A DNA stretch of 57,410 nucleotides from Caldifarciminota bacterium (lineage in GTDB: Bacteria; Hydrothermota; Hydrothermia; WGAB01), in contig JALXEF010000086.1 in the NCBI GenBank assembly GCA_027069855.1, forward strand, positions 1-57,410. The letters are read 5' to 3'. Made by a program: the position numbers and the translations under genes. Under the pieces are notes generated by a model. The model was not told the origin of the DNA. It saw only the letters and a list, made by a program, of their open reading frames with translations, and made no database searches. Positions 1 through 57,410 of the stretch are shown in pieces. Numbering within the stretch: the stretch's first letter is position 1; each line of letters starts with the position of its first letter.

Positions 1-105
1 GCCCTCTCCGACGCCTATTCCATGTGGCCCTTAGACCGCCTGGAAAAGCTCCTGGAAGCCATCGTGCGCATCCACGAACTGGTGCGCTCCCTGCCGGAGC
101 CTTGA
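1..105 (+). CDS. C-terminal end of an unidentified protein (5' truncated by window)
   Basis: Frame 1 is open from the first base and stops at TGA 103-105, giving 34 residues that end VRSLPEP. The residues form an amphipathic helix-like stretch (DRLEKLLEAIVRIHELV). Codon use is GC-rich like the neighbouring genes, and no other frame is as convincing here. There is too little sequence to name a family. It runs tail to tail with the LVIVD-repeat gene on the minus strand, with a 27-bp gap. Confidence 0.5.
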   Translation, partial: ALSDAYSMWPLDRLEKLLEAIVRIHELVRSLPEP

Positions 106-132
106 GGAACGGGGAAAGCCTGAGCCACCGGG

Positions 133-1296
133 CTACGGTAGCACCAGCACCTTGAACATCCGGCCCGCAGGCTTGCGAAGCAGGTAAACCCCGGGGCGAA
201 GGGCTTCGGGCGGCTGCAGACGGCGCCCGGTGGCATCGTAAACCTCTATGCCACCGGACACGAGAACCTGTAGGGCTTCAGGATGCAAAAGCCGGGCGGC
301 CTCCGGGGCCGGCGACGCCGATTCCCGAATTCCTGTGGGGCGCAGGAAAGCCAACGCCCGCAGTCCCTCGGTGCCCTCGGCCACATACATGATGGAGTCG
401 CGTACCGCCACATCCTCGGCCGTGCCCACCGCCGGATGATAGAAACCGACCCGATAGGGCACCGCCGGATTGGCCACATTGATCACCACGATCCCGCTAT
501 CCCGGTCCGCCACCACGATATGGTCGCCCATCACCGCCAGCGCCCGGGCAAGGCCGATGTTCGGGTAGGACCCGATCTCAAAGGGCATGGCTGGATCGGC
601 CACATTCAGGATCCGCAGGCCGCCGGTGCCCGCTGCCAGAAAGGCAAGGGTCCCCTGCACCAGCACATCGTACACTTCGCCTGCCGCCGCAAAGGTCGCC
701 ACGAGCGTGGGGTTTGAGGGGTCCTGAACATTGAGGATCTGCAGGCCCGCCGACGAGTCGGCCACATAGGCCAGGGTATCCTGAACGAACACCCCGTAGG
801 CCAGGCCCGGTGTGTCGTAGGCCCCTACAAAACTCAAACTCGTGGGGTCCGTGACCTCCAACACCTGGAGCCCGGCGGTATGGGCCGCCACGAAGGCCAG
901 GGCACGGCCTTCCCAGGGCCGGTCCTGGATTACCACATCCAGCCCCAGGCCAGAGGGAAAATCGTAGCCGGTAATGGCGACGGGGTGCAGGGTGTCGTTG
1001 AGGTCCACCACCTGGAGGTCCTTGTTGTAGGCCGCGATGAACTGGTACCGGGGCGTGGCGAACAGATGGTACGCAAAGCCGGGAACGGTGCAGGAACCCA
1101 GTTCCGTCAGGTCCAGGGGATTCGCGTTTTTCACCACCCGGAACCCGCCGTCGCCGTCAGCAATGAACAGGAGATCTCCCTCCAGCGCGAGTCCCTGGAC
1201 ATAGCCAGGGGTGTCCAACCGGTTCACGGTCCGCACATAGGCGGAGTCCTGCGCCCAAGAAGGAACGACCAGCACGAGAGCCAGGGCCCACCGCAT
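133..1296 (-). CDS. Secreted LVIVD-repeat beta-propeller protein with C-terminal sorting-like module
   Basis: The 387-aa product starts with a signal peptide (MRWALALVLVVPSWAQ). It carries about seven LVIVD-type repeats of roughly 40 residues, each built around phrases such as GLQVLEVTDP, GLQILNVQDP and GLRILNVADP. These repeats are known to form surface propellers of unknown ligand. The C-terminus (IEVYDATGRRL..GVYLLRKPAGRMFKVLVLP) resembles the beta-sandwich sorting module of type IX-secreted proteins. The start at 1296 is preferred because GGAGG lies 7 nt upstream; in-frame ATGs at 1302 and 1341 lack a spaced ribosome site. Export is predicted; function is unknown. Confidence 0.8.
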   Translation of the reverse strand: MRWALALVLVVPSWAQDSAYVRTVNRLDTPGYVQGLALEGDLLFIADGDGGFRVVKNANPLDLTELGSCTVPGFAYHLFATPRYQFIAAYNKDLQVVDLNDTLHPVAITGYDFPSGLGLDVVIQDRPWEGRALAFVAAHTAGLQVLEVTDPTSLSFVGAYDTPGLAYGVFVQDTLAYVADSSAGLQILNVQDPSNPTLVATFAAAGEVYDVLVQGTLAFLAAGTGGLRILNVADPAMPFEIGSYPNIGLARALAVMGDHIVVADRDSGIVVINVANPAVPYRVGFYHPAVGTAEDVAVRDSIMYVAEGTEGLRALAFLRPTGIRESASPAPEAARLLHPEALQVLVSGGIEVYDATGRRLQPPEALRPGVYLLRKPAGRMFKVLVLP

Positions 1297-1340
1297 CGCC
1301 ATACCTCCAACCATAAAACTCCCTAAACCCCAGCAGGCCA

Positions 1341-1350
1341 TAATATTAAA
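1341..1350. promoter_or_regulatory. Shared divergent -10 region (TAATATTAAA)
   Basis: An AT-only block in GC-rich DNA sits between two divergent genes. On the plus strand TAATAT (1341-1346) lies 7 nt before ATG 1354, which would make that transcript leaderless. On the minus strand TAATAT (1348-1343) would start a leader of about 40 nt that contains the GGAGG used by the gene starting at 1296. No clear -35 element is visible on either side. Confidence 0.4.
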
Positions 1351-1353
1351 GGC

Positions 1354-1770
1354 ATGACGTACAGGTATCGGGTGCTGATCCTTTTGGGGCTACTGGGAAT
1401 TCTTGCGGTTTGCGCCCGCCCCAACCCGTACGCAAAACTGGTCCAACACGGCCGCTATCGCGCCGGCCCGGTCAAGGTTCTGCGGGGCGACTACGGCGAA
1501 TACCGCTATGTGATCTCGGACTTCCGCAAAAAGGTGGAACGCCGGCGGGCGGAGTTCACCCGGCTGGTCCAGCGCGAAACCGACCTGAAAACCGAGGAAA
1601 TCCTGTTCTACAACGCCGGCGTGGATACGGTGAACCGGGTGATCGTGTTGCGCTACTTCGCCCCCATGCAGGTGAACGATCCCCTGTACGCCGGGGCCCA
1701 GATCCAGTTCGTGCTGGACGAATCCGGCGCCCTCAAGGCCATTTACATCGATCGGGTGCCCTACGAGTAG
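1354..1770 (+). CDS. Small exported or membrane-anchored protein, unknown function
   Basis: A 138-aa protein with a hydrophobic N-terminal segment (residues about 6-22, VLILLGLLGILAVC) that is a signal anchor or signal peptide. The Cys at the end of the hydrophobic run could be a lipobox, but valine at -1 is atypical. The remaining ~115 residues are hydrophilic and mixed alpha/beta, with a charged helix (RKKVERRRAEFTRLVQRE) and a hydrophobic strand (RVIVLRYFAP). I do not recognise a family. The gene is 7 nt upstream of the DUF92 gene, so co-transcription is likely. Confidence 0.6.
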   Translation: MTYRYRVLILLGLLGILAVCARPNPYAKLVQHGRYRAGPVKVLRGDYGEYRYVISDFRKKVERRRAEFTRLVQRETDLKTEEILFYNAGVDTVNRVIVLRYFAPMQVNDPLYAGAQIQFVLDESGALKAIYIDRVPYE

Positions 1771-1777
1771 CCCCACC

Positions 1778-3184
1778 ATGGGCGACGGCCTCCAGTTCCT
1801 GTTGTACCTTGCCCTGATCGGAGGGCTCGTCGGCTTAAGTGAAGCCCTGCACCAGAAGGGCATTCTCACGCAAGAGGCCAACCGGAAACTCGTGCATGTG
1901 GGGGTGGGCCTCTTCGTTTCCCTGGCCCTGTTCACGCTCCACCACGGCTGGGTGCTGGCCGCTCTGGCCGGCCTCTTTGTGGTGGTCAACGCCGTGGGCC
2001 TCGTGTCCGGCGCCCTGCGCGGCATGCACACCGTGGACCGGGAAACCTGGGGCACCGTGCTCTATCCCCTGGCCGTGGTGATCAACACGCTGTTGCTCTT
2101 TGACCACAGCCGCACGCTTCTCCTTGCCACCCTCGCCCCCATGTTCTTCGGCGACGCCCTGGCTTCACTCGTGGGCCAGCGCTGGCCCCTACGGCGGTTC
2201 GCATCGCTCAGGAAGTCTTTGGCCGGCGCCCTGGCCATGTACCTGGTGTCCCTCGTGTTTTTCTGGGCCCTGATCCCGGCCGGGCCCGTTGCAGTCCTTC
2301 TCCTGGCCCTGATCCCGACCCTCCTGGAACTCTCCTTTACCGGCGGCCTGGACAACCTGGCGGTACCCCTCGGCAACCTGGTGTTCCTGAGCCTGGTACC
2401 GGCCAAAGTGCCCCTCACTTCCTTTGCCATCGCCCTGCTCGTTGCCGGGGTGGTGGCGTATCTGGCCCTTCGGGCGCGGGCCCTGACCCCGGACGGCGCC
2501 CTGGTGACCCTGGTACTCGGCACCCTGATCCTGGCGGCCGGGGGCGTGCAATGGCTCGTGCCCATCCTGGTGTTCTTCATCACCTCGTCGGCCCTGACCA
2601 AAATCTTCCGCGCCAAGGCAACGGTCAAGCCCGGCGAAAGCCGCGACGGCTTCCAGGTGCTGGCCAACGGCGGCCTGGCCGCCCTCTTTGTCACGCTGCA
2701 GGCGTTCGGGGTGGGCGGCATCGACTGGTTCGTGCCCTACCTCGCGGCTCTCGCGGTGGTCAACTCCGACACCTGGTCCACCGAGATCGGATCCACCTCC
2801 CGGTCCGATCCCCGGTCCATTCTGTTCTTCAAAAAGGTGCCCAAGGGCTCGTCGGGCGCGGTGTCCTGGATCGGCAGCCTTGGGGGCGTGCTGGGAAGCC
2901 TGGCCGTGGCCCTCACCGCCCTGTTCTTCGGCTACGCCTGGAACACGGTGCTTTTGGCCTGGGGCGCCGGGATGATCGGCAACCTGGTAGACAGCCTGCT
3001 GGGCGCTACCGTGGAGGTCCGGTACCGCTGCGAAACCTGCGGCGGGGTGTTTGATGTCAAAATCCACTGCAACCGTCCCACCCTCTATGTGGGCGGCCTG
3101 CGCTGGTTCGGCAACAACTGGGTGAACTTCGTGGCAAGTTCCGTGGGCGCCCTGGGCGTGGTGCTCTGGCTGGCTTTTCGGTAA
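1778..3184 (+). CDS. DUF92 (TMEM19-like) integral membrane protein fused to a phytol/dolichol-kinase-like domain
   Basis: 468 aa with about ten or more hydrophobic helices. The N-terminal half contains NRKLVHVGVGLF and a FFGDALASLVG motif, typical of the CTP-dependent dolichol/phytol kinase superfamily (SEC59/VTE5/CdsA-like). The C-terminal half carries DUF92 hallmarks: DTWSTEIG, the KKVPKGSSGAVSWIGSLGG loop, and a GNLVDSLLGATVE helix. Two-domain proteins of this type are known in several thermophiles and photosynthetic bacteria, presumably acting on isoprenoid alcohols. The substrate here is not deducible. The start ATG has no strong ribosome site but directly follows the upstream stop. Confidence 0.8.
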   Translation: MGDGLQFLLYLALIGGLVGLSEALHQKGILTQEANRKLVHVGVGLFVSLALFTLHHGWVLAALAGLFVVVNAVGLVSGALRGMHTVDRETWGTVLYPLAVVINTLLLFDHSRTLLLATLAPMFFGDALASLVGQRWPLRRFASLRKSLAGALAMYLVSLVFFWALIPAGPVAVLLLALIPTLLELSFTGGLDNLAVPLGNLVFLSLVPAKVPLTSFAIALLVAGVVAYLALRARALTPDGALVTLVLGTLILAAGGVQWLVPILVFFITSSALTKIFRAKATVKPGESRDGFQVLANGGLAALFVTLQAFGVGGIDWFVPYLAALAVVNSDTWSTEIGSTSRSDPRSILFFKKVPKGSSGAVSWIGSLGGVLGSLAVALTALFFGYAWNTVLLAWGAGMIGNLVDSLLGATVEVRYRCETCGGVFDVKIHCNRPTLYVGGLRWFGNNWVNFVASSVGALGVVLWLAFR

Positions 3185-3198
3185 CCCGGAGGAATCCG

Positions 3199-4119
3199 AT
3201 GGCCCGGGTACGCTATGTGTTCCATCCCCGCTACGAAATGGACCTCCAGGGCCATGTGTTCCCCACCCAAAAGTATCGGCTGGTACGCGAACGGCTCCTG
3301 GCCGAGGGCCTGGCCCGGCCCGAGGACTTTGAAGAGCCCGAGCCCATCACCCTGGACGACCTCAAAATCGTGCATACCCCGGAGTACCTGGACGACCTGC
3401 GGCACCTCCGCTGGACCCACCGCACCATGTACTCCGAACTGCCCCTCACCCGCGAGATTGTGGAGGGCTTCGTGCTCATGGCCGGGGGCACCTGGAAGGC
3501 CACCCGGCTGGCCCTCCAGGACGGCTTTGGATACCACATCGGCGGCGGCTTCCACCATGCCTATTCCGACCATGCCGAGGGCTTCTGCTATGTCAACGAC
3601 CTGGCCTATGCCATCCGCCGCGCCCAAACAGAAGGCCTGATTGAGCGGGCCCTCGTGGTGGACTGCGACGTACACCAGGGGAACGGCACCGCCGCCATCT
3701 TCCGCCATGATCCCTCGGTATTCACCTTTTCCATCCACCAGGAGGAACTCTATCCCTGGCCCAAGGAACAGAGCGACTGGGATATCGGCCTGCCCCTGTA
3801 CACGGGCGACGAGGTCTATCTTGCAGAACTGCGGGCCGCGCTGGAGGAGATCTATCGGCGGTTCACGCCGGACCTTGTGGTGTACCAGGCCGGTGCCGAC
3901 CCCTATCGGGAAGATCAGCTGGCCAACCTCCGCCTGAGCAAGGAGGGGCTGATGGAGCGCGACCGCATCGTGCTGGGCATGGCCTGGCAACGCCGGATCC
4001 CGGTGGTGATCACCCTGGGCGGCGGCTACGCCCTGCGGGTGGAAGACACCGTGGAGATCCATGTCAACACGGCCAGGGTGGCCCGAGAATTGGCCAGCGG
4101 GCAGGGCGAACCTGCCTGA
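3199..4119 (+). CDS. Histone deacetylase superfamily protein (acetoin-utilization/acetylpolyamine deacetylase-like)
   Basis: A 306-aa single-domain protein with the class II HDAC fold signature: GGGFHHAYSDHAEGFCYVND near residue 115 (tandem catalytic His), DCDVHQGNGT near 155 (zinc-binding Asp/His), a GADP motif near 232 (second zinc Asp), and a terminal LGGGYA loop. Bacterial members deacetylate acetyl-lysine, acetylpolyamines or related amides in the cytoplasm. The active-site residues look complete. GGAGG lies 8 nt before ATG 3199, and the gene follows the DUF92 gene by 14 nt. Confidence 0.88.
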   Translation: MARVRYVFHPRYEMDLQGHVFPTQKYRLVRERLLAEGLARPEDFEEPEPITLDDLKIVHTPEYLDDLRHLRWTHRTMYSELPLTREIVEGFVLMAGGTWKATRLALQDGFGYHIGGGFHHAYSDHAEGFCYVNDLAYAIRRAQTEGLIERALVVDCDVHQGNGTAAIFRHDPSVFTFSIHQEELYPWPKEQSDWDIGLPLYTGDEVYLAELRAALEEIYRRFTPDLVVYQAGADPYREDQLANLRLSKEGLMERDRIVLGMAWQRRIPVVITLGGGYALRVEDTVEIHVNTARVARELASGQGEPA

Positions 4120-4133
4120 GGGGTTCCACCCTC

Positions 4134-4162
4134 TTGCACTTTGTTCTTAAACCCTGTATGGT
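4134..4162 (+). promoter_or_regulatory. Predicted sigma70-type promoter for the first CBM9-like gene
   Basis: TTGCAC (4134-4139), a 17-nt spacer and TATGGT (4157-4162). It lies 38 nt upstream of ATG 4201, leaving room for the ribosome site GGAGGT at 4190-4195. Base composition drops to AT-rich here. Confidence 0.5.
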
Positions 4163-4200
4163 ACATTTAGCGCAACCCTTAACCATCATGGAGGTGTTCC

Positions 4201-5109
4201 ATGAAGCGTTTGGTAGTTGGACTGCTGTTCGCTACGGTTGCTTTGTGGGCAGCTCCCACCATTGACGGGGTGATCACTCCCGGCGAAGGATGGATTCTCG
4301 TCGGGAGCGATGCTTATGCCACTGGGGGGGGTGCCGGTGCGCACCTGGGAGATTTCTATTATTATCGCGACGCTGCATATCTGTACCTTGCCTTCAGCAC
4401 TCAAAACACGGAGAGCTGGAATTTAGCCTACGGGATCGCCTTGGATCCCCAGGACCCTCCGGGCTATGTGGGGGTTCCTGGCACAGATGTGGATGCTTGG
4501 AACCGTTATATCACCTTTGACAATCCTCCAACGGTCAACTGGGAATTCTACTGGTACTGGGACGGTGCAAGTGGCAGCATAACCGCCTTCAATGAGTGTC
4601 AATGGACTGGGAGTGGGTGGAACTATCAGGCTGTGGGCAACTACGCCTACACCGGTGATGCCGCTACTGGTCTCCAGCAACTGGAGTATCAGGTGGCCTG
4701 GTCGGACCTGGAGTTCAACATCCCGCCCGATGACATCTGCCTCGCTCTGTGGATTGCAGGAGCAGACAATAACACCTCGGCCGTCGATGTGATCCCGCAG
4801 GATCCCACCGTTTCCGATGGTGGCGGTTCCGAGTGGACCGATACTGACGACCAACTGGGGTGCATCATGGCCCCTGTAGCAGTGCATGAGGGTAGTCTGA
4901 CTCCCACAATCCGCGTAACGCCTGTCCTCAACGGCCTTCGGGTAGCCGCCGACCATCCCGTGACCATCACCCTATACCGGGCCAACGGTCAAAAGGTCCT
5001 CACCCAGTCTGTATCCGGTTTCCTGAATCTCAGGAACCTGGAGAAGGGGGTGTATCTGTACCACATCGCCGGGACCACCGAAACCGGCAAAGTGGTGGTA
5101 ATCCACTAA
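4201..5109 (+). CDS. Secreted CBM9/DOMON-like beta-sandwich protein with type IX-like C-terminal module (paralog 1)
   Basis: 302 aa. The signal peptide (MKRLVVGLLFATVALWA) ends near residue 17, and mature sequence begins APTIDGVITPGEGW, which resembles the family 9 carbohydrate-binding / glucodextranase-C start (IDG...DEGW). The central ~200 residues are rich in Trp, Tyr and Gly. The last ~65 residues (RVTPVLNGLRVAADHPVTI ... GVYLYHIAG...GKVVVIH) match the sorting-module pattern of FCB-type secreted proteins. The base composition is less GC-rich than neighbours. It has its own promoter and terminator. It is about half identical to the gene at 5454. Confidence 0.75.
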   Translation: MKRLVVGLLFATVALWAAPTIDGVITPGEGWILVGSDAYATGGGAGAHLGDFYYYRDAAYLYLAFSTQNTESWNLAYGIALDPQDPPGYVGVPGTDVDAWNRYITFDNPPTVNWEFYWYWDGASGSITAFNECQWTGSGWNYQAVGNYAYTGDAATGLQQLEYQVAWSDLEFNIPPDDICLALWIAGADNNTSAVDVIPQDPTVSDGGGSEWTDTDDQLGCIMAPVAVHEGSLTPTIRVTPVLNGLRVAADHPVTITLYRANGQKVLTQSVSGFLNLRNLEKGVYLYHIAGTTETGKVVVIH

Positions 5110-5134
5110 ACTTTGACCACCAAAGGGTTGCGTG

Positions 5135-5167
5135 GCGGGGGCCAGATTGGGGCCCCCGCTGTGTTTT
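5135..5167 (+). terminator. Rho-independent terminator
   Basis: A perfect 9-bp stem (GCGGGGGCC / GGCCCCCGC) with a 7-nt loop, followed by TGTGTTTTT. It lies 26 nt after the stop of the first paralog and matches the intrinsic terminator model. Confidence 0.85.
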
Positions 5168-5453
5168 TAGCCTGATCGTTTCCCGCAATCTGTTTTTTCC
5201 TATCCCGGAATGCTCCTCTTACTTTGCAAAACTTTTTTAATTAGGTTGCCTTTGGAAGCATTCGCTCCCTTCAGATCAAAGCCAAATTCATTTTATCTAC
5301 AGCCCATTCTTCGAAAACCTCTGTACTTAGACTGCTGGAACGTTCCCGTAGAAATCTTATTCAAAATGTTAACATCAACAGGAAGATCTGCCGAACAAAA
5401 TTTGCTTTTCCCCGCGTAGAGCGTATACTCAGGTTATCAACAGGAGGCGTTGA
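5168..5453 (+). promoter_or_regulatory. AT-rich intergenic region with promoter TTGCTT-16-TATACT
   Basis: The stretch is markedly AT-rich compared with the rest of the window and holds no convincing gene; a 69-codon open frame at 5210-5419 lacks coding character. TTGCTT (5402-5407) and TATACT (5424-5429) are 16 nt apart. AGGAGG (5442-5447) lies 6 nt before ATG 5454. T/A tracts around 5225-5240 could act as an UP element. Strong promoter plus strong ribosome site suggest high expression of the second paralog. Confidence 0.55.
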
Positions 5454-6365
5454 ATGAAGTACTTCACCGTAGTCATGATGTCCGCCGTGTTGGCATCGGC
5501 CCTTTGGGCATCACCAACCATCGATGGGGTGGTAGATTCCAACGAGGGTTGGCTCTCCCTCGGACAATCCCAGTACCAGGATGGTGGTGGGGCTGGGGCT
5601 AACCTGAACGAGTTCTTTTACTATCCTGATTCAGCACGCGAGTATCTTTTCCTCGCCTTCAAGACCAACAACACAGCCAGCTGGGATGTCTCCTACGGCA
5701 TCGGCCTGGATGTGGACAAGGTCACAGGCTCCGGTTACTTTCAGGGGGACAACGATGCCTGGGGACGAAAACTCAGCTTCGACAACCTGCCCGCACTGGA
5801 ATGGGAGTTTTACTGGTGGTGGAGTGGTGCCGACGGCGCTGTAACCTCCTTCAATAGTTGCCAATGGACGGGATCGGGCTGGAACTACACCTCCTACGGC
5901 ACCTACGCCTATACGGGTGATGCAACCACGGGTCTCCAGGCGCTGGAGTACAAGGTAGCCTTTTCTGATCTGGGCATCACCGAAGTTCCCCGGTATGTGC
6001 TGTTGAACCTCTGGATTGCTGGAGGAGACGGTTCCTCGGCCGTGGATGTCATCCCCTTTGACCCCACCGTGTGGAACAACGATCCCAATGAGTGGAATGA
6101 TGCAGACACCCTGGGCGCCAATACCGCCATCGGTGTCCTCGAGGGGCCGGCCATCGGAAGCCGGGTGGTCATCCGCCCGGTTCTTAACGGCCTCCGGGTG
6201 TCCGCTGACCATCCCGTGACCGTCACCCTGTATCGTGCCAACGGCCAAAAGGTGCTGGAACGCTCGGTCAACGGCTTCCTGAACCTCGCCGACCTGGAAC
6301 GGGGCGTGTACCTGTATCGCGTGAAGGGATCCTACGAAACCGGCAAGGTAATGGTGATCCACTGA
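5454..6365 (+). CDS. Secreted CBM9/DOMON-like beta-sandwich protein with type IX-like C-terminal module (paralog 2)
   Basis: 303 aa, collinear with the gene at 4201: signal peptide MKYFTVVMMSAVLASALWA, then SPTIDGVVDSNEGW, a Trp/Tyr-rich core (WEFYWWWSGADGAVTSFN, QWTGSGWNY), and the C-terminal module RPVLNGLRVSADHPVTV ... GVYLYRVKGSYETGKVMVIH. The C-terminal module is more conserved between the two copies than the ligand-binding core, as expected if the core diversifies and the export signal does not. Likely a surface carbohydrate-binding or structural protein; no catalytic motif is visible. Confidence 0.75.
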   Translation: MKYFTVVMMSAVLASALWASPTIDGVVDSNEGWLSLGQSQYQDGGGAGANLNEFFYYPDSAREYLFLAFKTNNTASWDVSYGIGLDVDKVTGSGYFQGDNDAWGRKLSFDNLPALEWEFYWWWSGADGAVTSFNSCQWTGSGWNYTSYGTYAYTGDATTGLQALEYKVAFSDLGITEVPRYVLLNLWIAGGDGSSAVDVIPFDPTVWNNDPNEWNDADTLGANTAIGVLEGPAIGSRVVIRPVLNGLRVSADHPVTVTLYRANGQKVLERSVNGFLNLADLERGVYLYRVKGSYETGKVMVIH

Positions 6366-6387
6366 ACAACGAATCACTGGACTTTTC

Positions 6388-6423
6388 CGAGGGGGCGGCC
6401 GCCGTACGGCGGCCGCCCCCTCG
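6388..6423. repeat. 36-bp perfect palindrome between converging genes
   Basis: 17-nt arms (CGAGGGGGCGGCCGCCG and its complement) meet at a central TA, so all 36 bases are self-complementary. It lies between the stop codons of the second paralog (+) and rlmI (-). There is no clear T-tract on either side, so it is not a textbook intrinsic terminator, but its position suggests bidirectional transcript-end formation or 3' protection. Confidence 0.7.
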
Positions 6424-6427
6424 GCGT

Positions 6428-7591
6428 TTATAACGCCTGAAACAGCCAGCCCTTCAGGTACCGGCTCTCCGGAAATCCCAGGAGCACCGGATGGTCGGGC
6501 GCCTGCTGAAACTGGTGCACTACCCGAAACGGCCGCTTCAGGCTCTCTGCAGCCCGCTGAAAGGACTCCAACAGGTCCTGCTCCGAGACATGCGTGGCAC
6601 ACGAAAAGGTGGCCACCAAGCCCTGGGGCCGCAACAGCCGAATCACCCGATCGTGCAGCATCCGGTATCCCTTTAACGCCCCGGACCGGGCGCCCCGGCG
6701 GTGGGTAAAGGACGGGGGATCCAGCACGATGGCATCAAACTGCTCGCCGGCAAGGAGCATCTCCTCTACAAAGTCAAACACATTTTTGCGGAACACCACC
6801 ACCCGGCTCGGATCCAGGCCGTTGAGCTCCGCATTGACCCGAATCAGGTCGGCGTTGGCCGGGTTTCCCTCCACCGCATACACCTGCCTCGCTCCGCCCC
6901 GGAGCAGGTGCAGGGTGAAGCCGCCGGTATAGGCAAAGAGGTCCAGCGCCCGCCCCCGGGCCCACGCCTCCATCACCCGCCGATTCTCGCGCTGGTCCAG
7001 GAAAAAGCCCGTTTTGTTGCCGCCCAGGAGGTCCACCCGGTACCGCATCCCCGCCACCGTGATCACCAACGGCTCGGGCACCTCGCCCCGCACCACGCCC
7101 TCCCGGGGCTCCAGCCCCTCTTCCCGCCGCCCGGCGGTATCGCTTTTCTCCACGATGAACTCCGGCTCCAGCAGGTCCTCCAGGGCCTTCAGCAGATCGC
7201 CCCGCCGCCGCTCCATGCCCAAGGCGTTGATCTGGAATACCACTCCCCGCTCGTACCGGTCCACCACCAGGCCCGGCAGGCCGTCGGCCTCGCTGTGCAC
7301 CCACCGATACGCCGTCTCGCGGGTCCGGCGGAACAGGAACCGCCGGTACTCCAGGGCCCGGAAAAGACGCTCCTTGATGGCCAGGTAATCTAAGGGCTCC
7401 TCCTTGAGGGAGTAACGGCGGAGCGCCAGCACCGACCGGGGGTTAAAGAGGTAGGAGCCCAGGAACTGGCCCCGGGTGTTATACACGGCCACGGCGTCCC
7501 CGGGCTCGGCGTCGCCGGCATCCACAATGCGCTTGCTGTAGATCCAGGGGTGCAACTGGCCGGGACGGCCCTTGACGACAACCCGCTTCAT
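6428..7591 (-). CDS. rlmI: Class I SAM-dependent rRNA (cytosine-C5) methyltransferase, RlmI family
   Basis: 387 aa, the usual length for COG1092. It has an N-terminal PUA-like domain (residues 1-~75, GRPGQLHPWIYSKRIVDAG) and a central linking domain with VDRYERGVVFQINALG. The Rossmann SAM-binding motif ALDLFAYTGGFTLHLL is near residue 214, and the catalytic-loop motif VLDPPSF near 290. Family members methylate C5 of a 23S rRNA cytosine (C1962 in E. coli). The conserved C-terminal Cys is present in FSCATHV. It is 10 nt downstream of punA on the same strand, so probably co-transcribed. Confidence 0.88.
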   Translation of the reverse strand: MKRVVVKGRPGQLHPWIYSKRIVDAGDAEPGDAVAVYNTRGQFLGSYLFNPRSVLALRRYSLKEEPLDYLAIKERLFRALEYRRFLFRRTRETAYRWVHSEADGLPGLVVDRYERGVVFQINALGMERRRGDLLKALEDLLEPEFIVEKSDTAGRREEGLEPREGVVRGEVPEPLVITVAGMRYRVDLLGGNKTGFFLDQRENRRVMEAWARGRALDLFAYTGGFTLHLLRGGARQVYAVEGNPANADLIRVNAELNGLDPSRVVVFRKNVFDFVEEMLLAGEQFDAIVLDPPSFTHRRGARSGALKGYRMLHDRVIRLLRPQGLVATFSCATHVSEQDLLESFQRAAESLKRPFRVVHQFQQAPDHPVLLGFPESRYLKGWLFQAL

Positions 7592-7601
7592 GGTGGGGTT
7601 T

Positions 7602-8426
7602 TCACAGGAGTTCCAGGATGCCCTTCACCAGCCGGGCCAGTTCGCCGCCGGCCCGCTCCGCCATGGCCACCACCTCTTCGTGGGTCGCCGGCTCGGGCTG
7701 GTACGGGTTGGCCACATTGGTGATCACCGAAAACCCCAGCACCTTCATCCCCATGTGGTTCGCCACGATCACCTCGGGCACCGTGGACATGCCCACGGCG
7801 TCGCCGCCGATGGTGCGCACAAACAGGTACTCGGCCGGGGTTTCCAGGTTGGGGCCCGGCAGTGCCACGTACACGCCCTGCCGCAGGAACACCCCCTTCT
7901 TTCTGGCCACCTCAATGGCGAGATCCCGGAGGCCCCGGTCGTAGGCGTTGTGCATGGACGGAAACCGGGGGCCCAGGGTGTCGTCATTGGGGCCCCGCAG
8001 GGGGTTGTCCGGGATCAGGTTGATGTGGTCCACGATCATCATCAGGTCGCCGGGCCGGAAATGGGGGTTTACGCCGCCTGCGGCGTTGGATACGATGAGC
8101 ACCGACACCCCCAAAAGCCGCATCACCCGAATCGGAAAGGTAACCTCGGCCGCCGAATAGCCCTCGTAATAGTGGAACCGCCCCTGCATGGCCATCACCC
8201 GTTTGCCGCTCAGGGTGCCGAAGATCAACTTGCCCCGGTGGCCCTTGACCGTGGAAACCGGAAAATGCGGGATGTCCCAGTAGGGGATTTCTACCTCTTT
8301 TTCAATGTCCTCGGCCAAACCGCCCAGGCCGGACCCCAGAACGATCCCCACCTCCGGCGAAGCCGGAATCCGTTCCCGCAGATACTGTTCGGCTTCGGCC
8401 AGTTTCCGCCCCAGATCCTCAATCAT
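7602..8426 (-). CDS. punA: Purine nucleoside phosphorylase, trimeric PunA type
   Basis: 274 aa, normal for type I PNP. Visible motifs are the phosphate-binding GIVLGSGLGGL (residues 27-37), GRFHYYEGY (about 80-88), VSNAAGGVN (about 110-118) and a purine-site region VGMSTVPEVIVANHMG. It cleaves inosine/guanosine to base plus ribose-1-phosphate in purine salvage. GGAGG lies 6 nt before ATG. TATATT at 8452-8447 (minus strand) could be its -10. Confidence 0.92.
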   Translation of the reverse strand: MIEDLGRKLAEAEQYLRERIPASPEVGIVLGSGLGGLAEDIEKEVEIPYWDIPHFPVSTVKGHRGKLIFGTLSGKRVMAMQGRFHYYEGYSAAEVTFPIRVMRLLGVSVLIVSNAAGGVNPHFRPGDLMMIVDHINLIPDNPLRGPNDDTLGPRFPSMHNAYDRGLRDLAIEVARKKGVFLRQGVYVALPGPNLETPAEYLFVRTIGGDAVGMSTVPEVIVANHMGMKVLGFSVITNVANPYQPEPATHEEVVAMAERAGGELARLVKGILELL

Positions 8427-8458
8427 GGGTCACCTCCTCGTGTGGCTAAATATACGGG

Positions 8459-9418
8459 CTATCGGATTTCCAGCATGCGTCGCAGGGCCCGCTCGGCCCG
8501 CTGCCGGATCTCCTCGGGCACCGTCACCGGGTACACCTCGTCCCGGAGCGAGCGGTACACGCCCTCCAGCGTGGTCATCTTCATGAACTCGCAGACGGCC
8601 TCCTCGTCCACCGGCATAAAGGTCTTGTTCGGAAACTCCCGCTGAAGCCGTTGCACCAGACCCACCTCGGTGGCAATCAAGAACACCGAGCCCTCCGGCG
8701 CCTCGGCCGCGGCCCTGACCATGCCGCCGGTGGACGCAAACTGCACCCGGTCGGCCGGTACCTGGCCCTGCTGCACGAGTTCCGAAAGAACCCACGAAGC
8801 CTGGCTCTCCGGGTGTACCAGCAGCCGGGCCTTTGGAACGGCCTCCAGGAGGTCCAGCAACCGGGACAGCGTAAACCGATAGTGCACATGGCAGTGGCCG
8901 GGCCACAGGGTGAGTCGTCGGCCGGTTTGCCGCATCACATAGGTGCCCAGGAAAAAGTCGGGCACGAACAGGATCTCGCGGCCCTCGGGAATCTGGGCCA
9001 CCACCTTTACGGCATTGGAGGAGGTACAGCAGTAGTCGCTCACGGCCTTGACCTCGGCCGTGGTGTTGACATAGGACACCACCACGCCCTCCGGGTGCTT
9101 CTCTCGCCAGCGCAGGATATCTTCGGTCGTCACCGAATCCGCCAGGCTGCAGCCGGCCTCCAGCGAGGGGATCAACACCTTTTTGTCGGGCGAGAGGATG
9201 GCCGCAGTTTCGGCCATGAAGTGCACGCCGGCAAACACGATGATGCGCGCGTCGGTTTCCGCGGCCCGGAGCGAGAGGTCCAGGGAATCCCCCACAAAAT
9301 CCGCCACCGCCTGCACCTCACCCACCTGGTAATTGTGGGCCAGGATCACCGCCTGTTTCTCTTTCTTCAGGCACTGGATTTCGGCCACCAGGTCGTCGCG
9401 GGTCATCCTTCGGGTCAT
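8459..9418 (-). CDS. nadA: Quinolinate synthase NadA
   Basis: 319 aa from ATG 9418. This start overlaps the nadC stop by four bases (ATGA) and has GGAGG 7 nt upstream; longer in-frame starts inside nadC lack this. It begins with the NadA signature KKEKQAVILAHNYQ. It keeps Cys residues for the [4Fe-4S] cluster in SLEAGCSLADS, YCCTSSNAVKVV and EEAVCEFMKMTTLEGVY, and the substrate-loop FASTGGMVRAA. It condenses iminoaspartate with dihydroxyacetone phosphate in de novo NAD synthesis. No nadB or aspartate dehydrogenase gene is in the window. Confidence 0.93.
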   Translation of the reverse strand: MTRRMTRDDLVAEIQCLKKEKQAVILAHNYQVGEVQAVADFVGDSLDLSLRAAETDARIIVFAGVHFMAETAAILSPDKKVLIPSLEAGCSLADSVTTEDILRWREKHPEGVVVSYVNTTAEVKAVSDYCCTSSNAVKVVAQIPEGREILFVPDFFLGTYVMRQTGRRLTLWPGHCHVHYRFTLSRLLDLLEAVPKARLLVHPESQASWVLSELVQQGQVPADRVQFASTGGMVRAAAEAPEGSVFLIATEVGLVQRLQREFPNKTFMPVDEEAVCEFMKMTTLEGVYRSLRDEVYPVTVPEEIRQRAERALRRMLEIR

Positions 9419-10263
9419 TCGGCCACCTCCAGGCTGAAGTTGATCCACCGGGCCGAGTGGGTCAGGGCCCCCACCGAGATGTAATGCACGCCCAGCAGGG
9501 CGATCTGCCGCACATTCTCCAGGGTCACGCCGCCGGAAACCTCCACCCGCACCCCCGGAGGGATGCGTTGCATCGCCTCCTCAATGTCCTCCAGATCAAA
9601 GTTGTCCAGGAGCACGATGTCGGCGCCGTAGTCCAGCGCCTCCTGGAGTTCCTTCAGGTTGGACACCTCAATTTCAATCTTCAGGCCGTGGGGAGCCTGG
9701 AGCCGGGCGCGCTTGAGCGCCTCGCCCACGCCCCCAGCCCAGCGAATGTGATTGTCCTTGATGAGGATGCCGTCAAACAGGCCGAACCGGTGGTTGCTGC
9801 CGCCGCCGGCCCGCACCGCGTCCTTTTCCGCAAGCCGGAGGCCCGGCGTGGTTTTCCGGGTGTCCAGCAGCACGGCGCCGGTGCCCTCCAGGGCCTCCAC
9901 AAAGCGCCGGGTCAGGGTGGCAATCCCGGAAAGCCGCCCCAGGAAGTTCAGGGCCACCCGCTCGGCCATCAGGATAGAGGCCGGGCTGCCCTGAATCTGC
10001 GCAATCTCTGCGTTTTCGGGAAAGGTTTGGCCGTCCTGGAACCGGAAGTCCACCTCAAGGGCAGGATCAATCGTTTGAAAGGTCAACTCGGCCAGGCGGC
10101 GCCCGGCCAGCACCCCGGGTTCCCGGCTCAGGATGACCGCGCGGCCAGGTCCCTCACGCCCTGTCAGCACCAACTGGCTTGTGATGTCGCCCCGCAGTCC
10201 GAGGTCCTCCTCCAGCGCAGATTCCACGATTCGTCGGTACACCCGTTCCCTGTGTGCATCCAT
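9415..10263 (-). CDS. nadC: Nicotinate-nucleotide pyrophosphorylase (carboxylating) NadC
   Basis: 282 aa from ATG 10263, which has GGGAGGT 7 nt upstream; an upstream in-frame start at 10320 has none. Recognisable motifs are EEDLGLRGDITSQLV, ERVALNFLGRLSGIAT, LLDTRKTTPGLRLAEKDAVRAGGGSNHRFGLFDGILIKDNHI (given as family signature in parts) and VEVSGGVTLENVRQIA near the C-terminus. It converts quinolinate and PRPP to NaMN. It is translationally coupled to nadA. Confidence 0.93.
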   Translation of the reverse strand: MDAHRERVYRRIVESALEEDLGLRGDITSQLVLTGREGPGRAVILSREPGVLAGRRLAELTFQTIDPALEVDFRFQDGQTFPENAEIAQIQGSPASILMAERVALNFLGRLSGIATLTRRFVEALEGTGAVLLDTRKTTPGLRLAEKDAVRAGGGSNHRFGLFDGILIKDNHIRWAGGVGEALKRARLQAPHGLKIEIEVSNLKELQEALDYGADIVLLDNFDLEDIEEAMQRIPPGVRVEVSGGVTLENVRQIALLGVHYISVGALTHSARWINFSLEVAE

Positions 10264-10340
10264 GCAGCACCTCCCAATACGAAGGGTTCCAAGGGTACAG
10301 GCCCCCTCCCCTACCCTCAAGACCGAAACCCTCCTGCAGA

Positions 10341-10593
10341 AGCGGCTTTAGCCGCGAGTTGATCCCCGGCGTGTAGGAGCGGCTTTAGCCGCGATCCAGG
10401 AAGCCTAACCGTAGGATCGCTTCAGGCGCGAATGGATCTTCAACGCGTAGGGGAATGGGGCACCGGCATGTAGGAGCAGCTTTAGCCGCGATCTCGGAGC
10501 CCACCCGTAGGAGCGGCTTCAGCCGCGATTTCCCCTCCCACCGGGAGGGGACTCAGGGGAGGGGTCCACCCGTAGGAGCGGCCTTAGCCCCCA
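10341..10593 (+). repeat. REP-like palindromic repeat cluster A
   Basis: About six copies of a ~22-nt element with consensus GTAGGAGCGGCTTTAGCCGCGA (described here by its GCGGCT..AGCCGC core): near 10341-10357 (partial), 10373-10394, 10411-10431 (degenerate), 10470-10491, 10507-10528 and 10572-10593 (degenerate). All read the same way on the plus strand. Each can form a short hairpin. Similar extragenic repeats occur in many proteobacterial and candidate-phylum genomes. A second cluster at 41482-42027 carries mostly the opposite orientation. There is no gene in 10264-10925. Confidence 0.85.
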
Positions 10594-10700
10594 AAACCGT
10601 TTCCAAAACGGTAAAAACCCGGGCAATGGTCCCAAAGAGAACCGAAGGAGCCCCAAAACCCTTGGGAGCCAACCTATCCCCGGAGGTCGGCACCGGGGTC

Positions 10701-10730
10701 TTGACAAAAAGAATCCCGGGCCTGTACATT
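10701..10730 (+). promoter_or_regulatory. Predicted promoter of the CRISPR-cas operon
   Basis: TTGACA (10701-10706), 18-nt spacer, TACATT (10725-10730) preceded by TG. The -35 is a perfect consensus. It predicts a transcript start near 10737 and a ~190-nt leader before cas6. No other promoter of this quality was seen in the 16-kb cas gene run. Confidence 0.6.
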
Positions 10731-10762
10731 TGGGTCCCGGCACGGCAACAAACGAATAAACA

Positions 10763-10777
10763 TGCAAACGGCTTGCA
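10763..10777. promoter_or_regulatory. Candidate operator: TGCAA-N5-TTGCA inverted repeat
   Basis: A 15-bp dyad (arms TGCAA / TTGCA, spacer ACGGC) about 25-40 nt downstream of the predicted start of the cas operon. Placement fits a repressor site, but no regulator gene is nearby, so this is inference from position and symmetry only. Confidence 0.3.
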
Positions 10778-10821
10778 AGAGGCTTGAAATGAGGAACATC
10801 GCTGTGCCGGGTTCTTTTTTA

Positions 10822-10856
10822 GGCCCCTTCAGGGCGGGGCCGGAAGTTCGCTTCCG
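10822..10856 (+). promoter_or_regulatory. Two adjacent hairpins in the cas operon 5' leader
   Basis: Hairpin one pairs GGCCCC (10822-10827) with GGGGCC (10836-10841). Hairpin two pairs CGGAAG (10841-10846) with CTTCCG (10851-10856) around a TTCG tetraloop, one of the most stable known; base 10841 can belong to only one stem. Neither is followed by a T-run, so they look like mRNA leader structure rather than a terminator. They end 69 nt before the cas6 ATG. Confidence 0.4.
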
Positions 10857-10925
10857 CGTTGTCCCCTTCGACCCTCCGACCCCATCCCCTCAATTCCCTC
10901 AAAATCCCAGGCGCTGAGGATCCCG

Positions 10926-11702
10926 ATGCGGATTCAGTTAAGGTTTGAGCCGGTCACCGAAAAACTCGCGCTCCCCATCCACTACAACCACCTGGTGCAG
11001 GGGCTCATCTACCGAAGTCTGGACAAAGCTCTGGCCCGCTGGCTGCACGACGAGGGGTATCCCCGGGGCAAACGCCGGTTCAAACTCTTCACCTTTTCCC
11101 GGCTGCTGAGTCCCCGTCGCCAGTACGACCCCCAAACCCGGACCCTCACCCTCTGGGGTCCGATCACTTTAAAGGTTGGCTCCGTGGAAACCGAGATCCT
11201 GGAATCCCTGGCCGTTTATCTGGTGCGGCACCGGGAATTCCGGCTGAACGGCACCCTGTGCCGGTTCGTGGCCGTGGAGGTGGAAATGCCGCCCGAGGTT
11301 CAGGGCCCCGTGCCGGTCAAAACCCTCTCGCCCATTACTGTGTACCGCACGCTGTACACCCGCGAGGGGAAACGCAAAACCTACTACTTCACGCCCTACG
11401 AAGACGAGTTTGCAGAACTCCTGTTGGCCAACCTTCGGAGGAAGGCCGAGGCGTACCGGAGCCAGCACCCAGACACTCCCCTGCCGCCCTTAGAGGCTGG
11501 GGCCATCCGGGCCCTGCGGCCCCGCAAGGAGGTGATCACCCGATTCAAAAACACCGTGATCAAGGCGTGGACCGGCCTTTTTGAGCTCCACCTGCCCGAG
11601 CCCTATTTCACCCTGGCCTACGACGCCGGCCTCGGCGCCAAAAACAGCCAGGGCTTCGGGATGGTGGAGGTGGTGAAAAAGGAGGTTAGGGAAAGTGTAT
11701 AA
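10926..11702 (+). CDS. cas6: CRISPR-associated endoribonuclease Cas6
   Basis: 258 aa RAMP protein. The N-terminal ferredoxin-like half contains LPIHYNHLVQGLIYRSL (candidate catalytic His19/His22). The C-terminus has the Cas6 glycine-rich loop GLGAKNSQGFGMVEVV. It cleaves the pre-crRNA within each repeat, normally leaving an 8-nt handle (here ATGGAAAC). It is the first gene of the operon and must serve both effector modules, because no other processing nuclease is present. GAGGA lies 5 nt before ATG. The stop overlaps the next gene's GTG start. Confidence 0.9.
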   Translation: MRIQLRFEPVTEKLALPIHYNHLVQGLIYRSLDKALARWLHDEGYPRGKRRFKLFTFSRLLSPRRQYDPQTRTLTLWGPITLKVGSVETEILESLAVYLVRHREFRLNGTLCRFVAVEVEMPPEVQGPVPVKTLSPITVYRTLYTREGKRKTYYFTPYEDEFAELLLANLRRKAEAYRSQHPDTPLPPLEAGAIRALRPRKEVITRFKNTVIKAWTGLFELHLPEPYFTLAYDAGLGAKNSQGFGMVEVVKKEVRESV

Positions 11703-12726
11703 GGAGTGGAAACTTAGGGCGTTAACGCCCATATGGACTGGGGATCTTCAGGGGCGTCCTACTCGATTGATTCCCACAGGCATCGTAGGTTCGCTACGCT
11801 GGTGGTATGAAGTTCTGGTGCGAGGGTTGGGGGGCAAGGCATGCGATCCCACCGTGGATGGCGCGCGCTGTCCCGATCAAAACGGCCGGCATTGTGTGGT
11901 CTGCGAACTCTTCGGCTGCACCGGCTGGGCACGGAAGTTCCGGCTGATGATCCTTGATGACAATGGCCAGGTGATTCAGAACCAGATTCAGCCCGGCCAG
12001 ACTTTCGTCCTGCGCTTCATCTCACTGCGCCCCATTGCGCCTGAGGAATGGTGTCTCTTGGATGCCACCCTGCGCCTGATTGCCGAATATGGAGCCATAG
12101 GCGGAAAAACGGTGTTCAAGCCGTCGGATGAGCCAGGTCGGGAAAGCGCTTTCCATCATCAGGACTTCGGTCTGGTGCAGTATGTGCAAAGTCCTGACGG
12201 TTGGCAGTGCGATAAAACGCTTGAGGACATCCGAGCCTATGTGACGAATAGCCATTGGCGCGAAGCACCACACTCATATCGGGACAACAAAGGAATGCAT
12301 GATTTCTCTTGGGCCTCGCTGCAGAACTTCTGGTGCGTAAAAGGGCGGTACCTGGCGAGGCAGGATGCCGACGCAAGCACTTTCAATAAAGTTGTGGGCA
12401 GGGATGAAAGAAAGCGATGCAAAAATTGCGGTCGAGTACATCTGCCCGGGCAGAGGTGTCCAAAGACAAACAAGTATCCCAAAAGGTATAGCGACGATAA
12501 TCCAACTCATCCAATTGATGCGTGGCTCGCTGGCAGCCAGGAGGAGAGCAAGAAGGTGTTCAGTTTCAAGCATCCGGAAGAGGAGGGTCGGACTTTTGGC
12601 TTCGTGAAGCCGGGACTGGTGGATTTTGATGAGATGAAGCGCCGTCTTGGGCAGGTGTGGTCTGGTTTCCAGTCTGATAAGGAGTTTCAGACGGGCCAGC
12701 AAATCCTTGAACGACTGTTCCCATAG
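11695..12726 (+). CDS. cmr1: Type III RAMP protein Cmr1 (Cas7 family)
   Basis: 343 aa from GTG 11695, overlapping the cas6 stop by 8 nt, with GGAGG 9 nt upstream. The N-terminus RALTPIWTGD and the segment PTGIVGSLRWWYEVLVRGLGG are diagnostic for Cmr1; LFGCTGWARKFRL follows. Cmr1 sits at the crRNA 3' end of Cmr-type complexes. Two Cys clusters are visible: CDP..CPDQNGRHCVVC near residues 44-64, and an internal zinc-ribbon-like insert CKNCGRVHLPGQRC near residue 240. The first codons closely resemble the CRISPR repeat 3' half (see findings). Confidence 0.85.
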   Translation: MYKEWKLRALTPIWTGDLQGRPTRLIPTGIVGSLRWWYEVLVRGLGGKACDPTVDGARCPDQNGRHCVVCELFGCTGWARKFRLMILDDNGQVIQNQIQPGQTFVLRFISLRPIAPEEWCLLDATLRLIAEYGAIGGKTVFKPSDEPGRESAFHHQDFGLVQYVQSPDGWQCDKTLEDIRAYVTNSHWREAPHSYRDNKGMHDFSWASLQNFWCVKGRYLARQDADASTFNKVVGRDERKRCKNCGRVHLPGQRCPKTNKYPKRYSDDNPTHPIDAWLAGSQEESKKVFSFKHPEEEGRTFGFVKPGLVDFDEMKRRLGQVWSGFQSDKEFQTGQQILERLFP

Positions 12727-12737
12727 GAGGAATGAAC

Positions 12738-13700
12738 ATGGCCTGGGATTATTTTGTTCTCCTGGCCGATAACACGAGCCTGCAGGAAACACTGGCGCGC
12801 CCTGAGGGCCTTGCGGGAGGCTTTGTGGATGAAGTGTCTGTGCGCTTCTTTCAAGGCGATAAAGAAAACGCCCGCAATAGGTACATGAGACATACGAGGG
12901 GTGACATCAACATTCCCGATCTTATCTCGCAGACCGTTCCAGATTTTTCCAACCTGCTTTCCTCCGACTGGCTCGCCTTCCAGGTGGACTTCGAACTCCT
13001 CACCCCCTGGTACTCTAGAGACGACCGGCTCTTCCATGTCATGGACAATCCGGTGCGCAAGGATCAGATCTTTGGCGTACCGTTCATGGCCGCTTCGTCC
13101 TGGAAGGGGTTGCTGCGCTGGGCCTGTCGCATGCAGGAAGGTTTGCCGGAGTACCTGGGAAAGCACAATGGCAAGATGGATGGCTGGCGGGATCCGGATT
13201 GGATCCTTCACCTCTTCGGCAACGAGAAGGGCGAAGGCGAGGAGTTCAGCCGGGGCGCGTTGCTCTTCTATCCTACCTGGTTCAACAAAATCGGCTTCGA
13301 AGTTATTAACCCCCACAGCCGTGGACGCCGCGCCGGCACGCAACCCATCTACTACGAGGTGGTCCCCGGCCGGAGGATACAGGTGATAAAAAAGCCAGAT
13401 GGAAGTGAAGAGAAGAAGGAAGTCGAAGGAGCCAAAGGAACACTTTCCCTCCTCTACGCACCCTGGCCGGGGATGAAACCCAGGCCTAAACCCGAAGACG
13501 TGCTCCCCAAACTGCTTGAAGCCATCGAAGCTTTGCTCACCACCTATGGCATCTCGGCCAAACGCACGGTTGGCTGGGGTACGGCCAGGATCGAGAAATG
13601 GTGCGCCTTTCACAAGACCGGAGGCATGGCGGAGGAGGACACCCATACTGAGCTCTGGCAAAAGGTGCAAACCTGGCTTTCGGGAGGAGGCACGCCATGA
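12738..13700 (+). CDS. cmr6: Type III RAMP protein, Cmr6-like (Cas7 family)
   Basis: 320 aa from ATG 12738 (AGGAGG 7 nt upstream; ATG 12732 is too close to it). RAMP features are GVPFMAASSWKGLLRWA (helix after the first beta strand), a central VINPHSRGRRAGTQPIYYEVV block like the NPH.. segment of Cmr6, and a C-terminal glycine-containing FGISAKRTVGWGTARIE-type loop (here YGISAKRTVGWGTARIE). Its position between cmr1 and cas10 matches the type III-C gene order (cmr1-cmr6-cas10-cmr4-cmr5-cmr3). Divergent from textbook Cmr6, so the subfamily name is likely but not certain. Confidence 0.65.
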   Translation: MAWDYFVLLADNTSLQETLARPEGLAGGFVDEVSVRFFQGDKENARNRYMRHTRGDINIPDLISQTVPDFSNLLSSDWLAFQVDFELLTPWYSRDDRLFHVMDNPVRKDQIFGVPFMAASSWKGLLRWACRMQEGLPEYLGKHNGKMDGWRDPDWILHLFGNEKGEGEEFSRGALLFYPTWFNKIGFEVINPHSRGRRAGTQPIYYEVVPGRRIQVIKKPDGSEEKKEVEGAKGTLSLLYAPWPGMKPRPKPEDVLPKLLEAIEALLTTYGISAKRTVGWGTARIEKWCAFHKTGGMAEEDTHTELWQKVQTWLSGGGTP

Positions 13701-16700
13701 GCAGCACATTCTCCCCAGCCGAGACCCTGCGCCAACACCGTCCTCTGCTCCTGGCCATGGAAGCCATCGGCTGGTTCCACATGGCTGGCAAGGCGCGGGC
13801 GGAATTTCTGCGCCGGCATGGGGGTGAGAACAACGGCTATGACGAACGCCAATGGCACCGAGAGGAAACGCCGCCCTTTCCCTGGGATGATCTGTTGGAG
13901 TGGGTGCAGCGGCTGTATAGCGCCGGCGTACCTGACGATGCCTGGCCAGCCACCTTTGAGGCATTCACCGAGCAGCATGCCGGGCGTAACCCCGGCTTGC
14001 TGGGTCTGCTTCAAGCCGGGCATGGCATTGTCTCAGGCATTGAGAAAAACCTGCCAAGAAGCACATCAGGTTATTTAGGGCAGACCATCCCCCACCTGTG
14101 GCTTTCCTCCCCCTGGGGTCACCCCAAGCGCAACCTGTTGGTCGACCCGCCCGAGATTCTCACACCCCAGGGTTGGCGTCAGCTGGTGGAGGAGATCCAC
14201 CGGGTGCTGGAGGAACTGCGGGATCTGGGCACGCAGCAAGTCCAGGATGTGGCCCTGTGGCGGCGCTGGCGGGAAAGCGCCATCGGCGAGGATTCTTTCA
14301 TCCGCCGTACCTTTCTCTCCACCCTGGCCGAAACCCGCCTCCCCAACAACGATGTCACCCTGTGGGACCAATCCTATGTGGCCGCGGCGCTGTTCAAGAG
14401 CGCAGTGGCCGGGGCATTGCTGGATAACAGTTTCCCCTGGAATGATGGCGGCATCAAACAAAAAATCCGCTGGCGGCTGCTTACGATCGCTATCGGCACC
14501 GAGCACTACGAGGCCCGCTCGGTGAAGATCGGCGATTGGACCGGCGCTCAGGGGACGATTGAAACATTTTTCCGCCGGGTGGCCGAGCTCGTGGAGGTGG
14601 ACCTGGCCGTGGGCTCGCTGCTCTACCGGGACGACAGCGTGGTCGTCTTCTCCTTCCCCGGCGAGCGGTTAGATGAAAGCGAGCCGGCTGCATGGTTGAA
14701 CGGGTGGGAGGAGTGGCTTCAGGACCAGGTGGATGAAATTGCTCGCGACCTGGACTTGGAAACCCCGCCGCATGTATGTCTGAGTAGTCCCACCCGCTCC
14801 CTGGTGCCCATGGTGCGCGAGTGGCGGGCGGCCAAAAGCAAGGTGGCTGTGCCGGTCCATCGTTCATGGAATGTGCGCTGGTTTGCCCCCTCGGAAACGC
14901 GCGGCCATGTCTGTCCCGTCTGCCGTGTGCGCCTGAACGGTGACCCCACCAACAAGGGTAAGCCCTGTCTGGTTTGCCGCAACCGCCGCCACCACCGTCG
15001 GGATGCCTGGCTGCAGGGACAGTTGGAGTACGACACCATCTGGTTTGAGGAAGTGGCCGACCGCAATGGCCGCCTTGCTCTGCTCACCTTCTCCCTGGAT
15101 CTGGAGGAATGGCTGAATGGCGAGCGTGTGGATAGCTTACGGGCTCAATCGATTCCGGAGTGGGTGCGGTTTAATAGCAGCGTATACCGGTCGATTGAAA
15201 ATCAAACTTCACGTTGGAAAAACCTATATTTGCAAGAGCGACTCGCACGCTACTTTGAGAAACGGATTACTAAACCACCCAAGAATATCGCTACCGACGG
15301 TATTCTTCGTAAGATAATCCCTGACTTGGAAGATGAGTTCGGGCATTCGTCAAGTGCCACCGCCTCCTGGCAGCATATCTATGAGCGACTCGTGGAAGAC
15401 CGTGCTTTGCCGCATCCTAAATGGAGCACGGATAATATGGAAAATGCCAGGTGGTTTGTATTTCAAACCTTCCGCAAACTTCCCTCCCCCGGCCGGGTCT
15501 ACCGTTTTTGGCGCGAGGCCGAGGAGTTCTTCCACGACCTGCTGCGGGAGTTCCGCCAGATTGCCGCACGGAGTGACAACCCCTGGCGGGTCAAACGATT
15601 GGTGCTGGTACCGGACGACAATCGTGGATGGCGAGACCTCACGCTCTATGACGGTCGCTGGCAGGGGAAACAGATTACCCTAGTTTATGTTCGTAGCCTG
15701 GGTGGCTTTGTGACTGCTTCCAACCTGGCGCGGCTTCTGCGACCGGAAGATCCGCAGAATGCTTTTGTAAATGCCCAGATTACTCTGGAGGAAGAAGACA
15801 CCACAAGCCGACAGTGTACCATAACTGTCACTCAGGTGCGCGACTTACGTCAGTCTTTTTCACATCTGGGAGTGTACCACCCTGCTATTCCGGTGGAACT
15901 CTCCCCGCTCCGCTTCCGGGTGCTTGTTCCGTTGGAGGCCGCTTCCGAATGCGTAGACCTGGCCGTGGCCTGGTGGCAAGAACGCTTCGCTCGGGTCTGG
16001 GATCGCTTGCCCCTGCGCGTGGGTGTGATCGCCTTCCCGCGTTTGGTGCCCTACCAGGCCATTGTGGAAGCAGCCCGCAATGTGGAAGAGTCCCTGACAG
16101 GCGAGGAGGAGAAAGAGGAAACATGGCGCGTGCAGGAAGTGAAACGCCAGGCGGGCGCGGTGGCCCTTCGTTTGCGCCGGTCGGATGGTCGAGAAACCCT
16201 CCGAGTCGTACCCGTAACGCTTCCCGATGGCCGGGAGGATGTGTTTTACCCCTACATGGCCGTAGAAGACCGCCAGGTGCGTTACCCGCGCGACTTCCAG
16301 CACCCGAACGGACAGGTCTATCGCCATGTCGCCGACCTGCGTCCTGGTGATGGTATCAAAGTTTCCCCTGCACGGGTGAAAACCCTTTTTATGGACAGCA
16401 CATCAGCCCGTTTTGATACAGTGCAGCCGCGATACCTGGAGGATTGGACGCACATGCGTGATGTGTGGGCACTTCTGCAGCGGGAGGCCCCCAGCCAAAC
16501 AGCCTTGCAGCGGCTGCGGAGCGAATTGGCACGGCTGGAGAGAGATTGGAAAGGACCCGAAGGAGATCGGGTTGTTTCCGACGATCTCTGGAGGGATACG
16601 CTTCGAGCCCTGCTCGTTCACCATCTGGATGTAAAAGGTGCGGTCTTAGATGCCCTCACCGAAGCCGCACTGCAAGACCTGCTTCAGTGGGCATTGGATT

Positions 16701-16732
16701 GGCACATGACCGCACTCAAAGAAAGCGTGTGA
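13697..16732 (+). CDS. csx11: Csx11-type Cas10 large subunit (type III-C), cyclase and HD motifs degenerate
   Basis: 1011 aa. The N-terminal segment EAIGWFHMAGKA lines up with the Cas10 HD signature but reads His28-Met29 instead of His-Asp. A C4 zinc finger (CPVC...CLVC) is near residues 406-430. The Palm2-like region starts near 459 (LALLTFSLDLEEWLNG). Where GGDD is expected (near 737) the sequence is SPLRFRVLVPLE, so cyclic-oligoadenylate synthesis is predicted lost. Csx11 is the known signature of type III-C, whose Cas10 has an inactive cyclase domain. Starts within the cmr6 stop (ATGA). Scaffold and target-recognition role inferred. Confidence 0.78.
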   Translation: MSSTFSPAETLRQHRPLLLAMEAIGWFHMAGKARAEFLRRHGGENNGYDERQWHREETPPFPWDDLLEWVQRLYSAGVPDDAWPATFEAFTEQHAGRNPGLLGLLQAGHGIVSGIEKNLPRSTSGYLGQTIPHLWLSSPWGHPKRNLLVDPPEILTPQGWRQLVEEIHRVLEELRDLGTQQVQDVALWRRWRESAIGEDSFIRRTFLSTLAETRLPNNDVTLWDQSYVAAALFKSAVAGALLDNSFPWNDGGIKQKIRWRLLTIAIGTEHYEARSVKIGDWTGAQGTIETFFRRVAELVEVDLAVGSLLYRDDSVVVFSFPGERLDESEPAAWLNGWEEWLQDQVDEIARDLDLETPPHVCLSSPTRSLVPMVREWRAAKSKVAVPVHRSWNVRWFAPSETRGHVCPVCRVRLNGDPTNKGKPCLVCRNRRHHRRDAWLQGQLEYDTIWFEEVADRNGRLALLTFSLDLEEWLNGERVDSLRAQSIPEWVRFNSSVYRSIENQTSRWKNLYLQERLARYFEKRITKPPKNIATDGILRKIIPDLEDEFGHSSSATASWQHIYERLVEDRALPHPKWSTDNMENARWFVFQTFRKLPSPGRVYRFWREAEEFFHDLLREFRQIAARSDNPWRVKRLVLVPDDNRGWRDLTLYDGRWQGKQITLVYVRSLGGFVTASNLARLLRPEDPQNAFVNAQITLEEEDTTSRQCTITVTQVRDLRQSFSHLGVYHPAIPVELSPLRFRVLVPLEAASECVDLAVAWWQERFARVWDRLPLRVGVIAFPRLVPYQAIVEAARNVEESLTGEEEKEETWRVQEVKRQAGAVALRLRRSDGRETLRVVPVTLPDGREDVFYPYMAVEDRQVRYPRDFQHPNGQVYRHVADLRPGDGIKVSPARVKTLFMDSTSARFDTVQPRYLEDWTHMRDVWALLQREAPSQTALQRLRSELARLERDWKGPEGDRVVSDDLWRDTLRALLVHHLDVKGAVLDALTEAALQDLLQWALDWHMTALKESV

Positions 16733-16746
16733 AGGGAGGGTAAGTC

Positions 16747-17796
16747 ATGGCAAGTTATGAAAAGTTTCTGCAAATCGGTATCGCACTGGACCCCATCCAT
16801 GTGGGCACCGGCAGTGCCCGCATTGGCCGGGTGGATCTGACCATTGTCCGCGATCCGGTCACCCAGGTGCCCAAGATCCCCGGCTCCAGCCTGGCCGGGG
16901 TGTATCGCACTTATGTGGCGATGCATTTTGAAGAAGACCGCCAACAGCGAGGCCGGACTGGCGAACAGGTTCGTCAAAAACCTTTTTACCCTGACTGCGC
17001 TGGGTTGGGTATAGATGAAAACCGCAGCCACTGCCGTCAACCCGACTGCCCCGTCTGCACGGTTTTTGGATTCGCCCGCGGGGCCGATCAGGAAGGCGGC
17101 TTTGCTGGCCTTGCCGCGTTCACCGATGCTCATGTGTTGCTCTTTCCCGTAGCTACCCGTCAAGGCCCGATGTGGGTCGCTGCACCCCAGGCGCTCCGGT
17201 TGATTGGCCTTGATGTGCGTGGAGTAGAGGCAAACGCAGTCTACCTGGAGACGAGCTCAGATCACCCGCTTAACCTGGGGTGGCTCCTGCTCTCCATGCA
17301 AGAGTGCTCCCAGATGGACCAGATTAAAAAACACCTGGATGAAGTAGGTGTTCCGGGCTATATCCGAAACCGCCTGGCTCTGGTGCCCGACCGCCTCTTT
17401 GCCCACATTGTCAACAGTAACCTGGAGGTGCGCACTTCGGTTTCTATCAATCCGGAAACCGGAGCAGCTGAAGATAAGGCCCTGTTCTCCTACGAGGCCT
17501 TGCCCCGCGGCACGGTGCTGGTGTGGGAGATTATTGCTAAAAATCCCCAGCACTTCCGGATTGAGAACCGGCAGATTACGGCTGTATCCACTCCCGGTGA
17601 GGTGTACGAAAGGGCCAAACAGGCCCATCCGTATCTGGAGCACCTGGGCATCGGCGGCATGGGCACGCGAGGCATGGGACGGTTAAAAGTTCTATACGAG
17701 AACAAACCCCAAGATGGCCAAAGCATCAACTGTGTGGGGGATGATCTCGCCGATCTAAGTTCATCCGAAACCGCGGGAGAAAACGAGGAGGCATAA
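16747..17796 (+). CDS. cmr4: Type III backbone RAMP Cmr4 (Cas7)
   Basis: 349 aa. Diagnostic Cmr4 features are PIHVGTGSARIGRVDLTIVRD with KIPGSSLAGVYRTYV following, the CPVCTVFGFA motif near residue 100, and the C-terminal LGIGGMGTRGMGRLKV glycine-rich loop. Cmr4 forms the repeated backbone on the crRNA and cuts target RNA every 6 nt; Asp30 in the RVDL loop is a candidate catalytic residue. GGGAGGG lies 7 nt before ATG. The presence of an intact backbone suggests target RNA cleavage may persist although Cas10 looks inactive. Confidence 0.88.
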   Translation: MASYEKFLQIGIALDPIHVGTGSARIGRVDLTIVRDPVTQVPKIPGSSLAGVYRTYVAMHFEEDRQQRGRTGEQVRQKPFYPDCAGLGIDENRSHCRQPDCPVCTVFGFARGADQEGGFAGLAAFTDAHVLLFPVATRQGPMWVAAPQALRLIGLDVRGVEANAVYLETSSDHPLNLGWLLLSMQECSQMDQIKKHLDEVGVPGYIRNRLALVPDRLFAHIVNSNLEVRTSVSINPETGAAEDKALFSYEALPRGTVLVWEIIAKNPQHFRIENRQITAVSTPGEVYERAKQAHPYLEHLGIGGMGTRGMGRLKVLYENKPQDGQSINCVGDDLADLSSSETAGENEEA

Positions 17797-17798
17797 TA

Positions 17799-18176
17799 AT
17801 GAGCGAGGCCCAAATGACCAACTTGGACATTCAGTGCGCCGAATTGGGTCGGCGTCTGGCCGATATCCGAGGCATGGATGAAAAAACCGTCAATGCATTA
17901 ATGAGCGTGCTTGAAGAGCAAGGGCCCTATGCCATGTTCCTCTATCTCCGTGCTCGCCATAATCAAGTTGCGGGTCCTGTTACCGAACAAGCGTTGGATT
18001 TCCTTAGAAAACCCGGGATTTTCGGCCACAAGGTGGGTGAGACAAACGATGTCTTTGATGCCATCCAACGCTTAGCCGAGGATTTAGATGATCTTCTTTT
18101 CGTTCGCGACCTGTTGCGCACGGCCCTTTCTTATGCTCGTTATCACTTAAAGACCAAGGGAGGCGGCGCATCGTGA
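17799..18176 (+). CDS. cmr5: Type III small subunit Cmr5 (Cas11)
   Basis: 125 aa, mainly alpha-helical and charged, the normal size for Cmr5. It contains LYLRARHNQVAGPVTEQALDFL and a C-terminal LLRTALSYARYHLKTKG helix. It lies 2 nt after the cmr4 stop and overlaps cmr3, in the conserved cmr4-cmr5-cmr3 order of type III-C. It packs along the target strand in the effector complex. Confidence 0.82.
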   Translation: MSEAQMTNLDIQCAELGRRLADIRGMDEKTVNALMSVLEEQGPYAMFLYLRARHNQVAGPVTEQALDFLRKPGIFGHKVGETNDVFDAIQRLAEDLDDLLFVRDLLRTALSYARYHLKTKGGGAS

Positions 18177-19042
18177 CCTGGATCATGTACCGCTGGGTCT
18201 GGCGACTTCAATCTCCCCTCCACATCGGAATTGGACCGGCTGGATCTCTGGCCTGCACACGCTTGTACATCCCCGCACACGCCCTCTGGGGTGCGCTCAC
18301 TGCCGAACTGGCGAGAAGGCGACACACCCCCGCTTCGCCTCAAGATTATCGAAGGGTAGGGAATGAAATAAGGAGTAAGACCCGCTTGTCCTACCTTTTC
18401 CCTGCGGAGGCAACCGAAAACGGTTGGCGCGCTTGGCTTCCGGAGATTTCTTCTTCAGAAGGCTTGGTCTGGAAGCGGGAAGACAACAATTCTTCTGAGT
18501 CTTATCGAAGGTTCCGAAACAAGCTCCTTACTACGCGTCCTGGAACCGCCATCGATCCTTTGACCGATTCAGCTGAAGAGGGGACACTTCGGGAAACAGA
18601 GGTCATCCAGCCCTTTTGGGGATCAGAAAATCAGTTGAAGCCTGTAGCCTTCGTGGGGTACCTCTTCGTTAAAGACGAGAACCTTTTTAGCGAAATCCTG
18701 GAAGTCACTGAACTCTTTATAGGTGCGGATACCCGGTATGGGCTGGGAAATCTGGTGAGGATAGAGTTAGAGGAAAATCCACAGGACTTCTTTGGAAAGC
18801 AGGTGGACCTGGACACCGAATCCCCCAGAGTTGGGACAGATACTGCCCTTGCCCATGTCAGAGTCAATGAACCTCCTGAGGCAGCCATGGTGGGCGATTG
18901 GGAAATCCTCCAGCAGTGGGATCGAGGTGTCCGGATTGAAGGCCTATGCTGGGTTCCAGGCTCTCGTATAGATTCTCCAGATGATGTTTGGTTTGAGATT
19001 CTGGGGTCGGGGTTGTGGCGTAAAGTAAGGGAGGAGGCATGA
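18173..19042 (+). CDS. cmr3: Type III RAMP Cmr3-like (Cas5 family)
   Basis: 289 aa from GTG 18173 (GGGAGG 9 nt upstream; overlap of 4 nt with cmr5). The N-terminus WRLQSPLHIGIGPAGSLACTRLYIPAHALWGAL is the RAMP beta1-loop-helix1 signature; FVGYLFVK and FIGADTRYGLGNLVRIEL (glycine-rich loop) follow. Cas5-type subunits bind the crRNA 5' handle and contact Cas10. Subfamily assigned mainly from position in the III-C order. Confidence 0.68.
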   Translation: MTWIMYRWVWRLQSPLHIGIGPAGSLACTRLYIPAHALWGALTAELARRRHTPASPQDYRRVGNEIRSKTRLSYLFPAEATENGWRAWLPEISSSEGLVWKREDNNSSESYRRFRNKLLTTRPGTAIDPLTDSAEEGTLRETEVIQPFWGSENQLKPVAFVGYLFVKDENLFSEILEVTELFIGADTRYGLGNLVRIELEENPQDFFGKQVDLDTESPRVGTDTALAHVRVNEPPEAAMVGDWEILQQWDRGVRIEGLCWVPGSRIDSPDDVWFEILGSGLWRKVREEA

Positions 19043-20763
19043 AGATGCCCCGCTGGACCGGGAATCCCTTTGTGGATGCGGGCTTAGCGGCCATTGCAGC
19101 TGTCACGGAGAAAGATTTGTCCGCCCTAGAGCCCGACGACTTGGCCCACGCCGCTCGAGAACTGCGGCGCGTCTTGCTCAGCGACCAGGCGCTGGGGGTG
19201 GGGGTGAAAAAGGCCTTCGTTAAAGGCGCACTCTCACAACTCTTTCCTAATAGCGAGCTGGTCAATCCATCCAATTGGAGAGGGAAAACCCCCGAGGAAA
19301 GGGTTGAAAATGTCAGGCGGAAATTTCAGGAAGGGCTGCACCAGGATCTGGAGCGAGCCAGACAAAGTCTGACTCAACAAGGCGATTCGATCTGTCTCAT
19401 TTGTGGCCGTAAGGTTCCAAAAGAAGCTACTGTCCTCGTCCGCAAAGACAGGTTCCCCCTGCTGGCTGGGATCGTGAATTTCTACCCCGCGTTCACCCAC
19501 GGTGTTTCCATGTGCGGTCTTTGCGCTTTCGCTATCCGTTTCCTGCCCATGGCCGTGATGCGCACAGGTGTCTCTAACAGGCTCTGGTTCCTGCACGTGC
19601 AGGAACTGCCCATCGCCGCTGCAATCTCCAGGCGCTACGGCTGGGAGCATTTTAACAGGACTATTGCCGCCAATGAGGCGCTGGACTTCTATAGCGGATG
19701 GGAGACGGCGGGAGACGCGGGTACGGTTTTATATCTGCTCTATGAACTTCTGAGTGGAATGTCTGATCAGTTGCGGCAAATCTACCTGAATCCAACGCCG
19801 ACAACCGCGTATCTGTTTTCCAACGACAACCGAAATCCTTACATCCAGCCTCTTCCCATTCCCAACGATTTGCTCTATTTCCTCGCCAAGCTGCATCTGG
19901 AATCACTGGACGCTTTCAACCGCTTTTGGAGGGAGCTGCTGAAGGTAAAGGGCAATTTAGAAGGACAGGGGCGCAGGGACCGGATCCGGTTTGTGCAAAC
20001 CGTCGCCAACCGTTTGTTACGAGGCGAAGGCATCGTCGGAACTTGCCTAAGGCATGGGGATGACAAGAAGGACCAACCCCCAAAACTTTCGGGAGGTTGG
20101 CTCGGTCATCGGTTGTATCTCAAGGAGGTTAGAAAAATGCCTGAGGGCAAATTGGCCATTTTAGAACGCCTGGGAACAGGAATCGCCCAGAGCGAGGACG
20201 CCAGAAAGCGGATTATGGAACTCCGGCAGGCAGATCGAAGGGATCTCTACGGGCTCTTTCTGCGCTATGTTCGGGAAGGGTGGCTCAAATATGAGGAGTT
20301 TTACACACTCCTTCCCCCAAACGAGGACGCCTCGGCCAGCGAACTCAGGGATGTGCTGCTGGCAATCATCTACGAGTGGCTGGATTGCCAGGAGCAGGGT
20401 AGGGAGTTCCCGTCCCCCATCGCCGAACCCTCGACTTTGAGCACAGACGAGATGCTCCGGAAAATTGAGCAAATCGGCGAGAGACTGCATCGGGAGTTAC
20501 CCAATGTCTCCCGCTGGATCGGTCAACTCCAGACGGCCAGGACATCTGAACATGTTCGAAGGGTTTATCTCCTGGCGGTGCAGCGGGGAGCCCTGAGCTT
20601 CTCCGATTTCATCTTCCTTGCCCCGCTGGGTGACCGGCAGGGGTTGTGGCTCCTGCGGGATTACTTGCTGGCCTTTTTGTTTGATCGAGCAAGAGAGGCA
20701 CTACCTGAAGAGGAAGAGATCGCCGCCGGTGAGGCGGTAAGTGAAGAAAAGGAGGTCATGTGA
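19039..20763 (+). CDS. cas8b: Type I-B Cascade large subunit Cas8 (Cst1 / CXXC-CXXC family)
   Basis: 574 aa. The family signature CLICGRKV...MCGLCAF (two CXXC pairs near residues 115-160) is clear, with a conserved FPLLAGIVNFYPAFTHG between them. Cas8 recognises the PAM and recruits Cas3 in type I-B (Tneap/Cst variant). Its ATG overlaps the cmr3 stop by four bases, which directly couples the III-C and I-B modules. The C-terminus is very acidic (LPEEEEIAAGEAVSEEKEVM). In some schemes it is called cas8a1/cst1. Confidence 0.85.
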   Translation: MKMPRWTGNPFVDAGLAAIAAVTEKDLSALEPDDLAHAARELRRVLLSDQALGVGVKKAFVKGALSQLFPNSELVNPSNWRGKTPEERVENVRRKFQEGLHQDLERARQSLTQQGDSICLICGRKVPKEATVLVRKDRFPLLAGIVNFYPAFTHGVSMCGLCAFAIRFLPMAVMRTGVSNRLWFLHVQELPIAAAISRRYGWEHFNRTIAANEALDFYSGWETAGDAGTVLYLLYELLSGMSDQLRQIYLNPTPTTAYLFSNDNRNPYIQPLPIPNDLLYFLAKLHLESLDAFNRFWRELLKVKGNLEGQGRRDRIRFVQTVANRLLRGEGIVGTCLRHGDDKKDQPPKLSGGWLGHRLYLKEVRKMPEGKLAILERLGTGIAQSEDARKRIMELRQADRRDLYGLFLRYVREGWLKYEEFYTLLPPNEDASASELRDVLLAIIYEWLDCQEQGREFPSPIAEPSTLSTDEMLRKIEQIGERLHRELPNVSRWIGQLQTARTSEHVRRVYLLAVQRGALSFSDFIFLAPLGDRQGLWLLRDYLLAFLFDRAREALPEEEEIAAGEAVSEEKEVM

Positions 20764-20764
20764 A

Positions 20765-21850
20765 ATGGCGTACCCGGTGTTAACCGGTTCCGTGCTGGTG
20801 GAGGCCAACGGCGCCGCCCTGAACAATGCGGGGCTGGCAGAAGGGGCACGAGTGGAAAACCGTGTCGTGGTCAAGCAGATTCGCCTCGGCCGGCTTCGCT
20901 TTCCCTACGTTTCGGGACAGGCATGGCGGCGCTGGTGGCGGGAGGTGCTGTACTCCGACTTCGGCTGGACCCCCAGCGAGGTCATCCGTCAGGCGAAGAG
21001 CGCTTACACAAAAGGTAATCCCATCGCGCACGAGGAGGACGACCTCTTCGGCTACATGGCCGCTCGCAAGCGGCGGCGAGGACGGCGAGGGGCTGAGGAG
21101 AGTGAAGAGACGGCAGAGGGAGTAACGGGGACGAACCGACGTATTTCTCCTCTCAAAAATAGCCTCCTGATCTCTGTTCTGCCCAATGTCATTACCTCCG
21201 ACTTCGGCCATTTCTCCCGCAACTTGCCGCCGGATGCGGACATCATCCCTTTCGAGGCTGAACATTACACGACCTACTTGCAAGGTGTGTTTACCATCTC
21301 GCTTTCCGACGTGGGGCGCTTTGTGGTAGGGGAGATGGCCGACCTCTCAGATGAGATCGTTAATGCCCACAGGGATCGGTTGGAACAGGATCCTAACAAC
21401 GACCGGACCTACTGGCTTCCGAAGGAGGAACGGATCAGGCGGGTCCAGGATGTCATCAAGGCCCTGGGGCGCTTGCGAGGCGGAGCCCACCTTGCCCGCA
21501 ACCTCTCCGATGTCACGCCAATGGTTGTGCTGGTAGGTTTTCTCGACGGAGGAAACGCTCCCTTCCAGCGCCTCTTTGATCCGGACGAGAACAATGAGCG
21601 GGTTCGCCTAAACCTGAAGCGGCTGAAGTCGGTCCTTTCCGACTACAAAGACCGCCTTCTGGGCGGGGAAGGCAAGCCTCTCTTTTTCGGCTATCGCCCC
21701 ACCGTGCTGGCGAACGAGGAGGAAGTCCTGGCTGCGTTCCAGAACGAGGCCCCCTTCAACGAATGCATAGAGATTGCGGGTACGCCCCAGCAAGCGCTGG
21801 AGAGAGCAGCCGCGATGGTTCCCAAGACCTTTGAGAAGTATGTCTCCTGA
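20765..21850 (+). CDS. cas7: Type I-B Cascade backbone Cas7 (Cst2/DevR family)
   Basis: 361 aa from ATG 20765, 1 nt after the cas8 stop with GGAGG 9 nt upstream. It begins MAYPVLTGSVLVEANGAALNNAG, followed by RFPYVSGQAWRRWWREVL, a DevR/Cst2 hallmark; FEAEHYTTYLQGVFTISLSDVGRF and ARNLSDVTPMVVLVGFLDGGNAPF also fit. It has a low-complexity charged insert (RKRRRGRRGAEESEE). It polymerises along the crRNA in Cascade. Confidence 0.87.
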   Translation: MAYPVLTGSVLVEANGAALNNAGLAEGARVENRVVVKQIRLGRLRFPYVSGQAWRRWWREVLYSDFGWTPSEVIRQAKSAYTKGNPIAHEEDDLFGYMAARKRRRGRRGAEESEETAEGVTGTNRRISPLKNSLLISVLPNVITSDFGHFSRNLPPDADIIPFEAEHYTTYLQGVFTISLSDVGRFVVGEMADLSDEIVNAHRDRLEQDPNNDRTYWLPKEERIRRVQDVIKALGRLRGGAHLARNLSDVTPMVVLVGFLDGGNAPFQRLFDPDENNERVRLNLKRLKSVLSDYKDRLLGGEGKPLFFGYRPTVLANEEEVLAAFQNEAPFNECIEIAGTPQQALERAAAMVPKTFEKYVS

Positions 21851-21871
21851 GCAGAGGGAGGTGAGGAAACC

Positions 21872-22090
21872 TTGAGAACAATACAGATTGATCTGCCGCC
21901 CGAGGTTTCGGAAGAGGAAGTTCGATTCCTTTTGGCCCTCAAGCTTTACGAGCTTGGCCGTTTGAGCCTGGGCCAGGCCGCGAAGTTGGCCGGTTACTCG
22001 AAGCGGACCTTCATCGAGCTGCTGGGAAAACACGGCGTCCCTGTGGTCGCCTACTCCGCTGAGGAGTTGCGCGAGGAAGTTGAAGGATGA
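21872..22090 (+). CDS. UPF0175-family antitoxin
   Basis: 72 aa from TTG 21872, with GGGAGG about 9 nt upstream. The sequence LGQAAKLAGYSKRTFIELLGKHGVPVVAYSAEEL is the helix-turn-helix signature of UPF0175, the partner of DUF3368 PIN toxins. The same protein family probably represses its own operon through the HTH. Four-base overlap (ATGA) with the toxin gene. The pair lies inside the I-B operon between cas7 and cas5. Confidence 0.82.
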   Translation: MRTIQIDLPPEVSEEEVRFLLALKLYELGRLSLGQAAKLAGYSKRTFIELLGKHGVPVVAYSAEELREEVEG

Positions 22091-22539
22091 AGGAGCCGGC
22101 GGTTGCGGACAGCACATGCCTCATCGGTCTGGAGCGCATCGGGCGTCTTGACATCTTGCAGGCGCTGTTTGAGCCTCTGGTCATACCGCCCAAGGTTCAG
22201 GAGGAGTTTGGGGTGGCGATCGAGTGGATCGAAGTGGAACCACCTTCTAACCGGATGTTGGTAGATGCCCTGAAGTTGATGGTAGACGAGGGGGAAGCGG
22301 AAGCAATCGCTTTGGCGATGGAAAAGGGTTGGCCGCTGGTTGTGGACGATCGTAAAGCCAGAGCGTGGGCGAAACGTTTGGGCATTCGGGTGATCGGCAC
22401 GGCGGGGATTTTGGTCCGCGCGAAGCGGGAGGGTGTTATTCCGGCGGTTAAGCCGTTGATAGAAGCGTTGCAACAAGTGGGCTTTCGTCTGGGCACTGAG
22501 CTTGTGAGCGAGATGCTGCGCCTTGCGGGGGAGGAGTGA
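22087..22539 (+). CDS. DUF3368 PIN-domain ribonuclease toxin
   Basis: 150 aa. PIN-type acidic residues are visible: VADSTCLIGLERIG (Asp near residue 8), DEGEAEAIALA (Glu near 70) and LVVDDRKARAWAKRLGI (Asp pair near 87). The fold and partner match DUF3368 toxins, which act as metal-dependent RNases. All expected active-site acids seem present, so it may be functional. It is 6 nt before cas5. Confidence 0.85.
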   Translation: MKEPAVADSTCLIGLERIGRLDILQALFEPLVIPPKVQEEFGVAIEWIEVEPPSNRMLVDALKLMVDEGEAEAIALAMEKGWPLVVDDRKARAWAKRLGIRVIGTAGILVRAKREGVIPAVKPLIEALQQVGFRLGTELVSEMLRLAGEE

Positions 22540-22545
22540 AGTATT

Positions 22546-23232
22546 ATGCTGGAAGCCCTTCGTATTACGCTCACCGCGTACACTGCTTCTTTCCGGGTGC
22601 CCCATTTTGTCGGGCACCAGTTAACCCTTCCGGTGCCGCCGCTGTCCACAATTTACGGCTTGATCTCGGCGGCGGTTGGCCGCTGGGTGCTGCCGGAAGA
22701 AGTGGAATGGCTGGCTTATCGGCTCGAGTATGGCGGAAAGCAGATGGACCTGGAGGCCATATGGACGGTGGAACGTAAAAAGCCTCACGAAAGCGCCCGG
22801 TTTGTGACCCGCAATGTCATTCAGCGCGAGTTCCTCGCCTTCCCAGCCTTAACCCTTTACCTGCCCCCGGAGTGGGAGGCACCCTTCCGCCGCCCCCGTT
22901 ACCCCCTCCTGTTGGGTCGGACCCAGGATGTGGCCGGGGTGGAGGAGATCGCTCGGACGGTTTTAGAACCGGTAGATGAGGGCGAAGTTGGAGGCGTTTT
23001 GCTCCCCATGGAGCTGATCAAGATGGCTGAGCGCGGGTCCGCGTGGCTCCACAACCTTCCCGTCGCTTTCACCGAAGAACCGCTGCGCCATCCCCTCCGG
23101 ATGCATATCTTCGGCGTTGTGGATGCCCGTCGTCCGGCACATCTTCGAGGCCCGGAGGGCTGGCTGGTCAGGGATACCCAGACAAGTGCTATTGTGCCGA
23201 TATATCGGCGGGAATGGGTCCAGGGCGAATAG
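22546..23232 (+). CDS. cas5: Type I-B Cascade subunit Cas5
   Basis: 228 aa. The N-terminal RITLTAYTASFRVPHFVGHQLTLPVPPLSTIYGLISAAVG is the Cas5t/Cas5h signature (RAMP strand plus glycine-rich turn), and PRYPLLLGRTQDVA is the conserved LGR..D motif. It caps the crRNA 5' handle in Cascade. GGAGG is 11 nt upstream of ATG. There is a 19-nt gap to cas3. Confidence 0.85.
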   Translation: MLEALRITLTAYTASFRVPHFVGHQLTLPVPPLSTIYGLISAAVGRWVLPEEVEWLAYRLEYGGKQMDLEAIWTVERKKPHESARFVTRNVIQREFLAFPALTLYLPPEWEAPFRRPRYPLLLGRTQDVAGVEEIARTVLEPVDEGEVGGVLLPMELIKMAERGSAWLHNLPVAFTEEPLRHPLRMHIFGVVDARRPAHLRGPEGWLVRDTQTSAIVPIYRREWVQGE

Positions 23233-23251
23233 AGAGAGGAGGGGAACCGGC

Positions 23252-25522
23252 ATGATCCCTGAGGAGCCGCTGGCGAAATCGGGGGATCGGCCTGTTCCTT
23301 TAACTGAACATTCCCTCCAGGTCGCCCGCTATGCTGCGGCGATGGCAGAAGCTTACCGTGACCACTGGCGGAAGATCCTTGGGGAGGAGTGGACCGAGCG
23401 TCTATGCCAAGCCCTGGTTGTCGCTGCCCTCGTCCATGACCTCGGCAAGGCAGCCAAGGGGTTCCAACGCGCTCTGAATAACCCACGCGCACCCTGGGAA
23501 TTCCGGCACGAGGTTCTCTCCGCTGCACTTCTCTTAAGTCTTGACGATGGTGAAGAGGTGGAACTCGCTGCTGGAGCGGTCCTGACCCACCATCGGGATT
23601 TAGAGGACCAGAAGCTGAGGCAAGATGCTGGATGGGCTCCTTTGCCGGAACCGGATCTGGAGCGGAAGATAAGAGAAAGGTTCCATCAGAAGGCCAGGGA
23701 GATGAAGGCTTTTTGGGAGTGGGTCAGGACTTTCTGGGAAAACCAGACCGAGTTGTCCTCTTGGAATCTTCCCAAGACTCCAGAACTCCTCTTGCCCCCG
23801 ACTCCCTTAATCGAAAAGCTCGAACGAGATCTTTCTCAAGGAGAATTCTTCGAGAGTCCCAAAGCCTTGGCCCTGCTTTTGGCCCGAGGGAACCTCATGG
23901 CAGCGGACCATGCGGTAAGCGCTGGCGTTTCTACCTTTAAAATCCATTTCCCCATCCCCTCCTTTCCGCCCCCACGATCCTTCCAAAAGGAAGTGGGAGA
24001 TCATCGGGGAGACGCCCTTCTGGAGGCACCCACAGGATCGGGGAAGACCATAGCTGCCCTCCGCTGGGCTCTGAACAATCGCAAAGCGGGCGAACGAATC
24101 TTCTATCTTCTCCCTTACCAAGCGAGCATCGAGGCCATGGCGAATACACTGCAAAAGATGTTTAGAAAGGAACACGTGGCTGTTCTTCATGCCCGTGCCT
24201 TAGATTATGCTTTTCGTGAGCACTTTGAATCTACAGGCGAATATGAAACTGCCGTTGAAAAAGCCCGAGAAGAGGTAGAACTGAACCGCCTTGCCCACAA
24301 ACCCATCAAAGTAGCTACACCGTTTCAACTGCTTAGGTGGCTGTTCGGCATCCACCGTTTTGAAATCGGTATCAGCGAGATGGTTGGAGGCCTCTTCATC
24401 TTCGACGAGATCCACGCCTACGATGCGCATACTGTCGCACTAATAGTAGAAATGGTCAAAGTATTGAGGAAGTTGGGGGGACGCTTTCTTTTCATGAGCG
24501 CAACCTTTCCGGAATTCCTCAAAAATCTTCTGCGAGAGGCCTTAAACAATGAACCAGTCGAATTCAGTTTGGGAAAAGGATCAAAAGACGAATGGACTGT
24601 GCACTTTCTTAGACGGGTACGTCATCGTATCCGCTGGCATGAAAAATATCTCGAAGACTTGATTCCAACAGCCATAGATGCGGTTCGGAAAGGTCAGCGG
24701 GTCCTGATCGTGGCCAACCGGGTCACCCAGGCCCAGGAGATTTACCGCCGACTATCTGAGGACCTCAGCGGTGTGCTCCTTTTGCATTCCCGTTTCACCC
24801 GGAGGGACAGAGTTGCCAAGGAAAATACGATTATGAATGCACTCCGTGGTAAAGGCGGAGAGGATGTAAACGTTCTGGTGGCCACCCAGGTGGTGGAAGT
24901 CTCCTTGGACATAAGCTTTGACACGATTTTTACCGAAGTAGCCCCTGTGGACGACCTGCTACAGCGCTTCGGACGGGTAAACCGTTACGGGGAACACCCT
25001 GACGGGGTTGAAGTCCACGTGGCCACTTCTTTTAATGCGGATCGCCTCCGTCCGGTCTATGACCTGGATCGACTTCAAACGACCCTGGAAAGAGCACCTG
25101 GGGACGGCACTCCTTTAACAACGGAAGTAGCTACTTCTTGGGTTCATGCCGTTTACAAGGATGGCTGGACTTCAAAAGAGTGTCAAAAGTTTGAGCAAGC
25201 ACGAGGATCATTCCAGAAAGTCCTTTCCTCACTTCGTCCCCTCCATCATTTTGTTGAGATGGAACAGGAATTCTATGGTTTATTTCAAAGCGTTGAAGTT
25301 CTCCCCGTAAGGCTCTTTAGTGAGTACCACGAGCATTGGAAAAATAAACGCTATCTTTTAGCTCATCAACTCCTGGTCCCCATTTCTCTGGGTACTTTTT
25401 GGAGATTAAATAAAGATGGGAGCCTTATAAAACGTGATAGAATACTGATCGCCAATGTTGCCTATGATTCACAACTCGGTTTGCTTCCTGAAAGGATAGA
25501 TTTAGATGACTCGTTCCTTTGA
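23252..25522 (+). CDS. cas3: CRISPR-associated helicase-nuclease Cas3
   Basis: 756 aa from ATG 23252 (GAGGAGG upstream; the frame is open upstream inside cas5 but has no spaced ribosome site). HD nuclease: LTEHSLQVA (His20), ALVHDLGKAAKGF (His62-Asp63), HEVLSAALL and LTHHRD. Helicase: Walker A EAPTGSGKT, DEIH box FIFDEIHAYDAHT, motif III SATFP, motif VI QRFGRVNRYG. All catalytic motifs are intact, so the I-B arm should degrade DNA. Its base composition in the second half is more AT-rich than the III-C genes. Confidence 0.93.
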   Translation: MIPEEPLAKSGDRPVPLTEHSLQVARYAAAMAEAYRDHWRKILGEEWTERLCQALVVAALVHDLGKAAKGFQRALNNPRAPWEFRHEVLSAALLLSLDDGEEVELAAGAVLTHHRDLEDQKLRQDAGWAPLPEPDLERKIRERFHQKAREMKAFWEWVRTFWENQTELSSWNLPKTPELLLPPTPLIEKLERDLSQGEFFESPKALALLLARGNLMAADHAVSAGVSTFKIHFPIPSFPPPRSFQKEVGDHRGDALLEAPTGSGKTIAALRWALNNRKAGERIFYLLPYQASIEAMANTLQKMFRKEHVAVLHARALDYAFREHFESTGEYETAVEKAREEVELNRLAHKPIKVATPFQLLRWLFGIHRFEIGISEMVGGLFIFDEIHAYDAHTVALIVEMVKVLRKLGGRFLFMSATFPEFLKNLLREALNNEPVEFSLGKGSKDEWTVHFLRRVRHRIRWHEKYLEDLIPTAIDAVRKGQRVLIVANRVTQAQEIYRRLSEDLSGVLLLHSRFTRRDRVAKENTIMNALRGKGGEDVNVLVATQVVEVSLDISFDTIFTEVAPVDDLLQRFGRVNRYGEHPDGVEVHVATSFNADRLRPVYDLDRLQTTLERAPGDGTPLTTEVATSWVHAVYKDGWTSKECQKFEQARGSFQKVLSSLRPLHHFVEMEQEFYGLFQSVEVLPVRLFSEYHEHWKNKRYLLAHQLLVPISLGTFWRLNKDGSLIKRDRILIANVAYDSQLGLLPERIDLDDSFL

Positions 25523-26006
25523 GAGCATTAACGCCACGGTCTTTTACGCCTATCAGATTTGCAAGCGGGAGGCCTGGTTCTATTACCACAGGGTGAATCC
25601 TCCCCAGGAGCATCCACTTCTGGATCTGGGGCGCTTGGTCCACGAGACTTCCTACCGTCGATCCCGAAAGGAAATCTTTGTGGATCAGATTCTCAAAATC
25701 GACCTGTTCCAGAAAGAACTTGTGGCCGAGGTCAAACGCTCTTCACGCCACAGGAAAAGCGCCCGCCTGCAACTGGCTTATTATCTTTACTACCTCAAAC
25801 ACGAAAAGGGCCTTGAACTGAAAGGCATCCTTCTATTTCCCAAGGAACGAAGAACAGAAAAACTCGAGTTGACACCGGAACTGGAACGACAAATCGAAGA
25901 TCTTTTACAAGAGATGAAGCAAGTCTTGAGGGCCGAGTTGCCTCCTTCGCCTGTACGGATTCCCCATTGCCGTTCCTGCTCCTTCCTGGAGGTATGTTGG
26001 GGATAG
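25506..26006 (+). CDS. cas4: CRISPR adaptation exonuclease Cas4
   Basis: 166 aa, DUF83/RecB-nuclease family. Cys in YQICKREAWFYYH plus HCRSCSFLEVCWG at the C-terminus supply the four iron-sulfur ligands. GRLVHE and LVAEVKRSSR provide the nuclease His and (D/E)xK residues. It processes prespacers and helps set PAM and orientation. The start overlaps the cas3 stop by 17 nt. Confidence 0.9.
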   Translation: MTRSFESINATVFYAYQICKREAWFYYHRVNPPQEHPLLDLGRLVHETSYRRSRKEIFVDQILKIDLFQKELVAEVKRSSRHRKSARLQLAYYLYYLKHEKGLELKGILLFPKERRTEKLELTPELERQIEDLLQEMKQVLRAELPPSPVRIPHCRSCSFLEVCWG

Positions 26007-26009
26007 CCC

Positions 26010-27008
26010 ATGAAGCGCGTCATCTATATCTTCAGCAACGGCTGGCTCAAACGGGAAGGCAACACCCTCGTTTTGATCGGGGAGGAAGACGAACCCAAGA
26101 AAGTGATCCCCATTGAAGTGGTGGAAGAGATCCGGGTATTCTCCGAACTCACGACAAATAAACGCCTCCTGGAGTTCCTGACCCAGAAACATATCCCCAT
26201 GCATTTTTTCAACCATCACGGTTACTATATGGGCACTTACTACCCCAGGGAATACATGAACTCCGGGCTGATCACCTTGAAACAGGCGGAGCATTTCTTA
26301 AATCCCGAGTGGCGCATGGAGTTGGCCCGTGCGTTCGTGTACGGTGCCATTTCAAATATGCTCTTCGTCCTCCGTACCTATAGCTCCCGGGGCCGGGACC
26401 TGAGTTTCCAGATCCATGCACTGGAAAAGCAACTGTCCAAAATCCCGGATGCCGAAGCCCCTGCCGAACTCATGGCTGTGGAAGGACATGCCCGGGACCT
26501 GTACTACACGGCCTTTGACCTGATCACCCAAAACCCTGATTTTTCCTTTGAAACACGCACACGGCGGCCTCCTGCCAACCGAATGAATGCATTGATTTCC
26601 TTCGGGAACTCGCTTCTCTATGTAACAGCCCTCTCAGAAATTTATCGAACCCATCTGGACCCAAGAATCGGCTATCTTCATCAAACCAACGAAAGGAGTT
26701 TTTCCCTGAACTTGGATCTGGCAGAGATCTTCAAGCCCCTGATCGTGGACAGGACCATCTTCTCGCTCATCAACCGAGCAGAGATCAACACAGGCGACTT
26801 CCACGAAGAATTGGGCGGAATCTACCTTAAAGAGGCCGGGCGCAAGAAATTTATCCAGGCCTTTGAAAAGAGGCTCGCCGAAACCCTGACCCATAAACGC
26901 CTGAGGAGGAAGGTTTCTTATCGCCGATTGATTCGACTGGAATGCTACAAACTTTACAGACACTTCCTTGGAGAAGAAGATTACTTTCCCTACATACGGA
27001 CCCGATAA
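26010..27008 (+). CDS. cas1: CRISPR integrase Cas1 (type I-B)
   Basis: 332 aa. The catalytic triad regions are visible: ELMAVEGHARDLYYTAF (Glu), GYLHQTNERSFSLNLDLAEIFKPLIVDR (His and Asp/Glu). The I-B signature start KRVIYIFSNGWLKREGNTLVL is present. Three nt separate it from cas4 and it abuts cas2 directly. Intact, consistent with a large array with many closely related spacers. Confidence 0.95.
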   Translation: MKRVIYIFSNGWLKREGNTLVLIGEEDEPKKVIPIEVVEEIRVFSELTTNKRLLEFLTQKHIPMHFFNHHGYYMGTYYPREYMNSGLITLKQAEHFLNPEWRMELARAFVYGAISNMLFVLRTYSSRGRDLSFQIHALEKQLSKIPDAEAPAELMAVEGHARDLYYTAFDLITQNPDFSFETRTRRPPANRMNALISFGNSLLYVTALSEIYRTHLDPRIGYLHQTNERSFSLNLDLAEIFKPLIVDRTIFSLINRAEINTGDFHEELGGIYLKEAGRKKFIQAFEKRLAETLTHKRLRRKVSYRRLIRLECYKLYRHFLGEEDYFPYIRTR

Positions 27009-27275
27009 ATGTTCGTGATTCTGGTTTATGATGCAGCCGAAAGAAGGGTGCAGAAATTTCATAGAATTTGCAGAAGGTATCTAACCTGGGTGCAACTTTC
27101 TGTGTTTGAGGGAGAACTTTCCAGAGCCCAGTTGGAGCGGCTATTGGCAGAATTGAAAGCCGTTATGGATGAGGAGGAAGATTCCATCATCGTCTACACC
27201 TTTCGGACACTACATTACTTTAAAAGACAGGTGATCGGGAAAAGCAAGGGGAATCCCGAAGAGCTGTTCTGGTAA
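27009..27275 (+). CDS. cas2: CRISPR adaptation protein Cas2
   Basis: 88 aa, MFVILVYDAAERRVQKFHRICRRYL at the start in two parts, with Asp8 at the end of the first ferredoxin strand as in active Cas2; VQLSVFEGELS and IIVYTF also fit. It bridges two Cas1 dimers. It is the last gene of the operon and lies 432 nt upstream of the first repeat. Confidence 0.93.
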   Translation: MFVILVYDAAERRVQKFHRICRRYLTWVQLSVFEGELSRAQLERLLAELKAVMDEEEDSIIVYTFRTLHYFKRQVIGKSKGNPEELFW

Positions 27276-27707
27276 AGCGCGGCGTGGGGTCTATCTGTCG
27301 ATTGTCGTTAAGTGTTTCTGCTGCGTGTGTTCTCCGAGGAGCGCACATTGGTAAGGGCTTATCCTGTGGCGAGGGGGATAGAGTTTGGTTTTTAGGAGAA
27401 CCTTGGGAGCGGCACGGACAGAGCGAGCCCCCAGCTCTCAAGAGTCCACCATACCGGAGCTATCGGATCCATCACTGTCTGCATTGACCGGGTCCCAGGT
27501 CGGTCCAGATCCTCTCTCAACAGGCCGCCATACGGAGCTATGAGAGTTCCTAAGACCAGCAGCCAACCGCAAAAGTAGGGGGTGCCGCCGGATCCCCTGG
27601 GGATTCTGCACCACCGAGGGTTCAGCGGCAAAACCGCGGGAAAGGTGCATTGCAAAACTCCCAGAACTGCTGTATTCTCAAGGCACAGACCATATAGGAG
27701 CTACTTG
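27276..27707 (+). promoter_or_regulatory. CRISPR leader with a three-times repeated motif
   Basis: No gene is visible here. A motif [A/G]CCATAnn(n)GGAGCTA occurs at 27448-27462, 27527-27540 and 27689-27703; the last copy ends 4 nt before the first repeat. Start-to-start spacings are 79 and 162 nt. Such leader motifs can anchor Cas1-Cas2 or a DNA-bending protein in other systems. A weak stem-loop with trailing T residues near 27360-27394 might end the cas transcript. The array promoter lies inside the leader. Confidence 0.75.
27650..27678 (+). promoter_or_regulatory. Predicted pre-crRNA promoter
   Basis: TTGCAA (27650-27655), a 17-nt spacer and TATTCT (27673-27678) predict transcription starting about 20 nt before the first repeat and reading through the array on the plus strand, the same direction as the cas genes. 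Confidence 0.5.
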
Positions 27708-30700
27708 GTTCCCAGCCTACCTACAAGGAATGGAAACAGAAATTCGCCTCCACCACCCCCTTTGAGCTCCGGGAGTTCCCAGCCTACCTACAAGGAATGG
27801 AAACGTAGTGCCACCGATACTCCAGACCAGGTTACACCAAGTTCCCAGCCTACCTACAAGGAATGGAAACTCGTGTACAGCATGGCACACCTCCTTTTGG
27901 TTTGGGGTTCCCAGCCTACCTACAAGGAATGGAAACGGCCGTGGCCCGCACGCCCAGGCCAAGGGGTTTCATGTAGTTCCCAGCCTACCTACAAGGAATG
28001 GAAACGCACCCTCCAGTCAACCTGTGCCCCACCCCCCTCCCGTTCCCAGCCTACCTACAAGGAATGGAAACAGGCCTTCGGTGCTGTAGAAGAGGTGCAC
28101 CCCGGGCTCGTTCCCAGCCTACCTACAAGGAATGGAAACGTGGCTCAAAAATAGGAGGTTCATGATGGCACTCAAAGTTCCCAGCCTACCTACAAGGAAT
28201 GGAAACATGAGAAGTGAAGGGGCCCCGCGCATAGTCGTATCCCGTTCCCAGCCTACCTACAAGGAATGGAAACTGGGATCACGCCTCCTGGGTACGATCC
28301 GTCTGGGAAGTTCCCAGCCTACCTACAAGGAATGGAAACAGCCTGGAAATATGCGAAGCACCTCGCTCTGCAGGTGCGTTCCCAGCCTACCTACAAGGAA
28401 TGGAAACCGAACGCCTCTACCTGCGAGACGCAGGGGAACAGGGGTTCCCAGCCTACCTACAAGGAATGGAAACGGTTGAATTGGTCTTCTATGTAGGCCC
28501 GGACCGCGAAGTTCCCAGCCTACCTACAAGGAATGGAAACTGCTGATCTGGTTGCCGGGATCGTGAGGGTGTGTTCGTTCCCAGCCTACCTACAAGGAAT
28601 GGAAACCCAAGAGACCATACCGGGATACTGCACCAAACCGAGTTCCCAGCCTACCTACAAGGAATGGAAACGGACCATTTCGGGGAGGATGCAGTCCCAG
28701 ACGGAGGTTCCCAGCCTACCTACAAGGAATGGAAACTCGTGTCCACCTCCGAGGGCCCGGGCTGGGGAATGTACGTTCCCAGCCTACCTACAAGGAATGG
28801 AAACCGAACTTCAGACTCAGGAACTTCTTGAACATCACGGGTTCCCAGCCTACCTACAAGGAATGGAAACGCGGAGGGAAGGAATGACCTGCCCAGCGGT
28901 CCGCATGTTCCCAGCCTACCTACAAGGAATGGAAACTCGGTGGTGTAAAGCAGATGGCCGACTGGTGTTGCACGGTTCCCAGCCTACCTACAAGGAATGG
29001 AAACAGCATCTCGGCCTCCAGGGTGTCGCTGGTTTCTCCGTGTTCCCAGCCTACCTACAAGGAATGGAAACGTTCCTTCTCCACGGGGACGGCGTTCACC
29101 ACGAGCCGTTCCCAGCCTACCTACAAGGAATGGAAACGGCCTACCCCGGGCTGGTGGCGGCGATGGTGCCCCGTTCCCAGCCTACCTACAAGGAATGGAA
29201 ACCAGTAAGTCGGTGAGCGTGACTACCTGTTGGAGATTGTTCCCAGCCTACCTACAAGGAATGGAAACCTCTGGAAGTCCTCCAATATGCCGGAGAAACC
29301 GTCCGTTCCCAGCCTACCTACAAGGAATGGAAACCGCTCTCCTGGAGGACGACATGGTGGCGTACCTGTTGTTCCCAGCCTACCTACAAGGAATGGAAAC
29401 TTCTGGCAACCCCAGGGGCCGAGAGGTTCATGTGGTGTTCCCAGCCTACCTACAAGGAATGGAAACTGCTTGGATTGCCTCCAGTCCAGCGCGACCTTCG
29501 TGTTCCCAGCCTACCTACAAGGAATGGAAACCAAGGTGCCCAGGCGGATGCGCAAGCCGGATAAAAGTGTTCCCAGCCTACCTACAAGGAATGGAAACTC
29601 ATATTGGTGGTGTCGGTGTTGATATCTCCGGTAGGGTTCCCAGCCTACCTACAAGGAATGGAAACTGCAATCTCCCGGGCCATCCGCCATGTCCTGGGGT
29701 GTTCCCAGCCTACCTACAAGGAATGGAAACATGAAGAGCGTAGGGAGTGCTGTGATCGCATCCGGGTTCCCAGCCTACCTACAAGGAATGGAAACTCCTC
29801 AAGGTGGTGGTCAAGGGCGGTCGGTTCACCGTTCCCAGCCTACCTACAAGGAATGGAAACAGGCCACCATCCGGGGTGGCCAGCGGCCGGTTGAGGGTTC
29901 CCAGCCTACCTACAAGGAATGGAAACGTTCTATGCATGGCCCCATCGGGCGGTCCTTGAAGGTTCCCAGCCTACCTACAAGGAATGGAAACGGTCCACGG
30001 CCCCGTCCTCAATCACCACCTGCACCACGTTCCCAGCCTACCTACAAGGAATGGAAACTCTCTCGCCTTGAGCAGTTTGCCCGGTGCCGGAGGGTTCCCA
30101 GCCTACCTACAAGGAATGGAAACGTTCCTAACCGGAGGTAAAACAATATGAGCGCTTTGTTCCCAGCCTACCTACAAGGAATGGAAACAGAGCTTGATCA
30201 CGGCAAAACTCAGCGGGTCCGCCGGGTTCCCAGCCTACCTACAAGGAATGGAAACCATCGTTCCAGGTACTGCCGTCATACGACTGAAGTACCGTTCCCA
30301 GCCTACCTACAAGGAATGGAAACCTATGCTCGCATAGTTCAGGACATCACGGTAGTTGCCCGTTCCCAGCCTACCTACAAGGAATGGAAACGAGAATGTC
30401 GGAGGACTCAATCTTTGTGGTGTCGCCGCGTTCCCAGCCTACCTACAAGGAATGGAAACGGCTTTCTCGATGGCACGTAAGACTTCTCGCTCAAGTTCCC
30501 AGCCTACCTACAAGGAATGGAAACGCGTAGCAAAGCCGCTGGCCGTGTTCGTTTCTGGCGGTTCCCAGCCTACCTACAAGGAATGGAAACGGAAATCCGG
30601 CCGAGGGGGATGCGGGGGATACGGGGTTCCCAGCCTACCTACAAGGAATGGAAACCACTATCAGGAACGATATTATCCTTGTAATACTTACGTTCCCAGC

Positions 30701-33700
30701 CTACCTACAAGGAATGGAAACGAGAAAGCGGGAGAAAGCGTGCTGCCCATCCCGTTCCGTTCCCAGCCTACCTACAAGGAATGGAAACGTTATTATCTTA
30801 ATTGGAGCTCTCAGGCGATCAACGGTTCCCAGCCTACCTACAAGGAATGGAAACCATTCTACCCTCACGAGGTAGAACTCAAAGTCGTCTGGTTCCCAGC
30901 CTACCTACAAGGAATGGAAACAATTTCTCCCGGTCTGCGGTGAAGTAAAGATTGGCAAGTTCCCAGCCTACCTACAAGGAATGGAAACCTATTATCAACG
31001 CCCTCATGGCTGTTGAAGGACGCACGTTCCCAGCCTACCTACAAGGAATGGAAACTTCCACATGTCCCAGGGTCACGGGCCCATACTTGAGCGTTCCCAG
31101 CCTACCTACAAGGAATGGAAACGGCGCATGGTGACCGTATCCCCTGCCGTGTCGATGGCGTTCCCAGCCTACCTACAAGGAATGGAAACGCCTCCAGGTC
31201 GGCGCGGTACACCAGGAAGAGGATCGTTCCCAGCCTACCTACAAGGAATGGAAACGTACACAATGTCGGCATAGTCTTCTAATGCCGCCTGGGTTCCCAG
31301 CCTACCTACAAGGAATGGAAACCCGATGCAAATGTAGTCAATGCCGTAGGTCTTGGCGAGTTCCCAGCCTACCTACAAGGAATGGAAACAATATCGGGTT
31401 GGATCAACTGGCGCGGGCCCGAATGCGTTCCCAGCCTACCTACAAGGAATGGAAACATCTATCTCCAGGGTCGTGTTTGCGAGGTCCTGGTAGTTCCCAG
31501 CCTACCTACAAGGAATGGAAACTCAACTCCTTGACCTTATTCCGGAGTTCCATATTTCCCGTTCCCAGCCTACCTACAAGGAATGGAAACTGTTGTAGGG
31601 GGTTAATGCCAAGCGGTGGTACTTCGTGTTCCCAGCCTACCTACAAGGAATGGAAACGCGACATGGCAGCTGCTATGGGCGTGAACATCCTGGTTCCCAG
31701 CCTACCTACAAGGAATGGAAACCGAAGGACCCCGTTGCCTTTTGGGTGCTGTCAAACTTGTTCCCAGCCTACCTACAAGGAATGGAAACGGGCGGTCGTT
31801 ATGGACTCGGCGGAGTTGTCTATGCTGTTCCCAGCCTACCTACAAGGAATGGAAACAAAGTACTTGCGATGAGGGATATACTGTCACTTGTAAGTTCCCA
31901 GCCTACCTACAAGGAATGGAAACGAATGGCAATCTGAACCTTGAGGATCGCCCAGCGGAGTTCCCAGCCTACCTACAAGGAATGGAAACGCCAGGCCCCA
32001 CTCTGTCCACGGTGAAGGCGTACAGGTTCCCAGCCTACCTACAAGGAATGGAAACATCTATCTCCAGGGTCGTGTTTGCGAGGTCCTGGTAGTTCCCAGC
32101 CTACCTACAAGGAATGGAAACGTCCACACCCTGGGCCTTTACCAGGTACCGGAGGGCGTTCCCAGCCTACCTACAAGGAATGGAAACATGCCCTCTCGGA
32201 TATCCCCGATGTAGTTCCCAAGCCGTTCCCAGCCTACCTACAAGGAATGGAAACCAATGTAACCCTCTGGAGAAAGGCGGAGATGTACGAGTTCCCAGCC
32301 TACCTACAAGGAATGGAAACCGATGAGGATGAGATACAGGCCGAACAGTGCGATCGCGTTCCCAGCCTACCTACAAGGAATGGAAACCCATCACGATCAC
32401 CATCATGCCCGGCCGTGAGGCCGTGTTCCCAGCCTACCTACAAGGAATGGAAACGTGCAGGATTTCCGGTTTCGGGTAAAGGGCGAAGGACGTTCCCAGC
32501 CTACCTACAAGGAATGGAAACTGCCCACCAGGGGAGAAGGCTATAGATCTTCTCCACGTTCCCAGCCTACCTACAAGGAATGGAAACTGAGTTCCTGCTT
32601 CAGGTCCTCCTTGAGGGCCTGGAGTTCCCAGCCTACCTACAAGGAATGGAAACGATACGCCGACATGCTTCACCTCCTGGATCACAAACGTTCCCAGCCT
32701 ACCTACAAGGAATGGAAACGCCGGAAACAGATTTACCCTTGAGAGCGCTCAGGCCGTTCCCAGCCTACCTACAAGGAATGGAAACTCGGCGCGGCCGCAG
32801 GGTGCTGGGGGGGCGACACTGGGTTCCCAGCCTACCTACAAGGAATGGAAACGTATTTCTTCGGCCTGCTACGGAAAGTCGCCCCGCTGTTCCCAGCCTA
32901 CCTACAAGGAATGGAAACGCGCATAGTCGTATCCCTCCCAAGGCTGCACGGAGGGTTCCCAGCCTACCTACAAGGAATGGAAACCTCTGTCGCAACTTTT
33001 CGCCCGCCACCCTTGCCCTGGGTTCCCAGCCTACCTACAAGGAATGGAAACGTGAAACTTGACCCTCACCTGGGGGCCTATGTGCACGTTCCCAGCCTAC
33101 CTACAAGGAATGGAAACGCGCCTCGCCCCGGCCCGGGCGGTGCTGCGCGCGCAAGTTCCCAGCCTACCTACAAGGAATGGAAACCCAGTTTGGGGTCACG
33201 CTGGGCAACCACACGCCGGGGTTCCCAGCCTACCTACAAGGAATGGAAACGGTACCACTCATCTACGGCGATTGTTGGCCAGTCATGTTCCCAGCCTACC
33301 TACAAGGAATGGAAACTACTGGAGGGCCTTCACCAGGCGGTTTGCCACCGAGTTCCCAGCCTACCTACAAGGAATGGAAACATGTCGGCCTTGATGCTGT
33401 CCCAGTCGGGCGTGTCAGGGTTCCCAGCCTACCTACAAGGAATGGAAACTGGCGGGAACTGGCCCAAGAAATCCTGCGGATCAACGTTCCCAGCCTACCT
33501 ACAAGGAATGGAAACACTATCTGGGAAAAGTTTGGACCTCGCCCCTTAAAGGAGTTCCCAGCCTACCTACAAGGAATGGAAACGATTTGTAGAGTTTAAA
33601 CACTCGTTAATCTCTTGCGGTGTTCCCAGCCTACCTACAAGGAATGGAAACGCGATACGGTTCTCGTGGACGTGCGTCCCCAGGAGGTTCCCAGCCTACC

Positions 33701-36700
33701 TACAAGGAATGGAAACGGTTATTTGTTTAACTCGTCTGCCTACCCTGTCTCTGTTCCCAGCCTACCTACAAGGAATGGAAACAGGGTCCTCTGAAGTTGA
33801 CGAATGGCCAGGACCGCCGGTTCCCAGCCTACCTACAAGGAATGGAAACCGCTTTCGTGGCTTGTGCCGCTTACGCTGATGGTGGGTTCCCAGCCTACCT
33901 ACAAGGAATGGAAACTGGGTGGTGGCCCTACTGGCAGCGGCAGGATTGAGCGGTTCCCAGCCTACCTACAAGGAATGGAAACTGCTTCTCCATCTCCTTC
34001 TTCAGTCGCTCCTCTTCCAGTTCCCAGCCTACCTACAAGGAATGGAAACATCTCAATCTCAAGCCAGTGTTCACGCAGGAATGCGGTTCCCAGCCTACCT
34101 ACAAGGAATGGAAACCTGGGATGAGCACGCAGAAGCGGAAACCCAGCACCGTTCCCAGCCTACCTACAAGGAATGGAAACCATTCTGGGCGACACGGTAA
34201 TGGTGCGCGGCATCAAGTTCCCAGCCTACCTACAAGGAATGGAAACTGGAACGCCTCCATCGCCCTCTGCACTTCCTTGGACGTTCCCAGCCTACCTACA
34301 AGGAATGGAAACGTGGACCCGAAGGCCGTGGAGTGGGAGCGTAACCGCGTTCCCAGCCTACCTACAAGGAATGGAAACACAGGATGGCCTCGTCTCCGTA
34401 TCTGGTCACGGCCTGTTCCCAGCCTACCTACAAGGAATGGAAACGAGGCCCTCGGCGATGTGCTTTAGGAGGGCCGTTAGGTTCCCAGCCTACCTACAAG
34501 GAATGGAAACGGTACCACTCATCTACGGCGATTGTTGGCCAGTCATGTTCCCAGCCTACCTACAAGGAATGGAAACTGGCGGGAACTGGCCCAAGAAATC
34601 CTGCGGATCAACGTTCCCAGCCTACCTACAAGGAATGGAAACGAAGGCCCGGGGCACATACGGCACGCTGTCCTCAAAGTTCCCAGCCTACCTACAAGGA
34701 ATGGAAACGCAGGTCTCCGGCGATGTCCTCCAGTTCCCTGGGATCGTTCCCAGCCTACCTACAAGGAATGGAAACGTGCTTCAGATCCTACCTGGGTTGA
34801 AACTTGAGCCCGTTCCCAGCCTACCTACAAGGAATGGAAACACCTGCCCCTGGCTCCGATGGACCGCCCCTGGGACGTTCCCAGCCTACCTACAAGGAAT
34901 GGAAACATGTCTTTAAAGGTGATTTCGGACGCCCGTTTCATCCCCGTTCCCAGCCTACCTACAAGGAATGGAAACGCAATGAAAAGATGCTTGCCATCTT
35001 TATCGCTGATGTTCCCAGCCTACCTACAAGGAATGGAAACTGGGTCATCTTGCTGATGATGTTGCTGAGGTCGGCGTTCCCAGCCTACCTACAAGGAATG
35101 GAAACAGTTCCCCAGGCCTCAGCCGGAGGGATTTCACCCCTGAACGTTCCCAGCCTACCTACAAGGAATGGAAACTTTTTCAGAACTGACCAGCGAACCA
35201 ACGCGCCGCCGAGTTCCCAGCCTACCTACAAGGAATGGAAACACGCTTTGCAGGATCAGCAGGATTCCGCGTGCAAGGTGTTCCCAGCCTACCTACAAGG
35301 AATGGAAACGTTCCTCAACGACTTGTTTCTCCATGTACACCTGGGCGTTCCCAGCCTACCTACAAGGAATGGAAACTATTTGAGCACCCAGAGATCGGGA
35401 CTTTCCTGGTAGTTCCCAGCCTACCTACAAGGAATGGAAACTTGTCCTCAGATTTCATAGCAGATGCGATAGGTGATCTCGTTCCCAGCCTACCTACAAG
35501 GAATGGAAACCGGATACTGTACTTCTGCGCCTCCCGCTTCACCCACGTTCCCAGCCTACCTACAAGGAATGGAAACATGGTCACGAACCCGCCGTACCGG
35601 CGGGCCAGAGCCGTTCCCAGCCTACCTACAAGGAATGGAAACGCAAGGTCGTACGCCTTAGCACAGATACCGGCATAAGGTTCCCAGCCTACCTACAAGG
35701 AATGGAAACATCATTCCACCATTTCAATCAAGATAGGGACTTGACAGTTCCCAGCCTACCTACAAGGAATGGAAACGCGACATGGCGGCCGCTATGGGGG
35801 TGAACATCCAGGTTCCCAGCCTACCTACAAGGAATGGAAACCGCAGCCCTCCCGGTGTTCGCAGTACGCAGGGGGCCGTTCCCAGCCTACCTACTAGGAA
35901 TGGAAACTGATAATTGCGGTTAACACTACGCCCGTTTCCACCGTGTTCCCAGCCTACCTACAAGGAATGGAAACTTTCTTCAAAGCTTGGGGGTTTTACA
36001 AGTACGGAGCGTTCCCAGCCTACCTACAAGGAATGGAAACAAGTTTCCTTCGCCATAAAGGTTGTGCTAAACTCTCGTTCCCAGCCTACCTACAAGGAAT
36101 GGAAACGATAGCATTTACACGAATGCCCCTGCGGAAGGCGTACGTTCCCAGCCTACCTACAAGGAATGGAAACGGATTTGCTGCGGGTCGCTTGGGGTAA
36201 TGGATTTCGTGTTCCCAGCCTACCTACAAGGAATGGAAACTGATTTTGCGTCGGGCCTCTTCAACGGCAGCAAGATGTTCCCAGCCTACCTACAAGGAAT
36301 GGAAACCCGTTAATCGTTGTTCTCCAACATCGGCTTGAGCCGTTCCCAGCCTACCTACAAGGAATGGAAACATGCTATGACGTCGACCTTTTGGGCAGAG
36401 GTTGACAAGTTCCCAGCCTACCTACAAGGAATGGAAACCGCCGACCGCCAGGGTGCCGGGCTTCCCGGCCCGGGGGTTCCCAGCCTACCTACAAGGAATG
36501 GAAACCTTCCCTCGATGTAGGGGTAAGGGGTGATGTCGATCACGTTCCCAGCCTACCTACAAGGAATGGAAACGTACAACACACGGAGAAACACCGTGCG
36601 GCCACTCGGTTCCCAGCCTACCTACAAGGAATGGAAACGGAGGGTAAACATGAACGGTGCTTTTCCCTTAGCCCGTTCCCAGCCTACCTACAAGGAATGG

Positions 36701-39234
36701 AAACATAAATCTGGACATTCCTGAAGACAGAAGACTGCTTGTTCCCAGCCTACCTACAAGGAATGGAAACTCAGCCGCAAGGCCAGCCTCAGAGGTGCCA
36801 GCATCGGCCGTTCCCAGCCTACCTACAAGGAATGGAAACGGTTCAAAGGGGACTTTCAGCACCTTGATGACCTCTTCGTTCCCAGCCTACCTACAAGGAA
36901 TGGAAACACAACCTCCGGGGCGAAGGCCTGGACTTCGTGATCCGTTCCCAGCCTACCTACAAGGAATGGAAACGTCCTACCTGTAAGCAGGAACAGGGCC
37001 CTGGCTCCGTTCCCAGCCTACCTACAAGGAATGGAAACGGCGCACGGTGACCGTATCCCCTGCCGTGTCGATGGCGTTCCCAGCCTACCTACAAGGAATG
37101 GAAACGGGCGATCCTTCCCCTGGTGTTTCTGGGAGCAGGACTGTTCCCAGCCTACCTACAAGGAATGGAAACTGCCTTGACCCGGTCCCCGTAGTCTCAG
37201 TTTAATCGTTCCCAGCCTACCTACAAGGAATGGAAACGGCTTTGACAGGAGATAGACGCCCACAATCAATCGCGTTCCCAGCCTACCTACAAGGAATGGA
37301 AACCTTTGAGGGTGGCATGGCAAGGTTCATGAACACCATGTTCCCAGCCTACCTACAAGGAATGGAAACTGTTCCTGGACGCCATCGACACGGCAGGGGA
37401 TACGGTGTTCCCAGCCTACCTACAAGGAATGGAAACGAGTTTCCTGGAGTCTGCGGCGCACTTCGGGGCGCAGTTCCCAGCCTACCTACAAGGAATGGAA
37501 ACTGGACAGGATAAGCGGCTGGGAAATGGGGTTGTGGTGTTCCCAGCCTACCTACAAGGAATGGAAACATGGCCTACCTGGCCACTCCCGGCTCCAATGT
37601 GCCGGGTTCCCAGCCTACCTACAAGGAATGGAAACTGTTCCTGGACGCCATCGACACGGCAGGGGATACGGTGTTCCCAGCCTACCTACAAGGAATGGAA
37701 ACGAGTTTCCTGGAGTCTGCGGCGCACTTCGGGGCGCAGTTCCCAGCCTACCTACAAGGAATGGAAACGTTCGATCGACTGGTCCGGCCAGATCTCGAAC
37801 CTGGTTCCCAGCCTACCTACAAGGAATGGAAACGACTATCTGTTTAACTCGTCCGCTTATCCCGTCCCGTTCCCAGCCTACCTACAAGGAATGGAAACTC
37901 ATCGAAAAGGCAATCAAACTTCGGAGGGAAGGAAAAGTTCCCAGCCTACCTACAAGGAATGGAAACCTGGATCAGGTTGTATAGGCTATTTCTGTCCATT
38001 CCGTTCCCAGCCTACCTACAAGGAATGGAAACAACATCGGGCTGGATCAACTGACACGGGCCCGGATGGTTCCCAGCCTACCTACAAGGAATGGAAACGT
38101 ATCAGGAGAGCACCGATGTCTGGGTGCTCAAATAGTTCCCAGCCTACCTACAAGGAATGGAAACTGGCCTGGAACTGGAACGGCAGGCCCTGCAGCTCCG
38201 GGTTCCCAGCCTACCTACAAGGAATGGAAACTGTCTCTGTAGATGTGGAGCACCACGGGCCCCTCCGTTCCCAGCCTACCTACAAGGAATGGAAACAAAT
38301 TTCACGACTTGGGGAGTGTTTTGTGTGGGGCGGGTTCCCAGCCTACCTACAAGGAATGGAAACTTGGGCCACCTCGTGGACTACACCGGTAGCGGCCTCC
38401 GTTCCCAGCCTACCTACAAGGAATGGAAACGATTATCTGTTCAACTCGTCCGCTTATCCTGTTCCCTCGTTCCCAGCCTACCTACAAGGAATGGAAACAT
38501 ATGTATCAGAGGGCACTAAGGCATATAGTTGACGCGTTCCCAGCCTACCTACAAGGAATGGAAACGAAAACGAAGGCGACCCTGGTCTCACCCTTCATCT
38601 CCGTTCCCAGCCTACCTACAAGGAATGGAAACGCGCTCCTCAATCGTTGCGATCTGCTTTTCGTAGCCCGTTCCCAGCCTACCTACAAGGAATGGAAACA
38701 CACAAGCGCGTGCTGGAACACAGCGGTCAATGTGCGTTCCCAGCCTACCTACAAGGAATGGAAACTAATCAGCTTTGCTCCGTGTTCCACAGCAGCCCGA
38801 AGTGTTCCCAGCCTACCTACAAGGAATGGAAACGGTTCACCACCTTCGTGGCTACATATGCAGCCGCCAGGTTCCCAGCCTACCTACAAGGAATGGAAAC
38901 GTAATCCAGCCCCTCCAGCTCCTCCTCGGGGATATCGAGTTCCCAGCCTACCTACAAGGAATGGAAACTGTTTTCGGCCAGCACGCCGTGGAGCGTGTGC
39001 TGGCGTTCCCAGCCTACCTACAAGGAATGGAAACTTATACAGAGTTAAAGAGGCACCCAGGCCAGGAAAGGGTTCCCAGCCTACCTACAAGGAATGGAAA
39101 CTGCCGGCTCATACTGTTTTCCCCTCCGCAGCGGCCCTGTTCCCAGCCTACCTACAAGGAATGGAAACCCTGGTATGACCCCCGGCCCCGGCGTTGGCGA
39201 GATGGTTCCCAGCCTACCTACAAGGAATGGAAAC
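27708..39234 (+). CRISPR. CRISPR array, about 174 repeats of 30 nt (hand count)
   Basis: The repeat begins GTTCCCAGCC, continues TACCTACAAG and ends GAATGGAAAC (30 nt), typical of type I-B/III repeats with a GAAAC end. Unit length averages 66.5 nt, so spacers are mostly 35-38 nt. By hand I count 174 repeats; the one starting at 35878 has a single A-to-T change, the others look identical. The repeat end, decayed distal end and leader position agree on plus-strand transcription. One array serves both III-C and I-B. Exact duplicate, variant, overlapping and opposite-strand spacers are listed in findings. Confidence 0.97.
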
Positions 39235-39563
39235 CAAAATCCCGAATGAAAAGTTCCCAGGCGGCCAGAGCCGTTCCCAGCTTACCTACAAGGGATGGAA
39301 AGGTGACTGCCTGAGAGAAAGCCAGCGACAGATTCTGCGTTTCCAGCCTACCAACAAGGTATGGAAACGGCCTCCAGTTCTCCGATCCGCTGTTTCAGAT
39401 CGTCCGTTCCCAGCCTACCTAAAGAGGAATGGAAACCTCCTCAAGTTGATCGACAGCCTGGCCCAGAACGTTCCCAGCCTACCTACAAGGGATGGAAAGG
39501 ATGCTCGCGCGCAAGACTCGCCTTATAACCACTTCTCGTTCCCAGCCCATAAGAAATGAAAGG
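39235..39563 (+). CRISPR. Decayed leader-distal end of the array
   Basis: Five degenerate repeats follow: 39273-39302 (three changes, ends GGAAAG), 39339-39368 (GTTTCC start, three changes), 39406-39436 (31 nt, AAAGAG insertion change), 39470-39499 (GGGATGGAAAG end) and 39538-39563 (truncated). Decay at the old end is normal for CRISPR arrays. The last fragment merges into a phage-derived coding remnant. Spacer-like gaps remain about 33-38 nt. Confidence 0.85.
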
Positions 39564-40256
39564 ACTAACTGTCGATGCACGGTGCAGCCGATCAGCCGGT
39601 ACGAGGCAAATCGCAGGGGGATCAAGCCCCATGCACCACCGCCGAAGGACCTGATGCCGGACCAGGGGTTTGCGTACAACCCGGCGGTGGCCTTTCGGCG
39701 GTTGCAAAAGACCACCTGGGACGAAGACCTCCGGGACATCGGGCCGGGGGGCTGTGAAGAGGTTTCCTTTGTAGAGCGGGTTTTCCGGAGGGGGTGTAAA
39801 CCCTTTGAGGAGTTGCCCCGGCGGCCGTTGCCCCAGGCATTCGGGATCAGGGGCAAGGAATTGGAGGAATACATCAAAACTCTGGATGGATGGTATCGCA
39901 CGCCTGCTGGGATCTATGTGCGGGTGAACACGGAGGACCTCCTGCAGCACATCCCGGAGGATCGGTGGAGATTTTTACCGTTGCTACCCTGGACATTGTT
40001 GAAACCTGCTGAAATATGGCTGGGAGTTAAATCTAAGGGACACGGCCCCGTGCTCAGAACCTTTAGCATCTTTGAAGACCCCAACAAAGAAATTGTGTAT
40101 GTGGCCATTGTGGATGTGGAGAAGTTTATGAGTGTGCTCACGACGTTCCCGATCAGCCTGAAAGAGGGGGTGCGCGGGGGGACCAAAAAGATCAGGAAAA
40201 AACTCCGGTATATTGAGAGGAAAATCAGACAGGGGGAATTGATCTATCAAAAATGA
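39492..40256 (+). pseudogene. 5'-truncated Mu gpF-like phage head morphogenesis gene, possible PBECR-type nuclease C-terminus
   Basis: An open frame of 254 codons whose first ~20 codons are only read-through of decayed CRISPR repeats. From about 39555 the protein reads TNCRCTVQPISRYEANRRG, like the NCRCT end of Mu F-type minor head domains, then KDLMPDQGFAYNPAVAF, a typical linker of those proteins. The C-terminal ~110 residues (WYRTPAGIYVRVNTEDLL ... RYIERKIRQGELIYQK) resemble the phage-associated PBECR-like nuclease domains appended to gpF. The N-terminal head domain is missing, so this is a phage remnant. Identification is from memory of motifs. Confidence 0.55.
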
Positions 40257-40405
40257 GCCCCGGCTTCTCCGCCCTTCCACCGGAGCCTTCCAGGCTTCAT
40301 CGGGGGGCGGCCCTCCACCTGGAATCATCCATAGTATAGCCAGCATTCTGAATCCCGTCAACCCCCCTTGACTTTTCTGTGTGCTTGCCTACAGGGTAGG
40401 GGGCG
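40257..40405 (+). other. Non-coding stretch between phage fragments
   Basis: No gene seen. TTGACT (40368-40373) with a weak TACAGG (40390-40395) 16 nt later could be a phage-type promoter for the small fragment that follows. A GC-rich block at 40258-40320 has no clear hairpin. Confidence 0.25.
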
Positions 40406-40558
40406 ATGGAAAAGTGGCTGGAAGTGTTCAAGGCTGGAGAGTATCCGCAGGGGTCTTTACCAAGAAAACCGGTTAGAATTCACAATTCCGTGAGTCTTTA
40501 TAAATTGCTCGCAATAATTTGGACTTCCAAGACGATCCCGGACTGGACGAGACTATAA
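40406..40558 (+). pseudogene. N-terminal fragment of a Mu-like phage gene (protease/scaffold-like)
   Basis: 50 codons, ATG 40406 to TAA 40556. The first 20 residues, MEKWLEVFKAGEYPQGSLPR, resemble the start of Mu gpI-type protease/scaffold proteins (W..VFKAG.YPQG), which normally lie just downstream of gpF in Mu-like head operons. After about residue 20 the likeness ends and the frame soon stops, so the gene is broken. Adjacent to the gpF-like remnant, which supports a common phage origin. Tentative. Confidence 0.35.
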
Positions 40559-40788
40559 GCAACCGACGGCAACAGGCATAAATTAAAACTGACACTTTAG
40601 GTGGTAGTCTTGAGTTTCCAGGAACTCCAAGGATCCATGAATGCAGTCACCTCAAGCTGACAATTTTGATGGTGGCCTTAGAAGATACCGGAACCGACAG
40701 ATGCTTCTGAAAAACTGCGCAGGCTGAAGAGGATCCAACGGCATGGGGTGCCAGCATATGGCAGGGCCGTCTTTCCTGCGCTCCTGCC
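40559..40788. other. Intergenic region without recognised features
   Basis: About 230 bp of moderate GC content. Short open frames exist on the minus strand but have poor codon use and no ribosome site. I see no hairpin, repeat or RNA gene. Confidence 0.4.
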
Positions 40789-40995
40789 TCACCGATGGAA
40801 CCCTTCGGAGGCCCGGTTAAGCCGTCCGTCTGGATCTTCTGGGGCGGATGCTTTGTCGCGACGCACAAACCAAACCAGAACAATCATCGCTACCGCGAGG
40901 ATCGAAACCAATAGCCACAAAGGGAAAATTCCCAGGGCATCCATCAGAACAAAGAACGTCAACCAGGTAATGATTTCCAGAAGGCCCCACATCAC
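40789..40995 (-). CDS. Small two-helix membrane protein, unknown
   Basis: 68 codons starting GTG-ATG (40995/40992). MWGLLEIITWLTFFVLMDALGIFPLWLLVSILAVAMIVLVWFV contains two hydrophobic helices separated by a short loop, then a charged tail (RRDKASAPEDPDGR). The helix pattern argues for a real gene; the ribosome site (AAGGT about 9 nt upstream) is weak. No family recognised. Confidence 0.4.
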   Translation of the reverse strand: MMWGLLEIITWLTFFVLMDALGIFPLWLLVSILAVAMIVLVWFVRRDKASAPEDPDGRLNRASEGFHR

Positions 40996-41218
40996 TCAAA
41001 CCTTACAAGCCATCCCTCAGAGTGTCAAGGGGAAATTCCACTGTTCCAGGACCAGGCTGCAGGAAACTTTTCCGATTTCCTCACAGAGAATCTTCTTGCC
41101 CAGAATCCTCCGGTGGATCGGGAAATCGCTGTGACCATGCCCGACCACGCAGAGCATAAATAAGCCGATCACGCTGGATGCAGGGGATTGTCATCCGGGT
41201 TCTGACCGCTCTTTGGTC

Positions 41219-41224
41219 TATAAT
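41219..41224 (+). promoter_or_regulatory. Consensus -10 TATAAT directly before a start codon
   Basis: A perfect TATAAT lies 6 nt before ATG 41231, which predicts a leaderless mRNA. No good -35 at 16-18 nt is visible; TTGTCA at 41188-41193 is 25 nt away. Confidence 0.45.
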
Positions 41225-41230
41225 GGGTGT

Positions 41231-41491
41231 ATGGGCGAGGTTGGGACTCTCATCTTGCTCGGGTTCTTAGTACCCCTCCTCCTCATCCTTATTCCCTTTC
41301 TACTGCTTGTCTCCCTACTCATTGCGCATCCATGGCTGTGGCTGGTGCTCATCGGCCTGGTGCTGCTGGGGCTCTGGCACCTTGCCACCCACGCCGAGGA
41401 GTGGGCCCAGAAACTCGGCCCGAAGGACACCGATGGCTTACCATCGCTGGATGCCGAAGCCCATCACCCCAAGGAGTTTAATCGCGGCTGA
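41231..41491 (+). CDS. Small membrane protein, unknown
   Basis: 86 aa from ATG 41231. Two hydrophobic helices (TLILLGFLVPLLLILIPFLL and, after IAHP, WLWLVLIGLVLLGLW) are followed by a polar tail (HAEEWAQKLGPKDTDG). The stop codon falls inside the first REP-like element of cluster B, so the last residues (FNRG) come from the repeat. Leaderless promoter upstream. No family recognised; possibly the host gene bordering the defence island. Confidence 0.45.
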   Translation: MGEVGTLILLGFLVPLLLILIPFLLLVSLLIAHPWLWLVLIGLVLLGLWHLATHAEEWAQKLGPKDTDGLPSLDAEAHHPKEFNRG

Positions 41492-42027
41492 AGCCGCTCC
41501 TACAAGACCAACCACCATCCTACGAAACACACTCCGATATCACTATCGCGGCTAAAGCCGCTTCTACATTTTGCAGTCCTGCGGGCTGCATCCCCTCCCC
41601 TCAATCCACGCCCACCAGGGGCGAGGACATCACAATTGGGAAAGCCAGCAGGCGCGGACGATCTACCGTGTAGCCCGACACCAGGGGCCGGGGTGATTCA
41701 ATCGCTACGGCTAAGGCTGTTCCAGAGCAGCACCCTGGTACCGCACGCCCAGATTCGTCGCGGCCAAAGCCGCTCTTACCAGATGGAACTGCGGCTGTAG
41801 GAGCCGCTTCAGCGGCAATCTACAGCTCCTACAGCAGAGATTCTCTCCAGAAAAGGATTGGGCGTCAGAGGTCCCGTGGGGTATTTAGGAGATTCATTGG
41901 AGCCGCTTTAGCGGCGATGGCAACTCTTGGACTGCGGTGCCCTGGCACCGCTTTGAAATCCTCTCCCTCAATCCCCGCCCGCCAGGGGCGAGGACGATTC
42001 GCTCGTCGCGGCTGAAGCCGCTCCTAC
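41482..42027 (-). repeat. REP-like palindromic repeat cluster B
   Basis: Copies of the same element as cluster A, mostly inverted relative to it (TCGCGGC...GCTCCTAC on plus): 41482-41503, 41546-41567, 41756-41779, and 42006-42027. Variant copies with GAGCCGCTT.AGCGGC cores lie at 41797-41817 and 41899-41917. A second repeated phrase, CCCTCAATCC.CGCCC, followed by CAGGGGCGAGGAC, occurs near 41597-41628 and 41964-41995. No gene is visible from 41492 to 42134. Confidence 0.85.
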
Positions 42028-42134
42028 GGGTTCGCAGCGCGTCCTCCTGCCCGCCAGGGTGCCTGCAACGCTCCCGTTGCAGCGTTTCCAGAGAACGGAA
42101 AGGGGGCCGTGGCACCCGGCGTTGCAGGGAACCC

Positions 42135-42446
42135 TCAACTTCTCCAGGCCTCGTCCCAGAGCCGTTCAATTTCGCCCAGCAGTTCCTCGTAGGTCAACTC
42201 GCGCCCATCCTCCAGAGGAAACTTTTGGTCGGGATGGGGCGCGTTTTTGTGCCAGAGGTCTAAAAGCCATTCCCGGTCCGGGATCCCGTAGTCCCCGAGC
42301 GCCACGACAAACCCGTCCTCATCCACCTCAGCCAGAAAATACCCCAGCTCAACGCCCCGATACTCTCCGGCATAATACCGATCGTAGGAGAAATCCTCCC
42401 GGAGCACCAGCCACTCAAACTCATCCACATCCAGCACATACCGCAT
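42135..42446 (-). CDS. Small acidic protein, unknown
   Basis: 103 aa, rich in Asp, Glu, Trp and Tyr: VDEFEWLVLREDFSYDRYYAGEYRG, GYFLAEVDEDGFVVALG, ELLGEIERLWDEAW. Codon use fits the genome and the product is soluble and compact. Acidic DNA-mimic-like composition is noteworthy beside a CRISPR island, but no anti-CRISPR or other family is recognised. No good ribosome site; GAGG is very close to ATG. Confidence 0.6.
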   Translation of the reverse strand: MRYVLDVDEFEWLVLREDFSYDRYYAGEYRGVELGYFLAEVDEDGFVVALGDYGIPDREWLLDLWHKNAPHPDQKFPLEDGRELTYEELLGEIERLWDEAWRS

Positions 42447-42631
42447 GCCTCAATGATACTTCCTGTTGCCCGCACAGGGGGAGGAAGCATCTCGGTCTTC
42501 GTTTTTCGCAGTTTTCATGCAGGCCCCTTGGCATGTCAATGTCCGCCCCCAAACCCTGCAGACCAACCTGCGGCCCTTGCTGCGTTTACCGGCAAAACCG
42601 GGGGAACTCACCCAGGCCCGGCAAGGCCCGT

Positions 42632-44635
42632 TTACAACAGGTCTCCCAAAGAAACCGTGGGTGGGGGAAGTTGGTCAAAGGGGACCGGGTAGGAGGCCCA
42701 GAGCAGGTCTGAGAGGTCGTGGATGCGCGCCGCACGGAGCAGGGCCAGATTTCGGAGGTCCGGATTCAAGAGGTCAAAAAACGCCCCGAGATTCAGAAAC
42801 TTCCGCACCTTCCGCCAGTGTTCCAAGATTCCCAGTTCCAGGGATTCCAGGGGGACCTCCAGAACGCGACGGGGGTCCAGGGGGCCTTCCGCCCGTACTT
42901 CCAGCACCACTCCGGCGTAGTCGCGCGCCTGGAGATCCTGGAACCCCAGGGCCGAAGCCCACACAAATCCGGCCAGTGCCCCCAGGAAGTGGAAAAAGAG
43001 CCAGCGGTTGCCGGTCATCGGAAGCACGGGCACGGCCCGCGGGTCCAGCTCCGGAAACACCCGGCGTTTTACGGTCAGGCCGAGGTCCGGCGGCCACAGG
43101 GCCGCGCCCTTGCCCTTGAACACCTTGCGGCCGGTGGGCGCCACGGTTTGCACCTCCTCCACGAACACGCGGTTTCGCTGCACCGTGACCACCTGCCAGA
43201 ACCGGCCCTTCAGGGCGAAGGAGGGTGCCAGTTTTTCAATGGTGCCGATGTGCTCTCCGGTAAGAATGTGGTACACCTCGTACTCGGCGGGATGGTCCTC
43301 AATGTTGGAATGAATCCGGCCGAGGCCAGCGAGGCGGCGGCCCCTGGGGCCGAGGAACAGCAGGCCAGGCGGACGCCGCTCCAGGTATCCGGACTCCACG
43401 AGGTGCACCAGCAGGGGTGCCAGGTCGGGGGCAAAGATTTCCAGGGGCTCCAGGATGTCGGCCAGCGCCGATTCCGGCACCCCGGGCCGCTGTCGCTGGA
43501 GCGCGTAGGACAGGATCTGCTGAACAGCCACCGAGGGCGCGGGCTCGTGGCGGAAGGGTTCCACCTCACCCTGCCGCGCCCGGTCGAACAGCACCTCGTA
43601 GAACACGCGTTCCAGCGGAGGGCCGTACAGGCCCACCACCCGCAGAAAGGTCCGGCGGCGGTTCCCCCGGCCCACCCGCTGCAGGAAGGTGGCCACCGAA
43701 TCGGGCGGCCGCAGTAACACCACGAGGTCAATGTCGCCCACATCGATGCCGAGTTCCAGGGTGGGGGTGGCCACGACGATGCCCCACGGGTGGCGGAGCA
43801 TGGCCTGTTCCACGGCCTCGCGTTCCCGCTTGCTCAAACTCGCGTGGTGGGTCCACACGGCATGGGGATAGGCCACCAGTTGCCGCAGTTTGCCGGCCAC
43901 ATACTCGGCGTCGCGGCGGGTGGGGGCGAAGAAGAGCACCTTCCGCAGGTCTTCGTCCCGCATCAACTGGAGCACCCGGCGGAGGGCACCCTTGCGGGGG
44001 AACAGGGTGGCCTGCAGTTCCCGCGGCGCCCGGTGTTCCACGATCTCGGCCCCTTCGCCGAGGAACCGCCGGGCCACCCGTTCGGCCTCGGACACCGTGG
44101 CCGAGAGGGCGATCTTCTGGTAGGGAACCCGCCGGAGCCGGTCCAGGCGGCGGGTCAGCACCCGCACCTGGTCGCCCCGATAGGACTGGGCGTACAGGTG
44201 CACCTCGTCCAGGATCAGCACCTCCACGGTTTGGAACACCGCCGGGTGCCGTGCCAGCAAGGAATCCCAGGATTCGGGGGTGGTGATCAGCACATCGCTG
44301 GGCTTCTCGGGCCGGAACTCCGGGTGGTCGCCGGTCCTCCGCCGCACGGTTAGCCCCATCTGCTGCAAGGGCGTCTGGAGCCGGGCATAGAGGTCGTTGA
44401 CCAGAGCCCGGGTGGGGGTCACATAGAGGATGGACAGCGGTGGCCAGCCCGCCTGCTTGCGGCGCTCAGCCACTGGAGCCATCACGGCCTCGGTTTTGCC
44501 CGACGCCGCCGGCGATACCACCAGCACCGACTTCCCCTGAAGGATCGGCGGCACAGCCTTCTCCTGGATCGGGCGCAGGGCCCCGAACCGGCCGAAGAAG
44601 GGATGCCAGGCATGGGGCAGGAGGTCCTTCAGCAT
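42632..44635 (-). CDS. Lhr-like superfamily 2 DEAD/DEAH-box helicase
   Basis: 667 aa. Helicase motifs are in order: RPIQEKAVPPIL (Q-like), SPAASGKTEA (Walker A variant), TPTRALVNDL (Ia), TTPESWDSLL, ILDEVH (II), ALSATVSE (III), VLFFAPTRRDAEYVA (IV), VATPTLELGIDVGDIDLVV (V) and QRVGRGNRR (VI). A C-terminal ~250-residue region with a winged-helix/beta-barrel feel follows, as in short Lhr proteins. Likely 3'-5' DNA or RNA helicase in repair or RNA metabolism. ATG overlaps the BamA-like stop (TGATG). Confidence 0.85.
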   Translation of the reverse strand: MLKDLLPHAWHPFFGRFGALRPIQEKAVPPILQGKSVLVVSPAASGKTEAVMAPVAERRKQAGWPPLSILYVTPTRALVNDLYARLQTPLQQMGLTVRRRTGDHPEFRPEKPSDVLITTPESWDSLLARHPAVFQTVEVLILDEVHLYAQSYRGDQVRVLTRRLDRLRRVPYQKIALSATVSEAERVARRFLGEGAEIVEHRAPRELQATLFPRKGALRRVLQLMRDEDLRKVLFFAPTRRDAEYVAGKLRQLVAYPHAVWTHHASLSKREREAVEQAMLRHPWGIVVATPTLELGIDVGDIDLVVLLRPPDSVATFLQRVGRGNRRRTFLRVVGLYGPPLERVFYEVLFDRARQGEVEPFRHEPAPSVAVQQILSYALQRQRPGVPESALADILEPLEIFAPDLAPLLVHLVESGYLERRPPGLLFLGPRGRRLAGLGRIHSNIEDHPAEYEVYHILTGEHIGTIEKLAPSFALKGRFWQVVTVQRNRVFVEEVQTVAPTGRKVFKGKGAALWPPDLGLTVKRRVFPELDPRAVPVLPMTGNRWLFFHFLGALAGFVWASALGFQDLQARDYAGVVLEVRAEGPLDPRRVLEVPLESLELGILEHWRKVRKFLNLGAFFDLLNPDLRNLALLRAARIHDLSDLLWASYPVPFDQLPPPTVSLGDLL

Positions 44636-46326
44636 CAGAACATGTGGCCAAGGGCCAGGTACAAACGCCCCTTATAGCCGGGCGTGCGATCCTGCAGCCG
44701 ATAGCCCCAGTCCAGGCGCACCGGGCCGATGGGCGTGAAGTAGCGGATGCCCAGCCCCGCGGTCCAGAGGATCCGGAACTGCTGCCGCATCTCGGGCACG
44801 CTGAACCACAGGTTGCCGCCGTCCAGGAACAGCGCGCCGCCCCACCGGCCGTTGCGGTACCGGAGTTCCAGGTTGAGGTTCAGGAGCAGGTTGCCGGAGT
44901 GCACCTCCGGGTTGTCGGGGTCCACCGGCCCCACGGACCGGTCGGCGTACCCCCGCAGGCTGCCCTCGCCGCCCATGAAGAACCGTTCGCTGGAGGGAAT
45001 GGTGCGGCTGGTGCCATAGGGCCGCTGATAGCCGCTCCGGAACCGTCCGGCCACCACCCAATGGCTCCGGTGGGGCGCGTAGTAGCTGAAGTCCAGGATT
45101 GCCCGGTAAAAGGTGTTGTCGCCACCCAGCACCGGGCCACCGGCGTTCTGGAGTTTAAGGGAGGCGAAGGCCCCGCGCCGGGGGTCAAACAGGTTGTCCC
45201 GGCTGTCCCAGAGGCCGATGAAGATCAGCGAGTTGATGAGCGGGCCCGACCGGGACGGTTGCAGCGGCGTCCGTTTCCACTCCACCGCGCCGGTAAACGA
45301 AAGGTAGGGGCTGGCGATCCAGAGCAGCTGCAGGTCCACCCCGTACTCCTCCTTTTTCACCTGCAGATCGCGCTCGTAAAAGGGGTGGGCCGTGGCCTTC
45401 AGCGGGCTGCCCAGGAAATAGGGCTCGCTGTACGAAATCTCCACGCGCCGGCGCTGCCAGCGCTCCTGCCAGGTTTCCTGCGAGAAATCCAGGAGCCCCT
45501 CGGTGCGCATCTCCAGCCGCTGGTTGTTGCCAAAGAGGTTCCGGTGCCCCAGGGAAACCTGGAACTCGGCAAACAGGGGCTGGCGCCAGCCGCCACCGAT
45601 CTCCAGGTACCGGGGCTTGACCTCGTGGAGCTCCAGGACCAGCACCACGGTGTCGCCCTCGGCGTTCACCGGTTCCAGGCGGCGGAGCACCGAGGAAAAG
45701 AGGCCGGTGAGGTAGATGTTCCGGATGGATTCCAGCACCCTGGAGGCCTGGTACACGCAGGGCGGATGGAACCGCAGTTCCCGCAGCACGATCTGCCGGC
45801 GCACCTGATGGAGACCCCGGAGTTCCACCCGCTGGATCACCACCCGGGGCCCCTCTTCCACCTGGAACTGCACCTCAAAGGTATCGGGCCGCAGTTCCTG
45901 TTGCCGGATGCGGACTGAGGCGTAGGGGAATCCCTGTTCGGCATACAGGTTGAGGAGATCGGACTCCAGGCGATGCAGGTCGTCCACATCGTAGGGCCGG
46001 GGTGTGCGGTACCGGTGGAACAACCGGGCCACGAGCAGGGAATCCAGTTGTTGCACCCCGGCATAGGTGAGCCGGGCGATCACGGCCCTGGGCCCCTCGT
46101 AGAGCCAGAGTTCAATGTCCACGCCCTCGGGGGTTTGCCGCACCTCCTTTTGCACCACCCGAAAGTGCCGATAGCCGGCGTTCCGGTAAAACTCTTCCAG
46201 GCGGATCAGGCCCGCGTGGAACAGCGCCTGGGAAAAGGTCTGGCCCGGCCGCAGGCGCAGCACCGTAACCAGTTCCTTCGGGGGAAAGGCGTGGGCTCCG
46301 TGGATTTGCACCGAGCGCACCGGCAC
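44635..46326 (-). CDS. bamA: BamA/Omp85-family outer-membrane assembly protein
   Basis: 563 aa from GTG 46326. Three POTRA-like domains (SVQIHGAHAFPPKELVTVLRL; AVIARLTYAGVQQLDSLLV; VVIQRVELRGLHQVRRQIV) precede a 16-strand-like barrel with the LRGYADRSVGP motif and a C-terminal Phe. This fold inserts beta-barrel proteins into the outer membrane; BamA itself or a TamA-like paralog. The annotated GTG lacks a ribosome site and a signal peptide. GGAGG at 46380-46376 lies 7 nt before an in-frame ATC (46368) that would add MGIGSLILTAWLVG-type hydrophobic residues, so the true start is probably upstream. Confidence 0.8.
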   Translation of the reverse strand: MPVRSVQIHGAHAFPPKELVTVLRLRPGQTFSQALFHAGLIRLEEFYRNAGYRHFRVVQKEVRQTPEGVDIELWLYEGPRAVIARLTYAGVQQLDSLLVARLFHRYRTPRPYDVDDLHRLESDLLNLYAEQGFPYASVRIRQQELRPDTFEVQFQVEEGPRVVIQRVELRGLHQVRRQIVLRELRFHPPCVYQASRVLESIRNIYLTGLFSSVLRRLEPVNAEGDTVVLVLELHEVKPRYLEIGGGWRQPLFAEFQVSLGHRNLFGNNQRLEMRTEGLLDFSQETWQERWQRRRVEISYSEPYFLGSPLKATAHPFYERDLQVKKEEYGVDLQLLWIASPYLSFTGAVEWKRTPLQPSRSGPLINSLIFIGLWDSRDNLFDPRRGAFASLKLQNAGGPVLGGDNTFYRAILDFSYYAPHRSHWVVAGRFRSGYQRPYGTSRTIPSSERFFMGGEGSLRGYADRSVGPVDPDNPEVHSGNLLLNLNLELRYRNGRWGGALFLDGGNLWFSVPEMRQQFRILWTAGLGIRYFTPIGPVRLDWGYRLQDRTPGYKGRLYLALGHMF

Positions 46327-46381
46327 CCCGACCAGCCAGGCGGTAAGGATCAGGGAACCGATGCCGATGGTTTCACCTCCG

Positions 46382-47545
<1,164 letters not shown>

Positions 47546-47589
47546 GGAAACCTTCCTCCTTCTTGTTTTTCAGATCGCCCCGTCGGGCG

Positions 47590-48198
47590 TTATGGCCGAA
47601 ACCGAATCCCCTCCGACCGGGTAAACACCCCCCGATACAAAAAGGTGATCTGGCGCAGCGTGGCCCAGAGGTCAAAGGGATGGAGCGCCGAGATGGCGTC
47701 TACAGGGACCACCACCTTGTAAAAGCGCAGCGCGGCGCTGCCAGCCGTGTGGAGCACGCAGATGTTGGCCACGGTGCCGGTGACCACCACATGGCGAATG
47801 CCAAAGAGCCGCAGGTACTCGTCCAGCGGGGTGCCGTAGAAGCCGTCGTACCGGGTTTTCCGGATAAGGATGTCGCCTTCCTGGGGTTTCAGGTCGTCCA
47901 CGATCTCCCAGCCCGGGGTGCCTTCTACCACGTGCTCGCCCCAGAGGGCGAACTCGGGGTCCTCCTTCAGGTGGGTATCCAGGGTGTAGAACACCCGGAC
48001 CCCGGCGCTCCGGGCCTGCTGCAGGAGTTTCCGGATCACCGGCACGGTTTGGGGCGCGGTGGGCACGGGCAGTTTGCCCGTGGGTTCCACGAAGTCGCGC
48101 TGCATGTCCACCACGATGAGGGCGGTTTCCCGCGCCGGCAGTTCCACGGTTTCGGTAAAGGGAATCTCGGGGAGTTCCACGGTTTTCGGGATGTTCAT
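47590..48198 (-). CDS. Isochorismatase-fold cysteine hydrolase, nicotinamidase-like
   Basis: 202 aa from ATG 48198 (GGAGGTG upstream; longer in-frame reading overlaps the next gene). Catalytic-triad regions: ALIVVDMQRDFV (Asp), ILIRKTRYDGFYGTPL (Lys), and VTGTVANICVLHTAGSA (Cys). The metal-site region DTHLKEDPEF is like that of nicotinamidases. It may feed the NAD pathway represented by nadA/nadC, but substrate cannot be fixed from sequence. Eight nt downstream of the C26 hydrolase gene. Confidence 0.85.
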   Translation of the reverse strand: MNIPKTVELPEIPFTETVELPARETALIVVDMQRDFVEPTGKLPVPTAPQTVPVIRKLLQQARSAGVRVFYTLDTHLKEDPEFALWGEHVVEGTPGWEIVDDLKPQEGDILIRKTRYDGFYGTPLDEYLRLFGIRHVVVTGTVANICVLHTAGSAALRFYKVVVPVDAISALHPFDLWATLRQITFLYRGVFTRSEGIRFRP

Positions 48199-48205
48199 GG
48201 CCTTT

Positions 48206-48901
48206 TCACCTCCCTTGGGCTGCCTGGACAAAGGCCTGGAACAGGATTCGGGCCTCCGGCCCGTCCAGCATGCGTTCCGGATGGAACTGCACCCCCAGCA
48301 CAAAGTGGTCGGGGTCGGTGCCCTCCACGGCCTCAATGGTACCGTCGGAGGCCCAGGCCACATCCCGAAGCCCCTCCCCCAGGTGATGGATGGCCTGGTG
48401 GTGGTACGAGTTGACCACCACGGTGTCCCGGCCCAGGAGCCGATACAGCAGGCTTTCGGGGTCAATGGAAATCCGATGGTAAATCGCCTCTTCCTGCCGT
48501 CGGGGGGCGTGCTGCTGGCCGGTTTCCAGGTGCTGGATCAGGGTGCCGCCGTAGGCTACATTCAGGATCTGGATCCCGCGACAGATGGCGAAAATGGGGA
48601 GTCTCCGGCGCCGGGCCTCCTGAATCATCAGGAGCTCAAAGGCGTCGCGTTCGGGATCGGGCCCCCAGACCCGTACGGGGTCCTGGTTGTAAACCAGGGC
48701 GGCAATGTCGCCGCCGCCGGTGAGCAGGAGGCCGTCCACCAGGTCCAGCAGGGCTTCCACGCGGGCGAGCGAGCGGGTAAAGGGAAAGATCAGCGGCAGA
48801 GCGCCGGCCTGGGCCACACCGTCCACATAGGAAAAGCCCACTTCGTACAGCGGGCCGTGGGAGCCCCGACGGCTCCCGGGAATCACGCCAATCCGCACCA
48901 T
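48206..48901 (-). CDS. Peptidase C26 / gamma-glutamyl-GABA hydrolase-like glutamine amidotransferase
   Basis: 231 aa from ATG 48901, 10 nt after the preceding stop, no strong ribosome site. Class I amidotransferase-like features: VDGLLLTGGGDI, nucleophile elbow FAICRGIQILNVAYGG (Cys), and GVQFHPE (His, Glu). The family hydrolyses gamma-glutamyl amides such as gamma-glutamyl-GABA (PuuD). Substrate uncertain. Part of a minus-strand run with the M15 lipoprotein and cysteine hydrolase. Confidence 0.87.
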   Translation of the reverse strand: MVRIGVIPGSRRGSHGPLYEVGFSYVDGVAQAGALPLIFPFTRSLARVEALLDLVDGLLLTGGGDIAALVYNQDPVRVWGPDPERDAFELLMIQEARRRRLPIFAICRGIQILNVAYGGTLIQHLETGQQHAPRRQEEAIYHRISIDPESLLYRLLGRDTVVVNSYHHQAIHHLGEGLRDVAWASDGTIEAVEGTDPDHFVLGVQFHPERMLDGPEARILFQAFVQAAQGR

Positions 48902-48911
48902 GGCGAAAATT

Positions 48912-50081
48912 TTACGGCCACGGCCCCCAGCGGGCCTTGAACCCCCGGACATCGGTATGCACGAAGGGGGTCCGGTGGGTTTCAGGTTTCCAGTCGTACA
49001 CGCCGATGCCGCCCACCAGGCCCGTTTCCTGTTCCACGCGCTCAAAGAGGAGGGCCAGCCACTGGGCGTCGCGCACATCCACGCGGCCGTCGTGGTTCAG
49101 GTCATCCATGGCACCGTCGCCGTCCAGGTCCACATACACATCCGCCGCCCGGCCGTAGGTGTGCATGCTAAAGCGGCCGTTGCCCAGTTTGGCGTTGTAC
49201 CAGGGGGTGCGGTAGCCGCTCATGATCACGAAGTCGGCCAGATGCCCCAGGCGCAGGGCCACCTCCAGCTTGCGGAGCAGGCTGGGCTCCAGGTAAAGGA
49301 ACCGGGGATGGCTGGTGGGCTCATGGCACAGGAACTCGCCCAGCAGGAAATGGGGCGACACCTGCAGGCTCTCCTCGGCCGCGGTCCGGACCGGCACCAG
49401 CGGCACAGGTTGCCGGTAGATCCAGCGGTGGGCCCGCAGGAACAGCGACCAGGTGGAATCCGGCCCCCGATCGTAGGAGCCCACCCGGAACCCCTGGATC
49501 ACGGTGTCCACGGAATCGGGCGAAATTGGCACGGCCAGCACCCACCGGCGCTGGGCCTCCACCCGCACCTCGCTGGTCGGCACCGCCGGCCCTTCCCATC
49601 GCCAGATCTGCACGGTTTGCACCCACACCGGGTACACGCCGGGCCGTGCGGGCACGGGCAGCCGCACCGGATAGGCCTCCCGAGGCACGGTGAGGGTTTG
49701 CCGGTTCCCGAGGATCACGCGGGTGGTTTCGGCCGCAAGGTAAAAGTAGCCCCGCAGAGTGTCGCGGTACCAGGAAAGGTGCAGGCTGTCCACCGAATGC
49801 ACCTGCTGGAGCACTTCGGGGTCCTTCAAAAAGCGGGTCACGGGGGACTCCACCCAGGGCACGAGGTCCAGGATAGTGCCGGCCTCGGCATAGCCCAGCC
49901 ACACCAGCGAATCGGCCATCGGCCGCCCGCAGTGGCGGAGCACCAGCTGGCCGTGCAGGGTACCGGCACGAGGGAACCGGGCCTCCAGGGGTACCGGACG
50001 ATGCGGCACGCAGGCCCCGGCCCAGAGGCCCAGCAGGGCCACCAGCACCACCAGTTCAGCCTTCCAGCGGTTCCAGGTCAT
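48912..50081 (-). CDS. Lipoprotein with peptidase M15-type C-terminal domain
   Basis: 389 aa. Signal II: LVVLVALLGLWAGAC (Cys24 likely lipidated). Residues ~30-240 are an uncharacterised beta-rich region. The C-terminal ~140 residues carry the M15A/DUF882 zinc-peptidase pattern: MSGYRTPWYNAKLG, FSMHTYGRAADV (His..Asp) and FVHTDVRG (His). Between the zinc motifs is a calcium-loop-like stretch, DLDGDGAMDDLNHDGRVD. Likely a murein D,D- or L,D-peptidase in the periplasm. Overlaps the cinA-like gene by 26 nt. Confidence 0.8.
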   Translation of the reverse strand: MTWNRWKAELVVLVALLGLWAGACVPHRPVPLEARFPRAGTLHGQLVLRHCGRPMADSLVWLGYAEAGTILDLVPWVESPVTRFLKDPEVLQQVHSVDSLHLSWYRDTLRGYFYLAAETTRVILGNRQTLTVPREAYPVRLPVPARPGVYPVWVQTVQIWRWEGPAVPTSEVRVEAQRRWVLAVPISPDSVDTVIQGFRVGSYDRGPDSTWSLFLRAHRWIYRQPVPLVPVRTAAEESLQVSPHFLLGEFLCHEPTSHPRFLYLEPSLLRKLEVALRLGHLADFVIMSGYRTPWYNAKLGNGRFSMHTYGRAADVYVDLDGDGAMDDLNHDGRVDVRDAQWLALLFERVEQETGLVGGIGVYDWKPETHRTPFVHTDVRGFKARWGPWP

Positions 50082-50859
50082 GGAACACCTCTTTCAGGGC
50101 TTGCAACACCCGGGTTTTCAGGGTTTGCAGTTCCTCTTCGGTTTCGGCGGAAAGGGTGATTTCCAGAGGGATGTTGGTGCGGCGATCAAACAACTCGGGC
50201 TTGGACTTGAAGTAGGCCTGGGGAAACCGGCGCCGGAGCGGCCGGAGCCGGCGTTCAATGACGGATTCGTCGGCCAGGCCCGTGCGCACCCGAAGCACCC
50301 GCATCCGGCGTTTGGGGGCGAGGTGTTGCCGCACCCAGGGCAACACCTCGTGGTCCAGGAAGGCCTGCATCTCCCGGGGCACCCCGGGCAGGGCGAACAC
50401 CACCAGGCCGCAGTGCACCAGGCGCACCGCAGGGGCGGTGCCCACGCGGTTCGGCAGAGGCACGCTTCCCCTGGGCAGGAGGGCCATCTTCCGGCGCTCC
50501 GGTGTCAACCCGGGCTCGGGCACCTTGCCCTCGCGGTACAGGGCATCGTAGCGCTCTTTGACCATCTGCAGGGCCTCGGGGTGGGGCTCCAGGGGCAGGT
50601 CCAGGGCACGGGCGATGCCGGCGAGGGTCAGGTCGTCTTCGGTGGGCCCCAGGCCGCCAGTGGTCACAAGAAGCCGGGTGCCCCGATGCCGGGCCTCGCG
50701 CACGGCCGCCGCGATCTCCTCCAGATTGTCGTCCACGGTGGTTATCCGATGGGGCCGCAGGCCCAGGGGGGTCAGGGCCTGAGCCAGCACATGGGCGTTG
50801 GTGTTCAGGGTGAGGCCGGCCAATATCTCCCGGCCAACGGTCACGATTTCCACCCGCAT
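50056..50859 (-). CDS. CinA N-terminal (MoaB/MogA-fold) family protein
   Basis: 267 aa, close to the length of stand-alone COG1058 domain proteins; the C-terminal nicotinamide-nucleotide deamidase domain is absent. Motifs: VTVGREILAGLTLNTNA, TTGGLGPTEDDLT, PNRVGTAPAV and VFALPGVPREMQAF, all typical. The family hydrolyses ADP-ribose/NAD-related pyrophosphates in some members. A leaderless promoter is predicted at its start, shared with the divergent gene. Confidence 0.87.
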   Translation of the reverse strand: MRVEIVTVGREILAGLTLNTNAHVLAQALTPLGLRPHRITTVDDNLEEIAAAVREARHRGTRLLVTTGGLGPTEDDLTLAGIARALDLPLEPHPEALQMVKERYDALYREGKVPEPGLTPERRKMALLPRGSVPLPNRVGTAPAVRLVHCGLVVFALPGVPREMQAFLDHEVLPWVRQHLAPKRRMRVLRVRTGLADESVIERRLRPLRRRFPQAYFKSKPELFDRRTNIPLEITLSAETEEELQTLKTRVLQALKEVFHDLEPLEG

Positions 50860-50863
50860 GGCT

Positions 50864-50871
50864 GTATTATA
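50864..50871. promoter_or_regulatory. Overlapping divergent -10 elements (TATTATA)
   Basis: Two start codons face away only 17 bp apart (ATG 50859 minus, ATG 50877 plus). TATAAT on minus (50871-50866) lies 6 nt before one; TATTAT on plus (50864-50869) lies 7 nt before the other. Both transcripts would be leaderless and the two polymerases cannot bind together. Confidence 0.45.
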
Positions 50872-50876
50872 GCGGC

Positions 50877-51773
50877 ATGGGCGCCGACGACCTGCTCAAG
50901 CGGATACAAAATAACCGCACCCTGGGGGCTTCGCAGATCCTGAGGCTCGGCCTGCGTGCGGCCCGGGCGCTCATCAAAGAACTGTATCCGCTGCCGGAAA
51001 ACCAGCGGTACATCCGGTTCCGGGCGTTTACGCTGGAACTGGCCTCGGCCCGGCCCTCTATGGCTCCCCTGCTCCGTTTGGCCAACGACCTGAATTTTTT
51101 GTGGGACGAAGCGGAAAATCTCAAGGCCCTGGAACAGGCGCTGAACGAACTGAAACGGTTCCTGGAGGCGCAGCGACAGCGCGTTGTGGAAAGCGCGGCC
51201 GAACTCTTCGCCGGCAAACGCCGCATTCTCGTGCACTCCTGGAGTTCATCGGTGGTGGACACCGTGCTCCGGCTGCAGCCCTTCCAGGTGTTCTGCACCG
51301 AGTCGTTCCCCGGCCTGGAGGGGCGCCGAACCGCCAGAAAACTGCTGGAACACCGGATTGCGGTGACCGTGGTGACCGATCCCGCGGTGCCGGAGGTTCT
51401 TTCCGAGGTGGAACTCGTTTTGGTGGGGGCCGATGCGTTCACCACCGAGGGTTTTTACAACAAGGTGGGCACCCATCTGTTGGCCGTGGCCGCCCAGGCC
51501 TTTCGGGTGCCCCTCTGGGTGATCAGCGAATCGTACAAGGGCCTGCCGCGGGATCTTGCGCCCCTGTACCAGCCCGAAGAGGCGCCGTTCCGGATCCCTT
51601 CGGCCCTGCAGGAGGCCACCTGGATCCGGCCCCTGTTTGATTTCACGCCCTGGCACCAGGCAAAGGGCCTGGTGGCCGAGGGAGGAATCCTCGGTATCCA
51701 GGGAATCCAGCAGTTGCTGGAGAGCCTTCAGGTTCACCCCATTCTGGAAGCCTACCGGGAGGTGTTGATCTGA
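50877..51773 (+). CDS. eIF2B-alpha/MtnA-like sugar-phosphate isomerase family protein
   Basis: 298 aa. A helical N-terminal domain is followed by the Rossmann-like IF-2B fold with RILVHSWSSSVVDTVL, CTESFPGLEGRRTARKL and ELVLVGADAFTTEGFYNKVGTHLLAVAA (GADA and NKVGT motifs). Relatives are ribose-1,5-bisphosphate isomerase and methylthioribose-1-phosphate isomerase. The ES.P..EGR motif and the Asp of GADA suggest an isomerase. Substrate not determinable. ATG of kdsB overlaps its stop. Confidence 0.82.
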   Translation: MGADDLLKRIQNNRTLGASQILRLGLRAARALIKELYPLPENQRYIRFRAFTLELASARPSMAPLLRLANDLNFLWDEAENLKALEQALNELKRFLEAQRQRVVESAAELFAGKRRILVHSWSSSVVDTVLRLQPFQVFCTESFPGLEGRRTARKLLEHRIAVTVVTDPAVPEVLSEVELVLVGADAFTTEGFYNKVGTHLLAVAAQAFRVPLWVISESYKGLPRDLAPLYQPEEAPFRIPSALQEATWIRPLFDFTPWHQAKGLVAEGGILGIQGIQQLLESLQVHPILEAYREVLI

Positions 51774-52492
51774 TGAAGGTTGTGGGCGTGATCCCCGCCC
51801 GCTACGGCTCCAGCAGGTTCCCCGGCAAACCCCTGGCCGAGATCCTGGGCAAACCCCTGATCCAGTGGGTTCTGGAAGCCGCCCGGGGAGCCTGGAGCCT
51901 GGACGAAGTATGGGTGGCCACCGACGATCCCCGGATCGCCCGGGTGGTGAAGCATCTGCAGGGACAGGTGGTGATGACCCCCGCGGAGGTGCCCAGCGGC
52001 ACCGATCGGGTGTTCCTGGCCATCCGCGACAAAGCACCGGACATCGTGGTCAACATCCAGGGCGACGAGCCCCTGCTTCAAAGCGAGATGATCAACACCC
52101 TGGTGACCGCGCTCCTGGAGAACGAAAAGGCCGACCTGGCAACCCTGGCCTACTGGTCTCCGGACCCGGGCACCCCCGACCAGGTGAAGATCGCCCTGTC
52201 GGACGAGGGCTACGCCCTGTACTTCTCCCGCTCCCCCATCCCCTATTTCCGGGAGGGTTCGCCGGAATACTGGATCCACATCGGCCTGTATGCCTACCGT
52301 TTTGAGGCCCTTAAGGCCTTTGTGGAACGCAAGCCCACCCGCCTGGAACAGGCCGAAAAACTGGAACAACTCCGGGCCCTGGACCTGGGGATGCGGATCC
52401 TGGTGGTGCCCGTCAAGGAAAAACTGCATCCCGTGGACCGGCCCGACGACATCCCGGTGGTGGAACACCTGCTGAAACTTCGGCTTCCGTGA
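51773..52492 (+). CDS. kdsB: 3-deoxy-manno-octulosonate cytidylyltransferase (CMP-KDO synthetase)
   Basis: 239 aa. Nucleotidyltransferase start VVGVIPARYGSSRFPGKPLAEI, then PSGTDRVFLA, VNIQGDEPLL and YFSRSPIPYFREG, HIGLYAYRFEAL: the full KdsB signature set. It activates KDO with CTP for the lipid A-core link, which implies an LPS-bearing outer membrane. One-base overlap with the upstream gene. Confidence 0.95.
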   Translation: MKVVGVIPARYGSSRFPGKPLAEILGKPLIQWVLEAARGAWSLDEVWVATDDPRIARVVKHLQGQVVMTPAEVPSGTDRVFLAIRDKAPDIVVNIQGDEPLLQSEMINTLVTALLENEKADLATLAYWSPDPGTPDQVKIALSDEGYALYFSRSPIPYFREGSPEYWIHIGLYAYRFEALKAFVERKPTRLEQAEKLEQLRALDLGMRILVVPVKEKLHPVDRPDDIPVVEHLLKLRLP

Positions 52493-53835
52493 TTCTCTGG
52501 ATTCTGGCGGGTTTGGTGACCCTGGCGCCACCCGGAACCGGTCCGCGGCTGGCCGGGTTCCGGATCCACGGCTCCCCGGTGCTGGCACTTCAAGACTCCC
52601 TGGACACCTGGCAAACGGCGGTTCGGGATTCCGCACCCTCGGCCAGGGTCCTGGGGCGACTGGTGCACCGCATCACCCGCTTTTTCCAGAACCGGGGGTT
52701 CCCATTTTCCCGGGTGCGGGTGGCCTACTTCACGGGTCCGGAGGATTCGTTGACGGCGCACCTCGTGGTCCAACCCGGCCCGCTGGTCAAGCCCGGGGTG
52801 CTCCGGGCGGAGGGTGTGCCCGGGGTGCCGGGGCCGCTCCGGCGATGGTTCGCCCCGGCTCTCCGGAACCCCTATGCCGTTGAGCGGCTCCGCACGCTGG
52901 CCGAGGGCTGGAACCTCCGGTTCGGCGACCGTCTCACTGTGGATTCCTTTCGCCTGCGGCCGCCCGACACCCTGCTGCTCTTTGTACAACAGCACCCGGC
53001 CAACCACCTGGAGGGCGCGCTCTCTTACGACCAGGCCGGGCGCCTGCTGGGGCGGCTCTCCCTGCGGTTCCTGAACCTGGGCGGCACCCTGCGGGCCCTG
53101 GCGATCTCCTGGTACCGCTGGCGGGCCGAGGAACAGGAACTCCAGGTGGCCTACGAGGAGCCCTGGGTGCCCTACCTGCAGATCCGGCTGGAGGGACGGG
53201 GCTACCTGCAGGACACCCTGATGCAGGTGTGGGAGGGCGCGGTGGTGGTGTTTCCGCTGCAACTTTCCTCCCGGCTGGGCCTTGGGATCGCCCACCAGCG
53301 GAGCCTGTGGATCCCCACCCAGGAGCGCCACCGGGAAACGCGCAGCCTGATCTACGCCGAGGGCGGCACCGATCTGGCCTGGCTCCTTCGGGCCGAGGCC
53401 ACCTCGCGGTTCCTGCGGTACCAGGCTCGGCTCCGGTTGCGGGTGCAGGCACCGCCGGCGCTGGGGGCCGGCGCCGAGGTGGTATCCGCGGGCCTGTACC
53501 GCTCCCCTGCCCTGCAGCCCACCGACCTTCTGGAGGTACCGCTTTCCTGGCTCCCCTTCGGCCTGCGGGCCCTGCCCCGGGAGTTCCGCCGGTTGCTGGG
53601 CATCCGGTACTTCGTGGGCCTTACGACCCCTGCGCTGGCCCTTCGGGGAATGGTGGAACAGAACTTCTGGCGCCGACGCCTGGACGATCCCCAGGGCCAC
53701 CGGGGATGGGGCGCCGGCCTGGAACTCACCTGGCGCACTCCCGGAGGGCTCAGGATGGGGCTGCAGTACACCTGGCGGCCCGGGCTCTCGCCCTGGGACG
53801 GCGTCCTGCGCATAGACCTGAGCCAGGGCTTTTAG
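52489..53835 (+). CDS. Omp85/surface-antigen-like outer-membrane beta-barrel protein
   Basis: 448 aa from GTG 52489, overlapping the kdsB stop. A short signal peptide (MILWILAGLVTLAPP) and a partial POTRA-like region (RFFQNRGFPFSRVRVAYFTG..LTAHLVVQPGP; VERLRTLAEGWNLRFGD) precede a barrel with alternating hydrophobic strands (RALAISWYRWRAEEQELQVAYEEPW) and a C-terminal Phe (LSQGF). It is shorter than BamA, closer to TamA/Omp85-like proteins. Link with LPS genes suggests envelope biogenesis. Confidence 0.65.
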   Translation: MILWILAGLVTLAPPGTGPRLAGFRIHGSPVLALQDSLDTWQTAVRDSAPSARVLGRLVHRITRFFQNRGFPFSRVRVAYFTGPEDSLTAHLVVQPGPLVKPGVLRAEGVPGVPGPLRRWFAPALRNPYAVERLRTLAEGWNLRFGDRLTVDSFRLRPPDTLLLFVQQHPANHLEGALSYDQAGRLLGRLSLRFLNLGGTLRALAISWYRWRAEEQELQVAYEEPWVPYLQIRLEGRGYLQDTLMQVWEGAVVVFPLQLSSRLGLGIAHQRSLWIPTQERHRETRSLIYAEGGTDLAWLLRAEATSRFLRYQARLRLRVQAPPALGAGAEVVSAGLYRSPALQPTDLLEVPLSWLPFGLRALPREFRRLLGIRYFVGLTTPALALRGMVEQNFWRRRLDDPQGHRGWGAGLELTWRTPGGLRMGLQYTWRPGLSPWDGVLRIDLSQGF

Positions 53836-53838
53836 CCG

Positions 53839-53844
53839 TACAAT
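53839..53844 (+). promoter_or_regulatory. -10 element TACAAT before the polysaccharide deacetylase gene
   Basis: TACAAT lies 9 nt before ATG 53854, right after the stop of the preceding gene, consistent with a leaderless or near-leaderless start. No ribosome site is visible. Confidence 0.35.
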
Positions 53845-53853
53845 TTGCCGCCG

Positions 53854-55089
53854 ATGGCCTGGATCCACGAGGCACTCTCGGAACTCCAGTTCCGGCTCCA
53901 GAAACGCCCCACCTTTGAAAAGGCGCCGCTCCGCCGGGCCGGCCCCTTTGCGGTGTCGCCGTACCCCGAGGGCCGCGACGGCGCGCTGGTGCTCTCGGCC
54001 GACTTTGAACTGGCCTGGGCGTGGCGCATGGGCAAACACAGCCCGGACGCCCGGCAGATGGCCCGACAGGCCCGGGCCAACCTTCCGGTGCTCCTCCGGA
54101 TCTTTGACACCTACCGGGTGCCCATCACCTGGGCCACCGTGGGGCATCTGTTTCTGGAATCCTGTACCTGCCCCAACGGCGTGCCCCATCCCGACATGCC
54201 GCGGCCCGGCCCCTTTGAAACCGACAAATGGGTGTTCCAGGGCCGGGACTGGTACGAGGTGGACCCCTGCACCGATTACCGGCGGGACCCCGAGTACTAC
54301 GCGCCCGACCTGATTGAGGCCATTCTCCAGGCCGAGGTTGCCCACGACATCGGCCTGCACACCTTTTCGCATGTGCCTTTTTTGCGGAGCGTCATCACCG
54401 AGGAGATCGCCCGGCGCGAAATCGAGGCCTCGCTGCAGGCCGCCGAACGCCTGGGGCTGAGGCCCCGGTCCTGGGTGTTCCCCGGCGGGTACCGCGATTT
54501 CCGGGAACTGCTGGCGGAATACGGCATCGTGGTGTATCGGGGCGAGAAGTCGCCCTCCGCCGAACTGCGGGTTCCCCGGTACGAGGAGAACCTGGGGCTC
54601 TGGAACCTGCCCACCACCTACGGTGTGGGGCCGCGGCCCCAGTGGTCCCGGGCCTACTATGTGAAACGGCGGATCCGGTACCTGGAACGGGCCGTGGAAA
54701 CGCGAACCGTGTTCCACTGGTGGTTCCATCCCTCCCTGGCCCCGGACCTCATTGAGGGGGTGATGGAGCCGGTGCTCGCCCGAGCCTACGAACTCCAGCA
54801 GGCCGGAACCCTGTGGGTGGGCACGATGTACGACCTCGCCTCCTATGGCGAGGCCCTGCGCCGGGTGCGCATCCGCGAGGAACAACGGGGCCCGGAGATC
54901 CTGCTGCATCTGGAAGGGCGCGCCGACGATCGGTTCAAGCCCTTCCCCGTGTTCCTGGAACTTGGGGCCGACGAGTTCCGGCGGCAAATTCGGGACCTTT
55001 CGGGGGATTTCCAGGAGGTTCCCCATCCGGCGAAGCGGGTCCTTGCCCTCACGCCGCCGGCCACCCTTCGGATCCGGCTGGCCCGGTAG
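53854..55089 (+). CDS. Polysaccharide deacetylase (NodB/CE4-like)
   Basis: 411 aa from ATG 53854 (a TTG 9 nt upstream is also in frame). NodB-type features: ALVLSADFELAWAW (catalytic/metal Asp replaced within DFE), ITWATVGHLFLE, and VAHDIGLHTFSHVPF (metal His pair H..H in HTFSH). A C-terminal ~120-residue extension follows the barrel (FHWWFHPSL). Such enzymes remove N-acetyl groups from cell-surface glycans. Cytoplasmic or unusual export since no signal peptide is seen. Confidence 0.82.
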   Translation: MAWIHEALSELQFRLQKRPTFEKAPLRRAGPFAVSPYPEGRDGALVLSADFELAWAWRMGKHSPDARQMARQARANLPVLLRIFDTYRVPITWATVGHLFLESCTCPNGVPHPDMPRPGPFETDKWVFQGRDWYEVDPCTDYRRDPEYYAPDLIEAILQAEVAHDIGLHTFSHVPFLRSVITEEIARREIEASLQAAERLGLRPRSWVFPGGYRDFRELLAEYGIVVYRGEKSPSAELRVPRYEENLGLWNLPTTYGVGPRPQWSRAYYVKRRIRYLERAVETRTVFHWWFHPSLAPDLIEGVMEPVLARAYELQQAGTLWVGTMYDLASYGEALRRVRIREEQRGPEILLHLEGRADDRFKPFPVFLELGADEFRRQIRDLSGDFQEVPHPAKRVLALTPPATLRIRLAR

Positions 55090-55111
55090 GGCCCACCGCT
55101 TTTGCAGAACC

Positions 55112-55140
55112 TTGGCCTCCGACAGGGGCAGGGGTATAAT
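55112..55140 (+). promoter_or_regulatory. Predicted glyA promoter
   Basis: TTGGCC (55112-55117), 17-nt spacer and a perfect TATAAT (55135-55140). It precedes GGAGG at 55151-55155 and GTG 55162, so the 5' leader is short (about 15 nt). Confidence 0.6.
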
Positions 55141-55161
55141 TGGGCCAAAAGGAGGCCAACG

Positions 55162-56436
55162 GTGTGGTCAAGGCTTTTTGAAACCGATCCCGAGGTGTTT
55201 CGCTGGATCTACCGGGAAATCCAGCGTCAGCACGAAACCCTGGAATTGATTGCGTCTGAAAACTTCGCCTCTCCGGCGGTGCTCCTGGCCATGGGAACTC
55301 CGCTTTCCAACAAATATGCGGAGGGCTATCCCCATCGGCGCTACTACGGGGGCTGCCAGTATGTGGACGAGGTGGAGGACCTGGCCCGGGAGCGGGCCAA
55401 GCAACTCTTCGGGGCCGAGCACGCCAATGTGCAGCCCCATGCGGGCACCCAGGCCAACCAGGCCGTGTATGCGGCCGTGCTTCAGCCCGGCGACACCATC
55501 CTGAGCATGGAACTCTCGCACGGCGGCCACCTGTCCCACGGCAGCCCGGTGTCGCAGGTGGGCAAACTCTACCGCATCGTGTATTACCATGTGCATCCGG
55601 AAACCGAGCAGATTGACTTCGACGAGGTGCGCCGCCTGGCCCTGGAGCACCGGCCCCGGCTGATTGTCACCGGCTACTCGGCCTATCCCCGCACCATTGA
55701 CTTCCAGCGTTTCCGGGAAATCGCCGACGAAGTGGGCGCCTACCTCATGGCCGACATCGCCCATATCGCGGGTCTTGTGGCCGCTGGCGAACATCCGTCA
55801 CCTGTAGGCATCGCCGACTTCGTGACCACCACCACCCACAAAACCCTGCGGGGCCCCAGGGGCGGCCTGATCCTCACCCAGGCAAAGTACGCCAAGAAGA
55901 TTGACAAGGCCGTGTTCCCGGGACTTCAGGGTGGGCCACTCATGCATGTGATTGCGGCCAAGGCCGTGGCCTTTGCCGAAGCCCTCACCCCGGAGTTCAA
56001 GGCGTACCAGCACCAGATCGTGCTCAACGCCCGGGCTCTGGCGCAGCGGCTTCAGGAACGGGGCCTGCGGCTCGTGGCCGGCGGCACCGACAACCACCTG
56101 ATGCTGGTGGACCTGAGGCCCCTGGGCATCACCGGCAAGGTGGCCGAAGAGGCCCTGGAGCGGGCCGGCATCACGGTTAACAAGAACACCATCCCCTTTG
56201 ATCCCGAAAAGCCCACGGTCACCAGCGGCATCCGGATCGGCGTACCCGCGGTTACCACCCGGGGCATGAAGGAGCCGGAGATGACCCTCATCGCCGACCT
56301 GATCACCGAGGTGCTGGAAGCCCCGGACGACGAAGCCCGGATCCAGCGGGTTCGGGAAGCGGTCCGCGACCTCACCGAGCGGTTTCCCCTGTACCCGGAT
56401 TACCGCTCGTGGATGGAAGCGGCCCAGAAAACCTAA
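55162..56436 (+). CDS. glyA: Serine hydroxymethyltransferase GlyA
   Basis: 424 aa from GTG 55162, chosen because GGAGG is 6 nt upstream and a promoter lies between it and an earlier in-frame start. Motifs: [43 protein letters not shown], and the PLP Lys in [27 protein letters not shown] is also standard. It interconverts serine and glycine with tetrahydrofolate. Confidence 0.95.
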
Positions 56437-56448
56437 AAAGGGCACAGC

Positions 56449-57410
56449 GTGGATCTCCGGGAAGCCGAACGACGGATTCTGCAGGTGCTGGCCCGGGATC
56501 CTCTCTCGCCCCGGATTTTCATCGTCTCAGCCCCCCTGGGGCTACCGGTAGAATCCTGGTTCCAGAATCTCCAGAAGAAAACCGCCCGGCGGGGTGAACT
56601 ACGGGCAGTGATTCGTCTACGGCAACTGCGGCGGGTCCCGGCCTTCTACGTGGTTCAAAAGATTGCTGCAGAGATCCGCAAGGCGTATCCGGACACCTGG
56701 GCCTCGGTGACGGAACACACCCCTCTGGCCGCCCCCTTCACCACGCCGGCACCGGAAATCTCCCGGGAAGAGGGTTTCCGCTGGCTCAAGTACATCGCCC
56801 AGATCCTGGCCTGGTTCGCGGTGGACCAGCCCCTCAAGGTGTACATCAGCCAATTGGAACACGCCGATCCGTGGTCACTGAGAACCCTGGAATACCTGAT
56901 GAACCACCTGATCACCACCCCCCTTCAGGTGTTTGCAACCTGGAAACCTCCGCCCCAGGTCCTGGGCACGACGCTCGCCTCCGGCATTCTGCAGGGGCAG
57001 ATCCACCTGTTGCCGGTGGATCTGCCCTCGGAGCGGGAACTCTTCAACGACTGGCAGGAAAGGGTTCCAGATGCCGGTGCTCTGCGATATCTGATCCGCC
57101 TCACGCATCGCCGTCCCCTTGCGCTTCGACAAATCCTCAAGGCCCTGGATACCGGGGCAACCCTTACCGAAGCCGCCGCCCAGGAATGGGTGGAAACCGT
57201 ACCCCGGATCCTGGATTCCCAGGACCAGGCCGTCCTTTACCTGTTGCAACGCTTTTCCGAAGGCCTCACCCTGTGGGAGATCCGAAACCTTCTGCGGCTT
57301 TCCCACGAGGTTCTTTCCCATTCCCTTTCCTATCTGAACTCGCTGGGGCTGCTTTTCCAGGACCGGGGATACCTGGGAGCGACCCTCCCGCGGAGCCCCC
57401 TACCCAAACC
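56449..57410 (+). CDS. STAND/AAA-ATPase-like protein, degenerate P-loop, 3' end outside window
   Basis: The frame is open from GTG 56449 (12 nt after glyA) to the window edge, about 320 codons. At the Walker A position the sequence is FIVSAPLGLPVESW, lacking GK[ST]. A Walker-B-like region YISQLEHADPWSLRTLEYLMNHL resembles the DLHWADP..L..L segment of STAND regulators. Residues ~195-290 look helical and end in a winged-helix-like segment (GLTLWEIRNLLRLSHEVLSHSLSYLNSLGLLF). Probably a transcriptional or signalling ATPase fold that has lost nucleotide hydrolysis. Tentative. Confidence 0.55.
   Translation, partial: MDLREAERRILQVLARDPLSPRIFIVSAPLGLPVESWFQNLQKKTARRGELRAVIRLRQLRRVPAFYVVQKIAAEIRKAYPDTWASVTEHTPLAAPFTTPAPEISREEGFRWLKYIAQILAWFAVDQPLKVYISQLEHADPWSLRTLEYLMNHLITTPLQVFATWKPPPQVLGTTLASGILQGQIHLLPVDLPSERELFNDWQERVPDAGALRYLIRLTHRRPLALRQILKALDTGATLTEAAAQEWVETVPRILDSQDQAVLYLLQRFSEGLTLWEIRNLLRLSHEVLSHSLSYLNSLGLLFQDRGYLGATLPRSPLPK

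What the first reader, a model, noticed from the sequence alone, without database searches (positions are those of the whole stretch)
33717..38468. Three spacers target one coding site that differs only by mostly synonymous changes
Spacers at 33717-33752, 37834-37868 and 38431-38468 translate in one frame to (D/G)YLFNSSAYPV(P/S), with differences almost all at third codon positions. This shows independent acquisitions from related phages whose protein is under purifying selection.
Basis: seen in the sequence. Interest (0 to 1): 0.6.

Follow-up and report, generated by a model that had tools for sequence, protein, structure and literature searches.

The report
CRISPR spacers repeatedly sampling one gene
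A bacterium's long CRISPR memory array holds three separately captured copies of one stretch of what looks like a single invader gene, differing mostly in ways that leave the encoded protein unchanged; this is a neat but ordinary trace of repeated infection by related viruses.

Summary
Spacers 91, 153 and 162 of a 177-spacer array (27708-39499) start at the same position of one homologous sequence and share an open + frame, (G/D)YLFNSSAYPV(S/P). Eleven of 36 columns vary, 8 at third codon positions. Only two of 12 codons change the residue (permutation P about 0.01). In-array mutation is very unlikely: the repeats carry one substitution in about 5,200 bases. Independent capture from diverged homologues is the best reading.

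The trio is not unique. Five further families share a target (52/141 plus 146=150; 60/122; 56/156; 116/157 inverted; 8/79 shifted), and a relative's array has a similar trio. Exact duplicates look like array recombination instead.

No protospacer was found in phage records, IMG/VR, GTDB species genomes or 147 genomes of the host's phylum, so 'phage' and 'purifying selection' stay inferences. [quoted passage not shown] The trio's crRNAs match the mRNA sense strand, so they suit the DNA-targeting I-B effector and not transcript targeting.

Known phenomenon, low interest.

The parts
33717..33752 (+). Spacer 91, GYLFNSSAYPVS; leader-nearest, so probably the youngest of the trio
37834..37868 (+). 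Spacer 153, DYLFNSSAYPV(P)
38431..38468 (+). Spacer 162, DYLFNSSAYPVP(S); leader-distal, so probably the oldest of the trio
27708..39499 (+). CRISPR array: 178 repeats of GTTCCCAGCCTACCTACAAGGAATGGAAAC, 177 spacers (172 distinct); last four repeats (39273-39499) degenerate
27276..27707 (+). Probable leader, between cas2 and the first repeat
   Evidence: position only; inference
31123..31159 (+). Spacer 52; spacer 141 (37039-37075) is the same site with one difference; spacers 146/150 (37370-37406, 37636-37672) overlap it by 26 nt on the other strand, sense reading FLDAIDTAGDTVTVR
31390..31426 (+). Spacer 56; same-start pair with spacer 156 (38033-38068), NIGLDQL(A/T)RARM
31658..31692 (+). Spacer 60; same-start pair with spacer 122 (35777-35811), 4 differences
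35377..35411 (+). Spacer 116; spacer 157 (38099-38134) is the same site in opposite orientation, YQES(P/T)D(L/V)WVLK in the sense of 157
28207..28243 (+). Spacer 8; its last 17 nt equal the first 17 nt of spacer 79 (32919-32954)
10926..11702 (+). cas6
11695..19042 (+). Type III module: cmr1, cmr6, csx11/cas10c, cmr4, cmr5, cmr3 (III-C-like)
19039..25522 (+). Type I-B module: cas8b-like, cas7 (cst2), PIN gene, cas5, cas3
25506..27275 (+). Adaptation genes cas4, cas1b, cas2

Best explanation
The three spacers are independent Cas1-Cas2(-Cas4) acquisitions, at three times in the history of one array, of the same protospacer from diverged homologues of one gene, most likely of related phages that keep infecting this lineage. 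The shared start is set by a conserved PAM next to the site. The synonymous differences are the neutral, or possibly escape-driven, divergence of the source gene, whose protein is constrained. Shown: shared site, common frame, synonymous excess, lack of comparable mutation in the repeats, and repetition of the pattern in five other families. Inferred: phage origin, the role of the PAM, order of acquisition from array position, and escape as the reason for recapture. Each pair of trio spacers differs at one or more of positions 2, 3 and 7, in the stretch that acts as seed in type I systems (general knowledge), so older spacers may have failed against later variants.
For: Pair scores 20-27 against a shuffle maximum of 14. 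Common open + frame with two residue changes in 12 codons, P = 0.011. One substitution in about 5,200 bases of repeats against 11 variable columns of 36. Five further target-sharing families in the array and a same-start trio in a relative's array. Complete I-B adaptation and interference genes beside the array. Precedents in natural communities.
Against: No match to the trio in any collection searched, so neither a phage source nor a PAM is shown; absence from these collections does not exclude a phage. The synonymous excess rests on 12 codons, and the smaller families are not individually significant. The array comes from a draft genome of 178 contigs, and reads were not available.
Confidence: 0.88

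Rival explanations
1. One acquisition followed by duplication within the array and later point mutation of the copies.
For: Exact duplicates exist and two of the three keep neighbouring order (84 and 87 = 103 and 104; 146-147 = 150-151), so array recombination does occur.
Against: Repeats of the same age range carry one substitution in about 5,200 bases (Fisher P about 4e-24). Mutation in an array would not favour synonymous changes. The trio's neighbouring spacers are not shared.
Confidence: 0.03
2. Recapture is guided: the existing, partly mismatched crRNA steers the adaptation machinery back to the same protospacer, so same-start families are more common than chance sampling gives.
For: Four families share the exact start on the same strand and a fifth shares both boundaries inverted, while only two relations are shifted.
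Against: Shifted overlaps between diverged homologues are hard to detect, and PAM-limited sampling of a small pool explains shared starts: 6 same-start pairs among 14,706 imply an effective pool of about 2,450 sites. Primed acquisition is described as taking new spacers from sequences in cis near the target (abstract of PMC6568314).
Confidence: 0.06
3. Chance resemblance, or an artefact of assembly joining arrays of different strains.
For: Draft assembly in 178 contigs.
Against: Chance is excluded by the shuffles. Each of the three lies between different neighbours in one continuous run of repeats. Even a merger of strains would leave three separate captures of one site.
Confidence: 0.03

Closest known systems
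Several spacers against one conserved viral site in natural arrays ('pink berry' consortia, PMC10370329; Antarctic Flavobacterium, PMC4814470)
   Same: Imperfect spacers aligning to one protospacer; reverse-complement spacers from one protospacer, there in a conserved capsid gene; here the trio and the inverted pair 116/157.
   Different: There the viral target was sequenced; here no protospacer is known, and kinship is read from the spacers alone.
[quoted passage not shown]
   Same: Cas6, a type III module and I-B cas genes with a single cas4-cas1-cas2 set beside one array (paper).
   Different: The type III module here is III-C-like (Csx11/Cas10c). The trio targets the template strand, so it serves DNA targeting only.
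CCN-type PAM of type I-B systems (PMC8406132, PMC8482600)
   Same: I-B with Cas1-Cas2-Cas4. The one flank that can be read here, upstream of spacer 79 from its overlap with spacer 8, ends in CCC.
   Different: A single inferred flank; the PAM of this system is not established.

Membership tests
CRISPR array of a type I-B system | Regular identical repeats with unique spacers of similar length | tested here: met
   178 repeats of 30 nt, spacers 33-40 nt
CRISPR array of a type I-B system | I-B signature genes (cas8b, cst2-type cas7, cas5t, cas3, cas1b, cas2, cas4) | tested here: met
   NCBIfam and PADLOC matches; the Cas8b match is weak
CRISPR array of a type I-B system | Matching protospacers in phage or mobile-element genomes with a PAM | tested here: inconclusive
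   No match in the collections searched
Type III-C effector module | Csx11/Cas10c large subunit with Cmr-type partners | tested here: met
   TIGR02682 Csx11 E 2e-80; PADLOC Cas10c E 1e-115, Cmr3, Cmr5, Cmr6
Independent capture of one protospacer from diverged homologues | Spacers similar far beyond chance, with the same boundaries | tested here: met
Independent capture of one protospacer from diverged homologues | Differences not explained by mutation in the array | tested here: met
   repeats nearly free of substitutions
Independent capture of one protospacer from diverged homologues | Differences follow codon structure | tested here: met
   trio P = 0.011; smaller families not significant alone
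Independent capture of one protospacer from diverged homologues | Each variant found in a source genome | tested here: inconclusive
   no source genome found

The most novel reading that the evidence does not exclude
Acquisition in this I-B/III-C system is steered back to previously used protospacers once they have drifted, so that the array 'updates' old spacers instead of sampling new sites; the synonymous trio would be successive updates.
Probability: 0.05. Interest if true: 0.6.

Novelty: new member of a known kind. Interest (0 to 1): 0.2.

Why it matters
If the inference holds, the array is a time-ordered record of how one viral gene changed while its protein stayed the same, and it gives peptide bait (YLFNSSAYPV and others) for finding the uncultured virus. 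It does not change what is known about CRISPR adaptation.

Tried and rejected
Vibrio phage LP.2 match (22 of 24 nt, E 0.5): out of frame with its annotated gene and not the same peptide, rejected as chance. Loose pattern FNSSAYP in IMG/VR gave 62 contigs; none continues as YLFNSSAYPV, and their spacer matches are no better than those of reversed spacers. Spacers of seven relatives' arrays against this array: best score 16, one pair, near the shuffle maximum. Phage-like contigs of relatives, found with portal and terminase models: spacer matches at the level of reversed spacers. Self-targeting within the window: the best match (spacer 50, 19 nt with one mismatch) is not convincing; the trio in the whole own genome: only the array itself. 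A 13-nt similarity of spacer 148 to the trio was at shuffle level and dropped. A literature search for synonymous escape gave nothing.

Full report
What is there. The window carries a CRISPR array of 178 repeats (GTTCCCAGCCTACCTACAAGGAATGGAAAC) and 177 spacers at 27708-39499. Upstream on the same strand are cas6, a Cmr-type module with a Csx11/Cas10c large subunit (III-C-like), and a type I-B module followed by cas4-cas1-cas2. A stretch of about 430 bases separates cas2 from the first repeat and is the likely leader. The last four repeats (39273-39499) are degenerate, as expected of the old end. The repeat ends in ATGGAAAC, resembling the usual 5' handle of type I and III crRNAs (general knowledge), so the + strand is taken as the crRNA strand.

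The observation. They start at the same base of one homologous sequence and read (G/D)YLFNSSAYPV(S/P) in + frame 0. Pair scores are 20-27; shuffled spacers never exceeded 14 in five rounds. Eleven of 36 columns vary, all transitions: positions 2, 3, 7, 12, 21, 24, 27, 30, 33, 34 and 36. Eight are third positions and one is a synonymous first position; two change the residue. Position 36 of spacer 153, which is one base short, was filled with C; any base gives the same residue there. Re-placing the substitutions at random and taking the best of six open frames gives P = 0.011. An earlier version trimmed to 35 nt leaves out the changed twelfth codon and gave 0.0008, which flatters the case; the pooled P of 0.0004 in that call includes it. 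The reverse frame with the same third positions has stops.

Mutation in the array is not the likely cause. Spacers and repeats age together in an array, yet apart from the degenerate end the repeats carry one substitution in about 5,200 bases, against 11 variable columns in 36 for the trio (Fisher P about 4e-24). Gene conversion among repeats could hide some mutations there, but the exact spacer duplicates (57=66; 84 and 87 = 103 and 104; 146-147 = 150-151) also show no change. The latter two keep neighbouring order, as recombination between repeats would leave them.

The trio is one of six families. 52 and 141 share start and strand with one difference, and 146/150 overlap them by 26 nt on the other strand. 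60/122 and 56/156 share start and strand with 4 and 5 differences. 116 and 157 share boundaries in opposite orientation. 8 and 79 overlap exactly by 17 nt with a 20-nt shift; 0.0008 such 17-nt matches are expected by chance. The smaller families are compatible with coding divergence but not significant one by one (P 0.19-0.69 for those with several differences). Among relatives' arrays, G022 has a same-start trio that differs at one codon, read as R, Q or H if the first base starts a codon, so repeated capture is not always synonymous. Six same-start pairs among 14,706 would correspond to an effective pool of about 2,450 sites under uniform sampling; any hot spot makes the true pool larger.

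How it most likely works. Cas1-Cas2, probably with Cas4, took the same PAM-bounded fragment from diverged versions of one gene at three times; position in the array makes 162 the oldest and 91 the youngest. 153 and 162, nine spacers apart, differ least. Each pair differs at one or more of positions 2, 3 and 7, within the seed of type I interference (general knowledge), so drift could have let later variants through and made a new capture useful. This last step is inference. The crRNAs equal the inferred mRNA, so they pair with the template strand and cannot guide the type III effector to the transcript; the I-B effector is the likely user. Other families include antisense members (116, 52, 141), so the array as a whole is not strand-restricted. 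The upstream flank of spacer 79, read from spacer 8, ends in CCC, which fits the CCN PAM of several I-B systems (PMC8482600; PMC8406132), but it is a single datum.

What could not be shown. No protospacer was found in INPHARED phages, IMG/VR, GTDB species genomes (trio only), 147 genomes of the host's phylum (trio and 8/79) or plasmids at high identity. In the host's own genome the trio's pattern occurs only in the array. Self-targeting by the other spacers outside the window was not fully tested, because the search scored only two stretches of that genome. The organism was not identified by name.

Comparison and verdict. Repeated and imperfect spacers against one conserved viral site are known from natural communities (PMC10370329; PMC4814470), and I-B with type III effectors sharing one array is a described arrangement (PMC8482600). 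The finding is a clean instance of a known process.

Noticed in passing
window 39492-40256 (+): ORF beginning inside the last degenerate repeat, with a PBECR2 nuclease domain and weak similarity to a phage minor head protein: a possible phage remnant just beyond the old end of the array.
   Followed up: partly
window 22087-22539 (+): A PIN-domain gene (DUF3368, PADLOC PDC-S70) lies between cas7 and cas5 inside the I-B operon.
   Followed up: no
window 31457-31492 and 32056-32091; 33251-33485 and 34511-34612; 37370-37472 and 37636-37738: Exact spacer duplicates, two of them with neighbouring order kept, suggesting recombination between repeats.
   Followed up: partly
L027 (G022:C20), array on the - strand: A relative's array has a same-start trio TGGTCTTTAC(GG/AG/AT)GCTCAATATGATGATAACGGGGA that differs within a single codon, probably non-synonymously.
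   Followed up: no
window 41598-41628 and 41965-41995: A 31-nt direct repeat (CCCTCAATCCACGCCCACCAGGGGCGAGGAC), two copies 367 nt apart, 94% identical, outside the array.
   Followed up: no
window 26010-27008 (+): Cas1 is closest, among the GTDB hits found, to Bacteroidota proteins (45-46% identity), although relatives in the host's class carry similar repeats; the locus may have moved horizontally.
   Followed up: no
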